Assembly (NCBI GenBank): GCA_947598825.1
Contig: CANQFM010000016.1
Span: forward strand, 1-51,783
Source of the DNA: an uncultured Eisenbergiella sp.
Lineage (GTDB): Bacteria > Bacillota > Clostridia > Lachnospirales > Lachnospiraceae
Length of the DNA: 51,783 bases
Direction: 5' to 3'
The position numbers and the translations under genes are program-made. The notes under the pieces are model-generated. The model had not been told where the DNA came from. It made no database searches and saw nothing but the letters and a program-made list of their open reading frames with translations. Every line of letters starts with the position of its first letter. Positions within the stretch are counted from its first letter, which is position 1. Positions 1 to 51,783 of the stretch are shown here, piece by piece.

Positions 1-297
1 GATGCGAGGATTGTAGAAAATACATGCCTATGCGCGAATAGATGTTTTTTTCATGACAGCAGAGAGGTAGGGCTTGGCGAGGAATTGAAATATGTGAAAG
101 AGGTTTTAAAAACAGAACCAATTTATACTGCCTTCGATCAAGTGAACCGAAAGAAGATGGGAAAAAGTTCGCGGTTTATCACATTGAGCAGACATCATAA
201 TGCAATCCTTATTTATATATATCATATCTTGTGGACGATAAAAAATGAATTAGATTTGAGAAAATCTTCCGTGAGATCAGGGGGTATTAACAGATAA
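1..297 (+). CDS. C-terminal end of a family 2 glycosyltransferase, cut by the window edge
   Basis: The reading frame is open from the first base and stops with TAA at 295-297, so this is the 3' end of a gene that begins upstream. The residues around 85-180 (KYVKEVLKTEPIYTAFDQVN and following) match closely the tail of the pseudogene at 328-1314, which carries clear GT-A glycosyltransferase motifs upstream of the shared tail. By that homology it is the C-terminus of a capsular-polysaccharide GT2 enzyme that transfers a sugar on the cytoplasmic face of the membrane. Whether the full gene is intact cannot be judged here. A TTG at 85 is an in-frame alternative start but has no reason to be used. 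Confidence 0.6.
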   Translation, partial: DARIVENTCLCANRCFFHDSREVGLGEELKYVKEVLKTEPIYTAFDQVNRKKMGKSSRFITLSRHHNAILIYIYHILWTIKNELDLRKSSVRSGGINR

Positions 298-327
298 TAT
301 CCCTAACTCAACTGACTGGTTCATTGC

Positions 328-1314
328 ATGGAGGAGTCAATAGAGAAAAAGCTGTCAGTTATTATTCCTGTGTATAAAGTAGAACAGTATCTGCGGTAAT
401 GCCTGGATAGTGTGAGATAGATCAGACCTATGAAAACCTGGAGATCATTTTCGTGGATGACGGTTCTCCGGATAACTGTGGTGCAATCTGTGATGAATAT
501 GCGAAAAAGGATGAGCGTATCCGTGTGATCCACAAAAGGAATGAAGGATTGTCTGCTGCCAGGAACGAGGGAATCAGGGCAGCGACCGGTGAATGGCTGG
601 CTTTTATCGATTCCGATGATTGGTGTGAACTGGATTATTATGAAAGACTGATCAACGCTGTTGAAGGGTACGAGGCAGATATTTTTTGGGCGGGTGGGGG
701 ATTACGGGAATACGAGCATACCTGTAAAGAAATTGTCACGTCCAGGCAGGGCTTCTATATGCAGAGAGAAAAGATATTGACCATCTGATGGCGCAATGTC
801 TGAAGTTTGGCCCGCTATGGGACAAGCTGTTCTGTGTGTGATTCACTACTCGAAAAAGGTATTGTTTTTCGATGAGGCTCTCTATCATTGATGGATGAAT
901 CCAGATTCAATCGGACATAGATATACGGAGGATCGTGTTGTGATTGATTTAGATATTTACAGGGAACTGAATAAGATAGGTCGGTCATAAGATCTCCCCC
1001 GGCAGTATTACGATGCCTTGAATATTAGGATTATCACAAATACCATTCATCTGGGATGGAGGTGTCTTTATAATGCCAAACGAGATGGTTCCCTGTTGAG
1101 TAAAATAAAATACGCACGAGAGGTTCTTCATACTGAGTCAATATACACGGCATATAAAAAGGTTGACAGATCAAAACTTGGCAGGATAGGTCGTTGGATT
1201 ACTTTTTATCCAAGTCCGTAGCTGCTTTATTTTGCAACACGATGTATCCGTGTGTTTAATTGGATAACAATAAGTGGTTTTTTCTCAAGGAAAAGACGGA
1301 GGATAATTGAATGA
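328..1314 (+). pseudogene. Decayed family 2 glycosyltransferase
   Basis: ATG 328 opens a frame whose product begins with the GT2 signature LSVIIPVYKVEQYLR, then hits TAA at the position where paralogues have Gln-Cys-Leu-Asp-Ser. A frameshift near 412-420 moves the coding sense to another frame, which carries VDDGSPDNCG, NEGLSAARNEGI and FIDSDDW, the nucleotide- and metal-binding blocks of a GT-A fold. Further stops and shifts occur near 788, 830, 890 and 988. The C-terminal part (about 1018-1221) is homologous to the fragment at 1-297. After a TAG at 1219 the frame stays readable to a TGA at 1312-1314, which overlaps the next start codon as ATGA. The intact ancestor was therefore probably translationally coupled to the phosphonate gene. 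It should make no active enzyme. Confidence 0.85.
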
Positions 1315-3323
1315 AAGCCCTTATCTTAAATTCGGGACTTGGCAGCCGCATGGGAGTGTTGACAGCCGAACAGCCCAAATGCATGACAGAGATTTTACAT
1401 AATGAGACAATTCTAAGCCGTCAACTGAGAATGCTTTCGGAGGCAAACATAACGGATGTCATAATAACCACAGGACAGTTTGATAGTATTCTAATTAGCT
1501 ATTGTCAAAGCCTGGATCTTCCTCTGCATTTCACTTTTGTGAAGAACCCACAGTTCCGGGAAACAAACTATATTTTTTCAATTTATTGCGCAAGGGATTA
1601 TCTGCATGATGACCTAATCTTGATGCACGGGGATCTTGTGTTTGAAAATGCCGTGTTTGACGAAGTATTGTCCGCTCCTGGCAGTTGCATGACGGTGAGT
1701 ACCGCTCTTCCGCTACCTGAGAAAGATTTTAAGGCTGTTGTAAAGGATGGAATAATCAGTAAGGTCGGTATTGAGTTTTTTAATGAGGCGTTGGCTGCGC
1801 AGCCCCTCTATAAGCTGAAGCGGGATGATTGGGAGGCTTGGCTTGAACGGATCGTGGAGTTCTGTGAAAATGGCCGTGTCTCATGCTATGCAGAAAATGC
1901 TCTGAATGAAATATCCGAACAGTGCCATATTGCCGCACTGGACGTGCTGGACAAGTTGTGTGCAGAGATAGATGATCCGCAGGATTTGGCGGTCGTTTCC
2001 ACCAAACTCAGGGAAATTGAGAACCGCACTGTATATATGTGTTTCTCAACGGATATTCTCCACAGCGGTCATACAGGCATCATTAAAAAAGCAGCCCGGC
2101 TTGGAAAGTTGACGATTGGTGTTCTGTCGGACGAGGCGGTGGTTAGTTATAAGCGTTTCCCCCTGCTTCCCTTTGAAGAAAGGAAAGCGATGTTCCAGAG
2201 TTTGAACGGTGTTTATCAAGTTGTTGAGCAAAAAACTCTTAGTTATAGGGATAACATAGAGAGATTCCGGCCGGATTATGTGGTTCATGGAGACGATTGG
2301 AGAGTAGGCATTCAGAAACCCATACGGGACGAGGTGGTCTCCCTTCTGGCAAGTTACGGTGGGCAACTGGTAGAGTTTCCTTATGCGGGGGATGAGCGAT
2401 ACATCGAGGTGGAAAAACGGACGTTGGCTAGTCTCTCAGAACCGGATATGCGTCGAGGGCGGCTTAGAAAAACACTTGCCATGAAGGGCTTGTGTACCGC
2501 AATGGAAGCGCACAGTGGGATTACCGGTCTGATCGTGGAAAATACGGTTGTCCAGGAAAATGGAGGCGCTCACCAGTTCGATGCGATCTGGGTTTCCAGC
2601 CTGTGTGATTCTACAGCCAAAGGGAAACCGGATATCGAACTGGTAGATATGACCAGCCGTTTTCGGACTATTGACGATATTATGGAAGTCACTTCCAAGC
2701 CCGTTATATTTGACGGCGATACCGGAGGATTAACGGAGCATTTTGTGTATACGGTGCGCACATTGGAGCGCATGGGTGTATCCATGGTTATCATTGAGGA
2801 TAAGACCGGATTAAAGAAAAACTCATTGTTTGGAACAGATGTTGTACAAACACAGGACAGCATTGAAAATTTCAGCGCTAAAATCGCGGCTGGAAAAAGG
2901 GCACAGAAGACAAGAGACTTCATGATCTGTGCCCGTATTGAAAGCCTTATTCTGGAAAAAGGGATGGAAGATGCCCTGAACAGGGCATACGCATTTACCA
3001 AAGCGGGAGCGGACGCCATTATGATCCACAGCCGACGCAAGGATCCGGCAGAAATATTTGAATTCATTGATCGGTTCCGCGAGCAGGATGCTTCTACATA
3101 CCTTGTAGTGGTCCCTACATCGTTTAATACGGTTACGGAGGAGGAATTCAAGTCCCGCGGCGTGAATATTGTCATCTATGCAAACCAGCTTACGAGGACC
3201 GGCTTTCCTGCCATGCAAAATGCGGCAAAGCTTATCCTCGCGCATCACCGTGCAAAGGAATGTGATGATGTCTGTATGCCGATTGCGGATATTATTCGGT
3301 TGATTCCAGAGGACGAAGGATGA
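1311..3323 (+). CDS. pepM: Trifunctional PEP mutase: nucleotidyltransferase + cytidylyltransferase + phosphoenolpyruvate mutase
   Basis: This 670-residue protein has three domains. Residues 1-235 are a sugar-nucleotidyltransferase fold like LicC/PntC, with NSGLGSRMG at 7-15, PK at 22-23 and HGD at 106-108. Residues 238-370 are a TagD-like cytidylyltransferase with the HxGH motif at 251-254; the fosfomycin enzyme Fom1 carries such a domain, which cytidylylates 2-hydroxyethylphosphonate. Residues 385-660 are a PEP mutase of the isocitrate-lyase superfamily, with Mg-binding FDGDTGG at 467-473 and the diagnostic EDK-x5-NS at 496-505. The mutase isomerises PEP to phosphonopyruvate, the entry step to C-P bond metabolites. 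It overlaps the upstream pseudogene and the downstream reductase by ATGA junctions. The mutase call is very secure and the Fom1-like role likely. The substrate of the N-terminal domain is inferred. Confidence 0.93.
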   Translation: MKALILNSGLGSRMGVLTAEQPKCMTEILHNETILSRQLRMLSEANITDVIITTGQFDSILISYCQSLDLPLHFTFVKNPQFRETNYIFSIYCARDYLHDDLILMHGDLVFENAVFDEVLSAPGSCMTVSTALPLPEKDFKAVVKDGIISKVGIEFFNEALAAQPLYKLKRDDWEAWLERIVEFCENGRVSCYAENALNEISEQCHIAALDVLDKLCAEIDDPQDLAVVSTKLREIENRTVYMCFSTDILHSGHTGIIKKAARLGKLTIGVLSDEAVVSYKRFPLLPFEERKAMFQSLNGVYQVVEQKTLSYRDNIERFRPDYVVHGDDWRVGIQKPIRDEVVSLLASYGGQLVEFPYAGDERYIEVEKRTLASLSEPDMRRGRLRKTLAMKGLCTAMEAHSGITGLIVENTVVQENGGAHQFDAIWVSSLCDSTAKGKPDIELVDMTSRFRTIDDIMEVTSKPVIFDGDTGGLTEHFVYTVRTLERMGVSMVIIEDKTGLKKNSLFGTDVVQTQDSIENFSAKIAAGKRAQKTRDFMICARIESLILEKGMEDALNRAYAFTKAGADAIMIHSRRKDPAEIFEFIDRFREQDASTYLVVVPTSFNTVTEEEFKSRGVNIVIYANQLTRTGFPAMQNAAKLILAHHRAKECDDVCMPIADIIRLIPEDEG

Positions 3324-4438
3324 AACAGAAAGTTTTGACGAACGTCGTTGAACTTGAAACAGAACTGTTTTCGATAGGCTGTAAAAAAATCCTTTTGGTT
3401 TGTGGCGGTTCTTATGAGTGTTTGGATATACGAAAACAGATTGAGAAGTTTCCATTTTGTTGCATAAAGTTCAGCCATTTCCAGCCGAATCCGCAGTATT
3501 CGTCTGTTGTGGAGGGAGTGCGGGTGTATCACGAAAGTGGATGTGACGCGATTTTGGCCATCGGCGGAGGAAGCGCTATCGATGTGGCAAAATGTATCAA
3601 GCTCTTTGCCAACATGGATACGGGTCAAGACTTTTTGAAGCAGTCTGTTGTGCCAAACGATATCCCACTTTTGGCCATGCCAACGACAGCCGGGACGGGG
3701 AGTGAGGCGACCCGTTATGCGGTTGTCTATCGTAAAGGAAAGAAACAGTCAATCACTCATGACAGCATTCTTCCGTCCGTTGTGGTATTGGAACCGGATG
3801 CTCTTAAAAGCCTGCCGGATTATCAACGGAAAGCGACATTATTAGATGCTTTGTGCCATGGCATCGAATCTTGGTGGTCAGTAAATTCTACGGAGGAAAG
3901 CAGGCGGTATTCTGAACAGGCAATAAAGGACATACTGCTTTACAAAAACGCTTATCTGGATAACAGCGAGGATGGGAATGCAGGCTTGCTGTGGGCTGCC
4001 CACATTGCCGGGAAAGCGATCAATATTGCACAGACTACAGCGGGACACGCCATGTGCTATAAGCTGACAAGTCTATACGGACTACCACACGGCTATGCGG
4101 CAGCACTTTGCGTCGAGGTTCTCTGGCAGTATATGGTGGAACATATAGATGGCTGCATAGACCTTCGTGGGAAAGGGCATTTGAGACAAATAATGAACCG
4201 TCTTGCATCTGTTTTTGGATGTGAAAACCCAGAGGATGCACCCCGCTGTTTTTCGAAGCTTTTGGCCTCTTTGAATATGAAAGCACCAGAAATCCGGGAA
4301 AACGATATTCAGGAATTGGTAACATCTGTAAACCCAGAACGGTTAAAGAATTATCCTTTGGATCTCCCGATGCCGGTAATCCGGACACTTTACTACAAGA
4401 TATCAGATAGGAGTGGAATGGTAGCATATGAAAATTGA
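3320..4438 (+). CDS. Iron-containing alcohol dehydrogenase, probable phosphonoacetaldehyde reductase
   Basis: This 372-residue group III alcohol dehydrogenase has the NAD(P)-binding GGGS at 82-85, DVAK at 88-91 and PTTAGTGSE at 121-129. The metal ligands are likely D176, H180, H243 and H257. In phosphonate clusters this family (PhpC and relatives) reduces phosphonoacetaldehyde to 2-hydroxyethylphosphonate. The gene starts inside the stop of the PEP mutase gene (ATGA) and overlaps the phosphonopyruvate decarboxylase by 11 bases. That places it between the enzyme that makes phosphonopyruvate and the one that decarboxylates it. No aminotransferase is present, which favours hydroxyethyl- over aminoethyl-phosphonate. 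The family is certain; the substrate rests on context. Confidence 0.88.
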   Translation: MKQKVLTNVVELETELFSIGCKKILLVCGGSYECLDIRKQIEKFPFCCIKFSHFQPNPQYSSVVEGVRVYHESGCDAILAIGGGSAIDVAKCIKLFANMDTGQDFLKQSVVPNDIPLLAMPTTAGTGSEATRYAVVYRKGKKQSITHDSILPSVVVLEPDALKSLPDYQRKATLLDALCHGIESWWSVNSTEESRRYSEQAIKDILLYKNAYLDNSEDGNAGLLWAAHIAGKAINIAQTTAGHAMCYKLTSLYGLPHGYAAALCVEVLWQYMVEHIDGCIDLRGKGHLRQIMNRLASVFGCENPEDAPRCFSKLLASLNMKAPEIRENDIQELVTSVNPERLKNYPLDLPMPVIRTLYYKISDRSGMVAYEN

Positions 4439-5543
4439 GGATTTTGTTGCCGAACTGAGAGCGGATTTTTTTACGGGAGTGCCTGATAGTCAGCTTAAGG
4501 CGCTGTGCGATTATCTTATGGCCAGATATGGCACAGACCCGCTGCATCATATAGTGGCGGCAAACGAAGGAAACTGCGTTGCGCTTGCTGCCGGTTATCA
4601 CCTTGCAAGCGGGAAAATTCCGGTTGTTTATTTACAGAACAGCGGGGAGGGAAACATTATCAATCCTGTTGCATCCCTGATCAATGAAAAGGTATATGCA
4701 ATTCCGATGATCTTTGTCATTGGCTGGCGGGGCGAACCCGGAGTACCGGACGAGCCACAGCATATCTATCAGGGTGAAGTGACGCTGAAACTATTGGATG
4801 ACATGGGGATCGATCACTTTATCGTTGGGAAAGAAACGACACGGGAAGACATTTCATACCAGATGAAGACGTTCCGGATATCGTTGTCAAAGGGAAAACA
4901 GGTTGCGTTTGTGGTACAAAAAAATGCACTGGAATTTGATGGTAATGCAGCATATTCAAATGGATATAGCTTGACACGGGAAGAAGCTATCCGGCACATA
5001 ACAGCGGCTTCTGACAAAGATATTGTCATTTCCACTACTGGGAAAGCCAGCCGGGAGTTGTTTGAAATCCGGGAGGCCGCTGGACAGGGACATGAAAAAG
5101 ATTTCCTTACAGTTGGCTCTATGGGACACAGCAGCTCGATTGCGTTAGGCTTAGCAACACACTGTCCAATGAAAAAGGTGTGGTGTATTGACGGTGATGG
5201 CGCGCTGCTTATGCACATGGGTGCTATGGCATTGATTGGAGCAATCAAGCCCAAAAACCTTATTCATGTCGTGATAAATAATGGGGCGCATGAGTCAGTG
5301 GGTGGCATACCTACTGTGATTTCCGGAATGGACTTGATGGAGGTCGCAAGAGGATGTGGCTATCCTCATGTATATAGGGTGGATTCTTCATCTGGTTTGG
5401 ATGCTTTGCTTATACATGTAAGATCATTGAATGAACTGACTTTTGTGGAGGTTAGATGTTCGATCGGTGCAAGGAAGGATTTGGGGCGCCCAACGCAAAC
5501 GCCGGTAGAAAACAAGAAATGCTTTATGAGATATTTGGCTTGA
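4428..5543 (+). CDS. ppd: Phosphonopyruvate decarboxylase
   Basis: This 371-residue thiamine-diphosphate enzyme is the usual length for Ppd, which is shorter than typical ThDP decarboxylases. Visible motifs are FFTGVPDSQL near 14-23, the cofactor-activating glutamate E47 in ANEG, NSGEGN at 71-76, and the ThDP/Mg motif from GDG at 256-258 to NN at 284-285. It decarboxylates phosphonopyruvate to phosphonoacetaldehyde, the irreversible step that pulls the unfavourable PEP mutase reaction forward. Sulfopyruvate decarboxylase is the nearest alternative, but the adjacent PEP mutase settles the choice. It is the third gene of a tightly overlapping set, and a 95-base gap follows before the next start. 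Confidence 0.93.
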   Translation: MKIEDFVAELRADFFTGVPDSQLKALCDYLMARYGTDPLHHIVAANEGNCVALAAGYHLASGKIPVVYLQNSGEGNIINPVASLINEKVYAIPMIFVIGWRGEPGVPDEPQHIYQGEVTLKLLDDMGIDHFIVGKETTREDISYQMKTFRISLSKGKQVAFVVQKNALEFDGNAAYSNGYSLTREEAIRHITAASDKDIVISTTGKASRELFEIREAAGQGHEKDFLTVGSMGHSSSIALGLATHCPMKKVWCIDGDGALLMHMGAMALIGAIKPKNLIHVVINNGAHESVGGIPTVISGMDLMEVARGCGYPHVYRVDSSSGLDALLIHVRSLNELTFVEVRCSIGARKDLGRPTQTPVENKKCFMRYLA

Positions 5544-5638
5544 TGCTTTTACGCTATGTCGTTGTTGAATAAATCGATCCCTGTGTTGCCTAAAAATTGG
5601 CGCAAAATTGTACTTATGGAGGAAAGGGCAAATAACAT

Positions 5639-7156
5639 ATGAATCCAGAATATATTATTGTTCAAGCGGGTGGAAAAGGCACGCGTCTTGGCCATCTAAC
5701 TGTTAATAGACCAAAGGCGTTACTACCTGTCGACAACTTGCCTATGCTGTTCCACTTGTTCCAGAAGTATCCGGAAAAAAAATATATAATAATTGGGGAT
5801 TATAAGTATGATGTTCTGGAACGTTATTTGGACGTTTTTGCCGAAACGGAATACCAAATGGTTTGCGCCACCGGCTATACTGGGACATGTGCTGGACTGC
5901 GTCAGGCTGTAGAAAGGTTGCCAAAGGCCGTGCCTTTTGCGCTGATCTGGTCTGATCTTATCCTTCCAAGTGATTTTGAATTTCCTGAGAGACAGGGGAA
6001 TTACATTGGTGTGGCCAAAGATTTTCCCTGTCGATGGAAATTTGAGGATAACATTTTTACAGAAGAGTGTTCCGACACTTTTGGTGTAGCTGGCTTGTTC
6101 CTTTTTCAAAACAGATCTGTTTTGGAAGAGGTACCAGAAGAAGGAGAACTTGTGAGGTGGCTGGCAGGTAGGGATTTGAGTTTCCAAAGTTTCCCTCTCT
6201 ATGGGGTGAAAGAATATGGTTTACTGGAAGAATATGAAAAGCTAGAAGGTGTTCGGTGCAGGCCTTTTAATCGGATATACACAGAAAATGGATATTTTGT
6301 GAAGGAGGCTATAGACGATCAGGGTATCCTGTTAGCAAAAAGGGAGGCTGCATGGTACAAGCTGGTACAGAGTCGGCATTTTGCCAACATTCCGGACATT
6401 GTGTCATATGGACCATTAAAAATGGAACGTATTGCCGGTAAAGCTATTTATGAGTATGAAGATCTGGTGTATGAGCAGAAACGGAAATTACTGGGACGGA
6501 TTATTGAATGTCTTAAATCCGTACACAGGCTTGGGAGTGTTCCTGTAGACAGGGAAAGTTATAATCTGGCATATATAGGAAAGACATTTCAGAGATTGGA
6601 TAAAGTGAAAAATCTGATCCCTTTTGCTCGGGATGAGTATGTCATGATAAATGGGAGAAAATGCCATAATATATTTTTTTGTCGTAAAGAACTGGAAAAT
6701 CGGATTTCTGAATTTTTCCCTGCACAATTTAGACTTATTCATGGAGATTGCACCTTTTCCAATATAATGTTGAGGGAGGATGGCTCTCCGGTACTCATTG
6801 ACCCGCGGGGTTATTTTGGGAACACTGAACTATATGGGGATCCGGCCTATGATTGGGCCAAACTGTATTATTCTGTGGTGGGCAATTATGATCAGTTTAA
6901 CCGAAGACGGTTTAAATTGGTTATTGGGGAGAAAAGCATAACATTGCATATCTCATCCAATGGTTGGGAAAAACTGGAATCAGAATTTTTCCATTTGTTG
7001 GGTAATGAAGTAAAACCGGCGCAGATTCATCTGCTTCATGCGATTATATGGCTGTCACTGACCACTTATGCCTGGGAAGATTACGACTCCATTTGTGGAG
7101 CATTTTACAATGGACTCTACTACTTAGAGGAGGTACTTGATGGAGAATTACTTTAA
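5639..7156 (+). CDS. Nucleotidyltransferase fused to an APH/choline-kinase-like kinase
   Basis: The N-terminal part (about 1-205 of 505 residues) is a sugar-1-phosphate nucleotidyltransferase, with GGKGTRLG at 11-18, RPK at 24-26 and WSD at 104-106. The C-terminal part (about 225-500) has an aminoglycoside/choline-kinase fold: catalytic HGDCTFSN at 368-375 and the metal-binding IDPRG at 387-391, followed by YGDPAYDWAKL. One polypeptide thus combines a small-molecule kinase with nucleotide activation. LicA plus LicC (phosphocholine) is the best-known pair with these folds, but the SIS isomerase and HAD phosphatase directly downstream suggest a sugar. GGAGG lies upstream of ATG 5639, and the 3' end overlaps the SIS gene by 17 bases. 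The substrate is not known. Confidence 0.82.
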   Translation: MNPEYIIVQAGGKGTRLGHLTVNRPKALLPVDNLPMLFHLFQKYPEKKYIIIGDYKYDVLERYLDVFAETEYQMVCATGYTGTCAGLRQAVERLPKAVPFALIWSDLILPSDFEFPERQGNYIGVAKDFPCRWKFEDNIFTEECSDTFGVAGLFLFQNRSVLEEVPEEGELVRWLAGRDLSFQSFPLYGVKEYGLLEEYEKLEGVRCRPFNRIYTENGYFVKEAIDDQGILLAKREAAWYKLVQSRHFANIPDIVSYGPLKMERIAGKAIYEYEDLVYEQKRKLLGRIIECLKSVHRLGSVPVDRESYNLAYIGKTFQRLDKVKNLIPFARDEYVMINGRKCHNIFFCRKELENRISEFFPAQFRLIHGDCTFSNIMLREDGSPVLIDPRGYFGNTELYGDPAYDWAKLYYSVVGNYDQFNRRRFKLVIGEKSITLHISSNGWEKLESEFFHLLGNEVKPAQIHLLHAIIWLSLTTYAWEDYDSICGAFYNGLYYLEEVLDGELL

Positions 7157-7736
7157 AAGTGTGACAGAGAATATACAGAAATCTATAGAATCTATGGATA
7201 TGGCCGCATTTGGCCGACTTCTTGACGAGTGCGAGCAAGTGCTGAAAGATGGATGCAAAGTAGTAGTAAGTGGATTAGGGAAAAATGTGCCGGTTTGCGA
7301 TAAGTTTGTAGGAACTATGAATTCCCTTGGGTTACAGGCATGCTTTATGAACACCAATACGGCTGTTCATGGAGATCTGGGAATGGTTAAGCCTGGCGAT
7401 CTGGTTATTATTCTTACTAAGAGCGGAGAGACTGTGGAGTCTGTATATCTTACTGAGTTGTTGAAACAGCGCAATGCTGATTTATGGCTGTTGTCCTTTA
7501 GCCATGACAGCACGCTGACACATAAAATATCTAAGCACCTGATTTTGAAATTGGATCACGAGGGGGACGCATGGGACATCATTCCAAACAACTCTACTAC
7601 GGTGAATCTCATTGTCCTGCAAGGGCTTGCTCTTAGTCTGGCGGAGCGGATGGGGGTAACACTGGAACAGTTTAAGGCAAATCATCCGGGCGGTGCTATC
7701 GGGGAGAAATTGCGGGAGGATAGGACATGCGATTAA
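7140..7736 (+). CDS. SIS-domain sugar-phosphate isomerase (KdsD/GutQ-like, no CBS domains)
   Basis: The 198-residue protein is a single SIS domain. It carries GLGK at 45-48, HGDLGM at 77-82, the phosphate-binding KSGET at 94-98 and the C-terminal HPGGAIGEKL at 182-191, which is characteristic of arabinose-5-phosphate isomerases. Those enzymes interconvert a ketose phosphate and an aldose phosphate. Unlike KdsD it lacks the C-terminal CBS pair, as GutQ/KpsF-like forms in capsule loci often do. ATG 7140 is preferred over TTG 7137 because AGAGGAGG precedes it at good spacing. It overlaps both neighbours, so one operon with them is very likely. The sugar is not identified. Confidence 0.86.
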   Translation: MENYFKSVTENIQKSIESMDMAAFGRLLDECEQVLKDGCKVVVSGLGKNVPVCDKFVGTMNSLGLQACFMNTNTAVHGDLGMVKPGDLVIILTKSGETVESVYLTELLKQRNADLWLLSFSHDSTLTHKISKHLILKLDHEGDAWDIIPNNSTTVNLIVLQGLALSLAERMGVTLEQFKANHPGGAIGEKLREDRTCD

Positions 7737-8131
7737 AAACAAAATTAACAGAAATTTCTCTTTCATCATTAGGACATACTTGGATTTTAGACTTGGACGG
7801 GACTTTGGTCAAACATAACGGTTATAAACTAGACGGTAAGGATAGCTTTTTGGAGGGCGCCGAGGCATTTTTGAACGGTATTCCGCTGAAGGACATGGTG
7901 ATCATCCTTACCTCGCGTGCAGAAGAAACGCGTGACCAGACAGAGTCATTTCTTCGGGAGCATGGTATTCGTTATGATTTGATTCTTTATAACGTGCCAT
8001 ATGGGGAGAGGATTTTGATCAATGACGATAAACCATCTGGTCTGAGGACGGCGATCGCACTGGGAAAAAAACGGGATACTGGAATACTTTTACAGATAGC
8101 GAGAAAAAAAGAGATATTTGAAGAAAGGTAG
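7727..8131 (+). CDS. Small HAD-family phosphatase of capsule-locus type
   Basis: At 134 residues this is a minimal HAD hydrolase. The motif I aspartates lie in LDLDGTL near residues 18-24, motif II is the threonine/serine of ILTSR near 62-66, and INDDKP near 100-105 supplies the motif IV acidic residues. There is no large cap domain, which suits a freely exposed phosphorylated small molecule. It overlaps the SIS gene by 10 bases and ends six bases before the GT9-like gene. With the isomerase and the kinase/nucleotidyltransferase fusion it completes an isomerase, kinase, phosphatase, nucleotidyltransferase set. The substrate is inferred only. Confidence 0.78.
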   Translation: MRLKTKLTEISLSSLGHTWILDLDGTLVKHNGYKLDGKDSFLEGAEAFLNGIPLKDMVIILTSRAEETRDQTESFLREHGIRYDLILYNVPYGERILINDDKPSGLRTAIALGKKRDTGILLQIARKKEIFEER

Positions 8132-8137
8132 ATCAGT

Positions 8138-9103
8138 ATGAGCGACTTGAAAAAATACTATAGTTGGAAATTGGCGATCAGATCCCTTCTGAGAGATATG
8201 CCTAGAGCAATTTTGGGGGCTTTTGTTTTTGCTGAGTTGATTCGAAAGAAAGAACGTACTCATTATTTGGTGCTACCTTCACAATTGGGTGATTCGATGT
8301 TGGCATTGTCATATTTGTCCGAGTTCAAACGACAAAAAAAAATTAATCATGTGACAGTTGTCTGCACGCCTAATTATGAAAATAGGCTTTGTAGATACTA
8401 TCCTAATGTGGTGGATAATGTTATTTGTAAAGAGAAATGGAAAATCTATGCACTTCGAAAATTTATTTCCACGCTTATTGGTGAATATTTGTCTGTACTC
8501 TACCTTGATCGTATTACGTTTGTTCTTCCGACATGTAATATCAGCATGCGCGTACTTTGGGATAACCCATCGATTAGTTTCCCAATGTATGCAAAAGCTA
8601 TCCTTTATAAAATCAGTATGGCTTCTCGGCCGGAGAGACCGCAGGTTCCTGCAGTCGACATTTTAGGATTTATAAGCAAATATGATTTGAAGATTGGGCA
8701 TACGGTGTTCTTTAATCCAGTGGCAAATTCGGTACATTGTGATGTCAAAAAGTTACTGGATAATGCGGCAACTGAAATGAAAGCGAAGGGATATCAGGTG
8801 ATTACTTTAACGGCAAATGACGAAGAATTGCCCGTACAAGGTACACAGGCAATTCCATGTACTTTGGAAGAGGCGTTTTCTCTCGTGGAATATGGCGGAA
8901 CATTGATTGGTGTGCGAAGCGGTTTTCTTGATTTCATTGCATACGCGAACTGCAAATTGATTTCAATTCTCGATGCGGGTAACGGTCTAGAATCTTTTTT
9001 TAGGATAGAAGATATAGGAGTCAATCCAGATTGTCATACGCTTATATATGATGGTGATGATGAGGCAGCGCTACAGAAGATATTTGCGATTATGAGGTTG
9101 TAA
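8138..9103 (+). CDS. Putative GT9 (heptosyltransferase-like) glycosyltransferase
   Basis: The 321-residue protein starts with basic residues, then YLVLPSQLGDSMLALSYL near 46-63, which resembles the GT-B N-terminal glycine loop of heptosyltransferases. The C-terminal half has FFNPVANS, a Rossmann-like stretch ending in VITLTAND, and GVRSGFLDFIAYANCKLI near 264-281. That last block is typical of the donor-binding half of GT9 enzymes. It would act on the cytoplasmic side of the membrane on a lipid-linked saccharide. It directly follows the proposed sugar-activation genes. The family match is moderate and donor and acceptor are unknown; transfer of the phosphonate group instead of a sugar cannot be excluded. 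Confidence 0.6.
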   Translation: MSDLKKYYSWKLAIRSLLRDMPRAILGAFVFAELIRKKERTHYLVLPSQLGDSMLALSYLSEFKRQKKINHVTVVCTPNYENRLCRYYPNVVDNVICKEKWKIYALRKFISTLIGEYLSVLYLDRITFVLPTCNISMRVLWDNPSISFPMYAKAILYKISMASRPERPQVPAVDILGFISKYDLKIGHTVFFNPVANSVHCDVKKLLDNAATEMKAKGYQVITLTANDEELPVQGTQAIPCTLEEAFSLVEYGGTLIGVRSGFLDFIAYANCKLISILDAGNGLESFFRIEDIGVNPDCHTLIYDGDDEAALQKIFAIMRL

Positions 9104-9375
9104 AAAGGAGTATTGATATAAAATGAAGTTTGCAAATTTGGTTTTTATGATTATTAAGACTGAAATTGTAAAAAAGGTTTTTACTCATTGTCTATATACT
9201 CCATATAGTTGATGATATTAAGGGCAGCTCGAACATTATTCGGATTTATGTGATACTTGAAAGGCCATTCTTTTCATAATATAGCATTTTACTGCGGTTA
9301 AGTGTGGAAGAACAGGAAAATGTTGATTCCTCGCTTTTATTAGTTTTGCTTCAGAACCTGTAAAGGATAACGTCT
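9104..9375 (+). other. Intergenic stretch with a 29-codon open frame, probably gene debris
   Basis: A well-placed AAAGGAG precedes ATG 9123, which opens a 29-residue hydrophobic frame ending with TGA at 9210-9212. The product resembles nothing I recognise. The rest of the stretch to 9375 is AT-rich with scattered stops and no convincing promoter or hairpin. The good ribosome binding site without a real gene behind it suggests the start of a lost gene. Confidence 0.4.
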
Positions 9376-10929
9376 ATGACGCGTACACAGAAATCACTGA
9401 AAAATCTGATAACAGCTTTTATTGGTCAATTTTTTGATATCATCATTAGCATAGTATCCCGCATTGTATTTTTGCGCTGTCTGGGAGCGGAATACCTTGG
9501 CCTAAATGGACTTTTCACAAATATATTGACAATCTTTTCGTTAGCGGAATTGGGAGTAGGGCAAGCGATCAATGTGGCACTATATAAGCCCTTAGTGGAG
9601 AAGAATATTGAAAAAGTGAAAAGCCTGATGGCGTTGTATCGCAAAGCCTATGTTACGATCGGTTGCGCGGTTGCCGGGCTTGGTTTTTCATTTACGCCCT
9701 TCTATAAAGTGTTTATGTCAGAAGTGCCTGCCGTCCCAAAACTGACCGTGATTTATTGGCTATTTACGATAAATACATCTATTTCCTATTTTTTTTCGTA
9801 TAAACGAGCGCTCATTATTTGTGATGAGAAAAGATACATCTCTAGTATTTATCATTATGGGACGATATTTCTGCTCAATGTCACCCAAATCTTCATTTTG
9901 TTGTTTACAAGGAATTATATTTTGTATTTGATCCTCCAAGTGCTGTTTACTTTGGGTGAAAATATGGCTCTTTCCAGAGTGGCAAACCATATGTATCCCT
10001 ATTTGTTAGATCAAAAGGTATCTCCCCTGACACGGCAGGAAAGGAAGGGAATATGGAAATATGTCAGTGCTATGGTTGTACATAAGGCCGGAGCAATGGT
10101 TGTAATTTCTTCCGATAATCTGATGCTGTCCCGATTGGTAGGATTGACTGCGGTGGGAGTTTACTCTAATTATTGTGTGATCACCGATGCATTGCACAAA
10201 GTTGTTCGTCAGATTTTTGAGTCAGTGCTAGCCAGTGTGGGAAATTTAAATGTGAGTCATTCCAAGGAAGACCGTCGAGAATTGGAGAGCGTGTTTAACC
10301 ATATGTTTTTCCTCAATTTTTATATTTATGGGTTTTGCGCATGTTGTCTTTGGGGGCTGTTTAATCCTTTTATCCGTTTGTGGCTTGGAGAGGCGATGCT
10401 GTTTGACCAATTAACAGTTCTAGCGATTGTCGTTAATTTCTATCTATACGGGATGAGGCAAACGACGTTAACTTTTTATGAGGCTTCGGGGTTGTTCTAC
10501 TATGACCGTTACAAACCACCGGTGGAAATTGTTATTAATATTGCAGTATCAGTTTTGCTGGCGAATAAACTGGGTGCAGCCGGTGTGATCTGGGGAACAG
10601 TTGTTAGCACAATGGCTACATGTATTTGGATTGAGCCGCATGTAGTCTACAAATATGTATTTCATAAGACGGCAAAAACATATGCAGTCACTTTTATAAA
10701 ATATACGCTGGTAGTTGGTGTGGCCTGCGCACTTACGTCCTTTTTTTCTGGCAGGCTGCTCTTTAGGAATGAATATATAAACTTTGGCTATCAGATGGTA
10801 CTTAATCTGCTCATTCCCAATTGTGTTTTTTCCCTTGTGTTCTGTAAATCAGAATCTTTTCGATATTATCTAGATTTTATAAAAAGTGTCATAAGAAGGA
10901 AAATTCACAGTAAAGGAAGGAAAGTATAA
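9376..10929 (+). CDS. Wzx-type polysaccharide flippase
   Basis: This is a 517-residue integral membrane protein with about twelve or more hydrophobic segments. It starts with a basic N-terminus and a segment containing FLRCLGAEYLGLNGLFTNIL near 30-49, typical of Firmicutes polysaccharide transporters of the MOP/MATE superfamily. Such proteins move undecaprenyl-diphosphate-linked repeat units across the membrane for polymerisation outside. AAAGGA precedes ATG 9376. The stop overlaps the start of the Wzy-like gene as TAATG, so the two are probably translated together. Specificity for a phosphonate-bearing unit is inference from the neighbourhood. Confidence 0.9.
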   Translation: MTRTQKSLKNLITAFIGQFFDIIISIVSRIVFLRCLGAEYLGLNGLFTNILTIFSLAELGVGQAINVALYKPLVEKNIEKVKSLMALYRKAYVTIGCAVAGLGFSFTPFYKVFMSEVPAVPKLTVIYWLFTINTSISYFFSYKRALIICDEKRYISSIYHYGTIFLLNVTQIFILLFTRNYILYLILQVLFTLGENMALSRVANHMYPYLLDQKVSPLTRQERKGIWKYVSAMVVHKAGAMVVISSDNLMLSRLVGLTAVGVYSNYCVITDALHKVVRQIFESVLASVGNLNVSHSKEDRRELESVFNHMFFLNFYIYGFCACCLWGLFNPFIRLWLGEAMLFDQLTVLAIVVNFYLYGMRQTTLTFYEASGLFYYDRYKPPVEIVINIAVSVLLANKLGAAGVIWGTVVSTMATCIWIEPHVVYKYVFHKTAKTYAVTFIKYTLVVGVACALTSFFSGRLLFRNEYINFGYQMVLNLLIPNCVFSLVFCKSESFRYYLDFIKSVIRRKIHSKGRKV

Positions 10930-12134
10930 TGCTCAAAATAAACCGGAAGAAATGCCTGTGGTTATTGCTAGTATTTCTTACATTGCCGCAGTTTGATCCT
11001 TCTTATTTTCAGGAGTATGCTACCCAGTGGGAGCCGCTTGTAAACAGTTGGCGGCTTATTTCTGCGTTGTTTATTCTAATATGGTTGCTCATTAAAAGAA
11101 GGCTGTCATTGATCGTATTGCTGATCGGTATAAGGCAGGGCTATATTGTACTCAACACATTGATACAGCGTGGCGCGTTCCGAGACTGCGCCCTTAGTGC
11201 GATAACTGTAATGGTCGTAGTCATACTCTATGATCTGATGCAAGAAGAACAGGAACTATTTCTTTCCTCTCAATTATTTTGTTTTGAACTGATAATTTAT
11301 GTGAATTTTGTAACAATCCTTCTATATCCAGAGGGGATGTACACATCGCTGATAGATGGTATAGTTGTGCGCAATGGAAGAAATTATTTTTTGGGTTATT
11401 ACAATTCCTTTTCAAAGTTTTTTATTCCAGCTTTATTAATTGCATTTTTGTACAAAGAATATACTGGGAAAAAAATGCGTACATGGCTATTGACAGCGAC
11501 ATGTTATATCTCTGCGCTGCTAATATGGTCAGGAGGCGTACTAGTTGCACTTTTTAGCATGGCATTTGTTTATGTGTTAATAAAAGATACTTCAAAATGG
11601 TTTAACTATTATAACTCATGGATTCTTCAAGGATTGTTTTTTTTGTTTGTTATTTGTTTGCGTTTAATGAATGCTTTTCGCTGGCTTATCGATGGCTATC
11701 TGCACAAATGGGATTCACTAATGTTGCGTACCGAGGTATGGGATATAGAACTGGCTCGGATCAGACGGTCATGGCTCTTTGGTTATGGTAAATTACCAAC
11801 GGTGATCCGAGTGGCTGAGACAAAGAAATCCTGGGGGATGCATGCTCATAATCAACTTCTCGAATTGCTGTATCGGGGAGGAGTGATCAACTTGATTTTA
11901 TTTGTGGTAATTATTTATATGGCAGGCAGGACAATCTATAAGGGCAGAGATATCAATAGTAAATTGATCACGATTGCCTTTTGGGGGTGGTCTATGGTAG
12001 CTATGGTAGATCCGCATGAAGATCCTTTTTTAATGGCAATGTTTGTTATTGCTTATTATGCCAACCGAAGTATGCCAGTTTTTAAGAAAGGTTCCTCTCC
12101 ACCAGTTTCAGTGGAAAGCCATAGGTTAAACTGA
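10929..12134 (+). CDS. Wzy-type polysaccharide polymerase / O-antigen-ligase family protein
   Basis: The 401-residue protein is very hydrophobic, with about ten membrane segments. A large polar loop near 270-310 ends in LFGYGK and then WGMHAHNQLLELLYRGG, the histidine-containing block typical of Wzy/WaaL proteins. It should join flipped repeat units into chains at the outer face of the membrane. It is coupled to the flippase gene by a one-base TAATG overlap. Sequence divergence in this family is high, so polymerase and ligase cannot be separated by sequence alone; the adjacent flippase supports polymerase. It is the last apparently intact gene of the AT-rich capsule locus. Confidence 0.85.
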   Translation: MLKINRKKCLWLLLVFLTLPQFDPSYFQEYATQWEPLVNSWRLISALFILIWLLIKRRLSLIVLLIGIRQGYIVLNTLIQRGAFRDCALSAITVMVVVILYDLMQEEQELFLSSQLFCFELIIYVNFVTILLYPEGMYTSLIDGIVVRNGRNYFLGYYNSFSKFFIPALLIAFLYKEYTGKKMRTWLLTATCYISALLIWSGGVLVALFSMAFVYVLIKDTSKWFNYYNSWILQGLFFLFVICLRLMNAFRWLIDGYLHKWDSLMLRTEVWDIELARIRRSWLFGYGKLPTVIRVAETKKSWGMHAHNQLLELLYRGGVINLILFVVIIYMAGRTIYKGRDINSKLITIAFWGWSMVAMVDPHEDPFLMAMFVIAYYANRSMPVFKKGSSPPVSVESHRLN

Positions 12135-12597
12135 ATGAAAGGCTTAATCCCTCTAGTAGTTATGTCAGGAAGATTGGAAATAGTGAGGATATCAATAAAA
12201 TTCTCTCATGCGTTAATATAATTGATGTCATAAGCCAAATCTCAAGCATAAGAGAGACTCAAATAAATAATAGAAGGCTATCACACACTGAAGTAAGAAT
12301 GTGGATATCATAAAATGTAAATAGGAGTGGTGCATGTCCATCATATATATTTAAGCATTGCAATATCGCCTAGGATAGGTATATTGAATTTCATGGTAAA
12401 AAGGGAAAAGCAGGTTCATTATATGATATGTATCAGAAAATGAAAAAAAGTAGGATAGAACACCTTGGGCAAGAGAATATTACATTGAGATAATAGGCAA
12501 AATCACAAATATTTGGTGTGTTTTTGAATGCACATGGATTGGTAAAACGGTGTTATAGGTTGGTGCGAGTGAATGATGATGTAAATAAAGAACTGAT
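12125..12597 (+). pseudogene. Single-frame coding remnant of unknown family
   Basis: One reading frame stays coding-like from 12125 to the terminator stem. It is broken only by TAA 12311, TAG 12371 and TAA-TAG at 12491-12496. Its segments include SYVRKIGNSEDINKILSC, YIEFHGKKGKAGSLYDMYQK and RCYRLVRVNDDVNKELI, which have ordinary protein-like composition. It has no start codon with a ribosome binding site at its 5' end. I read it as the decayed last gene of the polysaccharide locus, but I do not recognise the family. Apart from this frame I see nothing else between the Wzy-like gene and 12,597. Confidence 0.45.
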
Positions 12598-12636
12598 AAC
12601 CCCAGGCACCGCCCAAATCCCGCGGCGCCTGGGGTT
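12598..12636. terminator. Strong GC-rich hairpin between the capsule locus and the symporter gene
   Basis: The arms AACCCCAGGC (12598-12607) and GCCTGGGGTT (12627-12636) pair perfectly, and the inner bases can extend the stem. The T-richness behind it is weak on both strands. It lies between convergent genes and probably ends transcription from either side. It also marks the change from AT-rich to GC-richer sequence. Confidence 0.65.
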
Positions 12637-12682
12637 ATAATATGCAAGATATTCAACAATCAGAACTCTGCATCCTTTGCGC

Positions 12683-14188
12683 TCATTCCTCGCCGCGCCT
12701 TACCGCATCCGCATGTTCTTTCTGGATATCCGCATGGGCGGAGAGCATCGGTTCTTCCTTGCTTCCTTTGATCTTGCGGTTCACATAGTTGGCGGTGATC
12801 TTCATGACCAGCGGGCTTAAGGAAAGGACGCCGATCAGGTTGGGAATGGACATCAGGCCGTTAAAGGTATCGGAGATGTCCCAGGCGAGGTCCAGGTTCA
12901 TCGTAGCGCCCACGATGATGAACAGCACGAAGATCACCTTGTAGATCATGGTCGCGGCGGTGCCGAACAGATATTCCCAGGCTTTGGTGCCGTAGTAGCT
13001 CCATCCCAGCACGGTGGAGAAGGCGAACAGCAGGATCGCGATGGCGATGAAAGCGGAGCCCGCATAGCCGAATACATGGGAAAAGGCGGAGGCCACCAGG
13101 ACGGAATCCACAGCGTCGGTCAGCATGGCGCCGGTGTTTAAGTCCACCAGGCCGGAGGTCAGGACCACCAGGGCGGTCAGCGTGCAGACGATGATGGTAT
13201 CCGCGAATACCTCGAAGATGCCCCACATGCCCTGACGGACAGGCTCTTTGACGTTGGAAGCGCTATGTACCATAACGGAGGAACCAAGGCCCGCTTCGTT
13301 GGAGAACACGCCGCGTTTGAAGCCCCAGGTGACGGCGGATTTGACGGCGAGGCCGATGGCGGCGCCGCCCACCGCTTTAAAACCGAAAGCGAAGCTAAAA
13401 ATGGCGCCGAAGGCCGGGAGGATGCTGCCGGCATGTACGATGATGATGATCAGCGCGCCAAGGATATAGAACACGACCATAAAAGGAACGATCTTTTCCG
13501 TTACGGAGGCAATGCGTTTGATGCCGCCTACGATGACCAGGCCTGCCATGATCATCAGCACGATACCGGTGATCCAGGCGGGGATGGAGAAGGCGGAGGT
13601 CATGTTGGTGGCGATGGTGTTCACCTGGCTGGAGTTGCCGATTCCGAAAGAGGCCAGCACGGCGAAAATGGAGAACAGGACCGATAACACCTTACCGACC
13701 TGTTTGAAGCCCTTATAGCTGCCCAGGCCGTCGCGCAGGTAATACATGGCGCCGCCGGCCCATTCCCCTTTCGGGTTTTTCCTGCGGTAGTAGATGCCCA
13801 GTACGTTTTCAGAATAGTTGGTCATGCTGCCGAAGATGGCGGCTACCCACATCCAGAAGATCGCGCCGGGGCCGCCCGAAGCGATGGCGGTGGCCACGCC
13901 GGCGATATTGCCTACGCCTACAGTTGCCGCCAGGGCGGTGCAAAGCGCCTGGAACTGGGAAATGGAACCTTTATCCTGCACATGGCCGGACACCTTTTTA
14001 TGAAAAATGCTTCCGATGGTGTTTTTAAACCAGTATGCGAAATGGGAAAACTGGAATCCTTTGGTCAGTACCGTCATCAGGACGCCGGTGGCGATCAGCA
14101 GAGTCAGGCAGGGGATGCCCCAGACGAAGCCGTTGATCGCACCGTTGATCTCGGCTACTTTGTCGAAAAACGAAATCTGTGCTAACAT
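12683..14188 (-). CDS. Sodium:alanine/glycine symporter (AGCS family)
   Basis: This 501-residue inner-membrane protein has about eleven hydrophobic segments and matches the AGCS family (AlsT, DagA). Recognisable blocks are FQALCTALAATVGVGNIAGV near 98-117, WAGGAMYYLRDGLG near 161-174, and GFKRGVFSNEAGLGSS near 307-322. It imports alanine or glycine with Na+. TTCTCCTCC on the + strand just before the start gives GGAGGAGAA for this gene. A good promoter lies upstream (14326-14354). I looked for a glycine riboswitch in the leader and saw none; only a short GCCAT/ATGGC hairpin is visible near 14260. Confidence 0.93.
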   Translation of the reverse strand: MLAQISFFDKVAEINGAINGFVWGIPCLTLLIATGVLMTVLTKGFQFSHFAYWFKNTIGSIFHKKVSGHVQDKGSISQFQALCTALAATVGVGNIAGVATAIASGGPGAIFWMWVAAIFGSMTNYSENVLGIYYRRKNPKGEWAGGAMYYLRDGLGSYKGFKQVGKVLSVLFSIFAVLASFGIGNSSQVNTIATNMTSAFSIPAWITGIVLMIMAGLVIVGGIKRIASVTEKIVPFMVVFYILGALIIIIVHAGSILPAFGAIFSFAFGFKAVGGAAIGLAVKSAVTWGFKRGVFSNEAGLGSSVMVHSASNVKEPVRQGMWGIFEVFADTIIVCTLTALVVLTSGLVDLNTGAMLTDAVDSVLVASAFSHVFGYAGSAFIAIAILLFAFSTVLGWSYYGTKAWEYLFGTAATMIYKVIFVLFIIVGATMNLDLAWDISDTFNGLMSIPNLIGVLSLSPLVMKITANYVNRKIKGSKEEPMLSAHADIQKEHADAVRRGEE

Positions 14189-14325
14189 ACTTTCTCCTCC
14201 TCATTTTGTGCAAGGCCCGCAAACGGACATAAAAAATGGTTCTGCCGGAAGATCGCCATCTGAAAATGGCGTCAAACCGGTCAGGACCCCCTTGTCCTTT
14301 GTTCCTTCCCCACAATTTGTTTTGT

Positions 14326-14354
14326 ATTATACTTTGCTAAAGTGCTAAAGTCAA
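14326..14354 (-). promoter_or_regulatory. Housekeeping promoter of the symporter gene, with a tandem octamer
   Basis: On the minus strand TTGACT (14354-14349) is followed after 17 bases by TATAAT (14331-14326), a near-consensus promoter. Transcription would start near 14319, about 130 bases before the symporter gene. On the + strand, GCTAAAGT occurs twice in a row (14335-14350), covering the spacer and touching the -35, so it is a possible operator. The intergenic space 14189-14578 otherwise holds only this promoter and the divergent one at 14465. Confidence 0.75.
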
Positions 14355-14464
14355 GCCGTTTGCCCCGAAAATGGGCATTTTTCTCTGAATCTGCTAAAAA
14401 AGGCCCGTTCATAAAGAAAAATGTCTGTAAATTTCACCCGTTATTTTTCGGCTCGAATTTTCTC

Positions 14465-14493
14465 TTGTCAGGAAAAAAGGAATCTGCTATACT
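14465..14493 (+). promoter_or_regulatory. Promoter of the PPi-phosphofructokinase gene
   Basis: TTGTCA (14465-14470) and TATACT (14488-14493) are 17 bases apart, and TG at 14485-14486 makes an extended -10. The predicted transcript starts near 14500, some 80 bases ahead of ATG 14579. Confidence 0.75.
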
Positions 14494-14578
14494 GCATATG
14501 GTGCGGACAAAGGGAGGTTTGATTACTTGCCGCATTCGAGGGACAGAGAAAATCTATAATGATAAAGGAGATGTTCAA

Positions 14579-15808
14579 ATGAAAGGGAATATCGTAGTAG
14601 GGCAGTCCGGCGGCCCCACAGCCGTGATCAATTCCTCCGTGGCGGGCGTCTTTACCGCGGCCAAGGAGCTGGGCGTCAACAAGGTGTATGGTATGGTGCA
14701 TGGGATAGAGGGATTCCTGGAGGATCAGATGATCGATCTGGGCGAATATCTGGACGATCCCACCGGCATCGAGCTGTTGAAGCGGACGCCCTCCGCGTTT
14801 CTGGGTTCCTGCCGTTTTAAGATGCCCAAGATCGAAGGCCATGAGGACGTATACGAGAAAGTTTTCGAGATCATGGAGAAGCATGACATCGAGTGCCTGT
14901 TTTATGCGGGCGGCAACGATTCCATGGATACGGTGAAGATGCTGTCCGATTATGCGGCGGCCCACAATAAGCCCCAGCGCTTTATGGGCGTGCCCAAGAC
15001 CATCGACAACGATCTGCCGGTCACGGACCATTGCCCCGGCTACGGCTCCGCTGCGAAATATATTGCCGCTTCTATTAAGGAAATCATCCGCGACAACGCC
15101 TCTTTCGGCGCCAAGAAGCCTACCATCTGCATCGTAGAGATCATGGGCCGTCACGCAGGCTGGCTGACCGCCGCTGCGGCGCTTGCAAAGGGCGACGATT
15201 GCGAAGGCTGCGACGCGATCTATCTGCCCGAGACGGTATTCGATATCGACGCTTTTCTGGAAAAGGTAAAGGAACTGGCTGCCACCCAGTCTTCCGTCGT
15301 GATCGCCGTATCCGAGGGCGTGCATCTGGCGGATGGCCGTTTTGTCTGCGAGCTGGCCAATGAGAATGTGGCTGTGGACGCGTTCGGCCATAAGCAGCTT
15401 TCCGGCACAGCGGCGTATCTGGCGCAGCTTGTGGCTGCCCAGACCGGGTTAAAGACCCGCGCCATCGAGTTTTCCACCCTGCAGAGGGCGGCCAACCATC
15501 TGGCTTCCCTGACGGACATCAACGAGGCCTTTGAAGTGGGGTACGAGGCCGTCATGGCGGCGGAAGCGGGCAAGACCGGCATGATGATCACCCTGGACCG
15601 CAAGGAAAGCGTGCCCTATCTGTGCGGCACCAGCGCTTTCGATATCCATGCCATCGCCAACGTGGAACGTCCGGTTCCCGCCGAGTGGATCACGGAGGAT
15701 GGCTGCGGCTTAAACGAGGAATACGAGAAGTACGCGCGGCCGCTGATCATGGGAGAACTGGCGCCCCTTTATGTCAATGGCCTGCCGAGGCATCTGGTCA
15801 GAAAATAA
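14579..15808 (+). CDS. pfp: Pyrophosphate-dependent 6-phosphofructokinase
   Basis: The 409-residue protein phosphorylates fructose 6-phosphate in glycolysis. The phosphoryl donor can be read from two motifs. GGNDS at 111-115 has Asp where ATP enzymes have Gly (GGDGS). PKTIDND at 139-145 has Lys where ATP enzymes have Gly (PGTIDND). Both changes mark PPi-dependent enzymes, and the reaction is reversible. The N-terminus GQSGGPTAVINSS and the long C-terminal half fit the clostridial PPi-PFK group. ATG 14579 is chosen over upstream in-frame starts because AAAGGAG lies just before it and the promoter at 14465 would leave the longer versions untranslated. A strong terminator follows at 15854. Confidence 0.95.
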   Translation: MKGNIVVGQSGGPTAVINSSVAGVFTAAKELGVNKVYGMVHGIEGFLEDQMIDLGEYLDDPTGIELLKRTPSAFLGSCRFKMPKIEGHEDVYEKVFEIMEKHDIECLFYAGGNDSMDTVKMLSDYAAAHNKPQRFMGVPKTIDNDLPVTDHCPGYGSAAKYIAASIKEIIRDNASFGAKKPTICIVEIMGRHAGWLTAAAALAKGDDCEGCDAIYLPETVFDIDAFLEKVKELAATQSSVVIAVSEGVHLADGRFVCELANENVAVDAFGHKQLSGTAAYLAQLVAAQTGLKTRAIEFSTLQRAANHLASLTDINEAFEVGYEAVMAAEAGKTGMMITLDRKESVPYLCGTSAFDIHAIANVERPVPAEWITEDGCGLNEEYEKYARPLIMGELAPLYVNGLPRHLVRK

Positions 15809-15853
15809 GCGCGGCATTTGCTTTGATCGGATCAAAGAAGTTGAGAGCCTTGA

Positions 15854-15890
15854 GGGTATCTTGGGAAGTTTCCCGGGATACCCTTTTTTT
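15854..15890 (+). terminator. Rho-independent terminator after pfp
   Basis: Arms GGGTATCTTGGGAA (15854-15867) and TTCCCGGGATACCC (15870-15883) form a 14-pair stem with two G-U pairs and a two-base gap in the loop, followed by seven T. Confidence 0.92.
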
Positions 15891-15900
15891 ATAGAATGGA

Positions 15901-15929
15901 TTGCGCTGGGCCAGCAGTTTTGTTATAAT
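15901..15929 (+). promoter_or_regulatory. Promoter of the M20 peptidase gene
   Basis: TTGCGC (15901-15906) is followed after 17 bases by a perfect TATAAT (15924-15929). The start is expected about ten bases before the AGGAGG of the next gene, giving a very short leader. It lies directly behind the pfp terminator, so the peptidase forms a new transcription unit. Confidence 0.78.
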
Positions 15930-15957
15930 TTTTCGTATCAATCTAGGAGGAAAAGAC

Positions 15958-17094
15958 ATGGAGAGAACGGACAGATATCCGCAGGTCAATACAGAGCGGT
16001 TAGTAGAGGAATTTAAAGAACTGGTGGCCATCGATTCGGTCAGCTTTCATGAGCGTAGGATGGCCGATACGCTGAAAAGCAAACTGTTAAAGCTGGGATT
16101 TGAGGTGTATGAGGACGGCGCGGCCGGGGTATACGGCAGCGAGGCAGGAAACGTCTATGGTTTTTTGCCGGGGACGCTGGAAGGACCGCCGCTTTTGCTT
16201 TCCGCCCATATGGACACGGTGGAGCCGGGATGGGGGAAGAGGGCCGTGATCCATCCGGACGGCAGGATCACCTCAAAAGGGGATACGGTGCTGGGCTCCG
16301 ACGATGCAGCCGGGATCGCTTCCATTCTGGAGGCGGTGCGGGCCGTTTCGGAGAGCGGACAGCCCCACAGAGGGATCGAGGTGCTTTTCCCGATGGCGGA
16401 GGAGGCCTATGGCAAGGGCAGCACCGTGGCGGAATACGAAAGGCTGCGGGCGAAGGAAGCCTATACGCTGGATCTGAGCGGGCCGGTGGGGCAGGCGTCC
16501 CTGCAGGAGCCCACGTTTGTTTCCTTTTCCATCGAATTTGTGGGGAAGGCTTCCCATGCGGGTTTTGCGCCGGAGGAGGGGATTAACGCGATCGCGGCGG
16601 CGGCTGCGGCAATCACCCGGATCAGGCAGGGGCGCGTCGGGGAAGAGACGACGGTAAATATCGGGAAAATAGAGGGCGGCAAGGCAACCAATATCGTGCC
16701 GGCGCTCGTGCGCATGGAAGGGGAGATCAGAAGCTATGTCCACGAGGCCGCGCTGGCGCAGATGGAGCAGATCCGCCGGATCTGCGAAGATACGGCGGCC
16801 GGATTCGGCGCCGTCGTGCGGGTGGATTCCCGCCTGCATATGCTGGCCTACCGGGTGGAGAAAAAGGAACCGGTGGTGCAGCGCTTCCGCCGCGTCTGCG
16901 AAACGCTGGGCGTGGAATGCAGCCTGACCCGCACTCTGGGCGGCAGCGATAACAACTGCTTTATCCAGCATGGCATACGAGGCATTGTGCTTTCCTGCGG
17001 GATGAACCAGGTGCATTCCACAGAAGAATTTTCTTCCGTATCCGAGCTTGAACGCTGCGCATCCATTGTGGCGGGACTGATCGTAGAGGACTGA
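15958..17094 (+). CDS. M20-family metallopeptidase, PepT-like
   Basis: This 378-residue cytoplasmic peptidase has the two-zinc active-site blocks in order: SAHMDTVEPG near 83-92, GSDDAAGIAS near 111-120, and MAEEAYGKGS near 147-156, where the first Glu is the likely general base. KASHAGFAPEEG near 196-207 lies in the dimerisation/lid domain, and HSTEEF near the C-terminus holds the last metal ligand. The overall arrangement and GGSDNN near 328-333 fit peptidase T-like exopeptidases, which split small peptides. ATG 15958 follows CTAGGAGG at ideal spacing. It has its own promoter and is followed 35 bases later by glycogen phosphorylase. The exact substrate is uncertain. Confidence 0.9.
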   Translation: MERTDRYPQVNTERLVEEFKELVAIDSVSFHERRMADTLKSKLLKLGFEVYEDGAAGVYGSEAGNVYGFLPGTLEGPPLLLSAHMDTVEPGWGKRAVIHPDGRITSKGDTVLGSDDAAGIASILEAVRAVSESGQPHRGIEVLFPMAEEAYGKGSTVAEYERLRAKEAYTLDLSGPVGQASLQEPTFVSFSIEFVGKASHAGFAPEEGINAIAAAAAAITRIRQGRVGEETTVNIGKIEGGKATNIVPALVRMEGEIRSYVHEAALAQMEQIRRICEDTAAGFGAVVRVDSRLHMLAYRVEKKEPVVQRFRRVCETLGVECSLTRTLGGSDNNCFIQHGIRGIVLSCGMNQVHSTEEFSSVSELERCASIVAGLIVED

Positions 17095-17129
17095 ATTTTT
17101 CTGAAAATGGGACATCGTGGAGGCCGGAT

Positions 17130-19448
17130 ATGAAAATGCAGGAAACCATTCAGAGAGAAATTCTGGGGCAGCGGATCGACCAGGAGCTGGAGGCCATGAC
17201 AAAGCGCCTCTTTCAAAAAACCATCGCGCAGGCGTCGGACGCGGAGCTTTACAACGCCCTGCTCTATCTGATCAAAGGGCTGGCCCATGTCACCGTGCCC
17301 AACGAGGGGTCCAAAAAGGTGTATTATGTGTCCGCCGAATTTATGCTGGGCCGACTGATCGCCAATAACCTGGTCAATCTGGGCGTCTATGAGAAGGTGG
17401 AGGCGGTTCTGCAAAAGAATGGAAAGTCTCTGGCGGCCATCGAAGAGCAGGAGCCGGAACCATCCCTGGGAAACGGCGGGCTGGGAAGGCTGGCGGCCTG
17501 CTTTATGGATTCCATGGCAAGCCTTGGGCTGCCCGGCGCGGGGCTGGGGCTGAATTATCATTTCGGTCTGTTTCGGCAGGAATTTAAAGACCGTCTGCAG
17601 AGCGCCCGGAAGGATGACTGGATCAGGCGCAATTCTTGGCTGGACAGGACGGATGTGAGCTTTGACGTGTACTTTGGCGATCGGAAGGTGACCGCCAGGA
17701 TGTATGACATCGACGTGATCGGGTATAAAAACGGCGTGAACCGGCTGCATCTGTTCGACGTGGTAGGCGTGGACGAAAGCCTGGTGACGGAAGGGATCCG
17801 TTTTGACAGGACGCAGATCGAGAAAAACCTGACGCTGTTTTTGTATCCGGACGATTCCGACGAGGCGGGACAACTGCTCAGGGTCTATCAGCAGTATTTT
17901 ATGGCCAGCACTGCGGCCCAGTTCGTGCTGCAGGAGATGAAGGAACGCCAGTATGACCTGCGCAGGATGTACGATTATGCGGTCATTCAGATCAACGATA
18001 CCCACCCTTCCCTGATCATTCCGGAGCTGATCCGCATCTTGATGTACAACAAGGCATTCACGCTGGATGAGGCGGTGGAGGTGGTCAGCAGGACCTGTGC
18101 CTATACCAATCACACCGTCCTGGCGGAAGCGCTGGAAATGTGGCCGCTTTCTTGGCTGGAAAAAGCGGTTCCCCAGTTGGTGCCCATCCTTCGGGCCCTT
18201 TCGGACCGGGTGGCGGCCCGATATGATGATCCGGCGGTGCAGATCATCGATGGGGACGGAATGGTCCATATGGCGAATCTGGACGTACATTACTGCTTTT
18301 CCGTCAACGGGGTGGCTGAAGTACATACCCAGATCCTGAAACAGGATCAGCTCAACGCTTTCTATAAGCTCTATCCGGAGAAATTCAACAATAAGACCAA
18401 CGGCATCACCTTCCGTCGCTGGCTTTTGTGCTGCAACCGGGAACTGGCGGCCCTGATCGACGGCGCGATCGGGAAACGGTATCAGACGGACGCGGAACAG
18501 TTGGAAAAGCTGCTGGAGCTTACGCCGGAAGAAGGGCTGACCGAATTTTTGACGGGGCTGGAGAGGATAAAGCAGCAAAAAAAGAGGGCGCTGGCCGACT
18601 ATATCCTGGAGCGGGAGAAGGAAGAGATCGATCCGACTTCCATTTTCGATATCCAGATCAAGCCCTTCCATGAATATAAGAGGCAGCAGTTGAACGCCCT
18701 TTACGTCATCCATAAGTATCTGGAGATCAAAGGCGGGAAAAAACCGGCCCGCCCTCTGACCGTCCTGTTCGGCGGCAAAGCGGCGGCCGCCTATGTAGCA
18801 GCGCAGGATATCATTCATTTGATCCTGGTCCTGCAGGAAATTGTGAATCATGATCCGGACGTGAAGGATTACATGAAGGTGGTCCTGGTGTCCAATTACA
18901 ATGTCAGCTATGCGGAAAAGCTGATCCCGGCCTGCGATATTTCCGAGCAGATCTCTTTGGCCTCCAAGGAGGCATCGGGAACGGGGAGCATGAAGCTGAT
19001 GCTCAACGGGGCCGTAACGCTGGGCACGCTGGACGGCACCGCGGCGGAGATCTGTAAGCGGGTGGGCGAAGAGAACATCTATATTTTCGGGCAGAGCTGC
19101 GAACAGGTCATGGAACGGGAAAAACGGGGGAACTACAGGCCCTGGGATTGCTATGAAAAAAGCAGGATCGTCAGGGAAGCCGTGGACTTTATCACGGGGC
19201 GCCAGGCGCTGGCTGTCGGAAAGGAAGAGAATTTAAGGCGGCTGCGGGAAAACCTGCTGCAGCAGGACCGTTATATGGCGCTTCTGGATCTGGAGGATTA
19301 CATTGCCGTAAAGGACCGGATGCTCGCAGATTATGAAGACCGGGAGAAATGGCGCTGCAGGATGCTCGTCAATATCGCAAAGGCGGGATTTTTCTCCTCC
19401 GATCGGACGGTAGCTCAATATAACCGGGATATTTGGAAACTGGATTGA
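17130..19448 (+). CDS. glgP: Glycogen/starch phosphorylase
   Basis: This 772-residue GT35 enzyme releases glucose 1-phosphate from glycogen or maltodextrin in the cytoplasm. Conserved blocks are KVYYVSAEFMLGR near 66-78, EPEPSLGNGGLGRLAACF near 108-125, NDTHPS near 290-295, and the pyridoxal-phosphate motif EASGTGSMKLMLNG, in which Lys622 should carry the cofactor. The usual Asn of GTGNMK is Ser here, as seen in other clostridial enzymes. CGTGGAGG precedes ATG 17130. It follows the peptidase by 35 bases, so it may be read through from the promoter at 15901. Glucose 1-phosphate and PPi-PFK nearby fit storage-polysaccharide glycolysis. Confidence 0.96.
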   Translation: MKMQETIQREILGQRIDQELEAMTKRLFQKTIAQASDAELYNALLYLIKGLAHVTVPNEGSKKVYYVSAEFMLGRLIANNLVNLGVYEKVEAVLQKNGKSLAAIEEQEPEPSLGNGGLGRLAACFMDSMASLGLPGAGLGLNYHFGLFRQEFKDRLQSARKDDWIRRNSWLDRTDVSFDVYFGDRKVTARMYDIDVIGYKNGVNRLHLFDVVGVDESLVTEGIRFDRTQIEKNLTLFLYPDDSDEAGQLLRVYQQYFMASTAAQFVLQEMKERQYDLRRMYDYAVIQINDTHPSLIIPELIRILMYNKAFTLDEAVEVVSRTCAYTNHTVLAEALEMWPLSWLEKAVPQLVPILRALSDRVAARYDDPAVQIIDGDGMVHMANLDVHYCFSVNGVAEVHTQILKQDQLNAFYKLYPEKFNNKTNGITFRRWLLCCNRELAALIDGAIGKRYQTDAEQLEKLLELTPEEGLTEFLTGLERIKQQKKRALADYILEREKEEIDPTSIFDIQIKPFHEYKRQQLNALYVIHKYLEIKGGKKPARPLTVLFGGKAAAAYVAAQDIIHLILVLQEIVNHDPDVKDYMKVVLVSNYNVSYAEKLIPACDISEQISLASKEASGTGSMKLMLNGAVTLGTLDGTAAEICKRVGEENIYIFGQSCEQVMEREKRGNYRPWDCYEKSRIVREAVDFITGRQALAVGKEENLRRLRENLLQQDRYMALLDLEDYIAVKDRMLADYEDREKWRCRMLVNIAKAGFFSSDRTVAQYNRDIWKLD

Positions 19449-19452
19449 AAAG

Positions 19453-19549
19453 ATGGTCATTTTTGCGCACTATTTCCGTGCGATTGAATAGACGGTCATG
19501 GCATTTTAGACGATAATTGACATAGATATACAAAAAAACGCGGCAAAAC
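19453..19549 (+). promoter_or_regulatory. Candidate regulator-binding region upstream of the rhamnogalacturonan operon
   Basis: ATGGTCATTTTTGCGC (19453-19468) recurs with two changes at 26227-26242, upstream of the ABC importer. About 70 bases further on GCGGCAAAAC (19540-19549) has a near copy at 26272. The hexamer GGTCAT is repeated near 19491. TTGACA occurs at 19517 but lacks a convincing -10 at normal spacing, which would suit an activator-dependent promoter. The AraC-type regulator at 24953-25918 is the natural candidate to bind here. This is inferred from repetition and position only. Confidence 0.5.
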
Positions 19550-19568
19550 GACCAAAAGGAGGGACAAT

Positions 19569-20618
19569 ATGAATCTGCAATACGACAAGGCGCAGTTGGA
19601 GGATGTGATCGACCGCATCGTAGACCGCACCATGAAGATGGATCTGACCTGGGACTGGCCCTGCGGCGTGGCCTATTACGGGATCAGCGAGGCCTATGAG
19701 AAGACGAAGAAAGAGAAGTATCTGACTCTCTTAAAGGACAGGGTGGACGAACTCATCGACCTGGGGCTGCCGAAGGTCTGGACGGTGAACGCCTGCGCTA
19801 TGGGGCACTGTCTGATCACGCTGTATCAGGCCACCGGCGAGCAGAAATACTGGGATATCCTGATGACCAAGATTGAATATCTGCGCAGGGACGCGCTTCG
19901 GTTCGGGGACAATGTGCTGCAGCATACCGTGTCCGCCAACAACGATTTTCCGGAGCAGGCCTGGGCGGATACGCTGTTCATGGCGGCGTTTCTGCTGCTG
20001 CGGGTGGGCGTGATCCTAAAGGACGAGGACATCATCGAGGACGCGCTGAACCAGTGGTACTGGCATATCAATTATCTGCAGGATGAGAAGACCGGCTTTT
20101 ATTATCATGGCTATAACAACATCACGCAGGATCATATGTCCGGCATTTACTGGGGACGGGCCAACGCCTGGGCGGCCTACACCATGTCGAAGGTGGGCGG
20201 CATCCTGCCGGAGTGCTACCTGTATCCCAAATATCTGGATGTGGCCGGATCCTTAAACGATCAGTTGGCCGCTCTTAAGACCGTGCAGACGGAGAACGGC
20301 CTCTGGAGGACCGTGCTGGACGATGAAGAATCTTATGAAGAGGTTTCCGCCTCCGCAGGCATTGCGGCGGCCATGCTGGAGCGGGGCAATCCGCTGCACA
20401 CCCGCTGTCTGAATAAGGCGATCCGGGGACTGCTGGCCAACGTAAGCGAGGACGGCCGGGTGATGAACGTGTCCGGCGGTACGGCCGTGATGAAGGATGT
20501 AGAGGGCTACCGGGGCATTTCCAGACGCTGGATCCAGGGCTGGGGCCAGGGGCTGGCGCTGGCGTTTTTCTCGGGCGTCCTGGTTTCCGATTCCATTCAG
20601 AAAGACGGTGCGCTCTGA
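19569..20618 (+). CDS. GH105 unsaturated rhamnogalacturonyl hydrolase
   Basis: The 349-residue protein has the (alpha/alpha)6-barrel repeats of the GH88/GH105 group: WDWPCGVAYYGISEAYEK near 26-43, AWADTLFMAAFLLLR near 130-144, GIYWGRANAWAAYTM near 186-200, and GISRRWIQGWGQGLALAFF near 318-336. YteR, the model enzyme, removes the unsaturated galacturonyl residue left on rhamnogalacturonan oligosaccharides by a lyase. No signal peptide is present, so it acts in the cytoplasm on imported oligosaccharides. AGGAGGG precedes ATG 19569. It is the first gene of the operon containing the CE12 esterase, GH112 phosphorylase and rhamnose mutarotase. Assignment to GH105 over GH88 rests mainly on this context. 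Confidence 0.92.
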   Translation: MNLQYDKAQLEDVIDRIVDRTMKMDLTWDWPCGVAYYGISEAYEKTKKEKYLTLLKDRVDELIDLGLPKVWTVNACAMGHCLITLYQATGEQKYWDILMTKIEYLRRDALRFGDNVLQHTVSANNDFPEQAWADTLFMAAFLLLRVGVILKDEDIIEDALNQWYWHINYLQDEKTGFYYHGYNNITQDHMSGIYWGRANAWAAYTMSKVGGILPECYLYPKYLDVAGSLNDQLAALKTVQTENGLWRTVLDDEESYEEVSASAGIAAAMLERGNPLHTRCLNKAIRGLLANVSEDGRVMNVSGGTAVMKDVEGYRGISRRWIQGWGQGLALAFFSGVLVSDSIQKDGAL

Positions 20619-20619
20619 G

Positions 20620-22389
20620 ATGTATCGCGCAAAATATAGTTTTGCCTCCGGCGGTACGGACAAAATCCCGGTATCGCCGGGGCTGCTTTATGCACAAAAG
20701 CCGGGATACGGCTTCGTGACGGAGAAAAACCGCAGGCAGCAGGCGCTTCTGCGGATCCCGGAATTAAACAGCGGCTTTGAACCGGCCCCCTGGTTTTGCG
20801 ACAGCGATCTGACCGATATCGGGCAGGATGAGGCCGGCTGCTTCGGACAGGGCGTGTATATGCCCCAGGAGAGCCGGCGGATCCCGCTTTGCTTTAAGGC
20901 CGGAGTGCTAAAAGGCGGGCGCTATAAGGTGACGCTGCTTTTGTATAGCCGGGAGGATATGCGGGATATCCGGGTCTTTTCCGGACGCCGTCGGCTGGAG
21001 ATGGCGCAGCCCTTCCTGAAAGCGGGGACGCCTCTCGAGTGCAGGATGTGGGTGGACGTGAGCGATATCATCCCCCGGGGGCATACGGAGGCGTTTGCGG
21101 ATACCGCCGTGGATCTGGCCGTGGTGGCCGACCGGCCCTGTATCGCTTCCATTGCCATCGAAGAGACGCCGTGTCCGGCGGTCTTTCTGGCGGGGGATTC
21201 CACCGTGACGGACCAGACGGCCCAGTATCCCTTTTCTCCCATGGACAGCTATGCGGGCTGGGGACAGATGCTTTCTTTCTTTTTCGGGGAAGGCGTCGCC
21301 GTATCCAACCATTCCCATTCCGGGCTGACCACTGAGAGCTTCCGGCAGGAAGGGCACTATGAGGTCATGAGGCGCTTCTGGAAGAGGGGCGATTATATCC
21401 TGTTCCAGTTCGGCCACAACGATCAGAAGCTGTCCCATCTGCAGGCGGAAGGCGGCTATCGGGAGAATCTGGCGCGCTATATAGAGGAGGCCAGGGAGGC
21501 AGGACTGCATCCGTTGCTGGTGACGCCTCTTTCGCGCAATACCTGGAAGGGCAGCGACGGCAGCTATAACGATCTTCTGGAGGCGTATGCCGAAAGCTGT
21601 CTGCGGCTGGGAAGAGAAATGGAAGTCCCGGTGCTGGATCTGCATGGGCAGAGCATGGCCTTTCTGAAGGAGAAGGGGAAGGAGGCGGCAAAGCCCTACT
21701 TTTTCCCCGGCGATTATACCCATACCAACGACTGCGGCGCCTGTCTGATGGCCTGGAAGGTCGCCTGTCAGATCCGTGAGGTCTGCGGTGGGGACAGACG
21801 GGCTGCCTATCGGGATCTGGCGACGTATGTGCAAACGGAGCTGCCGGAGGATTTGTGCCGGCCTGAACCTGTTTCAGCGCTGGAAAAGCCGGAGGGCTAT
21901 GTGCAGGAGGTCATGCAGCAGGGCAGCCGGGATCTGCTGGAGGATCTCACAGATCCGGAAGGCGTGCTGCTGCGGGCAGAGGGGCTGGACATGGTGGTGC
22001 GCAGCGCGGGCTTTTTCCAGACGAACGTTTACAATGATCTGTTCACCGACGTGGTAGGGCACGAGTGGTATGCGGGGATCGTGGAATGCGCCCTGCAGAA
22101 CGGCATCCTGATCCCCGAGGTGTGCCGCGGGAAGCTGTTTTGTCCGCAGGAGCCGGTGACGCTTCTGGATTTTCTCGTTTTTGCCATGAACGCCTACAGC
22201 AGCCGGAAAGAGCTGCCGGAGGCGGCAGATTGCCCTTATGACGGTCAGGCGCCGGACTGGGCCAAAAAGGCGGTGCGCGCGGCCTGGGCGCTGGGCGTGC
22301 TGGATGCAGACGGAAAGGACAGGCTGGCGTCCGGGATCAGTCGGAGACGGGGCGCGCAGATCTGCAGAGATATTAAAATATTGGGTTGA
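20620..22389 (+). CDS. CE12-type rhamnogalacturonan acetylesterase with C-terminal SLH-like repeats
   Basis: The first ~185 of 589 residues form a beta-rich domain of the type found before CE12 esterases. Residues ~186-390 are an SGNH hydrolase: nucleophile block AGDSTVTD (Ser194), SGLTTESF, FGHND near 264-268, and the Asp-x-x-His pair in GDYTHTND (D365, H368). CE12 enzymes remove acetyl groups from rhamnogalacturonan. Residues ~473-585 hold two SLH-like repeats: FTDVVGHEWYAG to PVTLLDFLVFAMNAY, then APDWAKKAVRAAWALGVL. SLH repeats normally anchor secreted proteins to the cell wall, yet no signal peptide is visible. ATG 20620 follows the GH105 stop directly (TGAGATG); GTG 20608 is an alternative start adding four residues. 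Confidence 0.87.
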   Translation: MYRAKYSFASGGTDKIPVSPGLLYAQKPGYGFVTEKNRRQQALLRIPELNSGFEPAPWFCDSDLTDIGQDEAGCFGQGVYMPQESRRIPLCFKAGVLKGGRYKVTLLLYSREDMRDIRVFSGRRRLEMAQPFLKAGTPLECRMWVDVSDIIPRGHTEAFADTAVDLAVVADRPCIASIAIEETPCPAVFLAGDSTVTDQTAQYPFSPMDSYAGWGQMLSFFFGEGVAVSNHSHSGLTTESFRQEGHYEVMRRFWKRGDYILFQFGHNDQKLSHLQAEGGYRENLARYIEEAREAGLHPLLVTPLSRNTWKGSDGSYNDLLEAYAESCLRLGREMEVPVLDLHGQSMAFLKEKGKEAAKPYFFPGDYTHTNDCGACLMAWKVACQIREVCGGDRRAAYRDLATYVQTELPEDLCRPEPVSALEKPEGYVQEVMQQGSRDLLEDLTDPEGVLLRAEGLDMVVRSAGFFQTNVYNDLFTDVVGHEWYAGIVECALQNGILIPEVCRGKLFCPQEPVTLLDFLVFAMNAYSSRKELPEAADCPYDGQAPDWAKKAVRAAWALGVLDADGKDRLASGISRRRGAQICRDIKILG

Positions 22390-22422
22390 CATAAGCCGGG
22401 AGACCGGCGGAAAAGAGGCATT

Positions 22423-24591
22423 ATGAGTTTACGGAAAGGCGGTTTTACCCTGCCGGGGGAATCCGGTTACGAGGCGCTGACCCTCAAAATGGCGGAAAAG
22501 TGGGGAGCGGACGTGATCCGCGACAGCGACGGGACGGAGCTTTCCGAGGATATCATCCACGCGGGTTACGGGATCTATTCCACGGTTTGCGTCATCCGGG
22601 AGCATAACGAGTGGGCGAAGCAAAATCCCGATAAGCTGCAGCAGACTTTTCTGTGTACAGAACCTTTGGTGGCGGTGCCCAAAGAGGACGGAAGCTGCAG
22701 CGTGACCGTCGGGCTGATGGCGGATTTCTTTGAAGAGCAGTTTCGCATCAACGACGGCGCAGCCGCCATGAAATACTGGGAGGTTTGGGACAGGACTTCC
22801 AATGCAGCCGTGGACAGGAAGGACTGGACCTACGACAGCCAAGCGGGTACGGTGACGGTTACCTCTGCTCTGCCCTGGCACAAATATACGGTGAGCTTTC
22901 TGGCCTATCGGATCTGGGAAGAGATCTCCATGTATAATCACACCACCAACCACTGGGACAAGGAACATCTGATGCAGATCGATCCCCGTTATCCCGAAAC
23001 GCAGGAATACCTGCTGGGCTGGATGAAGGACTGGTGCGAAAGCCATCCGGACACCACGGTGGTGCGCTTTACCTCTTTATTTTATAATTTCGTCTGGATC
23101 TGGGGCAGCGACGAGAGACGGCGCAATCTGTTCACGGACTGGGGCTCCTATGATTTTACGGTCAGCGATCGTGCCCTGGACGAATTTGCGGCGCAGTACG
23201 GCTATTCCATGACGGCGGAGGATTTTATCAACCAGAGAAGGCTTCATGTGACCCATATGCCCGGCGATGCCAAAAAGAAGGACTGGATGACCTTCATCAA
23301 CGATTTTGTCATTTCTTTCGGCAAAAAACTGGTGGATATCGTACATGCCTATGGAAAGAAAGCCTATGTGTTCTACGACGACAGTTGGGTGGGCCTGGAG
23401 CCTTATAACGGTCGGTTTTCGGAGTTTGGCTTCGACGGCCTGATCAAATGCGTTTTTTCCGGCTACGAGGCGCGGCTGTGCGCCGGCGTGGATGTGCCGG
23501 TGCATGAACTGCGCCTGCATCCCTACCTGTTCCCGGTGGGGCTGGGCGGCGCGCCCACTTTCATGGAGGGCGGCGATCCTACGACAGATGCGAAGAAATA
23601 CTGGAACAGCGTCCGCCGGGCCCTGCTGCGCTGTCCGGTGGACCGGATCGGCCTGGGAGGTTATCTGCATCTGACGCAAGGCTTCCCGGATTTCTGCGAT
23701 TACATAGAGAAGGTGACGGACGAGTTTCATCTGATCCAGGATTTCCACGCCCAGGGAAAGCCTTACGGCATCAAGACCCGCGTGGGCGTGCTGCATGCCT
23801 GGGGTGCGCTCCGTTCCTGGACGCTTTCCGGCCACTTCCATGAGACCTGGCAGCACGATCTGATCCATATCAACGAGGCCCTTTCCGGCCTTCCGGTGGA
23901 AGTTTCCTTCTTGTCCTTTGAGGATGTGAAGGCAGGAAAGCTTAAAGACGTGGACGTGTTGATCAACGCCGGCTTTGCGGGCAGCGCCTGGAGCGGCGGG
24001 GACGCCTGGAAGGACGATGAACTGGTGGAAAAGCTGACGGCCTGGGTCTATGGGGGCGGGACGTTTTTGGGCGTCAACGAGCCTTCGGCAACAGCCGGCT
24101 ATGACACCTATTTCCGCATGGCCCATGTGCTGGGCGTGGACGAGGATACCGGCGCGCGGATCTGTCACGGCACCTGGAGCTTTGCGGCAGAGGATCCCGA
24201 GGGGCTGGTGCCCGAAGGGGCTGAGGTTGTGGGGAAACCGGGCCGGTTTCTGACCGACGGGAAGGCCAGGGTGCTTCTGGAAAAGGACGGCCTTCCGGTT
24301 CTGACGGTCCATGATTTTGGAAAAGGGAAGGGCATCTATCTTGCCTCCTTCCAGATCAGCGACGCCAATACCCGGCTTTTGTACCAGCTCATCCGCTACG
24401 CGGGAGGCGAGGGCGTGACCGGCCTTTATATGACCGACAATCTCCACACGGAGTGCGCCTACTATCCGGGCAGCAGAAAGCTGGTAGTCATCAACAACAG
24501 CGGCCAGCCACAGAAAACAGGAGTGGAGACGGAAACGGGCCGCAGGGAAGTGGCTCTGGAGCCCTATGAAACGGTGTTTATAAATCTCTGA
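22423..24591 (+). CDS. GH112 phosphorylase, probable D-galactosyl-beta-1,4-L-rhamnose phosphorylase
   Basis: This 722-residue protein has the length and blocks of GH112: YGIYSTVCVIREHNEWA near 48-64, the barrel strand with AYVFYDDSWVGLEPY near 314-328 whose Asp is the likely general acid, and LRLHPYLFPVGLGGAPTF near 362-379. GH112 enzymes phosphorolyse beta-galactosides of GlcNAc/GalNAc or of L-rhamnose. Rhamnose mutarotase follows directly, and GH105, CE12 and GH28 genes surround it. Galactosyl-rhamnose from rhamnogalacturonan-I side chains is therefore the best substrate guess, giving galactose 1-phosphate and L-rhamnose. No signal peptide is seen, so it is cytoplasmic. The family is secure; the substrate is inferred from context. 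Confidence 0.9.
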   Translation: MSLRKGGFTLPGESGYEALTLKMAEKWGADVIRDSDGTELSEDIIHAGYGIYSTVCVIREHNEWAKQNPDKLQQTFLCTEPLVAVPKEDGSCSVTVGLMADFFEEQFRINDGAAAMKYWEVWDRTSNAAVDRKDWTYDSQAGTVTVTSALPWHKYTVSFLAYRIWEEISMYNHTTNHWDKEHLMQIDPRYPETQEYLLGWMKDWCESHPDTTVVRFTSLFYNFVWIWGSDERRRNLFTDWGSYDFTVSDRALDEFAAQYGYSMTAEDFINQRRLHVTHMPGDAKKKDWMTFINDFVISFGKKLVDIVHAYGKKAYVFYDDSWVGLEPYNGRFSEFGFDGLIKCVFSGYEARLCAGVDVPVHELRLHPYLFPVGLGGAPTFMEGGDPTTDAKKYWNSVRRALLRCPVDRIGLGGYLHLTQGFPDFCDYIEKVTDEFHLIQDFHAQGKPYGIKTRVGVLHAWGALRSWTLSGHFHETWQHDLIHINEALSGLPVEVSFLSFEDVKAGKLKDVDVLINAGFAGSAWSGGDAWKDDELVEKLTAWVYGGGTFLGVNEPSATAGYDTYFRMAHVLGVDEDTGARICHGTWSFAAEDPEGLVPEGAEVVGKPGRFLTDGKARVLLEKDGLPVLTVHDFGKGKGIYLASFQISDANTRLLYQLIRYAGGEGVTGLYMTDNLHTECAYYPGSRKLVVINNSGQPQKTGVETETGRREVALEPYETVFINL

Positions 24592-24632
24592 GGACAGGGA
24601 AACCATTAAGAAAGAAGAGGAGGAGACGGACA

Positions 24633-24944
24633 ATGATCAAAGGATTTAAGATGAAGCTGTTCCCCGGCATGGAGGCCGAGTATGAAAAGCGGCACAACCA
24701 GCTCTGGCCGGAGATGAAGGACATGATCCATGAACACGGCGGAAAGAACTATTCCATCTTTCTGGACCGGGAAACGCTGACGCTGTTTGGCTACATCGAG
24801 ATCGAGGATGAGGCCCTCTGGGCCGCCGGCGCGGATACGGCCATCAACCGTAAGTGGTGGGACTTCATGGCGGATATCATGGAAACCAATCCGGACAACA
24901 GCCCGGTTTCCATCGATCTGCATCCGGTGTTCCATCTGGATTGA
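24633..24944 (+). CDS. rhaM: L-rhamnose mutarotase
   Basis: At 103 residues this matches RhaM/YiiL in length and sequence. It opens with a beta strand leading to FPGMEAEYEKRHNQLWPEM near 11-29, which carries the conserved His, then NYSIFLDRETLTLFGYIEIE near 40-59. It ends with the strand SIDLHPVFHLD. It interconverts alpha- and beta-L-rhamnopyranose so that released rhamnose can enter rhamnose isomerase. It ends the GH105-led operon and stops nine bases from the convergent AraC gene. AGAGGAGGAG precedes the start. Its presence is strong evidence that L-rhamnose is released by this locus. No other rhamnose catabolic gene is in the window. Confidence 0.95.
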   Translation: MIKGFKMKLFPGMEAEYEKRHNQLWPEMKDMIHEHGGKNYSIFLDRETLTLFGYIEIEDEALWAAGADTAINRKWWDFMADIMETNPDNSPVSIDLHPVFHLD

Positions 24945-24952
24945 GCCCTGCC

Positions 24953-25918
24953 TTATTCGGGGTACATCCAGCCGGAATACTGCAGGATCGACTGGTTTTT
25001 GGCATACTGGTTCGTCTGCGTCGTCTGTTTGCGGTATTCCCTGGGAGAAGTGCCCATGATCTTGATAAAGCAGCGGTTATAGCTGGAAACGGACTGGAAG
25101 CCCACCATCCCGGAGATGTTCAGGATGGATTCCTGGGTGTTGCACAAAAGGTCGCAGGATTTCATGACCCGCGTGTTATTCACATAATCCAGGGGAGAAG
25201 TGCCCATCACATCGTGGAACACGCGCCGGAAGTGGGTCGGGCTCCAGTGGCACAGCCCGGCCAGAAATTCGATGGAAAACTGTTTCATATAGTTGTTTTC
25301 CACATAGTCCAGGGCGGGGGCGATACTCAGGGAGTTTAAGGTACCGTAGGCGGAACCGGCCTGCCCTTCCGCCAGCTCCGTATTCGAGTCTGCGTTTTCA
25401 ATGCGGTAAATAGAAAGATAGAGCGAAAGAAGAAGCCCGGTAGCCGAAAGCTGGTAGCCGGGCTTTTGATTTTCCAGCTCCTTTATGGCCAGCATCAGCG
25501 TCTCATAGACGCCGGGATATTCTTCCCGGTTGAGGATGAACTTGTAGGTGCTGGAATTGTGGGCCAGAAGATCCCAGTTTTTCCAGGTGCCGGGCAGAAA
25601 ATCCCTGAAAAGCGCTTTCGGGTCGATAAACAGATAGGACCAGAGGCTGGCCGTCCCTTTGGCGGAATAAGTGGTATGGGGAACGTTGCGGGGCACGACG
25701 GTGACGTCCCCTTCCCGAAAGGGCAGGGGTTCCCCATAAAATTCCATGGCGCCGCTGTCGGAATGGCATACGCCGATCTCCAGGCAGTTATGGAAATGCA
25801 GGCGCATACTGGTCACGTCCGAGATCCGCCAGTGATCGCCGGATAAGAGCAGGACAGGGAAGGAAAGCGGCAGATAATAGTTTCTGTATTCAGTCGGCAC
25901 ATTCTTATGCTTGGCCAT
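24953..25918 (-). CDS. AraC/XylS-family transcription regulator
   Basis: The 321-residue protein has an N-terminal cupin-like sensor domain (about 20-150; blocks RLHFHNCLEIGVCHSDSG and VVPRNVPHTTYS) and a C-terminal double helix-turn-helix (about 215-310). In the latter, FSIEFLAGLCHWSPTHFRRV and a second unit near MVGFQSVSSYNRCFIKIMG are typical of AraC. It probably senses rhamnose or a rhamnogalacturonan fragment and activates the flanking operons. Of the in-frame ATGs, the one at 25918 is chosen because CAAGGAG precedes it at the right distance; the upstream start at 25966 lacks one. It is divergent from the importer operon and convergent with rhaM. Confidence 0.9.
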   Translation of the reverse strand: MAKHKNVPTEYRNYYLPLSFPVLLLSGDHWRISDVTSMRLHFHNCLEIGVCHSDSGAMEFYGEPLPFREGDVTVVPRNVPHTTYSAKGTASLWSYLFIDPKALFRDFLPGTWKNWDLLAHNSSTYKFILNREEYPGVYETLMLAIKELENQKPGYQLSATGLLLSLYLSIYRIENADSNTELAEGQAGSAYGTLNSLSIAPALDYVENNYMKQFSIEFLAGLCHWSPTHFRRVFHDVMGTSPLDYVNNTRVMKSCDLLCNTQESILNISGMVGFQSVSSYNRCFIKIMGTSPREYRKQTTQTNQYAKNQSILQYSGWMYPE

Positions 25919-26384
25919 TTCGTTCTCCTTGCAAAATCGAAATCTGTTTCCCGTTAAACTGCACAAACAAATGGAAAATTAAGGATGCGAAAACGTACTT
26001 AGTGACGAAATATTTAGCGTCAATCCATACTTTATTATATAGCAATTCCGGCAGACAAAATCAACCGGAAAATCATTATTTTTTCGCCTTTGGGGGATTT
26101 TGTGGAAAGATCGGCGGGAAAGGACGGGAAAAACAAAAATTCTGCTGTAAAATTACACAAAATTGAAAATATAAAATTGTGAATATAGACGAATAAGACG
26201 AAAAAAAAGGGATCAGGCAAAAATAAATGGTCGTTTTTGCACGATTTATATAAGTTAATGATTAGATTCAAGCGGCAAACCATACTATAATCATAAAATA
26301 AGGGAGGTTCTGTTATATGTTATAGACAATATGACAGGAGACAGAGACGCAGGATCCCAAAACAAATCGGAGGAGGTAGTGGTT
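25919..26384. promoter_or_regulatory. Divergent control region between the AraC regulator and the ABC importer
   Basis: No gene is evident here. For the importer, TATAAT lies at 26286-26291 with a weak TTAGAT-like -35 near 26262, as expected for an activated promoter. The shared motif ATGGTCGTTTTTGCAC (26227-26242) sits about 20 bases upstream of that -35, a typical activator position. For the regulator, ATTATA at 26034-26039 reads TATAAT on the minus strand without a good -35. Just downstream of it lies an inverted repeat with arms TGACG and CGTCA (26003-26022), a possible autoregulatory operator. An ATG at 26331 in frame with the permease is probably unused. Confidence 0.6.
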
Positions 26385-27335
26385 ATGGCGAAAAGCAAAA
26401 CGCAGACGCCGCAGGTCAGGGTGAGAACGACCTGGAAGAACGCCATCAGAAGGGATTGGCAGCTCTATCTCTTGCTGCTGGTCCCGATCACGCTCGTCGT
26501 CGTGTTCAACTATGCGGCGTATCCGGGGCTGCGCATGGCCTTTATGGACTACAAGCCCATGAAGGGCTTTGCGGGCAGCGATTGGGTAGGCTTGAAGGTA
26601 TTTCAGAAGATATTCAAGGACAGGGATTTTACCCGTGCACTACGCAATTCCCTTGCGTTCAATTTTCTGGATCTGCTGGTGGGTTTCCCGATGCCCATTA
26701 TTCTCGCGCTGATGCTCAATGAACTCAGATTCATGCGGTTTAAGAAAGTGAGTCAGACGATCCTTTATCTGCCGCACTTCCTCTCATGGGCCATTATCGG
26801 GGCCGTCGCCTATACGATGTTCCGTCCGGCTACGGGCCTTGTCAACACGCTGCTGATGAAGTACGGCATCATTTCGGAAGGGATCCCGTTCCTGAATGAA
26901 AAATGGCACTGGGCGGCTACTTATCTGTTGATCGGCGTCTGGCAGAGTATGGGTTGGGGTACCATCCTGTATCTGGCGGCCATCACCAGCATCAACGGTG
27001 AGCTTTACGAAGCGTGTATCATTGACGGCGCCAATAAATGGCAGAAGATGTGGCATGTCACCCTGCCGGGTATCCGCGGCACCATCGTGACCCTGCTGAT
27101 CATGAACCTGGGCCGCGTGATGGGCAGCAACCTGGAGCGTCTGACCGCATTTGACAACACTCAGGTCAGGGACTTCCAGTACCAGCTCGCGATCTATATT
27201 TATGAAAAAGGCATGGGCGCGGGCAAGTATGCGGAAGGTACGGCGGTGGGCCTTTTCCAGTCCCTTGTGGGCGTGGTTCTGGTTCTGCTTTCGGATAAGG
27301 TCGCCAAGTCCCTTGGTGAAGACGGCCTGTTATAG
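26385..27335 (+). CDS. ABC sugar transporter permease, YteP/LplB-like
   Basis: This 316-residue inner-membrane permease has six predicted membrane segments and the EAA loop EACIIDGANKWQKMWHVTLP near 226-245, which contacts the ATPase. Blocks such as RMAFMDYKPMKG and SLAFNFLDLLVGFPMPIILA are characteristic of the LplB subgroup that imports complex oligosaccharides. Bacillus YteP, which serves rhamnogalacturonan disaccharides, is the closest functional model. ATG 26385 is preceded by GGAGGAGG. The upstream in-frame ATG 26331 would add 18 mostly polar residues. It is first in an operon with the second permease and the binding protein. Confidence 0.92.
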   Translation: MAKSKTQTPQVRVRTTWKNAIRRDWQLYLLLLVPITLVVVFNYAAYPGLRMAFMDYKPMKGFAGSDWVGLKVFQKIFKDRDFTRALRNSLAFNFLDLLVGFPMPIILALMLNELRFMRFKKVSQTILYLPHFLSWAIIGAVAYTMFRPATGLVNTLLMKYGIISEGIPFLNEKWHWAATYLLIGVWQSMGWGTILYLAAITSINGELYEACIIDGANKWQKMWHVTLPGIRGTIVTLLIMNLGRVMGSNLERLTAFDNTQVRDFQYQLAIYIYEKGMGAGKYAEGTAVGLFQSLVGVVLVLLSDKVAKSLGEDGLL

Positions 27336-27347
27336 GAGGTGAGAAGC

Positions 27348-28268
27348 ATGGCAAAGAAAAACATGGAGGCGACTGCTTCCGATGGAAGCCGCGCCATCAG
27401 CAAATTCCATATCAGCGATTTGATCATTATTCTGGTATTGGTTATTTTGTGCGCCACCTGTGTCGTTCCTTTCTGGCATGTGCTGGTGAAATCCATTTCC
27501 GGAGACGGGCCGGTCATGATGAAGGAAGTCTTTTTCTGGCCGAAGGAATTTACGCTCAGCGCCTATAGCAAGGTCTTTTCGGACAGATCCATGGTGCGCT
27601 CCATGATCTACAGCGTGGGGGTCACGCTGCTCTTCACGCTGCTGGGCATGATCACCTGCACCTGCGCAGCCTATCCGCTTTCCAAGAAAAGGCTGAAGGG
27701 CAAGGGCTTTATCACCTTCGTCCTCATGGTGCCCATGTATTTTACGGCGGGCATGATCCCGTCCTTTATCCTCATGTTCAATCTGCACCTGATCGACAAT
27801 ATGTGGGTGCTGATCCTTCCTTTGATCTATTCGCCTTATAATATGCTGGTCATGAAAACCTATTTCCAGAGCACTATTCCGGATTCCCTGGAGGAGTCGG
27901 CGTATCTGGACGGCGCTTCCAATTTCCAGGTTCTGACAAAGATCGTGCTCCCTCTGAGCAAGCCGATCCTTGCGACGCTTTCGCTCTTTTACGCGGTGGG
28001 ACGCTGGAACGCATACGGAGACCATATGTACTATATCCGGTCGGACAGTGTGCGCATGATCCAGTATAAGCTTTATCTGCTGGTGCAGGGCGCGGAGGCT
28101 TCTATTTCAGCGTCTCTCGGGGATACGGGCGGCGCGACCAATATCACGACCCCGGAGGTCTTACAGGCTGCCTGTATTATGTTCGTGACAGTTCCCATCA
28201 TCATCGTTTATCCTTTCCTCCAGAAGTATTTCGTGAAGGGAGCCATGGTAGGAGCTGTGAAAGGGTGA
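27348..28268 (+). CDS. ABC sugar transporter permease, YtcP-like
   Basis: The 306-residue protein is the partner permease, with six membrane segments and the EAA-type loop EESAYLDGASNFQVLTKIVL near 181-200. It should form the heterodimeric channel with the preceding gene product. AGGAGG stands seven bases before ATG 27348; a GTG at 27339 overlaps that site and is rejected. The two permease genes are 12 bases apart. The end is followed by a long hairpin and then the binding-protein gene. No ATP-binding subunit is encoded nearby, so a shared MsmX-type ATPase from elsewhere is likely. Confidence 0.92.
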   Translation: MAKKNMEATASDGSRAISKFHISDLIIILVLVILCATCVVPFWHVLVKSISGDGPVMMKEVFFWPKEFTLSAYSKVFSDRSMVRSMIYSVGVTLLFTLLGMITCTCAAYPLSKKRLKGKGFITFVLMVPMYFTAGMIPSFILMFNLHLIDNMWVLILPLIYSPYNMLVMKTYFQSTIPDSLEESAYLDGASNFQVLTKIVLPLSKPILATLSLFYAVGRWNAYGDHMYYIRSDSVRMIQYKLYLLVQGAEASISASLGDTGGATNITTPEVLQAACIMFVTVPIIIVYPFLQKYFVKGAMVGAVKG

Positions 28269-28284
28269 ATCCCTTTTTCGGAGG

Positions 28285-28322
28285 ATAGTTTATTCCGAGA
28301 CCCTCGGATACATATAAACTAT
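28285..28322 (+). other. Long mRNA stem-loop between permease and binding-protein genes
   Basis: ATAGTTTAT + TCCGAG (28285-28299) pairs with CTCGGA (28303-28308) and ATAAACTAT (28314-28322), leaving a three-base loop and one five-base bulge. No T-run follows, so it is not a normal terminator. A hairpin just 5' of a solute-binding protein gene can stabilise that part of the message and raise the binding protein above its permeases. Confidence 0.65.
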
Positions 28323-28345
28323 ACATTTTATAAAGGAGGTACCTT

Positions 28346-30139
28346 ATGAAAAAGAAAGCAATAAGCAAACTGATGGCTGCGCTTCTTGTGGGCGTCCTGG
28401 CAGCGAGTACGCTGACTGCCTGCGGAAACAGCGGCACATCGGCTCCCGCAAGCGAACCCGCTTCCCAGAGCGGCGGTGCGGCGGAGAGCACCCCTGCGGC
28501 CGAGGAGAAAGCGGAGAGCGCTCCTGCGGCAGAAGATGGCGCGGCGGAGAACACCGTGGCCGGCATCGACGGATTCGTCCCTTTCGAGGAGACCGTGACG
28601 CTTGACATTCCGATCTATCAGCGTCCTACGCCCAACGGCGCTGCCGACGCGGGCAACAACTACTGGACGGAATGGGTTCAGAAGGAGTTTGGCGACAAGT
28701 ACAACATCAAAGTAAATTATGCGGATTGGGTCATCCCCCGCGGCGAAGAGAACGCCATGTACGCGCAGTGGGCGTCCGTACAGAACCTTCCTACCGTCTG
28801 CTTCGAGTACGACTATCCTGATCTGACCCTGTATCAGAACGAGGGTTATCTGAAGGAGTATGATGTTGACTGGTTCAAGCAGATCGCTCCCACCTATTGG
28901 GCTGCGATGGAGGAGAACGGGCTGGATGAGTTCACCAAGATCAACGGCGAAAACGTCCTGCTGATCGGTACCAGACCTTATGGCCAGACCAACTATCAGT
29001 TCGTCACCTTCTACCGCAAGGACTGGGTGGAAGCTGCCGGCTTTGATACCTATCCCAGCGATCCGAATGAGCTGTTGGAGCTGTATGCCAAGATCAATGA
29101 GCTGGGGCTGGCAAACGGCGGCCATCTCCTGGGCGGCACCAGGATCGAGGGCAACGGCGTAGACCAGAACTATCCTTACCGGACCTATCCTATGGATAAG
29201 GAGCTCTGGGCCACCACCGGCGATTATGATGTACCCGCTCTGCCTACAGAGGCGCAGAAGAAGCTCCTGGCCTGGAACAACAAGCTGTACAATCTGGGCT
29301 ATATCGATCCGGAGTACAACACAAAGACCGCTGATTATGCGATCAGTGACTTCGTAGCCGGAAGGTGCTTCACCTATAGCTGCTACTCCACCAACACCAT
29401 CGCTGCGCTGGATCAGTTCTATGAGGCCAATCCGGATGCCCATCTCGGCATCGTTGTGAATCCGGGCCCTGTGACCTTCTCCGACGGCACCTGTACCGCG
29501 TATCGTCCCAACAGCATCTTCGGTCAGTATATCGGATTTGCTGCGGATGCGACCGACGACGAGATGAAAGCCTTTGCCATGTACCTTGAATGGATGAGCC
29601 AGCCCGATGTCCTCTTCACGCTGCAGTGGGGCGAGGAGGGCGTGAACTTTGAATATAATGAGAGCGGTTCCCCTGTTTCCCTTCCGGTTGACCAGCAGGA
29701 TCCTGAAAAGGTGACAGGCCACAACAGCAACGTGGATATGTGGTGTCTGGTTGCGGCTACCGCGACCCTGGGCGATGTAGACAAGGATATTCAGGCAATC
29801 ACCCCTCTTGGCTATCCGGATTCCGATCAGTTCTTTGAGGATATCAAGGCGAACTATGAGGGACAGATGGCATGCTACGAGGCGGGCATGGCGGCTCCTG
29901 ACTGTTCCTTCACAGTCAGCATTGCGGCAAATGATGAGTACAAGGATACCCTGTACACCACCTATGCAACTCTGCGCGATAAGATCGTCATGGGTTCCGA
30001 AGCGGATTTTGAGGCCAACTATGAAGCTGCATGCCAGGAGTATCTGGATGCCGGTTATCAGGCGATTATGGATGAGAAGAAGGCTGCTTTTGAGGCAGGC
30101 AATTATGTTGAGCAGGCTGCCCAGTTCTTTGCGCAGTAA
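28346..30139 (+). CDS. Extracellular solute-binding lipoprotein, YtcQ-like
   Basis: This 597-residue protein has a lipoprotein signal peptide: basic MKKKAISK, a hydrophobic stretch, and the lipobox LTAC with Cys26 as the lipid-modified residue. An Ala/Ser/Glu-rich linker covers about 27-75. The rest resembles large family 1 binding proteins of LplA/YtcQ type, with blocks such as YWTEWVQKEFGDKYNIKVNY and YLEWMSQPDVLFTLQWGEEG. It should capture oligosaccharides at the outer membrane face and deliver them to the two permeases upstream. AAAGGAGG precedes the start. Rhamnogalacturonan fragments are the probable ligand by context. Confidence 0.93.
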   Translation: MKKKAISKLMAALLVGVLAASTLTACGNSGTSAPASEPASQSGGAAESTPAAEEKAESAPAAEDGAAENTVAGIDGFVPFEETVTLDIPIYQRPTPNGAADAGNNYWTEWVQKEFGDKYNIKVNYADWVIPRGEENAMYAQWASVQNLPTVCFEYDYPDLTLYQNEGYLKEYDVDWFKQIAPTYWAAMEENGLDEFTKINGENVLLIGTRPYGQTNYQFVTFYRKDWVEAAGFDTYPSDPNELLELYAKINELGLANGGHLLGGTRIEGNGVDQNYPYRTYPMDKELWATTGDYDVPALPTEAQKKLLAWNNKLYNLGYIDPEYNTKTADYAISDFVAGRCFTYSCYSTNTIAALDQFYEANPDAHLGIVVNPGPVTFSDGTCTAYRPNSIFGQYIGFAADATDDEMKAFAMYLEWMSQPDVLFTLQWGEEGVNFEYNESGSPVSLPVDQQDPEKVTGHNSNVDMWCLVAATATLGDVDKDIQAITPLGYPDSDQFFEDIKANYEGQMACYEAGMAAPDCSFTVSIAANDEYKDTLYTTYATLRDKIVMGSEADFEANYEAACQEYLDAGYQAIMDEKKAAFEAGNYVEQAAQFFAQ

Positions 30140-30180
30140 ATCCATATGCACGGATCCTGCAGCGTGCCGCTGTGCATGAA

Positions 30181-30225
30181 ATGTAGTTTCAAGAAATGCA
30201 GTTTCGTGAAAGTCAGTTTTGTGCG
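30181..30225 (+). repeat. Three tandem imperfect 15-base repeats
   Basis: ATGTAGTTTCAAGAA, ATGCAGTTTCGTGAA and AGTCAGTTTTGTGCG lie head to tail between the binding-protein gene and its terminator. The first two differ at three positions; the third is more diverged. They are untranslated. No function is evident; replication slippage or a short protein-binding array are both possible. Confidence 0.6.
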
Positions 30226-30230
30226 AAAGG

Positions 30231-30261
30231 GGCTTCCCGGCGAATGCCGGGGAGCCTTTTT
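30231..30261 (+). terminator. Terminator of the ABC importer operon
   Basis: GGCTTCCCGGC (30231-30241) and GCCGGGGAGCC (30246-30256) pair over 11 positions with one G-U and a GAAT tetraloop, followed by five T. Confidence 0.92.
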
Positions 30262-30292
30262 ACTCGATCAAAGTGATTAGCGACGCTCTGAG

Positions 30293-31510
30293 ATGGGGAA
30301 TATCATGCAAAGGAATGTGATCACGGACTTTGGCGCTGCGGCGGACGGGACCGTCTGCACGCCGTCCATTCAGAAAGCTATCGATTTATGCGAAAAAGGG
30401 GGCACGGTCTATGTGCCGGCAGGAACTTTCGTGACCGGAGCGCTATATCTCAAGAGCGATATGACGCTGTATCTGGAAGAGGGCGCAAGATTGCTCGGCA
30501 GTGGGAATCTGGCGGATTTTCCGCTGATGGGCTATCCCTTTGAGGGCTACGACCAGCTCTGCTACGCGAGCCTTTTAAATACTGACGGCGCGCCGTATCG
30601 CAATATCGCCATTGAGGGGAAGGGCACCATCGACGCCAACGGTGAAGCGCTTTTTCTGGCGGAGATGGAAGAGAAGAAGGGAAAACGCGGACGCGCTGTC
30701 TGTATCCGCAATACGGACGGCGTGACCATCCGGGGCGTCAGGATCCGCCAGTCCCCGTCCTGGTGCCTGCACCTGCTCTATTGCAGAAACGTTCTGATTG
30801 AAAGGGTGGAGGTGCATACCAAATACGATGAAAACGGGCGGCGTTACGCGCATATTTTCAACGGGGACGGCATCGATCTGGATTCCTGTCAGAATGTCCG
30901 CGTGACAAAATCCCTGATCGCCAGCCAGGACGACTGCATTGCCGTCAAATCCGGCCGGGACGCCGCCGGAAGGAGAGCCGGGATCCCTTCCAGGGATATC
31001 GTGATTGAGGACTGCTCCTTTCAGAGCGGGTTTGGCGTCGCCATGGGAAGCGAAATGTCCGGCGGCGTGGAGAACGTCACGGTACGGGACTGCGTTTTTG
31101 AAAATACCCACAGCATTGCCAGCATCAAGGCGATCCGGGGGCGCGGCTCCTACATCCGCAACATCCGTTATGAGAATTGCTCCCTGATAAACCGGGATAC
31201 GCAAATCATGGATACGAAATGGTTCCGGGGCGCGCTATATGCCGACGCCTACTACGGCGAGGAGGATTTCGATCCGGACCGGAAGGTAGCGGTGGACGAG
31301 ACGACGCCTGTGGTGGAAAATATCTGCCTGAAGGATATAACGGTGGATACCATCGCCGGAAACGCGGTCTATCTGTGCGGCCTGCCGGAAATGCCCTATC
31401 GGAATTTCCGGCTGGAAAACGTAAAGGCCCATGGAAAATACGGCATGAAAGTAAAGAATATGGAAAACCTGCAGTTGATCAACGTAGACGTGACAGGGGA
31501 AGAGGATTAA
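30293..31510 (+). CDS. GH28 family glycoside hydrolase (polygalacturonase/rhamnogalacturonase type)
   Basis: This 405-residue right-handed beta-helix protein starts with ITDFGAAADGT near 10-20. The catalytic aspartates are in NGDGID (190-195) and QDD (212-214). Two motifs of polygalacturonases are altered. Where GHG is expected there is GFG (246-248), so the conserved His is Phe. The RIK motif reads SIK (277-279). Both residues help hold galacturonate, so a rhamnogalacturonan-type or other oligosaccharide substrate seems more likely than homogalacturonan. No signal peptide is present, hence cytoplasmic. It follows the importer terminator and may have its own weak promoter. ATG 30305 has a slightly better ribosome binding site than 30293. 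It overlaps the convergent CYTH gene by four bases. Confidence 0.9.
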   Translation: MGNIMQRNVITDFGAAADGTVCTPSIQKAIDLCEKGGTVYVPAGTFVTGALYLKSDMTLYLEEGARLLGSGNLADFPLMGYPFEGYDQLCYASLLNTDGAPYRNIAIEGKGTIDANGEALFLAEMEEKKGKRGRAVCIRNTDGVTIRGVRIRQSPSWCLHLLYCRNVLIERVEVHTKYDENGRRYAHIFNGDGIDLDSCQNVRVTKSLIASQDDCIAVKSGRDAAGRRAGIPSRDIVIEDCSFQSGFGVAMGSEMSGGVENVTVRDCVFENTHSIASIKAIRGRGSYIRNIRYENCSLINRDTQIMDTKWFRGALYADAYYGEEDFDPDRKVAVDETTPVVENICLKDITVDTIAGNAVYLCGLPEMPYRNFRLENVKAHGKYGMKVKNMENLQLINVDVTGEED

Positions 31511-31950
31511 ACGCGGCGGCTCAAATTAGAGTTGTGATAGGCGGGATCCTGCGTCACATCTGCGTCGAACCAGTCGGGGGGCAGAAAGGCGTCGGCCTCC
31601 TCCAGGCTGGGAAATTCGACTTCGGCGATGATAAGCGGAGCAAAGGGCGCTTCGAAAACGTCCAGTTCGATGGTATAGGCTCCAAAGGGGATCAGGTAGC
31701 GCTTCTTGGAAATGATCTGGCCGTCCGCCTTGGCGAGAAGGTGTTCATAGGAGGGCCGATTTAAGGGAAGGTTATATTCTTCCCGGGCCATCAGCCCGCG
31801 GCCCTTATAGGTCAGATAATAGGTCTCGTCCTCCCGGCGGATGCGCACCACGGGATCCGTATTCAGATATGCCTGTTGGATGATATGGAAAGGGAAGCTT
31901 TCCAGGCCGGCAGGCATTTTTTTGACGGTAAATTTACGCTCGATCTCCAT
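31507..31950 (-). CDS. CYTH-domain phosphohydrolase-like protein
   Basis: The 147-residue protein opens with MEIERKFTVKK, the EIERKF signature of the CYTH (triphosphate tunnel) superfamily. Further charged strands, RIRREDETYYLTYKGRG and ISKKRYLIPFGAYTIELDVF, fit the metal/triphosphate tunnel. Family members hydrolyse inorganic triphosphate or thiamine triphosphate, or cyclise ATP. At this short single-domain length in a Firmicute a triphosphatase is the most likely activity. The gene is transcribed alone, divergent from the DJ-1 gene. Its stop overlaps that of GH28. It has no evident link to sugar utilisation. Confidence 0.9.
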   Translation of the reverse strand: MEIERKFTVKKMPAGLESFPFHIIQQAYLNTDPVVRIRREDETYYLTYKGRGLMAREEYNLPLNRPSYEHLLAKADGQIISKKRYLIPFGAYTIELDVFEAPFAPLIIAEVEFPSLEEADAFLPPDWFDADVTQDPAYHNSNLSRRV

Positions 31951-32100
31951 AAGATAAAAAGTCTCCTTTTCCCATATGATTTTGTGCTAATTGTATCATA
32001 AAATACCCATATTTTCCATTTATTTAGAAATAATTCATATTTTGTATCTTTTCTACGGCACGGATATCTGTTATGATAGGGGAGAAAGGAGTGGAATGCG

Positions 32101-32655
32101 ATGAAGATCGGCGTTTTTTTTGCAAAAGGATATGAAGAGATCGAGGCGCTGACCGTAGTGGACTTATGCCGTCGGGCGGGGATCGATGTGACGATGGTTT
32201 CGGTGGACGGTACCCAAAGCGTTGTGGGATCTCATAACATGGATGTTAGAATGGATGCTATGCTGGAGGATGTGGATTTTGACGGGCTGGATATGCTGGT
32301 GCTGCCGGGAGGCAAAGCAGGGACCCAGGGATTGGAAGCTTGTGAGGGCCTGATGGCGCAGCTCGACCGTTTCTATGCCCAGGGCAAATGGGTGGCCGCG
32401 ATCTGTGCCGCGCCTTCCATCCTGGGCCACAGGGGGATGCTGAAAGGGCGCCGGGCCACCTGTTATCCTACCTTTGAGGGCCACCTGGAAGGGGCAGAGG
32501 TGACGCGCCGCCCGGCGGAAGCGGACGGGAACGTGATCACCGGCCGGGGCATGGGCTGCGCCGTCGATTTCGGCCTTCTGATCGTGGAGAAGCTGATTTC
32601 CGCCCAGGCGGCGAAGCAGCTCGCAGAGCAGGTAGTTTATGAAAGGCAGTCATAA
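32101..32655 (+). CDS. DJ-1/PfpI family protein
   Basis: This 184-residue single-domain protein has the DJ-1 features: GYEEIEALTVVDLCRRAG near 10-27 with the conserved acidic residue (E15), LPGGKAGTQGL near 68-78, and the nucleophile-elbow cysteine C102 in AAICAAPSILG. Members act as deglycase/glyoxalase-like or redox-linked proteins, and the specific role here is unknown. GGAGAAAGGAG precedes the start, and TATGAT near 32075 with an extended TG may be the -10. The CBS gene follows after nine bases, so the two likely form one transcript. Confidence 0.9.
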   Translation: MKIGVFFAKGYEEIEALTVVDLCRRAGIDVTMVSVDGTQSVVGSHNMDVRMDAMLEDVDFDGLDMLVLPGGKAGTQGLEACEGLMAQLDRFYAQGKWVAAICAAPSILGHRGMLKGRRATCYPTFEGHLEGAEVTRRPAEADGNVITGRGMGCAVDFGLLIVEKLISAQAAKQLAEQVVYERQS

Positions 32656-32664
32656 CAGGAAGAG

Positions 32665-33075
32665 ATGAACATATTATTTTTTTTGACCCCCAAAAGTGAA
32701 GTGGCCTATGTGCGCGAGGACGACACGCTCAGGCAGGCGTTGGAGAAGATGGAGCACCATGGATATGCGGCGGTGCCGCTGCTGTCGGAGGATGGCAAGT
32801 ACATCGGGACGATCACCGACGGCGATGTGCTGTGGGGATTGAAGCATCTGCATTTTCCGAGCCTGCAGCAGATGGAGGAGATCCCCGTGATGGAGCTGAA
32901 ACGGGCTCACGACAACAAGCCGGTGCATGTCAGCGAGAACATGGAAGGGTTGTTGGAAAAGGTGACGGTGCAGAATTTCGTGCCGGTGGTGGACGATGAG
33001 AAGGTCTTCATCGGGATCGTCACCCGGCGGGATGTGATCCATTATCTTGCAAAGGAACATAAGCGGAAAGAATAA
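32665..33075 (+). CDS. CBS-domain-pair protein
   Basis: The 136-residue protein is essentially one Bateman module. The first CBS motif has LRQALEKMEHHGYAAVPLLS near 22-41 and GTITDGDVLWGL near 49-60. The second ends in FVPVVDDEKVFIGIVTRRDV near 109-128. Such stand-alone proteins bind adenine nucleotides or cyclic di-AMP and regulate partners; the ligand cannot be read from the sequence. It opens with MNILFFLTPKSEVAYV, as in other clostridial members. AGGAAGAG precedes the start. The operon ends at the terminator at 33117. Confidence 0.9.
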   Translation: MNILFFLTPKSEVAYVREDDTLRQALEKMEHHGYAAVPLLSEDGKYIGTITDGDVLWGLKHLHFPSLQQMEEIPVMELKRAHDNKPVHVSENMEGLLEKVTVQNFVPVVDDEKVFIGIVTRRDVIHYLAKEHKRKE

Positions 33076-33116
33076 GCGCGGCAGGCGATACGCCTGGACG
33101 CACATAGAAGCGGCAG

Positions 33117-33146
33117 AAACCAGATCCGGACGGGTCTGGTTTTTTT
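33117..33146 (+). terminator. Terminator after the DJ-1/CBS operon
   Basis: AAACCAGATCC (33117-33127) pairs with GGGTCTGGTTT (33132-33142) with one G-U pair and a four-base loop, and the T-run continues to 33146. Confidence 0.92.
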
Positions 33147-33225
33147 GTAAAGCGTCGGGGAAACCTGACAGGAAAATACGAAAGCAAAAGGCCGGGCTCA
33201 AAACGTCATGGCAGGAGGGAACGAC

Positions 33226-34746
33226 GTGTCGAAAGCAGGGAATAATATCTATAAACGCAAGGACGGACGGTACGAAGGAAGGATCCGCAGGGATTGCCGT
33301 TCCAAATACATTTATGTGTATGCCAGAACGCTGCGGGAGGTGCGCAAAAAAATGGAAAACGTCAGAACGCGCCCGCCCCGGGCGGCATATTCCCCCTGCC
33401 CGACGATACGCAGCAGCGCTTTGGAATGGCTCCGGGCGGGAAAAAGCCGCTGGAAGCCGACCACCTATGACCGTTATAGTCAATTGGCGTCCCTTTATAT
33501 CATCCCGGTTCTCGGGGAATACCATATCGGGGAGATCAACCGGATGGTGCTGGAGGATTTCGTGGAGGAAGTCCGTCTGCGGTCCCGGAAGGAACGGCTT
33601 TCCGATGCCTATATCAAATATATCTGTTCCCTGGTGTGTCAGGTGATCCATTTTGCGGGAGAAAAATACCACATGGAGGTACCTGCGCCGTGCCTTCGCT
33701 TCCTGCGTTCTGAAAAGGAAGAAGCGAGGATGCCGGAGGAACGGGATCTGGAACGGCTTACCGCCTATCTGACGGCGCACTCCGGGGACGACACCTGCCT
33801 GGGGATATTGCTGGCCAGCCAGACCGGGATCCGCATAGGCGAATTGTGCGCGCTGCAGTGGAAGGATATCGATCTGGAACGGGGGATCATTTCGATTCGG
33901 AAAAATCTCCAGCGGATCCGCAATGCAGAACAGGGGCCGGGAGGGAAAACGCGGATTAGCACGCAGATGCCAAAGACCCTGCGCTCCCAGCGTCAGATCC
34001 CGCTGCCGGACGAACTGCTCCGCATCCTCAAGCAAAACCGGAAAGCCCCGGATTGCTATCTCATCGCCGGAAAATTCCGGGAATGGACGGAGGTGCGGAC
34101 GCTGCAGTACCGGTTCGCTTCCCTTTTAAAAAGATGTGGGATCCGGCATTTCCATTTTCATCTGCTGCGCCATGCCTTTGCCAGCCGCTGCATCCGGCAG
34201 GGCTGCGACATCAAATCCCTGAGCGAGATATTGGGGCACAGCAGCGTTTCTGTGACCATGAACATCTATGTGCATTCTTCTTTAAAACAGAAAAAGGAAA
34301 TGATCAATCTGGGCTGTAGGATGGAAAAAGAGGAAACCGGGTATCCGTCCCAGGGAAAAGACGCAGCGCAGGAGGAAAGGCTCCGGGACCGTCCCTATGA
34401 CCGGGCGGAAGCAGGGAAACGGCTGTTGGAGCGCAGGCTGCAGCTCGGGCTGGATATAGAGGAGGCGGCGCAGAGCGTTGGCATTTCCAGCGTCTGCTAT
34501 CGCAGGATCGAGGAGGGGAAGGGCATCATCAGCCTGGAAACTTTGATCGAGCTTTCCCGGCGGTGGGGGATATCTATGGATTTTATCATATACGGTAACA
34601 AGGAAAAGCTGCCGGGAGAACTGGAGGGCCTGACGCCGGAGGCGAGGGAGGCCTGCGCCCGGATCTTGTATCTGCTGATGCGGGGCGCTCCGCGCGTCTC
34701 CTTAGAAAATTGTCTGAGTCGACCTGAAATGCTCAAAGGAACATGA
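33226..34746 (+). CDS. Tyrosine recombinase fused to a C-terminal XRE-type helix-turn-helix domain
   Basis: The 506-residue protein has four parts. First is a short arm-binding-like N-terminus (NIYKRKDGRYEGRIRRD), then a SAM-like core-binding domain (about 65-165). The catalytic domain (about 175-370) has Arg in SQTGIRIGELCALQW, HLLRHAFASR, and LGHSSVSVTMNIYVHSS with the nucleophilic Tyr. After a polar linker, residues ~390-460 form an XRE/Cro-like domain (DIEEAAQSVGISSVCYRRIE). Catalytic residues look complete. GTG 33226 has AGGAGG at ideal spacing and is preferred to ATG 33208. No phage or conjugation gene, excisionase or att site is nearby, so it is an orphan integrase, perhaps with a regulatory role. 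It overlaps the convergent ATPase gene by 14 bases. Confidence 0.88.
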   Translation: MSKAGNNIYKRKDGRYEGRIRRDCRSKYIYVYARTLREVRKKMENVRTRPPRAAYSPCPTIRSSALEWLRAGKSRWKPTTYDRYSQLASLYIIPVLGEYHIGEINRMVLEDFVEEVRLRSRKERLSDAYIKYICSLVCQVIHFAGEKYHMEVPAPCLRFLRSEKEEARMPEERDLERLTAYLTAHSGDDTCLGILLASQTGIRIGELCALQWKDIDLERGIISIRKNLQRIRNAEQGPGGKTRISTQMPKTLRSQRQIPLPDELLRILKQNRKAPDCYLIAGKFREWTEVRTLQYRFASLLKRCGIRHFHFHLLRHAFASRCIRQGCDIKSLSEILGHSSVSVTMNIYVHSSLKQKKEMINLGCRMEKEETGYPSQGKDAAQEERLRDRPYDRAEAGKRLLERRLQLGLDIEEAAQSVGISSVCYRRIEEGKGIISLETLIELSRRWGISMDFIIYGNKEKLPGELEGLTPEAREACARILYLLMRGAPRVSLENCLSRPEMLKGT

Positions 34747-36064
34747 CCATATAGTGCGGCAATGTGATTCTGACATCAACCTGTCCATTCCTGCCGCCGA
34801 CTAATTTGTAGGCAAGCGAAGGTGAAAAATCGTGGATAAAATTGTTTAAGGATGCGGTGGGATTGTTGCCCGCTTTCACTTCTATCGGGACGATCTCGCC
34901 GTTCTTTTCGATCAGAAATTCAATTTCGTGTTCGCTGTCAGGTTTAAAATAGTAAAGAGTGTATCCGCGCTTGATCAGGCACTCGGATATGACATTCTCA
35001 TAGATGCCGCCGCGCGCATTCCCTTTGATCGTATTGTTCAGAACTGCCAGTTTGGTATCAAAGCCATACATACAGCAAAGCAGGCCCGTGTCGTTGACAT
35101 AGAGTTTGAACTGATCCTCATTTGCATTTGCCATCAGCGGAAGATAGGGTTCATGAATGTTGTAGCAGGCATTTACGATTTCTGAATCCTTCAGCCATTG
35201 GACACTTCCGCCGAATTTTCTTCGGGTCTGTTTCTTTTCCACAGTGGAATACTGGAATTTTTTCAGTTCCTTTGCGAGCTGTTTCGGAACAGTATCATAG
35301 CACATCCGCACGAGCTGTTTTTCCCTGCCCTTCGCGTGTTTGGAGATGTCGTCCCGGTATTCTGAAAGAATATCATTCTGGATCTTGTCTACCCGGTTGA
35401 AATCCTGATGCGTGACAAAATCTGCCACAACTTCCGGCATCCCGCCAACGACCATAAACTCGCGAAAAAGAGATTCGTATTTCTCGTGAATACTTTCGGG
35501 TATGGTTTCTCCTGATTCGTAATAGGAGCGCAGGATGGAGATCGATTTTTCCTCATATCCGTATGCCCACAGGAATTCCTCAAAATCAAGAGAGTATAGG
35601 GTCATCTGTGTTTCATAGCCAACGGGAACGGATTGCGGTATTTCTGTATCTTCATCCCCATCCTCGCCGTAGGTGAGCCCCATCAGGGATCCGGAGGATA
35701 TGACGTCAAAACGCAGGTCCTCGGCAAGAAATTTAATTGCCGTGCGTGCATTGCCGCATCTTTGAATTTCGTCCAGAAAGATAAGGGTTTCTCCCGGTAT
35801 CAGACTGAATCCACGAATGTATGCCGTCATCCTTTTCAATATTTCATCCGACGTCAGCTCGCCGTCGAAAATGGCCTTTAGTGCCGGCTGGCGGAAAAAA
35901 TCGATGCAGACAAAGGATTTGTATTCCCTTTTGCCGAATTCTTTTACGATAAAGGATTTACCGACTTGCCGGGCGCCTTTTATAAGCAGACATTTCCTGA
36001 TACCTTCCTCTTTCCGCTGGTTTTTCCATTTCAGCATTTCATCATATATCTTTCGCTTCAGCAT
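34733..36064 (-). CDS. AAA-type ATPase with DUF4143 domain
   Basis: This 443-residue protein belongs to the large prokaryotic AAA_14/DUF4143 family. The Walker A is KGARQVGKS near 29-37, Walker B is ETLIFLDEIQ near 91-100, and a sensor-like SSGS follows near 122-125. The C-terminal part (about 200-430) ends with YYFKPDSEHEIEFLIEKNGE and VPIEVKAG, a PD-(D/E)xK nuclease-like signature. These proteins are often mobile or accessory and their cellular role is not established. The upstream region has two ATGCAT palindromes. The overlap with the recombinase 3' end suggests that the two genes have long been neighbours or that one inserted next to the other. Confidence 0.9.
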   Translation of the reverse strand: MLKRKIYDEMLKWKNQRKEEGIRKCLLIKGARQVGKSFIVKEFGKREYKSFVCIDFFRQPALKAIFDGELTSDEILKRMTAYIRGFSLIPGETLIFLDEIQRCGNARTAIKFLAEDLRFDVISSGSLMGLTYGEDGDEDTEIPQSVPVGYETQMTLYSLDFEEFLWAYGYEEKSISILRSYYESGETIPESIHEKYESLFREFMVVGGMPEVVADFVTHQDFNRVDKIQNDILSEYRDDISKHAKGREKQLVRMCYDTVPKQLAKELKKFQYSTVEKKQTRRKFGGSVQWLKDSEIVNACYNIHEPYLPLMANANEDQFKLYVNDTGLLCCMYGFDTKLAVLNNTIKGNARGGIYENVISECLIKRGYTLYYFKPDSEHEIEFLIEKNGEIVPIEVKAGNNPTASLNNFIHDFSPSLAYKLVGGRNGQVDVRITLPHYMVMFL

Positions 36065-36089
36065 AAAGCAGCCCCCTATGTTTTCTTAA

Positions 36090-36172
36090 TTCAATTATGC
36101 ATAAAAACAGGAGATTGGTCAATACAAAAATACATAAAAATGGATATTATAATCGACAAATTATGCATATTT
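36090..36172. promoter_or_regulatory. Leader and promoter region of the DUF4143 gene with paired ATGCAT palindromes
   Basis: TTATGCATAA lies near 36096-36105 and TTATGCATA near 36161-36169, each centred on the palindrome ATGCAT. ATTATA at 36146-36151 gives TATAAT on the minus strand and sits between them. One palindrome would fall in the -35 region and the other in the leader, a layout that would suit a looping or autoregulatory repressor. Function is inferred. Confidence 0.35.
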
Positions 36173-36241
36173 TTAGGATAAGTATCTGCCGTTTTTCTGG
36201 CGTCAAAGTAGTTTTCGGTTTTTTGATCATAATAAAGGAAA

Positions 36242-36273
36242 GGTGCCGCCCGATCGTCTGATCTTGCGGCACC
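36242..36273 (-). terminator. Terminator of the spore-protein gene
   Basis: GGTGCCGC (36242-36249) and GCGGCACC (36266-36273) form the stem, with an inner GATC/GATC pairing. Read on the minus strand it is followed by TTTCCTTTATT. Confidence 0.85.
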
Positions 36274-36291
36274 CTCCCTTTGTGCAGAAAG

Positions 36292-36498
36292 TTATTTGTT
36301 CATTTCCTCTTCCTGCTTCTTGATCATACGGCGAACCATTTCACCGCCGATGGAACCGGCTTCCTTGGAAGTCAGATCACCGTTGTAGCCTTCCTTCAGG
36401 TTTACGCCCAGCTCGGAAGCAATCTCGGTCTTGAACTTGTCCAGAGCGGCCTTCGCCTCGGGAACCTCTACTCTATTGGTTCTGGAAGAATTTGCCAT
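36292..36498 (-). CDS. Alpha/beta-type small acid-soluble spore protein
   Basis: The 68-residue protein carries both SASP signatures: the germination-protease site region KFKTEIASELGV near 22-33, and the DNA-binding block GSIGGEMVRRMIKKQ near 48-62. Such proteins coat and protect DNA in the dormant spore and are degraded at germination. The ATG at 36498 is chosen because GGAGGTG lies nine bases upstream; the ATG at 36504 is too close to it. The promoter at 36679-36708 fits the forespore sigma factor. This gene is the clearest proof that the organism belongs to an endospore-forming lineage. Confidence 0.95.
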   Translation of the reverse strand: MANSSRTNRVEVPEAKAALDKFKTEIASELGVNLKEGYNGDLTSKEAGSIGGEMVRRMIKKQEEEMNK

Positions 36499-36530
36499 TG
36501 TCATTCACCTCCAAACATCTCTTTTTCTTT

Positions 36531-36570
36531 TTATCCCGCTGCAGAGAATCGTCCGCAGCGGCAGGGATAA
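36531..36570 (-). other. Hairpin in the long leader of the spore-protein mRNA
   Basis: TTATCCC-GCTGC (36531-36542) pairs with GCAGC (36555-36559) and GGGATAA (36564-36570), with one four-base bulge. It lies in the 323-base gap between the spore-protein and tig genes, about 35 bases from the spore-protein start. No T-run follows on either strand, so it is a leader structure and not a terminator. Confidence 0.5.
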
Positions 36571-36678
36571 GCGCTGTGACGGACGCTTACCCTGCACTGC
36601 GGCTCTGCAGACGCCCGTGGATGGCTTGCGTTCGTTCCTGTCTTATCCTGGTCTTAGTATGCACGTCGATTTTTTTAT

Positions 36679-36708
36679 TATTATGGTAGTTAATGGCAAG
36701 GAAATATG
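36679..36708 (-). promoter_or_regulatory. Candidate forespore (sigma-G type) promoter of the spore-protein gene
   Basis: On the minus strand CATATT (36708-36703) is followed after 17 bases by CATAATA (36685-36679). This agrees with the known sigma-G pattern (GHATR, 17-18 bases, CATNHTA). A second CATACTA with similar spacing lies about 24 bases further downstream, so the exact promoter is ambiguous. Either would give a leader of about 150 bases. Confidence 0.55.
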
Positions 36709-36726
36709 AAAGAAATATAAAAATAC

Positions 36727-36755
36727 TGGTATTTTTGCAATATGTGTGCTATAAT
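36727..36755 (+). promoter_or_regulatory. Promoter of tig
   Basis: TATAAT (36750-36755) is preceded by TG at 36747-36748, an extended -10, with a weak TGGTAT (36727-36732) 17 bases upstream. The transcript would start near 36762, about 65 bases before ATG 36828, which has CGAGGAGG ahead of it. Confidence 0.7.
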
Positions 36756-36827
36756 CGTAAAATGACTGTGGGAATGCCCAATTATCAGGTTTTTTGGTGA
36801 AAGAAATACGAGGAGGAATCAGACAGG

Positions 36828-38114
36828 ATGAGTTTACAGGTGGAGAAGCTTGAGAAGAACATGGCGAAGCTGACGATCGAGGTTTCCGCGGACACGTTTT
36901 CCAAAGCGGTGGAGTCCGCTTTTCAGAAAAATAAGAACCGGTTCAATGTGCCGGGCTTCCGCAAGGGGAAAGTGCCCAGGAAGATGATCGAGAAGATGTA
37001 CGGCGCGGGTATCTTTTATGAGGAAGCGGCCAACGCCGTGATCCCTGACGCCTATGAGAAAGCGCTGGAGGAGTGTACGGAGACGATCGTTTCCTCTCCC
37101 AAGGTGGACGTGGTGCAGATCGAAGAGGGCAAGCCCTTCATCTTTACGGCGGAGGTTGCCCTGAAGCCGGAAGTGACGCTGGGCGCCTATAAGGGCGTGC
37201 AGGTGGAGCCTGTGCAGGTCAGCGTGACCGACGAGGAGATTGAGGCCGATCTGAAGCAGCAGCAGGAGAACAACGCCAGGACCGTGGCGGTAGAGGGCAG
37301 GCCCGTGGCGGACGGCGATATCGCGGTCATCGATTTTGAAGGTTTCGTGGACGGCGCAGCTTTTGAAGGCGGCAAAGGGGAGAACTACAGTCTGACCATC
37401 GGTTCCCATTCCTTTATCGACAACTTTGAAGAGCAGCTCATCGGCAAAAACGCGGGGGATTCCTGCGAGGTGAACGTGACCTTCCCGGAGGATTACCAGG
37501 CGAAGGAGCTGGCGGGCAAGCCCGCGCTGTTCAAGGTAACGGTAAAGGAGATCAAGGAAAAGCAGCTTCCCGAGTTGGACGATGAGTTCGCGGGAGAAGT
37601 TTCCGAATTTGATACGCTGGAGGAATATAAAGCGGATATTCGGAAAAAACTGGAAGAGAGGAAGGCGGAAGAGGCCAAAAACCAGAAAGAGGACGCGGTT
37701 ATCGATGCGATCGTCGCGGACGCGAAGATGGAGATCCCCGACGCCATGGTAGAGACGCAGCAGCGCCAGATGGTGGACGATTTTGCGCAGCGGATGCAGA
37801 TGCAGGGGCTGACCATGGAGCAGTACTTCCAGTTTACCGGTCAGACCTATGACGGGATGGTAGAGCAGATGAAGCCGCAGGCGGAGCGCCGGATCAAGTC
37901 CAGGCTGGTGCTGGAAGCGGTGGTGGCCGCCGAAGGCATCGAAGCTTCCGAGGAGGATTATGAGGCCGAGATCGCCAGGATGGCGGATATGTACCAGATG
38001 GAAGCCGACAAGGTAAAGGAGATCATGGGAGAGAACGGCAAAAAACAGATCATGGAGGATCTGGCTGTGAAGAAAGCCTCTGAATTTGTGGTCAGCCAGG
38101 CCGTTGAAAAGTAA
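36828..38114 (+). CDS. tig: Trigger factor
   Basis: This 428-residue ribosome-associated chaperone and peptidyl-prolyl isomerase has the three standard parts. The N-terminal ribosome-binding domain contains NVPGFRKGKVPRKMIEKMYG near 41-60, which includes the GFRxGKxP signature. An FKBP-like domain lies near 160-245 (GDIAVIDFEGFVDG, SFIDNFEEQLIG), and a long helical C-terminal arm follows. It binds nascent chains at the ribosomal tunnel exit. It has its own promoter and is followed 12 bases later by clpP, the standard arrangement tig-clpP-clpX that couples folding and degradation genes. Confidence 0.98.
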   Translation: MSLQVEKLEKNMAKLTIEVSADTFSKAVESAFQKNKNRFNVPGFRKGKVPRKMIEKMYGAGIFYEEAANAVIPDAYEKALEECTETIVSSPKVDVVQIEEGKPFIFTAEVALKPEVTLGAYKGVQVEPVQVSVTDEEIEADLKQQQENNARTVAVEGRPVADGDIAVIDFEGFVDGAAFEGGKGENYSLTIGSHSFIDNFEEQLIGKNAGDSCEVNVTFPEDYQAKELAGKPALFKVTVKEIKEKQLPELDDEFAGEVSEFDTLEEYKADIRKKLEERKAEEAKNQKEDAVIDAIVADAKMEIPDAMVETQQRQMVDDFAQRMQMQGLTMEQYFQFTGQTYDGMVEQMKPQAERRIKSRLVLEAVVAAEGIEASEEDYEAEIARMADMYQMEADKVKEIMGENGKKQIMEDLAVKKASEFVVSQAVEK

Positions 38115-38126
38115 GGAGGTCATACG

Positions 38127-38723
38127 ATGAGTTTAGTGCCTTATGTCATTGAGCAGACGAGCCGTGGGGAGCGTTCCTACGATATCTACTCCAGATTATT
38201 AAAGGAAAGGATCATTTTCCTGGGGGAAGAGGTCAACGACGTTACCGCCAGCCTGGTGGTGGCGCAGCTTCTGTTCCTGGAGTCGGAGGATCCCGACAAG
38301 GACATCCATTTGTATATCAACAGCCCGGGCGGGTCCATTTCGGCCGGCATGGCGATCTATGATACGATGAAATATATCAAATGCGATGTTTCCACGATCT
38401 GTATCGGCATGGCCGCCAGCATGGGAGCGTTTTTGCTGGCAGGCGGCGCGAAGGGCAAGCGGATGGCGCTGCCCAACGCGGAGATCATGATCCATCAGCC
38501 TCTGGGCGGCGCGCAGGGGCAGGCGACGGACATCGAGATCAACGCCAGGCATATCTTAAAGATCAGGGAGCGGATGAATCGCATCATGGCCGAGAACACC
38601 GGCAAGGCATATGAAGTCATCGCCGCCGACACGGAGCGGGATAACTGGAAGACGGCGGAGGAAGCCAGGGAATACGGGTTGATCGATATGGTCATCTCTT
38701 CCCATGAGGATTCTCAGAACTAA
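38127..38723 (+). CDS. clpP: ATP-dependent Clp protease proteolytic subunit
   Basis: The 198-residue serine peptidase forms the tetradecameric degradation chamber that works with ClpX and other Clp ATPases. The catalytic triad is visible: Ser98 in GMAASMGAF, His123 in [10 protein letters not shown], and Asp172 in [15 protein letters not shown] near 63-70 is the oxyanion-strand motif. The short N-terminus before [17 protein letters not shown] holds only a minimal propeptide. AAGGAGG precedes the start, and a GC-rich hairpin separates it from clpX. Confidence 0.98.
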
Positions 38724-38736
38724 GAAAGGAAAATGC

Positions 38737-38761
38737 GTTCCGCCGGATCAGCCGGCGGGAC
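38737..38761 (+). other. Hairpin in the clpP-clpX intergenic region
   Basis: GTTCCGCCGG (38737-38746) pairs with CCGGCGGGAC (38752-38761) with one G-U pair and a five-base loop. No T-run follows, so it may only slow RNA decay or modulate the ClpP to ClpX ratio. It overlaps a spurious in-frame ATG at 38733. Confidence 0.55.
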
Positions 38762-38780
38762 GCCTGGACAGGAATATATA

Positions 38781-40058
38781 ATGGCAGGCAGAAATTCGGA
38801 CGATCAGGTGAGGTGTTCCTTCTGTCATAAGACCCAGGATCAGGTTCACCGGCTCATCGCCGGTCCGGACGGGGTCTATATCTGCGACGAATGCGTGGAC
38901 ATCTGCGCGGAGATCATCGAAGAGGGATTTGACGAGGACGAAAACGAAAAGGACACTTCCAGGATCAATCTTTTAAAACCGGTACAGATCAAAGAGTTCC
39001 TCGATGAGTATGTGGTCGGTCAGGAAGAGGCGAAGAAGGTGCTGTCCGTCGCGGTTTACAACCATTACAAGCGGGTGACGGCGAAGGATGACAAAGACGA
39101 TGTGGAGCTTCAGAAGTCCAATATCATCATGCTCGGCCCTACGGGGTGCGGCAAGACCTATATCGCCCAGACGCTGGCGAAGATCATCAACGTGCCCTTT
39201 GCGATCGCCGATGCCACGACGCTGACGGAGGCGGGCTATGTGGGCGAGGATGTGGAGAACATCCTTTTAAAGCTCATCCAGGCGGCGGATTACGATGTAG
39301 AACGCGCGCAGCTTGGTATCGTCTATATCGACGAGATCGATAAGATCAGCAAGAAGAGCGAGAACGTGTCCATTACCCGGGATGTGTCCGGAGAGGGCGT
39401 GCAGCAGGCCCTTTTGAAGATCATCGAAGGCACTGTGGCCAGCGTCCCGCCCCAGGGAGGGCGCAAGCATCCCCAGCAGGAGCTGATCCAGATCGACACC
39501 ACGAATATCCTGTTTATCTGCGGCGGCGCCTTTGACGGCATCGACCGCATCGTGGAGACAAGGCTGGACCGCAAGAGCATCGGCTTTAATACCAGGATCA
39601 CGTCCGGAAAGGAACGGGACCTGGGGGATCTGTATGCGCAGGTGACGCCCCAGGATCTGGTGAAATACGGTCTGATCCCGGAATTTGTCGGACGCGTGCC
39701 CATCAACGTGGGCCTTCATGGACTGGACAGGGAAGCCCTTATCCGGATCCTGACGGAGCCAAAGAGCGCCCTGGTAAAACAATATCAGAAGCTGTTTGGT
39801 TATGATCACGTCAAGCTTACCTTCGAGAAAGAAGCGGTAGAGACGATCGCCGATCTCGCGCTGGAGAGAAAGACGGGCGCGAGGGGGCTGCGCTCCATCA
39901 TGGAAAAAGCTATGATGGATATCATGTACCGGATCCCCTCCGATCCCACGATCACCCAGTGCATCGTGACGAAAGAGGCTGTAGAAGGCACGAGCGAGCC
40001 AATGGTGGTCCGTAAGGAAAAGCAGGGGCTTCTGGACGGCTTCAAGGAGGCAAAATAA
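38781..40058 (+). CDS. clpX: ATP-dependent Clp protease ATP-binding subunit ClpX
   Basis: The 425-residue AAA+ unfoldase feeds tagged substrates to ClpP. The N-terminal zinc-binding domain has Cys12, Cys15, Cys35 and Cys38. Walker A is GPTGCGKT near 117-124, Walker B is VYIDEID near 182-188, and the sensor and pore segments follow. LMFICGG-type and IGF loop positions are conserved ([15 protein letters not shown]). ATG 38781 gives the family's usual start [12 protein letters not shown]; the upstream ATG 38733 lies inside the hairpin and would add 16 atypical residues. It forms one operon with clpP and probably lon. Confidence 0.98.
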
Positions 40059-40068
40059 CAGGTAACAG

Positions 40069-40088
40069 CGCCGCCCGCATGGGCGGCG
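40069..40088 (+). terminator. GC-rich hairpin between clpX and lon, possible partial terminator
   Basis: CGCCGCCC (40069-40076) and GGGCGGCG (40081-40088) pair perfectly around a GCAT loop and are followed by TTCCTT. The weak T-tract suggests incomplete termination, allowing some read-through into lon. Confidence 0.6.
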
Positions 40089-40137
40089 TTCCTTAACATC
40101 AGGATATTTTGGGTTCTGTGTTGGAGTGTGACCGAAT

Positions 40138-42453
40138 ATGGAAATGAGAGAATGGCTGCCGGCAGTAGCACTGCGGGATATGGTGGTCCTGCCCGGCATG
40201 GTGATACATTTTGATTTGAGCCGCGAAAGATCCGTCGCAGTCGTGGAGACGGCCTTGAAAGGAGATCAGCGCGTTTTTCTGGCGGCGCAGAGACAGGCGG
40301 ATACCGAAGAACCGGGGGTAGAAGAGCTGTATACCGTTGGCTGCGTGGCCGCCATCCGGCAGATCACGAGGCTTCCGGAGAATCTGGTCCGCGTGATGGT
40401 GGAGGGCCAAAGCCGGGGCGTGCTTTGCGGGCTGAAAATGGATGATTGCCTTAAGGCAGAAATTGAATACCGGGAGGAAACGCCCGCCCAGGAGCCTGCC
40501 AGACAGATCATGACGGAGGGGATCCGGGAGCTTTTCGGACAGTATGTTTCCGTATTTCCCAGGACCGGGCGAGGGCTGCTTCGCCACATGGAGGAACTGG
40601 AGGATCTGGGAGAACTTCTGGACCGGATCGCGGAGAGCCTGCCCGTGGATTATCGGAAAAAACAGCGGGTGCTGGAGGCTTTTTCGGAAGAAGAGCGTTA
40701 CGAGACGCTGGCCGCTGTCCTGACGGAAGAAATAGAGGCGGCCCGGATCCGGGCAGAGCTGGCGCAAAAAGTCAGGGAGCGGGTGGAAAAAAACCAGAAG
40801 GAATTTATCCTCAGGGAACAGATGCGTTATATCCAAAAGGAACTGGGAGAGGATGAAGAATCTGCCCTAGCGGAGTTTGAAAAGCGGCTTTCAGGCTTGA
40901 AGGCTTCGGCAGAGATAAAAGGGCAGATCGCAAAGCATATTGCGCGCCTGCGCACGCTGGGCAGCGCCGGAGCAGAGTACAACGTGGAGCGGACCTATGT
41001 GGAAACGCTTCTGGATATGCCCTGGGATAAGGCTACCCGGGATCATACCGATATCGGGCGGGCGGAGAAGATCCTGGAGCGGGACCATTACGGTCTGGAA
41101 CAGGTCAAAGAGCGGATGCTGGGCTTTCTGGCCGTCCGGGCGTTTGCCAGGCAGGGCGAGGGTCCGATCATCTGTCTGGTGGGGCCGCCTGGAACCGGGA
41201 AGACTTCCATCGCCCGCAGCGTGGCGGAAGCGCTGAACAAAAAGTATGTCCGCATCTGTCTGGGGGGCGTCAGGGATGAGGCGGAAATACGGGGCCACCG
41301 GAGGACCTATATCGGCGCCATGCCCGGCAGGATCGCGGCGGCTCTTCGGCAGGTCGGGGTGAAGAACCCGCTGATGCTTCTGGACGAGGTGGATAAGGTT
41401 TCCGGCGATTATCGGGGAGACGTGGCTTCCGCACTTTTGGAGGTCCTGGACGGGGAGCAGAACGCCCGGTTTCGGGATCACTATCTGGAACTGCCGCTGG
41501 ATCTTTCGGGGGTTTTATTCATCGCTACGGCAAATACCACGGATACCATTCCAAGGCCCCTGCTGGACCGGATGGAGATCATCGAGGTCACCAGCTATAC
41601 GTCCAATGAAAAATTCCATATCGCAAAGGAGCATCTGCTGGAGAAACAACTGAAGAAAAACGGGATGGATCAGGGAAAGCTGACGATCACGGACGGCGCG
41701 CTTAAGGAAATCATCGCTTCCTATACGCGGGAAGCGGGCGTGCGCGAGCTGGAGCGCAAGATCGGGGAGATCTGCCGCAAGGCGGCCCGTGAGATTTTAA
41801 AAGGCGCCAGGCAGCAGGTGCGCGTGACGAACCGGAATCTTTCTTCTTATCTGGGCAAACGCAAATACATGACCCTCAAGGCAAACGACCGTGATGAAGT
41901 GGGCGTAGTGCGGGGACTGGCCTGGACCAGCGTGGGAGGAGAGACTCTGCAGGTAGAAGTGAACGCGATGCCGGGCAAAGGAGAACTGGAACTGACCGGC
42001 CAGATGGGGGATGTGATGAAGGAATCCGCCATGGCGGGCGTCAGCTATATCCGTTCGGTCGCAGACCGTTATGGGATCGACGCAGAGGTTTTCCAAAACA
42101 ACGACATCCATATCCATATTCCGGAAGGAGCCGTGCCCAAAGACGGCCCATCCGCCGGGATCACCATGGCAACGGCCATGCTGTCGGCGCTGGCGAAGAT
42201 CCCGGTAAAGGCGGACCTGGCCATGACCGGAGAGGTGACGCTGCGGGGACGGGTGCTGCCCATCGGCGGGCTGAAGGAAAAGCTGCTGGCAGCCAGGACA
42301 GCGGGCATTAAAACCGTGCTGGTGCCGGGCAGGAACCGGCCGGATGTGGAGGAAGTCCCGGCGGAGATCCGGTCAGGGCTTTCCATTGTGTTTGTCGATA
42401 CCATGGAAGAAGTGATCGGCCATGCCTTCGTTCAAGAGGGACCTACGGAATAA
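40138..42453 (+). CDS. lon: ATP-dependent protease Lon
   Basis: This 771-residue single-chain AAA+ protease has an N-terminal substrate-binding domain opening with LPAVALRDMVVLPGMVIHFD. The ATPase domain has Walker A GPPGTGKT near 349-356 and Walker B PLMLLDEVDK. The C-terminal protease domain carries the catalytic dyad Ser672 (PKDGPSAGITMATAM) and Lys715 (GGLKEK), spaced 43 residues apart as in other Lon enzymes. It degrades misfolded and regulatory proteins in the cytoplasm. It lies 79 bases after clpX and 14 bases before engB, the common order in clostridia. Confidence 0.98.
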   Translation: MEMREWLPAVALRDMVVLPGMVIHFDLSRERSVAVVETALKGDQRVFLAAQRQADTEEPGVEELYTVGCVAAIRQITRLPENLVRVMVEGQSRGVLCGLKMDDCLKAEIEYREETPAQEPARQIMTEGIRELFGQYVSVFPRTGRGLLRHMEELEDLGELLDRIAESLPVDYRKKQRVLEAFSEEERYETLAAVLTEEIEAARIRAELAQKVRERVEKNQKEFILREQMRYIQKELGEDEESALAEFEKRLSGLKASAEIKGQIAKHIARLRTLGSAGAEYNVERTYVETLLDMPWDKATRDHTDIGRAEKILERDHYGLEQVKERMLGFLAVRAFARQGEGPIICLVGPPGTGKTSIARSVAEALNKKYVRICLGGVRDEAEIRGHRRTYIGAMPGRIAAALRQVGVKNPLMLLDEVDKVSGDYRGDVASALLEVLDGEQNARFRDHYLELPLDLSGVLFIATANTTDTIPRPLLDRMEIIEVTSYTSNEKFHIAKEHLLEKQLKKNGMDQGKLTITDGALKEIIASYTREAGVRELERKIGEICRKAAREILKGARQQVRVTNRNLSSYLGKRKYMTLKANDRDEVGVVRGLAWTSVGGETLQVEVNAMPGKGELELTGQMGDVMKESAMAGVSYIRSVADRYGIDAEVFQNNDIHIHIPEGAVPKDGPSAGITMATAMLSALAKIPVKADLAMTGEVTLRGRVLPIGGLKEKLLAARTAGIKTVLVPGRNRPDVEEVPAEIRSGLSIVFVDTMEEVIGHAFVQEGPTE

Positions 42454-42467
42454 AGGAAAGAATTTTT

Positions 42468-43070
42468 ATGATCATTAAAGACGTCAGTCTGGAAACGGTT
42501 TGCGGGGTGACCAGCAAACTGCCTCAAAATACGCTGCCGGAGGTGGCTTTTGCGGGGAAGAGCAACGTGGGGAAATCTTCCCTCATCAATGCGGTCATGA
42601 ACCGCAAGAGCCTGGCGCGCACTTCGGCCCAGCCGGGGAAGACCCAGACCATCAATTTTTACAATGTGAACGGTGCTTTTTATCTGGTGGATCTGCCTGG
42701 CTATGGCTATACCAGGGCAAACGAGGAAATCCGGGCGTCCTGGGGCAGGATGGTGGAGCGGTATCTGCGCAGTTCCGGGCAGCTTAAGGCCGTGTTTCTG
42801 CTGGTGGATATCCGGCACGACCCTTCCGCCAACGACAGAAAGATGTATGAATGGATCCTGCATAACGGGTATGAACCGATCATCATCGCCACGAAGCTGG
42901 ACAAGGTGAACCGGAGCCAGGTTTCAAAGCAGGTCAATGCCATCCGGCAGGGGCTTCAAGTCAAAAAAGGGACGATCATCCTTCCTTTTTCCGCCCAGAC
43001 CAAACAGGGCCGGGAGGAACTGTACGAACTGCTGGATCGGCTTTTGCTTTTGGGGGAATCGCAGGAATGA
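42468..43070 (+). CDS. engB: Ribosome-biogenesis GTP-binding protein YsxC/EngB
   Basis: This 200-residue TRAFAC-class GTPase is needed for assembly of the large ribosomal subunit. GTPase motifs are visible in order: G1 GKSNVGKSS near 30-38, G2 Thr in QPGKTQTINFY, G3 DLPGYGY near 73-79, G4 TKLDK near 143-147, and G5 FSAQTKQG near 177-184. The lon-engB pairing is widespread in Firmicutes. AAGGAAAG precedes the start. The stop overlaps the next start by four bases (ATGA). Confidence 0.98.
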   Translation: MIIKDVSLETVCGVTSKLPQNTLPEVAFAGKSNVGKSSLINAVMNRKSLARTSAQPGKTQTINFYNVNGAFYLVDLPGYGYTRANEEIRASWGRMVERYLRSSGQLKAVFLLVDIRHDPSANDRKMYEWILHNGYEPIIIATKLDKVNRSQVSKQVNAIRQGLQVKKGTIILPFSAQTKQGREELYELLDRLLLLGESQE

Positions 43071-44215
43071 GAGCATCGTATAAAAAATATGTCAAGGTGG
43101 TCCTGAACCTGCTGACTGCGGGGGTGACCCTGCTGCTTCTGATCTTTTTGCTGCCCCGCGTCCTGGGCTTCTTTATTCCCTTTGTGATCGGCTGGATCAT
43201 TTCCATGATCGCCAATCCGCTGGTGCGCTTTTTGGACGAGAAGCTTAAGATCCGCAGAAAGGCCGGGTCGGCCATCGTCATCATTGCGGTTATCGGACTG
43301 ATCATCGGCGTGGGCTATCTGGGCATCAGCATTCTGGTGCGGGAGGGGGCCGGCTTCATCCGGGAGCTGCCGGAGGTGTGGGATTCCCTGCAGGAGGATA
43401 TCGCCCATGCGGGACGCGTCTGGGAAAACGCATCCCGCCGCCTGCCGGTACAACTGCAGGACACCGCCGCCAGCCTGTCGCAGACCTTCAGCGATTTTAT
43501 AGGCGGCATAGCCGACGATTTAAGCTCGCCGATCATCGATGCGGTGGGCAGCCTGGCCACGAATCTCCCTGCCGTATTCATCAGCGTGATCATGTGCCTG
43601 CTGTCGGCGTATTTCTTCGTGGCGCAGCGGGAGGAAGTCCTGCGGTTTTTCCATACCCACATTCCGGAGGGAATCAAGCAAAAATGGCTCGTTATGTATC
43701 AGAGCCTGGTCAGGGCGGTAGGCGATTATTTCAGGGCGCAGTTTAAAATTGAGGTCTGGATGTATATTCTCCTGCTGGCCGGTTTTCTGCTCCTGCGGGT
43801 GCGCTATGCGGTGATCATCGCGCTGGGGATCGCGGTGCTGGATTTCTTCCCGGTGTTCGGCACCGGAGCCGTGCTGATCCCCTGGGCCCTGGTCAAGATC
43901 CTGGGCGGCAATTACGGGATGGCGGTGGGCCTTTTGATCCTGTGGGGCCTGGGGCAACTGGCGCGCCAGCTCATTCAGCCCAAGATCGTAGGGGATTCCG
44001 TCGGGCTGCCGGCGCTGCCCACCCTGTTTTTGCTCTACATCGGCTATCGGCTCGGAGGCGTGTTCGGGATGATCGTCGCGGTGCCGGTAGGCATTATTCT
44101 GGTGAATATGTATCAGGCCGGATTTTTTTCCACCACGGTGGAGAGCTTCTGGATCCTGATTCACGGGTTTAATCGTTTCCGCCGTCTGACGGAGGAGGAT
44201 AAAAAGGAGGACTGA
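43067..44215 (+). CDS. AI-2E/PerM (UPF0118) family membrane protein
   Basis: The 382-residue protein has about seven to eight hydrophobic segments with the family's long amphipathic segment near 95-165. Typical blocks are LPRVLGFFIPFVIGWIISMI near 30-49, DFFPVFGTGAVLIPWAL near 263-279, and QPKIVGDSVGLPALPTLFLL near 305-324. Members are described as AI-2 exporters, Na+/H+ antiporters or permeases of unknown substrate (YtvI in Bacillus sporulation). No specific role can be read here. It is coupled to engB by an ATGA overlap and is followed by the dehydrogenase after one base. Confidence 0.92.
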   Translation: MRASYKKYVKVVLNLLTAGVTLLLLIFLLPRVLGFFIPFVIGWIISMIANPLVRFLDEKLKIRRKAGSAIVIIAVIGLIIGVGYLGISILVREGAGFIRELPEVWDSLQEDIAHAGRVWENASRRLPVQLQDTAASLSQTFSDFIGGIADDLSSPIIDAVGSLATNLPAVFISVIMCLLSAYFFVAQREEVLRFFHTHIPEGIKQKWLVMYQSLVRAVGDYFRAQFKIEVWMYILLLAGFLLLRVRYAVIIALGIAVLDFFPVFGTGAVLIPWALVKILGGNYGMAVGLLILWGLGQLARQLIQPKIVGDSVGLPALPTLFLLYIGYRLGGVFGMIVAVPVGIILVNMYQAGFFSTTVESFWILIHGFNRFRRLTEEDKKED

Positions 44216-44216
44216 G

Positions 44217-45206
44217 ATGGGAATAAAAGTTGTGGTTTACAATATGCGTCCCTTTGACGAGGCGGAATGGTTTTCCCGTTATGCGAAGGAACTGGATATT
44301 GAACTGGTGACCTGTCCGGATGCGCCGGATATGCAGAATGTTTCCCTGGCCAGAGGCTGCCTGTGCGCGGACATTATCACTTCCCCAATCGACCGGGAGC
44401 TGATGGCGGCTTTCGCCGACTGCGGGATCAAATATCTGGTGACCCGCACCATCGGTTACGACCATATCGACCTGGCGGCCGCGAAGGAATTTGGCATCCG
44501 CGTGGGAAACGCGCCCTATGGTCCAAACGGCGTGGCGGACTATACGGTGATGCTGATCCTCATGAGCATCCGGCGGATGAAGCAGATCATGCAGAGGACC
44601 CTGATACAGGATTATACCCTGGCAGGGATCCAGGGGAGGGAATTAAAGGATCTGACGGTGGGAGTCATCGGCACCGGGCGCATCGGGCGCACGGTCATCG
44701 GGAACCTTTCCGGTTTCGGATGCAGGATCCTTGCCTATGACCTGTATGAAAATGAAGAAGTACGCAAAAAGGCGGAGTATGTCGCGCTGGAGGAGATCTG
44801 GAAACAGTCGGACGTGATCACGCTGCACACGCCGCTGACGGAGGACAATTTCCATCTGATCGATGCCAAAACCATCGGGAAAATGAAGGACGGCGTTATC
44901 CTGATCAATACTGCCCGGGGTGCCCTGATCGATTCGGAAGCCCTGATCGGCGCCCTCGAAAGCAAAAAAGTGGGGGCGGCAGCGCTGGATGTGGTGGAAA
45001 ATGAGTTCGGTCTGTACTATTACGACCACAAAAATGATATCCTTACTAACAGGGAGCTGATGCTTTTGCGCAGTTTTCCCAATGTGACGATTTCCCATCA
45101 TATGGCATTTTATACCGACAACGAGGTGAAAACGGTCATACGGGATTCCCTGACCGGATGCAGGCTGTTCGGGGAGGGAAAGCCCAACCCATGGGAAGTG
45201 GGCTGA
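44217..45206 (+). CDS. D-2-hydroxyacid dehydrogenase (D-lactate dehydrogenase, VanH-like)
   Basis: The 329-residue NAD-dependent enzyme has the Rossmann motif VGVIGTGRIGRTV near 144-156 and the active-site residues Arg in NTARGALI, Glu in DVVENEFG and His in ISHHMAFYTDNEV. TRTIGYDHIDLAAAKEFGIR and GVADYTVMLIL resemble VanH and fermentative D-lactate dehydrogenases more than glycerate or formate enzymes. It most probably reduces pyruvate to D-lactate. AAAAGGAGG overlaps the end of the preceding gene, one base away. The VanZ-like gene lies 28 bases downstream; see findings. Confidence 0.9.
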   Translation: MGIKVVVYNMRPFDEAEWFSRYAKELDIELVTCPDAPDMQNVSLARGCLCADIITSPIDRELMAAFADCGIKYLVTRTIGYDHIDLAAAKEFGIRVGNAPYGPNGVADYTVMLILMSIRRMKQIMQRTLIQDYTLAGIQGRELKDLTVGVIGTGRIGRTVIGNLSGFGCRILAYDLYENEEVRKKAEYVALEEIWKQSDVITLHTPLTEDNFHLIDAKTIGKMKDGVILINTARGALIDSEALIGALESKKVGAAALDVVENEFGLYYYDHKNDILTNRELMLLRSFPNVTISHHMAFYTDNEVKTVIRDSLTGCRLFGEGKPNPWEVG

Positions 45207-45234
45207 AAAAAACGCCGGCGGAGGTTTATGATCC

Positions 45235-45744
45235 ATGGCGAAAGCCGAAAAAGAGGATGTTTATTTTATTGCAGTGCGGCCGGAAGAGGAAAAGAGAACG
45301 CGTATCCTGAAAGGGATCTACTGCCTCTATTTTCTGATCCTGCTGCGGGTCATCGTATTCAAATATCCCGTTTCCCGGCTGTGGGAGATCTGCAGGACAT
45401 GGGAGAAGGGCGTGATCCTGGAGGGACTGGACAGCGCCAACTTCACATTTTTTAAGACGATAAAAATGTATATCCGATATTGGGGAAGGCTGAACAGCTT
45501 TGAAAACCTGTTCGGAAACGTGCTTTGTTTTGTGCCGTTGGGATTTCTGCTGCCGTTGTATCGGCCGGTGTGCAGACGGGCCTGGGTGCTTATGGGTGGC
45601 GTTTTGTGTCTGGTATGCGGGATCGAACTGTTTCAGCTTGTTACGGGCTTTGGCGCCTTTGACGTAGACGATATCCTGCTCAACTGCGCGGGCGCGGCCC
45701 TGGGATATCGGCTGTTTCAGATCTTCTGGCAAAGAACGGGATGA
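45235..45744 (+). CDS. VanZ-like family membrane protein
   Basis: The 169-residue protein has about four membrane segments. It carries the VanZ-like pattern: NLFGNVLCFVPLGFLLPL near 88-105, then CGIELFQLVTGFGAFDVDDI near 124-143 and LLNCAGAALGYRLF near 144-157. VanZ gives low-level teicoplanin resistance in Enterococcus by an unclear route, but most relatives are chromosomal proteins of unknown role in the cell envelope. GGCGGAGG precedes the start. It follows the VanH-like dehydrogenase closely. No D-Ala-D-Lac ligase or VanX-type dipeptidase is in the window. Confidence 0.9.
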   Translation: MAKAEKEDVYFIAVRPEEEKRTRILKGIYCLYFLILLRVIVFKYPVSRLWEICRTWEKGVILEGLDSANFTFFKTIKMYIRYWGRLNSFENLFGNVLCFVPLGFLLPLYRPVCRRAWVLMGGVLCLVCGIELFQLVTGFGAFDVDDILLNCAGAALGYRLFQIFWQRTG

Positions 45745-45811
45745 GCCGGGAGGGTATGGCAGAAAATCCGGCGCAGGCCGGTCTGCATACGCCTACGGCA
45801 TGGAGGTGGAA

Positions 45812-46687
45812 ATGGGAATTTACACGATCAAAAGCGGGGACATTGCGGCGCTGGTCACTTCTCACGGCGCGGAGCTGCAGTCCTTAAAGGACTGTAGGAC
45901 GGGACAGGAGTATATGTGGAATGCCGATCCCCAATATTGGAAGCGGACGGCGCCGGTGCTGTTTCCCGTGGTGGGCAACTACAAAAACAAGGAAACGCGC
46001 TATAACGGCCGAATTTACAGCCTTTCTCAGCATGGCTTCGCAAGGGATATGGAATTTGAACTGATCCGGGTGACGCGCAGCGAAGTCTGGTTCGGTCTGG
46101 ATTCCGACGAGGAGACGATGAAAAAGTTCCCTTTCCCGTTCCGGCTGGAAGTCGGATATCAGATCGGGGAAAGGAAGGTGCGCACCTGCTGGCGCGTAAA
46201 AAACCGGGGCCGGGAAACCATGTATTTTTCCATCGGCGGGCATCCGGCCTTTTTGTGTCCCCAGAAGGAAGGGGAAAAGCAGACGGACTGCTATCTGCTG
46301 TTCGACGCCCAAAAGGAGATCGTCAGCCGGATGTTGGGCGACGACGGGTTGGCAACGGACAAGCTGCTGCCCTATGCGCTTGAGGACGGATATCTGAGGA
46401 TTGCAGAGGATCTGTTCGACAACGACGCGCTGGTGGTGGAAAACCATCAGGCGCAGAAGGTCAGCCTGTGCAGGCCGGATAAAACCCCTTATGTTACCGT
46501 CAGCTTCGACGCGCCGGTGTTCGGGGTATGGTCCGTGCCGCATAAGGAGGCGCCTTTTGTCTGTATCGAACCCTGGTACGGCCGATGCGATAAAGAGTCT
46601 TTTTCCGGCACGCTGCAGGAACGGGAATGGGGCAACGCGTTGGGGGCCGGAGATGTTTTCGAAGCGGAGTATACCATTGAAATATGA
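45812..46687 (+). CDS. Aldose 1-epimerase family protein, LacX-like
   Basis: The 291-residue protein has the galactose-mutarotase beta-sandwich fold. GAELQSLKDCRTGQEYMWNA near 19-38, RTAPVLFPVVGNYKN near 46-60, YSLSQHGFARDMEFEL near 70-85 and GGHPAFLCP near 144-152 hold the conserved His residues, and CIEPWYGRCD near 251-260 holds the likely catalytic Glu region. LacX-type proteins are a distinct branch whose sugar is not well defined. ATG 45812 is chosen because GGAGGTGG precedes it; the ATG at 45800 overlaps that site. It could serve galactose use but stands apart from the carbohydrate locus. Confidence 0.88.
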   Translation: MGIYTIKSGDIAALVTSHGAELQSLKDCRTGQEYMWNADPQYWKRTAPVLFPVVGNYKNKETRYNGRIYSLSQHGFARDMEFELIRVTRSEVWFGLDSDEETMKKFPFPFRLEVGYQIGERKVRTCWRVKNRGRETMYFSIGGHPAFLCPQKEGEKQTDCYLLFDAQKEIVSRMLGDDGLATDKLLPYALEDGYLRIAEDLFDNDALVVENHQAQKVSLCRPDKTPYVTVSFDAPVFGVWSVPHKEAPFVCIEPWYGRCDKESFSGTLQEREWGNALGAGDVFEAEYTIEI

Positions 46688-46709
46688 AAAGACAGGGCTG
46701 GCCTTTGAG

Positions 46710-47366
46710 ATGACGGAACCTTTCGTCGCAGGGGTCATGCAGAAATACCATTTCGACGCGGCGGAAAAAGAGAATATGCGGCAGGTCGCCGCCCGGGTGC
46801 AAAAAGCGGCGGCAGGCCAGGCGGGATTCTGGCAGACGCCGGAAGAAAATGGCTCCGCCGGATGGGTCAACGTCGCAATGACCCTGGGAGATGGCGTGGA
46901 CGGGCTGCAGGAAACCTATCTGAAGGAAGGCAGGCTAACGGAGTGCTATATGGCGGAAGCGCTGGCAGGAGAGCTGCTGCTTACGCTGTATCAGAAATTC
47001 AACCGCCGGATACGGGAAAAGACCGGCAGACATGTGGCCCGGTATCGCTTTTACGGCGCGGAGGAAGGACTTCCCTTAGAGGAGATGGAAAAGGCTCCCG
47101 TCCTGCAGGGGCAGGATGAGATCTCCTGCAATTCGGCCTGTTGCCTGCTGCCCAAAAAGAGCGTGGTCTTTTGGGCGGAGCTGACGGAGGAAGAGGGGCG
47201 CGTCTGTGAAGGGATCTGCGCAGGCTGTGGCAGGAAGGACTGTCCCAACCGCGCAAAGCCCCGGGAGAATTCCCAAAGGTACTGGCCGGATCTTTCCTTT
47301 GGGCCGCTTCCCTACGGATACGCGAGGATCCTGCAGGGCGCCTTTGGAGGTACGGATGAGATATAA
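46710..47366 (+). CDS. Methionine-synthase-activation-domain-like protein
   Basis: The ~218-residue protein resembles stand-alone vitamin-B12-dependent methionine synthase activation-domain proteins of clostridia. Supporting blocks are AMTLGDGVDGLQETYLKEGR near 49-68, CYMAEALAGELLLTLY near 72-87, HVARYRFYGAEEGLPLEEME near 103-122 and SCNSACCLLPKKSVVFWAEL near 133-152. A cysteine cluster CEGICAGCGRKDCPNR follows near 161-176. That domain binds S-adenosylmethionine and remethylates oxidised cobalamin in MetH, or acts on related corrinoid enzymes. The cysteine cluster could bind a metal, which is inference. ATG 46710 has a weak ribosome binding site. TTG 46677, with GGAG seven bases upstream, would add 11 residues and is quite possible. 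Confidence 0.68.
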   Translation: MTEPFVAGVMQKYHFDAAEKENMRQVAARVQKAAAGQAGFWQTPEENGSAGWVNVAMTLGDGVDGLQETYLKEGRLTECYMAEALAGELLLTLYQKFNRRIREKTGRHVARYRFYGAEEGLPLEEMEKAPVLQGQDEISCNSACCLLPKKSVVFWAELTEEEGRVCEGICAGCGRKDCPNRAKPRENSQRYWPDLSFGPLPYGYARILQGAFGGTDEI

Positions 47367-48063
47367 GGCGTTGTTTTTGGATATGGACGGGACGTTTCTG
47401 GACTTTCACGCTTCGGAGCGGGAAGCTTTTTTCAGGGCGCTTGGCGAGGCCGGGATCGAAGCGACGCAGGAACGCTATCTGCGCTACAGCGCGATCAACG
47501 ACGGTCTCTGGAAAACCTTTGAAAAAGGGGAGATCGGCAGGGACGACATCCGCCGCCGCAGATTTTTCAAGCTGTTCGCGGAATTTGGCATCGAGGCAGA
47601 CGGCGTTGCGGTGGAAAAGGAATATGAAAGGTTTTTGGGAGAAGGGCATGCGCTGATGCCTCATGCCCGGCAGGTCCTAAAGCTTCTGGCCCTGCGGTAT
47701 CCGCTCTATGCGGTGACCAACGGGTTTGCCCAGGTGCAGCAGAACCGCCTGAAGCTGGCGGGCATAGGGCGATACATGACGGACAGCTTCGTTTCGGAGG
47801 AGATCGGCTGGCAGAAGCCGCAGAAAGAATTTTTTGACGTATGTTTTTCGCGGCTGTCGGGAAAGGTCATGCCCCGGGATGTGCTTTTGGTCGGTGATTC
47901 CCTGACCTCGGATATCCTGGGCGCAAAAAACGCGGGCATCGATTCCTGCTGGTTTAATCCCAGCGGGGTTCGAAACGAAACCGGCATCCAGCCGGACTAT
48001 GAGATCCGTTCCCTGCCGGAACTGCCGGCGCTTTTAGACGAAAGGGAAGGACAAGAGGGATAA
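47356..48063 (+). CDS. HAD-superfamily hydrolase, YjjG-like
   Basis: The 235-residue protein has the HAD motifs: I, FLDMDGTFLDF near 7-17 with nucleophile Asp9; II, AVTNGF near 117-122; III, Lys in GWQKPQKEFF near 148-157; IV, VGDSLTSDILGAK near 174-186. A helical cap lies between motifs I and II. It most resembles YjjG pyrimidine 5'-nucleotidases, which dephosphorylate pyrimidine nucleotides including abnormal ones, but HAD substrates are hard to assign. GGAGG precedes ATG 47356, and the gene overlaps its upstream neighbour by 11 bases. Confidence 0.9.
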   Translation: MRYKALFLDMDGTFLDFHASEREAFFRALGEAGIEATQERYLRYSAINDGLWKTFEKGEIGRDDIRRRRFFKLFAEFGIEADGVAVEKEYERFLGEGHALMPHARQVLKLLALRYPLYAVTNGFAQVQQNRLKLAGIGRYMTDSFVSEEIGWQKPQKEFFDVCFSRLSGKVMPRDVLLVGDSLTSDILGAKNAGIDSCWFNPSGVRNETGIQPDYEIRSLPELPALLDEREGQEG

Positions 48064-48067
48064 GGGA

Positions 48068-49864
48068 ATGAAAAAACTCCTGATCTTTTTAAAAGGGTAT
48101 GAAAAGGAAACCGTCCTGGCGCCGCTGTTTAAAATGCTGGAGGCGCTGTTTGAACTGTTCGTGCCGTTGGTGATGGCGGCGGTCATCGATACCGGGATCG
48201 CCGGCGGGGACCGTTTTTATATCGTGCGTATGTGTCTGGTGCTGGTGGCGCTGGGCATCATCGGTCTGGTCTGTTCCATTACGGCCCAGTATTTTGCCGC
48301 GAAGGCGGCCACGGGATTTTCCGCAAAGCTGCGCCATTCGCTCTTTGCCCATATCCAGAGCCTTTCCTATACGGAGATGGACACGGCCGGGATCTCCACG
48401 CTGATCACGCGGATGACCAGCGATATCAATCAGGTGCAGTCCGGCGTGAATCTGGTGCTGCGCCTGTTTTTGCGTTCCCCCTTTATCGTGTTCGGCGCGA
48501 TGATCATGGCCTTTACCGTGGACGTGCGGGCGGCGGTTCCCTTCGTGGTCACGATCCCCCTTCTTTCTATTGTGGTCTTTGGCATCATGCTCTGGACCAT
48601 CCCCATGTATAAAAAGGTGCAGGCGGCGCTGGATAAGGTGTTGGGGCTGACCCGGGAAAACCTCACCGGCGTGCGCGTGATCAGAGCCTTTAATAAGGAA
48701 GAAGAGGAACTGGCCCATTTTCAGGAGGAAAATGAAAGGCTGACCGATCTGCAGAAGTTCGTGGGTCGGATTTCCGGCCTCATGAACCCGGTCACCTATG
48801 TGATCGTAAACGGGGCGGTCATCGTGCTTCTTTATACCGGCGCGCTGCAGGTGGATTCCGGCGTGCTGACCCAGGGCGAGGTGGTGGCCCTGGTCAATTA
48901 TATGTCCCAGATTTTGGTGGAGCTGGTAAAGCTGGCCAACCTGATCATCACCGTGACCCGCGCCATCGCCTGCGGCAACCGGATCCAGAGCGTTTTTGAG
49001 ATGCAAAACAGCCTGACCGGCGCTGCAGCGAAGGAGATAGGCGCGCAGGAAAAGACGGAAGCGGAAAAAGGCGGTCGGAAAGGACCAGGCCGGGACGACG
49101 CCTGCAGCGTGCGGTTTTCCCATGTGAGCCTGACCTATGCCGGGGCGGGGAAGGAGGCTTTGACCGATATTGATTTTGAGGCCAGCGCGGGACAGACCGT
49201 CGGCATTATCGGCGGCACCGGATCGGGAAAGTCCAGCATCGTCAACCTGATCCCCCGGTTTTACGACGCTACCCAAGGAGAGGTGCTGCTGGACGGCAAA
49301 AATGTGAAATCCTACGGCCTGAAAGAACTGCGGGAAAAGATCGGCATCGTGCCGCAGAAGGCGGTTTTGTTTGAAGGGACCATCGAAGAGAACCTGCGCT
49401 GGGGCAAAGAGGGCGCCACGGAGGAAGAACTCTGGAAAGCGCTGGAAATCGCCCAGGCGAAGGACTTCGTCCGGCAAAAGGAAGAAGGGCTTAAAACCCC
49501 TGTAGCGCCCGGGGGCAGGAATCTCTCCGGCGGACAGCGGCAGCGGCTTACCATCGCCCGGGCCCTGGTGAAGGATCCCCAGGTATTGATCCTGGATGAC
49601 AGCGCATCCGCCCTGGATTTTGCCACCGACGCCGCGTTGCGCAGGGCGCTGCGCACGATGGAGAAGAGCCCCACCGTTTTTATCGTTTCCCAGAGGACTT
49701 CCTCCATTCAGCACGCGGATCAGATCATCGTGCTGGACGACGGGCATGTGGCAGGCATCGGCACGCATCAGAAGCTTTTGGAAACCTGCCCGGTCTATCA
49801 GGAGATCTATCATTCGCAGTTCGACGAAAGCGTTGCGGGAAAGGGGGGCAAAAAAGATGCGTAA
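48068..49864 (+). CDS. ABC exporter half-transporter with degenerate ATP site
   Basis: The 598-residue protein fuses six membrane segments (about 15-310) to a nucleotide-binding domain (about 345-580). Walker A is GGTGSGKSS, the signature is LSGGQRQRLTIARAL, and Walker B reads VLILDDSASALD. The catalytic Glu after Walker B is Asp, as in the degenerate subunit of heterodimeric exporters such as BmrC or TM287. An unusual Lys/Glu/Gly-rich insert (about 322-345) links the two halves. It should pair with the next gene product, which it overlaps by eight bases. Substrates (drugs, lipids or peptides) are unknown. Confidence 0.94.
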   Translation: MKKLLIFLKGYEKETVLAPLFKMLEALFELFVPLVMAAVIDTGIAGGDRFYIVRMCLVLVALGIIGLVCSITAQYFAAKAATGFSAKLRHSLFAHIQSLSYTEMDTAGISTLITRMTSDINQVQSGVNLVLRLFLRSPFIVFGAMIMAFTVDVRAAVPFVVTIPLLSIVVFGIMLWTIPMYKKVQAALDKVLGLTRENLTGVRVIRAFNKEEEELAHFQEENERLTDLQKFVGRISGLMNPVTYVIVNGAVIVLLYTGALQVDSGVLTQGEVVALVNYMSQILVELVKLANLIITVTRAIACGNRIQSVFEMQNSLTGAAAKEIGAQEKTEAEKGGRKGPGRDDACSVRFSHVSLTYAGAGKEALTDIDFEASAGQTVGIIGGTGSGKSSIVNLIPRFYDATQGEVLLDGKNVKSYGLKELREKIGIVPQKAVLFEGTIEENLRWGKEGATEEELWKALEIAQAKDFVRQKEEGLKTPVAPGGRNLSGGQRQRLTIARALVKDPQVLILDDSASALDFATDAALRRALRTMEKSPTVFIVSQRTSSIQHADQIIVLDDGHVAGIGTHQKLLETCPVYQEIYHSQFDESVAGKGGKKDA

Positions 49865-51608
49865 AGTGGACCGGCGACAGATGCAGACTGTCCGGAAAGT
49901 GCTGCGTTATATCCGGCGTTACTGGTTTTATCTGGGACTGTCCCTGATACTGGCCGCCGTTACGGTGGCGTTTACGCTCTATTTCCCGCTGCTGACCGGC
50001 GATGCGGTGGACTGCATCGTGGGCGCTGGCGCGGTGGATTTTCCCGGCATTTTCATGGTGCTTCAAAAAATGGCCCTGGTCATTGCCGTGACGGCGCTGG
50101 CCCAGTGGGTCATGAACATCTGCAACAATAAAATGACGTATCAGATCGTGCGGGATATCCGCAATGAAGCCTTTCAGAAGCTGGAGATCCTACCGCTTAA
50201 ATTTATCGACGGCCACCCCCAGGGGGAGATCGTCAGCCGCGTCATCGCGGATGTGGATCAGTTTGCGGACGGACTGCTGATGGGCTTTACCCAGCTTTTT
50301 ACCGGCGTCATCACGATCCTGGGAACGCTTTGCTTTATGCTCAGCGTCCATGCAGGGATCACCCTGGTGGTGCTGCTGGTCACGCCCATTTCCCTGTTTG
50401 TCGCTTCCTTCATTGCAAAGCGCACCTTCACCATGTTTAAGCTCCAGTCGGAGACCAGAGGGGAACAGACGGCCCTGATTGACGAAATGGTGGGCAATCA
50501 GAAGGTCGTGCAGGCCTTCCGCCAGGAAGAAAACGCCCTGGACCGCTTTGATGAGATCAACAGCCGGCTGCAGAAATGCTCCTTAAAAGCAATCTTTTTT
50601 TCTTCCATCACCAATCCGGCGACCCGGTTCGTCAACAGCCTGGTGTATACCGGCGTCGGCATCACCGGCGCGCTGGCGGCCATTTCCGGGAGCCTAAGCG
50701 TCGGCCAACTGGCCAGCTTTTTGAGCTACGCAAACCAGTATACCAAACCGTTTAACGAAATATCCGGCGTGGTGACGGAGCTGCAGAACGCCATCGCCTG
50801 CGCGGGCAGGGTTTTCGATTTGATCGAAGAAACGCCGCAGATACCGGATGCGGCCGATGCGGCGGTGCTTAGCGACGTGCAGGGCAGGGTGGAACTGGAA
50901 AACGTGTCCTTTTCCTATTTGCCGAACCAGAAACTCATCGAACATTTCAATCTGCGCGTCGCGCCGGGACAGCGGGTCGCCATCGTGGGGCCTACGGGCT
51001 GCGGCAAGACCACGGTCATCAATCTGCTGATGCGCTTTTACGATGTGACCGCCGGAGCTATTCGGGTAGAAGGAACTGACATCCGCGGCATGACCCGCAA
51101 GAGCCTGCGGGCCGGTTACGGCATGGTGCTGCAGGAGACCTGGCTGCGGGCCGGGACGATCCGGGACAACATCGCGATCGGGAAACCGGACGCGACCGAC
51201 GAGGAGATCGTGGCGGCGGCGAAGGCCTGCCACGCCCACAGCTTCATCATGCGCCTGCCGCAGGGCTACGATACCGTGATCGGCGAGGACGGCGGCAGCC
51301 TTTCCCAGGGGCAGAAGCAGCTTTTGTGCATCACCCGCATCATGCTTCGCAGGCCGCCCATGCTGATTTTGGACGAAGCCACCTCCTCCATCGACACCCG
51401 CACGGAACTCAAGATCCAGAACGCCTTTGCCCAGCTTATGGAGGGCAGGACCAGCTTCATTGTGGCCCACCGTCTTTCCACCATCCGCACGGCGGATACG
51501 ATCCTGGTCATGAAAGACGGCAGGATCATCGAACAGGGGAGCCACGACACGCTGTTGGCGGCGGGCGGATTTTATGCAGATCTATACAACAGCCAGTATT
51601 CCTATTGA
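49857..51608 (+). CDS. ABC exporter half-transporter with canonical Walker B
   Basis: The 583-residue partner has six membrane segments (about 20-310) and a nucleotide-binding domain. Walker A is GPTGCGKTT, Walker B is MLILDEATSSID with intact catalytic Glu, the H-loop is FIVAHRLSTI, and the signature is altered to LSQGQ. The pair therefore has one consensus and one degenerate ATP site, the asymmetric design of heterodimeric multidrug-type exporters. ATG 49857 lies in the 3' end of the first subunit gene behind AAGGGGGG, so translation is coupled. The unit ends at the terminator at 51656. Confidence 0.95.
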   Translation: MRKVDRRQMQTVRKVLRYIRRYWFYLGLSLILAAVTVAFTLYFPLLTGDAVDCIVGAGAVDFPGIFMVLQKMALVIAVTALAQWVMNICNNKMTYQIVRDIRNEAFQKLEILPLKFIDGHPQGEIVSRVIADVDQFADGLLMGFTQLFTGVITILGTLCFMLSVHAGITLVVLLVTPISLFVASFIAKRTFTMFKLQSETRGEQTALIDEMVGNQKVVQAFRQEENALDRFDEINSRLQKCSLKAIFFSSITNPATRFVNSLVYTGVGITGALAAISGSLSVGQLASFLSYANQYTKPFNEISGVVTELQNAIACAGRVFDLIEETPQIPDAADAAVLSDVQGRVELENVSFSYLPNQKLIEHFNLRVAPGQRVAIVGPTGCGKTTVINLLMRFYDVTAGAIRVEGTDIRGMTRKSLRAGYGMVLQETWLRAGTIRDNIAIGKPDATDEEIVAAAKACHAHSFIMRLPQGYDTVIGEDGGSLSQGQKQLLCITRIMLRRPPMLILDEATSSIDTRTELKIQNAFAQLMEGRTSFIVAHRLSTIRTADTILVMKDGRIIEQGSHDTLLAAGGFYADLYNSQYSY

Positions 51609-51655
51609 CCGGACGCCGTTTTTTTGCGGCCATGGATTGATGAGGCTGAAAAAGA

Positions 51656-51696
51656 AAAATCTTTCGTGGAATAACATATTTCACGAAAGATTTTTT
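51656..51696. terminator. Bidirectional hairpin terminator after the ABC exporter
   Basis: AAAATCTTTCGTG (51656-51668) and CACGAAAGATTTT (51682-51694) pair over 13 bases. T-rich sequence follows on the + strand, and TTTTTCTTTTT follows on the minus strand, so it can stop transcription in both directions. Confidence 0.92.
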
Positions 51697-51719
51697 GCCG
51701 TTTTTTATCACCGATAGAC

Positions 51720-51748
51720 ATTATAACGCATACTTTTGGGTTTGGCAA
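51720..51748 (-). promoter_or_regulatory. Orphan minus-strand promoter facing the terminator hairpin
   Basis: On the minus strand TTGCCA (51748-51743) and a perfect TATAAT (51725-51720) are exactly 17 bases apart. Transcription would begin near 51713 and meet the hairpin at 51694-51656 at once. No minus-strand gene lies downstream for more than 15 kb, so the product may be a short RNA of about 65-70 bases. The remaining bases to 51783 hold no gene that I can see. Confidence 0.6.
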
Positions 51749-51783
51749 CCTGCTTTTTCATCCAAATTCTGGTTTCTTTCTAC

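Follow-up and report, generated by a model that had tools for sequence, protein, structure and literature searches.

Gene organization of the locus

The window, i.e., the whole stretch of DNA that was analysed, comprises 51,783 nt of contig CANQFM010000016.1 from an uncultured Eisenbergiella sp. (Lachnospiraceae). Three intact open reading frames (1311–3323, 3320–4438 and 4428–5543, plus strand) that overlap by 4 and 11 bases make up positions 1311–5543. The first is a triple fusion of a PntC/LicC-like cytidylyltransferase, a Fom1-like cytidylyltransferase and PEP mutase; the second is an iron-type alcohol dehydrogenase (Fe-ADH), a proposed phosphonoacetaldehyde reductase; and the third is a phosphonopyruvate decarboxylase (Ppd). 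The first-pass annotation had read three overlapping genes for PEP mutase, Fe-ADH and Ppd here, and the open reading frame positions and family scores bear this out. The PEP mutase domain (residues 385–668 of the fusion) scores 394.6 bits with TIGR02320 (cut-off 319.55) and displays the motif EDK-x5-NS at residues 496–505, as had been noted earlier. Ppd scores 457 bits with TIGR03297 (cut-off 312.5), and Fe-ADH 122 bits with PF00465 (cut-off 31.3). Because of these family scores and the conservation of the genes in other genomes described below, a chance origin of the gene set is excluded.

The window Fe-ADH has all the expected metal ligands (D176, H180, H243 and H257) at what we take to be the ligand positions of the family; H180 is replaced by Gln in 14 of 60 relatives. 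No NCBIfam equivalog matches this protein above cut-off, the best score being 130.2 bits of 550, and the Segatella copri homologue, 45% identical, carries the annotation phosphonoacetaldehyde reductase. The phosphonoacetaldehyde reductases PhpC and FomC, placed in cd08182 in the available text of PMC5125639, have in common with the window protein the Fe-ADH family, the metal ligands and the proposed reaction; the likeness is at the family level.

Downstream on the same strand are a nucleotidyltransferase-kinase (APH) fusion (5639–7156; PF12804 and PF01636, both above cut-off) and a KpsF-like SIS sugar-phosphate isomerase (7137–7736), which is shorter than KpsF and scores 44 bits with PF01380 (cut-off 25) and 105.3 bits with TIGR00393, below the cut-off of 203.7. 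These are followed by a small HAD-like protein (7727–8131), assigned by eye from a DLDGT motif, and by a gene (8138–9103) that we presume to be a GT9-like glycosyltransferase; neither has a Pfam or NCBIfam match. A Wzx-type flippase (9376–10929; Polysacc_synt 19.4 bits, below the cut-off of 28.2) and a Wzy-type polymerase (10929–12134; PF04932, Wzy_C, 35.5 bits, above 31.7) come next. Thus the flippase and polymerase that had been predicted to follow in the same locus are present, with four other genes intervening and with a sub-cut-off score for the flippase.

Upstream, the contig edge interrupts the locus and part of it is missing. No shared end k-mers (21 bases or longer) that might lead to the missing part are found in all of contig C54, positions 1–33,000 of the 35,117 of C32, positions 1–8000 of C24, or the last 5.5 kb of C7. 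Three-frame translation of positions 1–297 (plus strand) displays the 3′ end of a gene open at the contig edge, and by eye this end resembles that of a family 2 glycosyltransferase. Positions 328–1310 (plus strand; bounds approximate) hold a decayed family 2 glycosyltransferase gene with stops and frame changes in the three-frame translation, and its fragment 453–788 scores 95 bits with Glycos_transf_2. This broken gene directly upstream would fit a locus that is decaying and makes nothing at present. However, the reading frames of the cassette and the later genes are open, and the window PEP mutase, N-terminal cytidylyltransferase domain and Fe-ADH retain the motifs tested, so that decay is an unlikely explanation.

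Two cytidylyltransferase domains in the fusion

A cytidylyltransferase domain had been recognized earlier and is present, but a second such domain had been overlooked. Pfam places NTP_transf_3 at residues 3–122 and CTP_transf_like at residues 248–342. The PntC/LicC-like domain (here the N-domain) occupies residues 1–236 and has the nucleotidyltransferase motif GxG(T/S)R...PK and the LicC/PntC fold. The Fom1-like domain, at about residues 238–360, displays HSGH and is fused to PEP mutase, as expected of a Fom1-type domain, and its best match among solved structures is the Fom1 CyTase 5x3d (E 2e-38).

In the N-domain, the position of Glu104 of the Treponema denticola (Tde) PntC is occupied by His in 101 of 101 sequences, while all 16 PntCs from aminotransferase loci have Glu. 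Arg15 and Lys25 (Tde numbering) are retained in 100 of the 100 N-domains that cover those positions. Glu104 of the PntC specific for aminoethylphosphonate (AEP) sits near the substrate amine. Thus the N-domain may act in a PntC-like manner, but lacking this Glu it is not classed as an AEP-PntC.

Distribution in other genomes

Two sets of loci were compared. The first consists of the best 80 of at least 421 confirmed triple-fusion loci in GTDB, picked by similarity to the window fusion. The second is a sample of 47 PEP mutase loci from 45 genomes, 32 from a class sample of 391 genomes and 13 from a further phylum sample; here Fe-ADH was counted with a profile built from 60 clean sequences, N-domain/Fe-ADH fusions being left out, and the other type of PntC was scored at 150 bits or more.

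In the flanks of the best 80 of at least 421 GTDB loci, Fe-ADH is found in 73 and Ppd in 71, so that the synteny check suggested earlier shows a conserved gene set. Among the seven of these 80 without Fe-ADH, L077 has another module, and no replacement for Fe-ADH is recognised in the examined flanks of the other six. In locus L071, which lacks an aminotransferase, the PntC-like genes belong to the other type, one carrying Glu and one Ser. As judged from gene content, other bacteria of the gut and rumen share this set. Bacteroidales or Bacteroidaceae names are on 6 of the best 80 of at least 421 loci, and the N-domain and Fe-ADH occur together in 16 of the 391 class genomes; such loci are therefore not exceptional. 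The spore-forming Clostridia host assumed in the first-pass annotation is supported by a SpoIVA match of 613.7 bits. Acetatifactor sp. HAN001 (Lachnospiraceae) is a genome of the same family. The cultured Segatella copri DSM 18205 also carries the cassette, with a flippase and polymerase in its locus, and the idea developed below is therefore directly testable.

In the 47 loci, 21 have both N-domain and Fe-ADH, 2 the N-domain only, 1 Fe-ADH only and 23 neither. The association has a Fisher value of 4e-10, which takes no account of common ancestry; the PEP mutase tree offers five independent pairs on starred branches, and in an average of 3.8 of them Fe-ADH agrees (p 0.125). Locus L127 has the N-domain without Fe-ADH and L144 has Fe-ADH without the N-domain; in L128 the contig ends and the presence of Fe-ADH cannot be judged. 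The other type of PntC and the aminotransferase are found together in 16 of the 47 loci, and neither occurs alone. Of the 32 class-sample genomes with PEP mutase, the N-domain and Fe-ADH are found together in 16 and the aminotransferase in 8, with one genome in both counts, and the order is reversed in the 13 further phylum-sample genomes (4 and 8). These counts suggest that 2-hydroxyethylphosphonate (HEP) is often used instead of AEP.

Proposed product and its activation

The gene set very probably makes HEP, a small phosphonate with a robust carbon-phosphorus bond, and activates it for attachment to a surface sugar, as judged from the enzyme families. PEP mutase would convert PEP to phosphonopyruvate and Ppd would convert this to phosphonoacetaldehyde, pulling the first step; decarboxylation by Ppd is what pulls the unfavourable PEP mutase reaction. 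Fe-ADH would then reduce phosphonoacetaldehyde to HEP. This order of intermediates, with an Fe-type alcohol dehydrogenase at the last step, is described in the available text of PMC8976061. One of the fused cytidylyltransferases, the N-domain being the likelier, would couple HEP to CMP, a further putative transferase would place the phosphonate on the glycan repeat unit, and the decorated unit would be exported by Wzx and polymerised by Wzy. A probability of about 0.75 is given to this reading, i.e., an HEP-decorated surface glycan with the N-domain as the likelier CMP-HEP enzyme. The enzyme families are assigned from sequence, and from them we infer the substrates, the formation of CMP-HEP and the attachment.

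HEP as the product, in place of AEP, appears well supported by comparison of the loci, as does CMP activation. The surface phosphonate that PMC6697681 (available text) treats as usual is AEP, which could be the product here if an aminotransferase were encoded elsewhere and Fe-ADH were incidental. However, the earlier remark that an aminotransferase is absent holds for the whole genome, which has no TIGR03301 match above cut-off (best 43.1 bits against 360.8). Only 2 of the best 80 of at least 421 triple-fusion loci (L045 and L055) have an aminotransferase, in both cases beside Fe-ADH, and His replaces the amine-contacting Glu in the N-domain. AEP was rejected as the product on the genome aminotransferase search and this His, and is highly improbable. 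The HEP set thus seems to be distinguishable from its AEP relative by one active-site residue, which gives a testable sequence rule: HEP would be indicated by Fe-ADH and a His in place of Glu104, AEP by an aminotransferase and the Glu.

Of the two cytidylyltransferase domains, the N-domain is more likely the HEP-activating enzyme, because it co-occurs with Fe-ADH, is fused to Fe-ADH in two genomes and invariably has His where Glu104 would be. The fusions are in L155, with Fe-ADH, and in L154, with Fe-ADH and a family 2 glycosyltransferase; they mirror the PntC-aminotransferase fusion Tde1415 described in PMC6697681. It is also possible, with a lower probability, that the Fom1-like domain makes CMP-HEP as Fom1 does and that the N-domain acts on the acceptor or on a later intermediate. 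Besides the structural match to the Fom1 CyTase, the Fom1-like domains of the HEP branch resemble Fom1 more closely (mean 50.6% over 102 segments, of which 80 come from loci chosen by similarity to the window) than do those of the AEP branch (43.2% over 12 segments). Of the 102 HEP-branch segments, 100 keep HxGH and the other 2 have HSAH, and Fom1 itself acts on HEP (PMC6697681, available text). However, the partner of Fe-ADH in L154 and L155 is the N-domain, and L143 combines an HEP-type module with a PEP mutase from the AEP clade and an AEP-type Fom1-like domain. The Fom1-like domain is found in 44 of the 47 sampled loci irrespective of headgroup; it was rejected as a marker of HEP loci, 13 of the 16 aminotransferase loci having it. 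Both assignments of the CMP-HEP step have HEP as the product. With the N-domain as the favoured enzyme, the question is raised why a second cytidylyltransferase is fused to PEP mutase in most such clusters.

Proposed attachment to a surface glycan

The first-pass annotation had proposed CMP-HEP as the donor for a surface glycan. CMP activation agrees with the comparative evidence, whereas attachment to the glycan is inferred, because no LicD gene is found on this contig, nor, within the first 13 kb, one of the CDP-glycerol-transferase type. The LicD and CDP-glycerol-transferase types were also rejected as the general transferase, being near only 23 of the best 80 of at least 421 GTDB loci (among these 80, near 10 of the 40 whose flanks are complete) and near 9 of the 23 sampled loci with the N-domain.

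Since no transferase is recognised in the locus, HEP might instead lead to a small molecule that is secreted; argolaphos synthesis passes through HEP and fosfomycin synthesis through activated HEP (PMC8976061, available text). However, Pfam detects no HEP-modifying enzyme among 20 window proteins encoded ahead of the last 21 kb, of which 3 matched no family. Flippase and polymerase are found in both the window locus and that of S. copri, and L154 fuses the N-domain and Fe-ADH to a glycosyltransferase. A small molecule is thus quite improbable, and decoration of a glycan remains the preferred reading.

Work by Yu in 2014 is said to have found HEP as the phosphonate of the phosphonoglycans of Glycomyces and Stackebrandtia. 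A phosphonate on a polysaccharide is common to those systems and the one considered here, which is proposed from genes alone and in a Lachnospiraceae host. Stackebrandtia is given as a phosphonoglycan producer in the available text of PMC12723261, and PMC8931226 cites the work by Yu.

The triple fusion is an already published architecture and the cassette is not unique to this genome. Rice 2019 reports 42 PF12804-PF01467-Ppm fusions among 1485, with the same domain set as the window fusion, and in its available text counts them without further study (PMC6697681). The PntC pathway of Tde1415 and relatives, as the same text presents it, has an aminotransferase, a Glu104 and a PntC fused to the aminotransferase, whereas the window has Fe-ADH and a His, and N-domains are fused to PEP mutase or Fe-ADH. 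Fom1 of the fosfomycin pathway is a CyTase-PEP mutase fusion arranged as are the middle domain and PEP mutase of the window; in contrast to Fom1, the window fusion has an extra N-terminal cytidylyltransferase and its locus a flippase and polymerase. Neither an HEP-specific PntC nor this cassette is described in the titles and abstract openings of the open-licence literature searched.

Other phosphonate loci in the genome

Two more phosphonate loci are found in the same genome, one with a transketolase module. This third module consists of a short-chain dehydrogenase, a Ser-type PntC and a split transketolase, and is present on contig C7 and in L077. Among 390 other genomes of the class, a single one contains a match to the C7-type PntC (E 1e-40), and the 16 kb surrounding that match include neither PEP mutase nor the transketolase halves. 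A tentative interpretation is that the surface phosphonate headgroups of gut Clostridia are modular. PEP mutase and Ppd would be constant, Fe-ADH with a His-PntC would give HEP, an aminotransferase with a Glu-PntC would give AEP, and the third module might give a new chain-extended phosphonate. If so, this genome would have two HEP loci and one locus of the third type.

The three-gene cassette and its surroundings

The three overlapping genes claimed in the first-pass annotation at 1311-5543 (+ strand) are present and intact, with overlaps of 4 and 11 bases. Gene 1 (670 residues) encodes a triple fusion that consists of an N-terminal PntC/LicC-like cytidylyltransferase, termed here N-domain (Pfam PF12804 nucleotidyltransferase, best stretch residues 3-122), a middle Fom1-like cytidylyltransferase (Pfam PF01467, residues 248-342) and PEP mutase (residues 385-668; TIGR02320, 394.6 bits vs a cut-off of 319.55), with EDKTGLKKNS at residues 496-505. 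Gene 2 is an iron-type alcohol dehydrogenase (Fe-ADH; PF00465, 122 bits) that is over no NCBIfam equivalog cut-off, and gene 3 is phosphonopyruvate decarboxylase (Ppd; 457 bits vs 312.5). The window spans contig C16 from end to end. Upstream of the cassette are an open 3′ gene end that runs off the contig (1-297) and a disrupted family 2 glycosyltransferase gene, with stop codons and frameshifts (about 328-1310). The flippase and polymerase that had been assigned to the same locus are also found there, after four intervening genes, two of which have no Pfam match. A Na:Ala symporter gene follows the polymerase on the opposite strand and is the probable boundary of the phosphonate locus.

Positions 5639-9103 encode a nucleotidyltransferase-kinase fusion, a KpsF-like isomerase, and small HAD-like and GT9-like proteins (the last two by eye), a set that resembles heptose-style sugar activation. 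Downstream of the locus, 19569-24591 includes genes for a GH88 family hydrolase and a lacto-N-biose phosphorylase, probably for glycan foraging.

Association of the N-domain with Fe-ADH

PEP mutase was found in 32 of 391 genomes of a class sample, including the host genome, and in 16 of 398 genomes of a phylum sample, 13 of them new. These gave 47 loci from 45 genomes (44 from other genomes and three from the host), some of which end at contig edges. N-domain and Fe-ADH occur together in 21 loci and are both absent from 23. The N-domain is without Fe-ADH in two (L127 and L128, the latter on a contig that stops after PEP mutase), and Fe-ADH is without the N-domain only in L144 (Fisher 4e-10, for loci related by descent). 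The other PntC type, counted at 150 bits or more, and an aminotransferase are found together in 16 of the 47 loci and alone in none; all three aminotransferase members tested passed the TIGR03301 cut-off. By genome, N-domain plus Fe-ADH and aminotransferase number 16 and 8 in the class sample, and 4 and 8 in the 13 new phylum genomes.

The PEP mutase tree of 48 sequences needs six N-domain changes. On its starred branches, five independent pairs show Fe-ADH agreeing with the N-domain in 3.8 and opposing it in 0.3 (averages), with p 0.125, the best attainable with five pairs.

Conserved synteny in relatives, which the first-pass annotation had proposed as a check, was also sought in GTDB genomes. 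Among the best 80 of at least 421 confirmed loci, chosen by likeness to the window's triple fusion and all with the N-domain, Fe-ADH is present in 73, Ppd in 71, an aminotransferase in two (L045, L055) and the other PntC type in one (L071), there without an aminotransferase match. L071 has, besides its triple fusion, two extra PntC-like frames (segments near 1839 and 3554) one with Glu and one with Ser at the position of Glu104, the Tde PntC residue near the amine of aminoethylphosphonate (AEP).

Fusions of the N-domain

In the 23 sampled loci that have it, the N-domain is fused to PEP mutase in 13, is a separate frame in eight (that of L171 cut by the contig start) and is fused to Fe-ADH in two. 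L155 is an open frame of 567 residues with N-domain and Fe-ADH; L154 (1203 residues) adds a family 2 glycosyltransferase, and its C-terminal part appears LicD-like by eye, with no Pfam match. These fusions are mirrored in the AEP branch by L182, where PntC is fused to the aminotransferase, as in Tde1415 (PMC6697681).

Role of the second cytidylyltransferase

The Fom1-like domain is present in 44 of the 47 sampled loci, and that of the window is close to Fom1 (E 2e-38), which makes the CMP derivative of 2-hydroxyethylphosphonate (HEP). Mean identity to Fom1 is 50.6% for HEP-branch domains (102 segments, 80 of them from loci chosen by likeness to the window) and 43.2% for the AEP branch (12 segments). 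In L143 a HEP module accompanies an AEP-clade PEP mutase whose middle domain is likewise of AEP type; we therefore lean toward the N-domain as the headgroup-specific enzyme. The available text of Rice 2019 (PMC6697681), also the source for Fom1, states that single clusters can hold a fused plus a separate nucleotidyltransferase, and contains no assay of the fused one.

Proposed attachment to a glycan

A LicD or CDP-glycerol-transferase type gene is near 23 of the best 80 of at least 421 GTDB loci (10 of 40 with full flanks) and near 9 of the 23 sampled N-domain loci; attachment of HEP to a glycan thus rests on context. In the host genome, LicD matches are on contigs C7, C24, C32 and C54, and none is on the window's contig. 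In the cultured strain Segatella copri DSM 18205 (NZ_CP085933.1), the cassette comprises a triple fusion (71.6%), Ppd and an Fe-ADH that carries the annotation phosphonoacetaldehyde reductase; after it come a gene of the CDP-glycerol glycerophosphotransferase family, a polymerase and a flippase. This cassette (L198:12001-17475) adjoins the transferase-family gene on a record called a plasmid.

Three phosphonate loci in the host genome

The host genome (3.05 Mb, 110 contigs; SpoIVA, 613.7 bits) has three PEP mutase and three Ppd genes, all over cut-off, in the window and on C24 and C7. The C24 cassette consists of Ppd plus a triple fusion and an Fe-ADH that share 75% and 53% identity with their window counterparts; it lies in a second locus of capsule type, where an open LicD is found upstream. 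The C7 locus has no N-domain, Fe-ADH or aminotransferase. There (L010:5393-11167), a Fom1-like/PEP mutase fusion and Ppd flank genes for a short-chain dehydrogenase, a PntC-like protein in which Ser takes the place of Glu104, and a split transketolase; a chain-extended phosphonate is a conceivable product. The same module is found behind a triple fusion in L077.

Between C7 and C24, Ppd DNA is 95.8% identical over 1120 bases, a block almost coextensive with the gene; the PEP mutase stretch, at 77.6%, is far below this. Recent recombination at Ppd is therefore suggested, a single case that fits module exchange. Elsewhere in the host's family, L153 (genome G202) is identical over 19,901 bases to L018 of Acetatifactor sp. 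HAN001, a genus assigned to Lachnospiraceae by NCBI.

Earlier work already describes the enzymes, the HEP route and nucleotidyl activation, and includes counts of triple fusions. In titles, abstract openings and passages of a few papers from the open-licence literature, no description was found of the N-domain/Fe-ADH link, the His/Glu signature, the N-domain/Fe-ADH fusions or the transketolase module; as only open-licence literature was covered, this is weak evidence of their novelty.

Other modules at PEP mutase loci

In L144 (9073-15709), PEP mutase precedes two genes that by eye resemble those of an HMGL-type synthase and a TPP enzyme; an Fe-ADH and a second, free-standing Fom1-like domain come next. 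The set may form a phosphonomethylmalate-like route. L132, L138 and L141 have neither Fe-ADH nor aminotransferase in another module, with RmlB-like and phosphoesterase-like genes (by eye), a weak saccharopine-dehydrogenase-like match and a DUF6564 gene (the last two tested in L132 only). The C7 capsule-type locus also encodes a radical SAM activase and a glycyl radical enzyme (by eye; L010:11225-15539), homologues of which share a stretch with a HEP cassette in L146.
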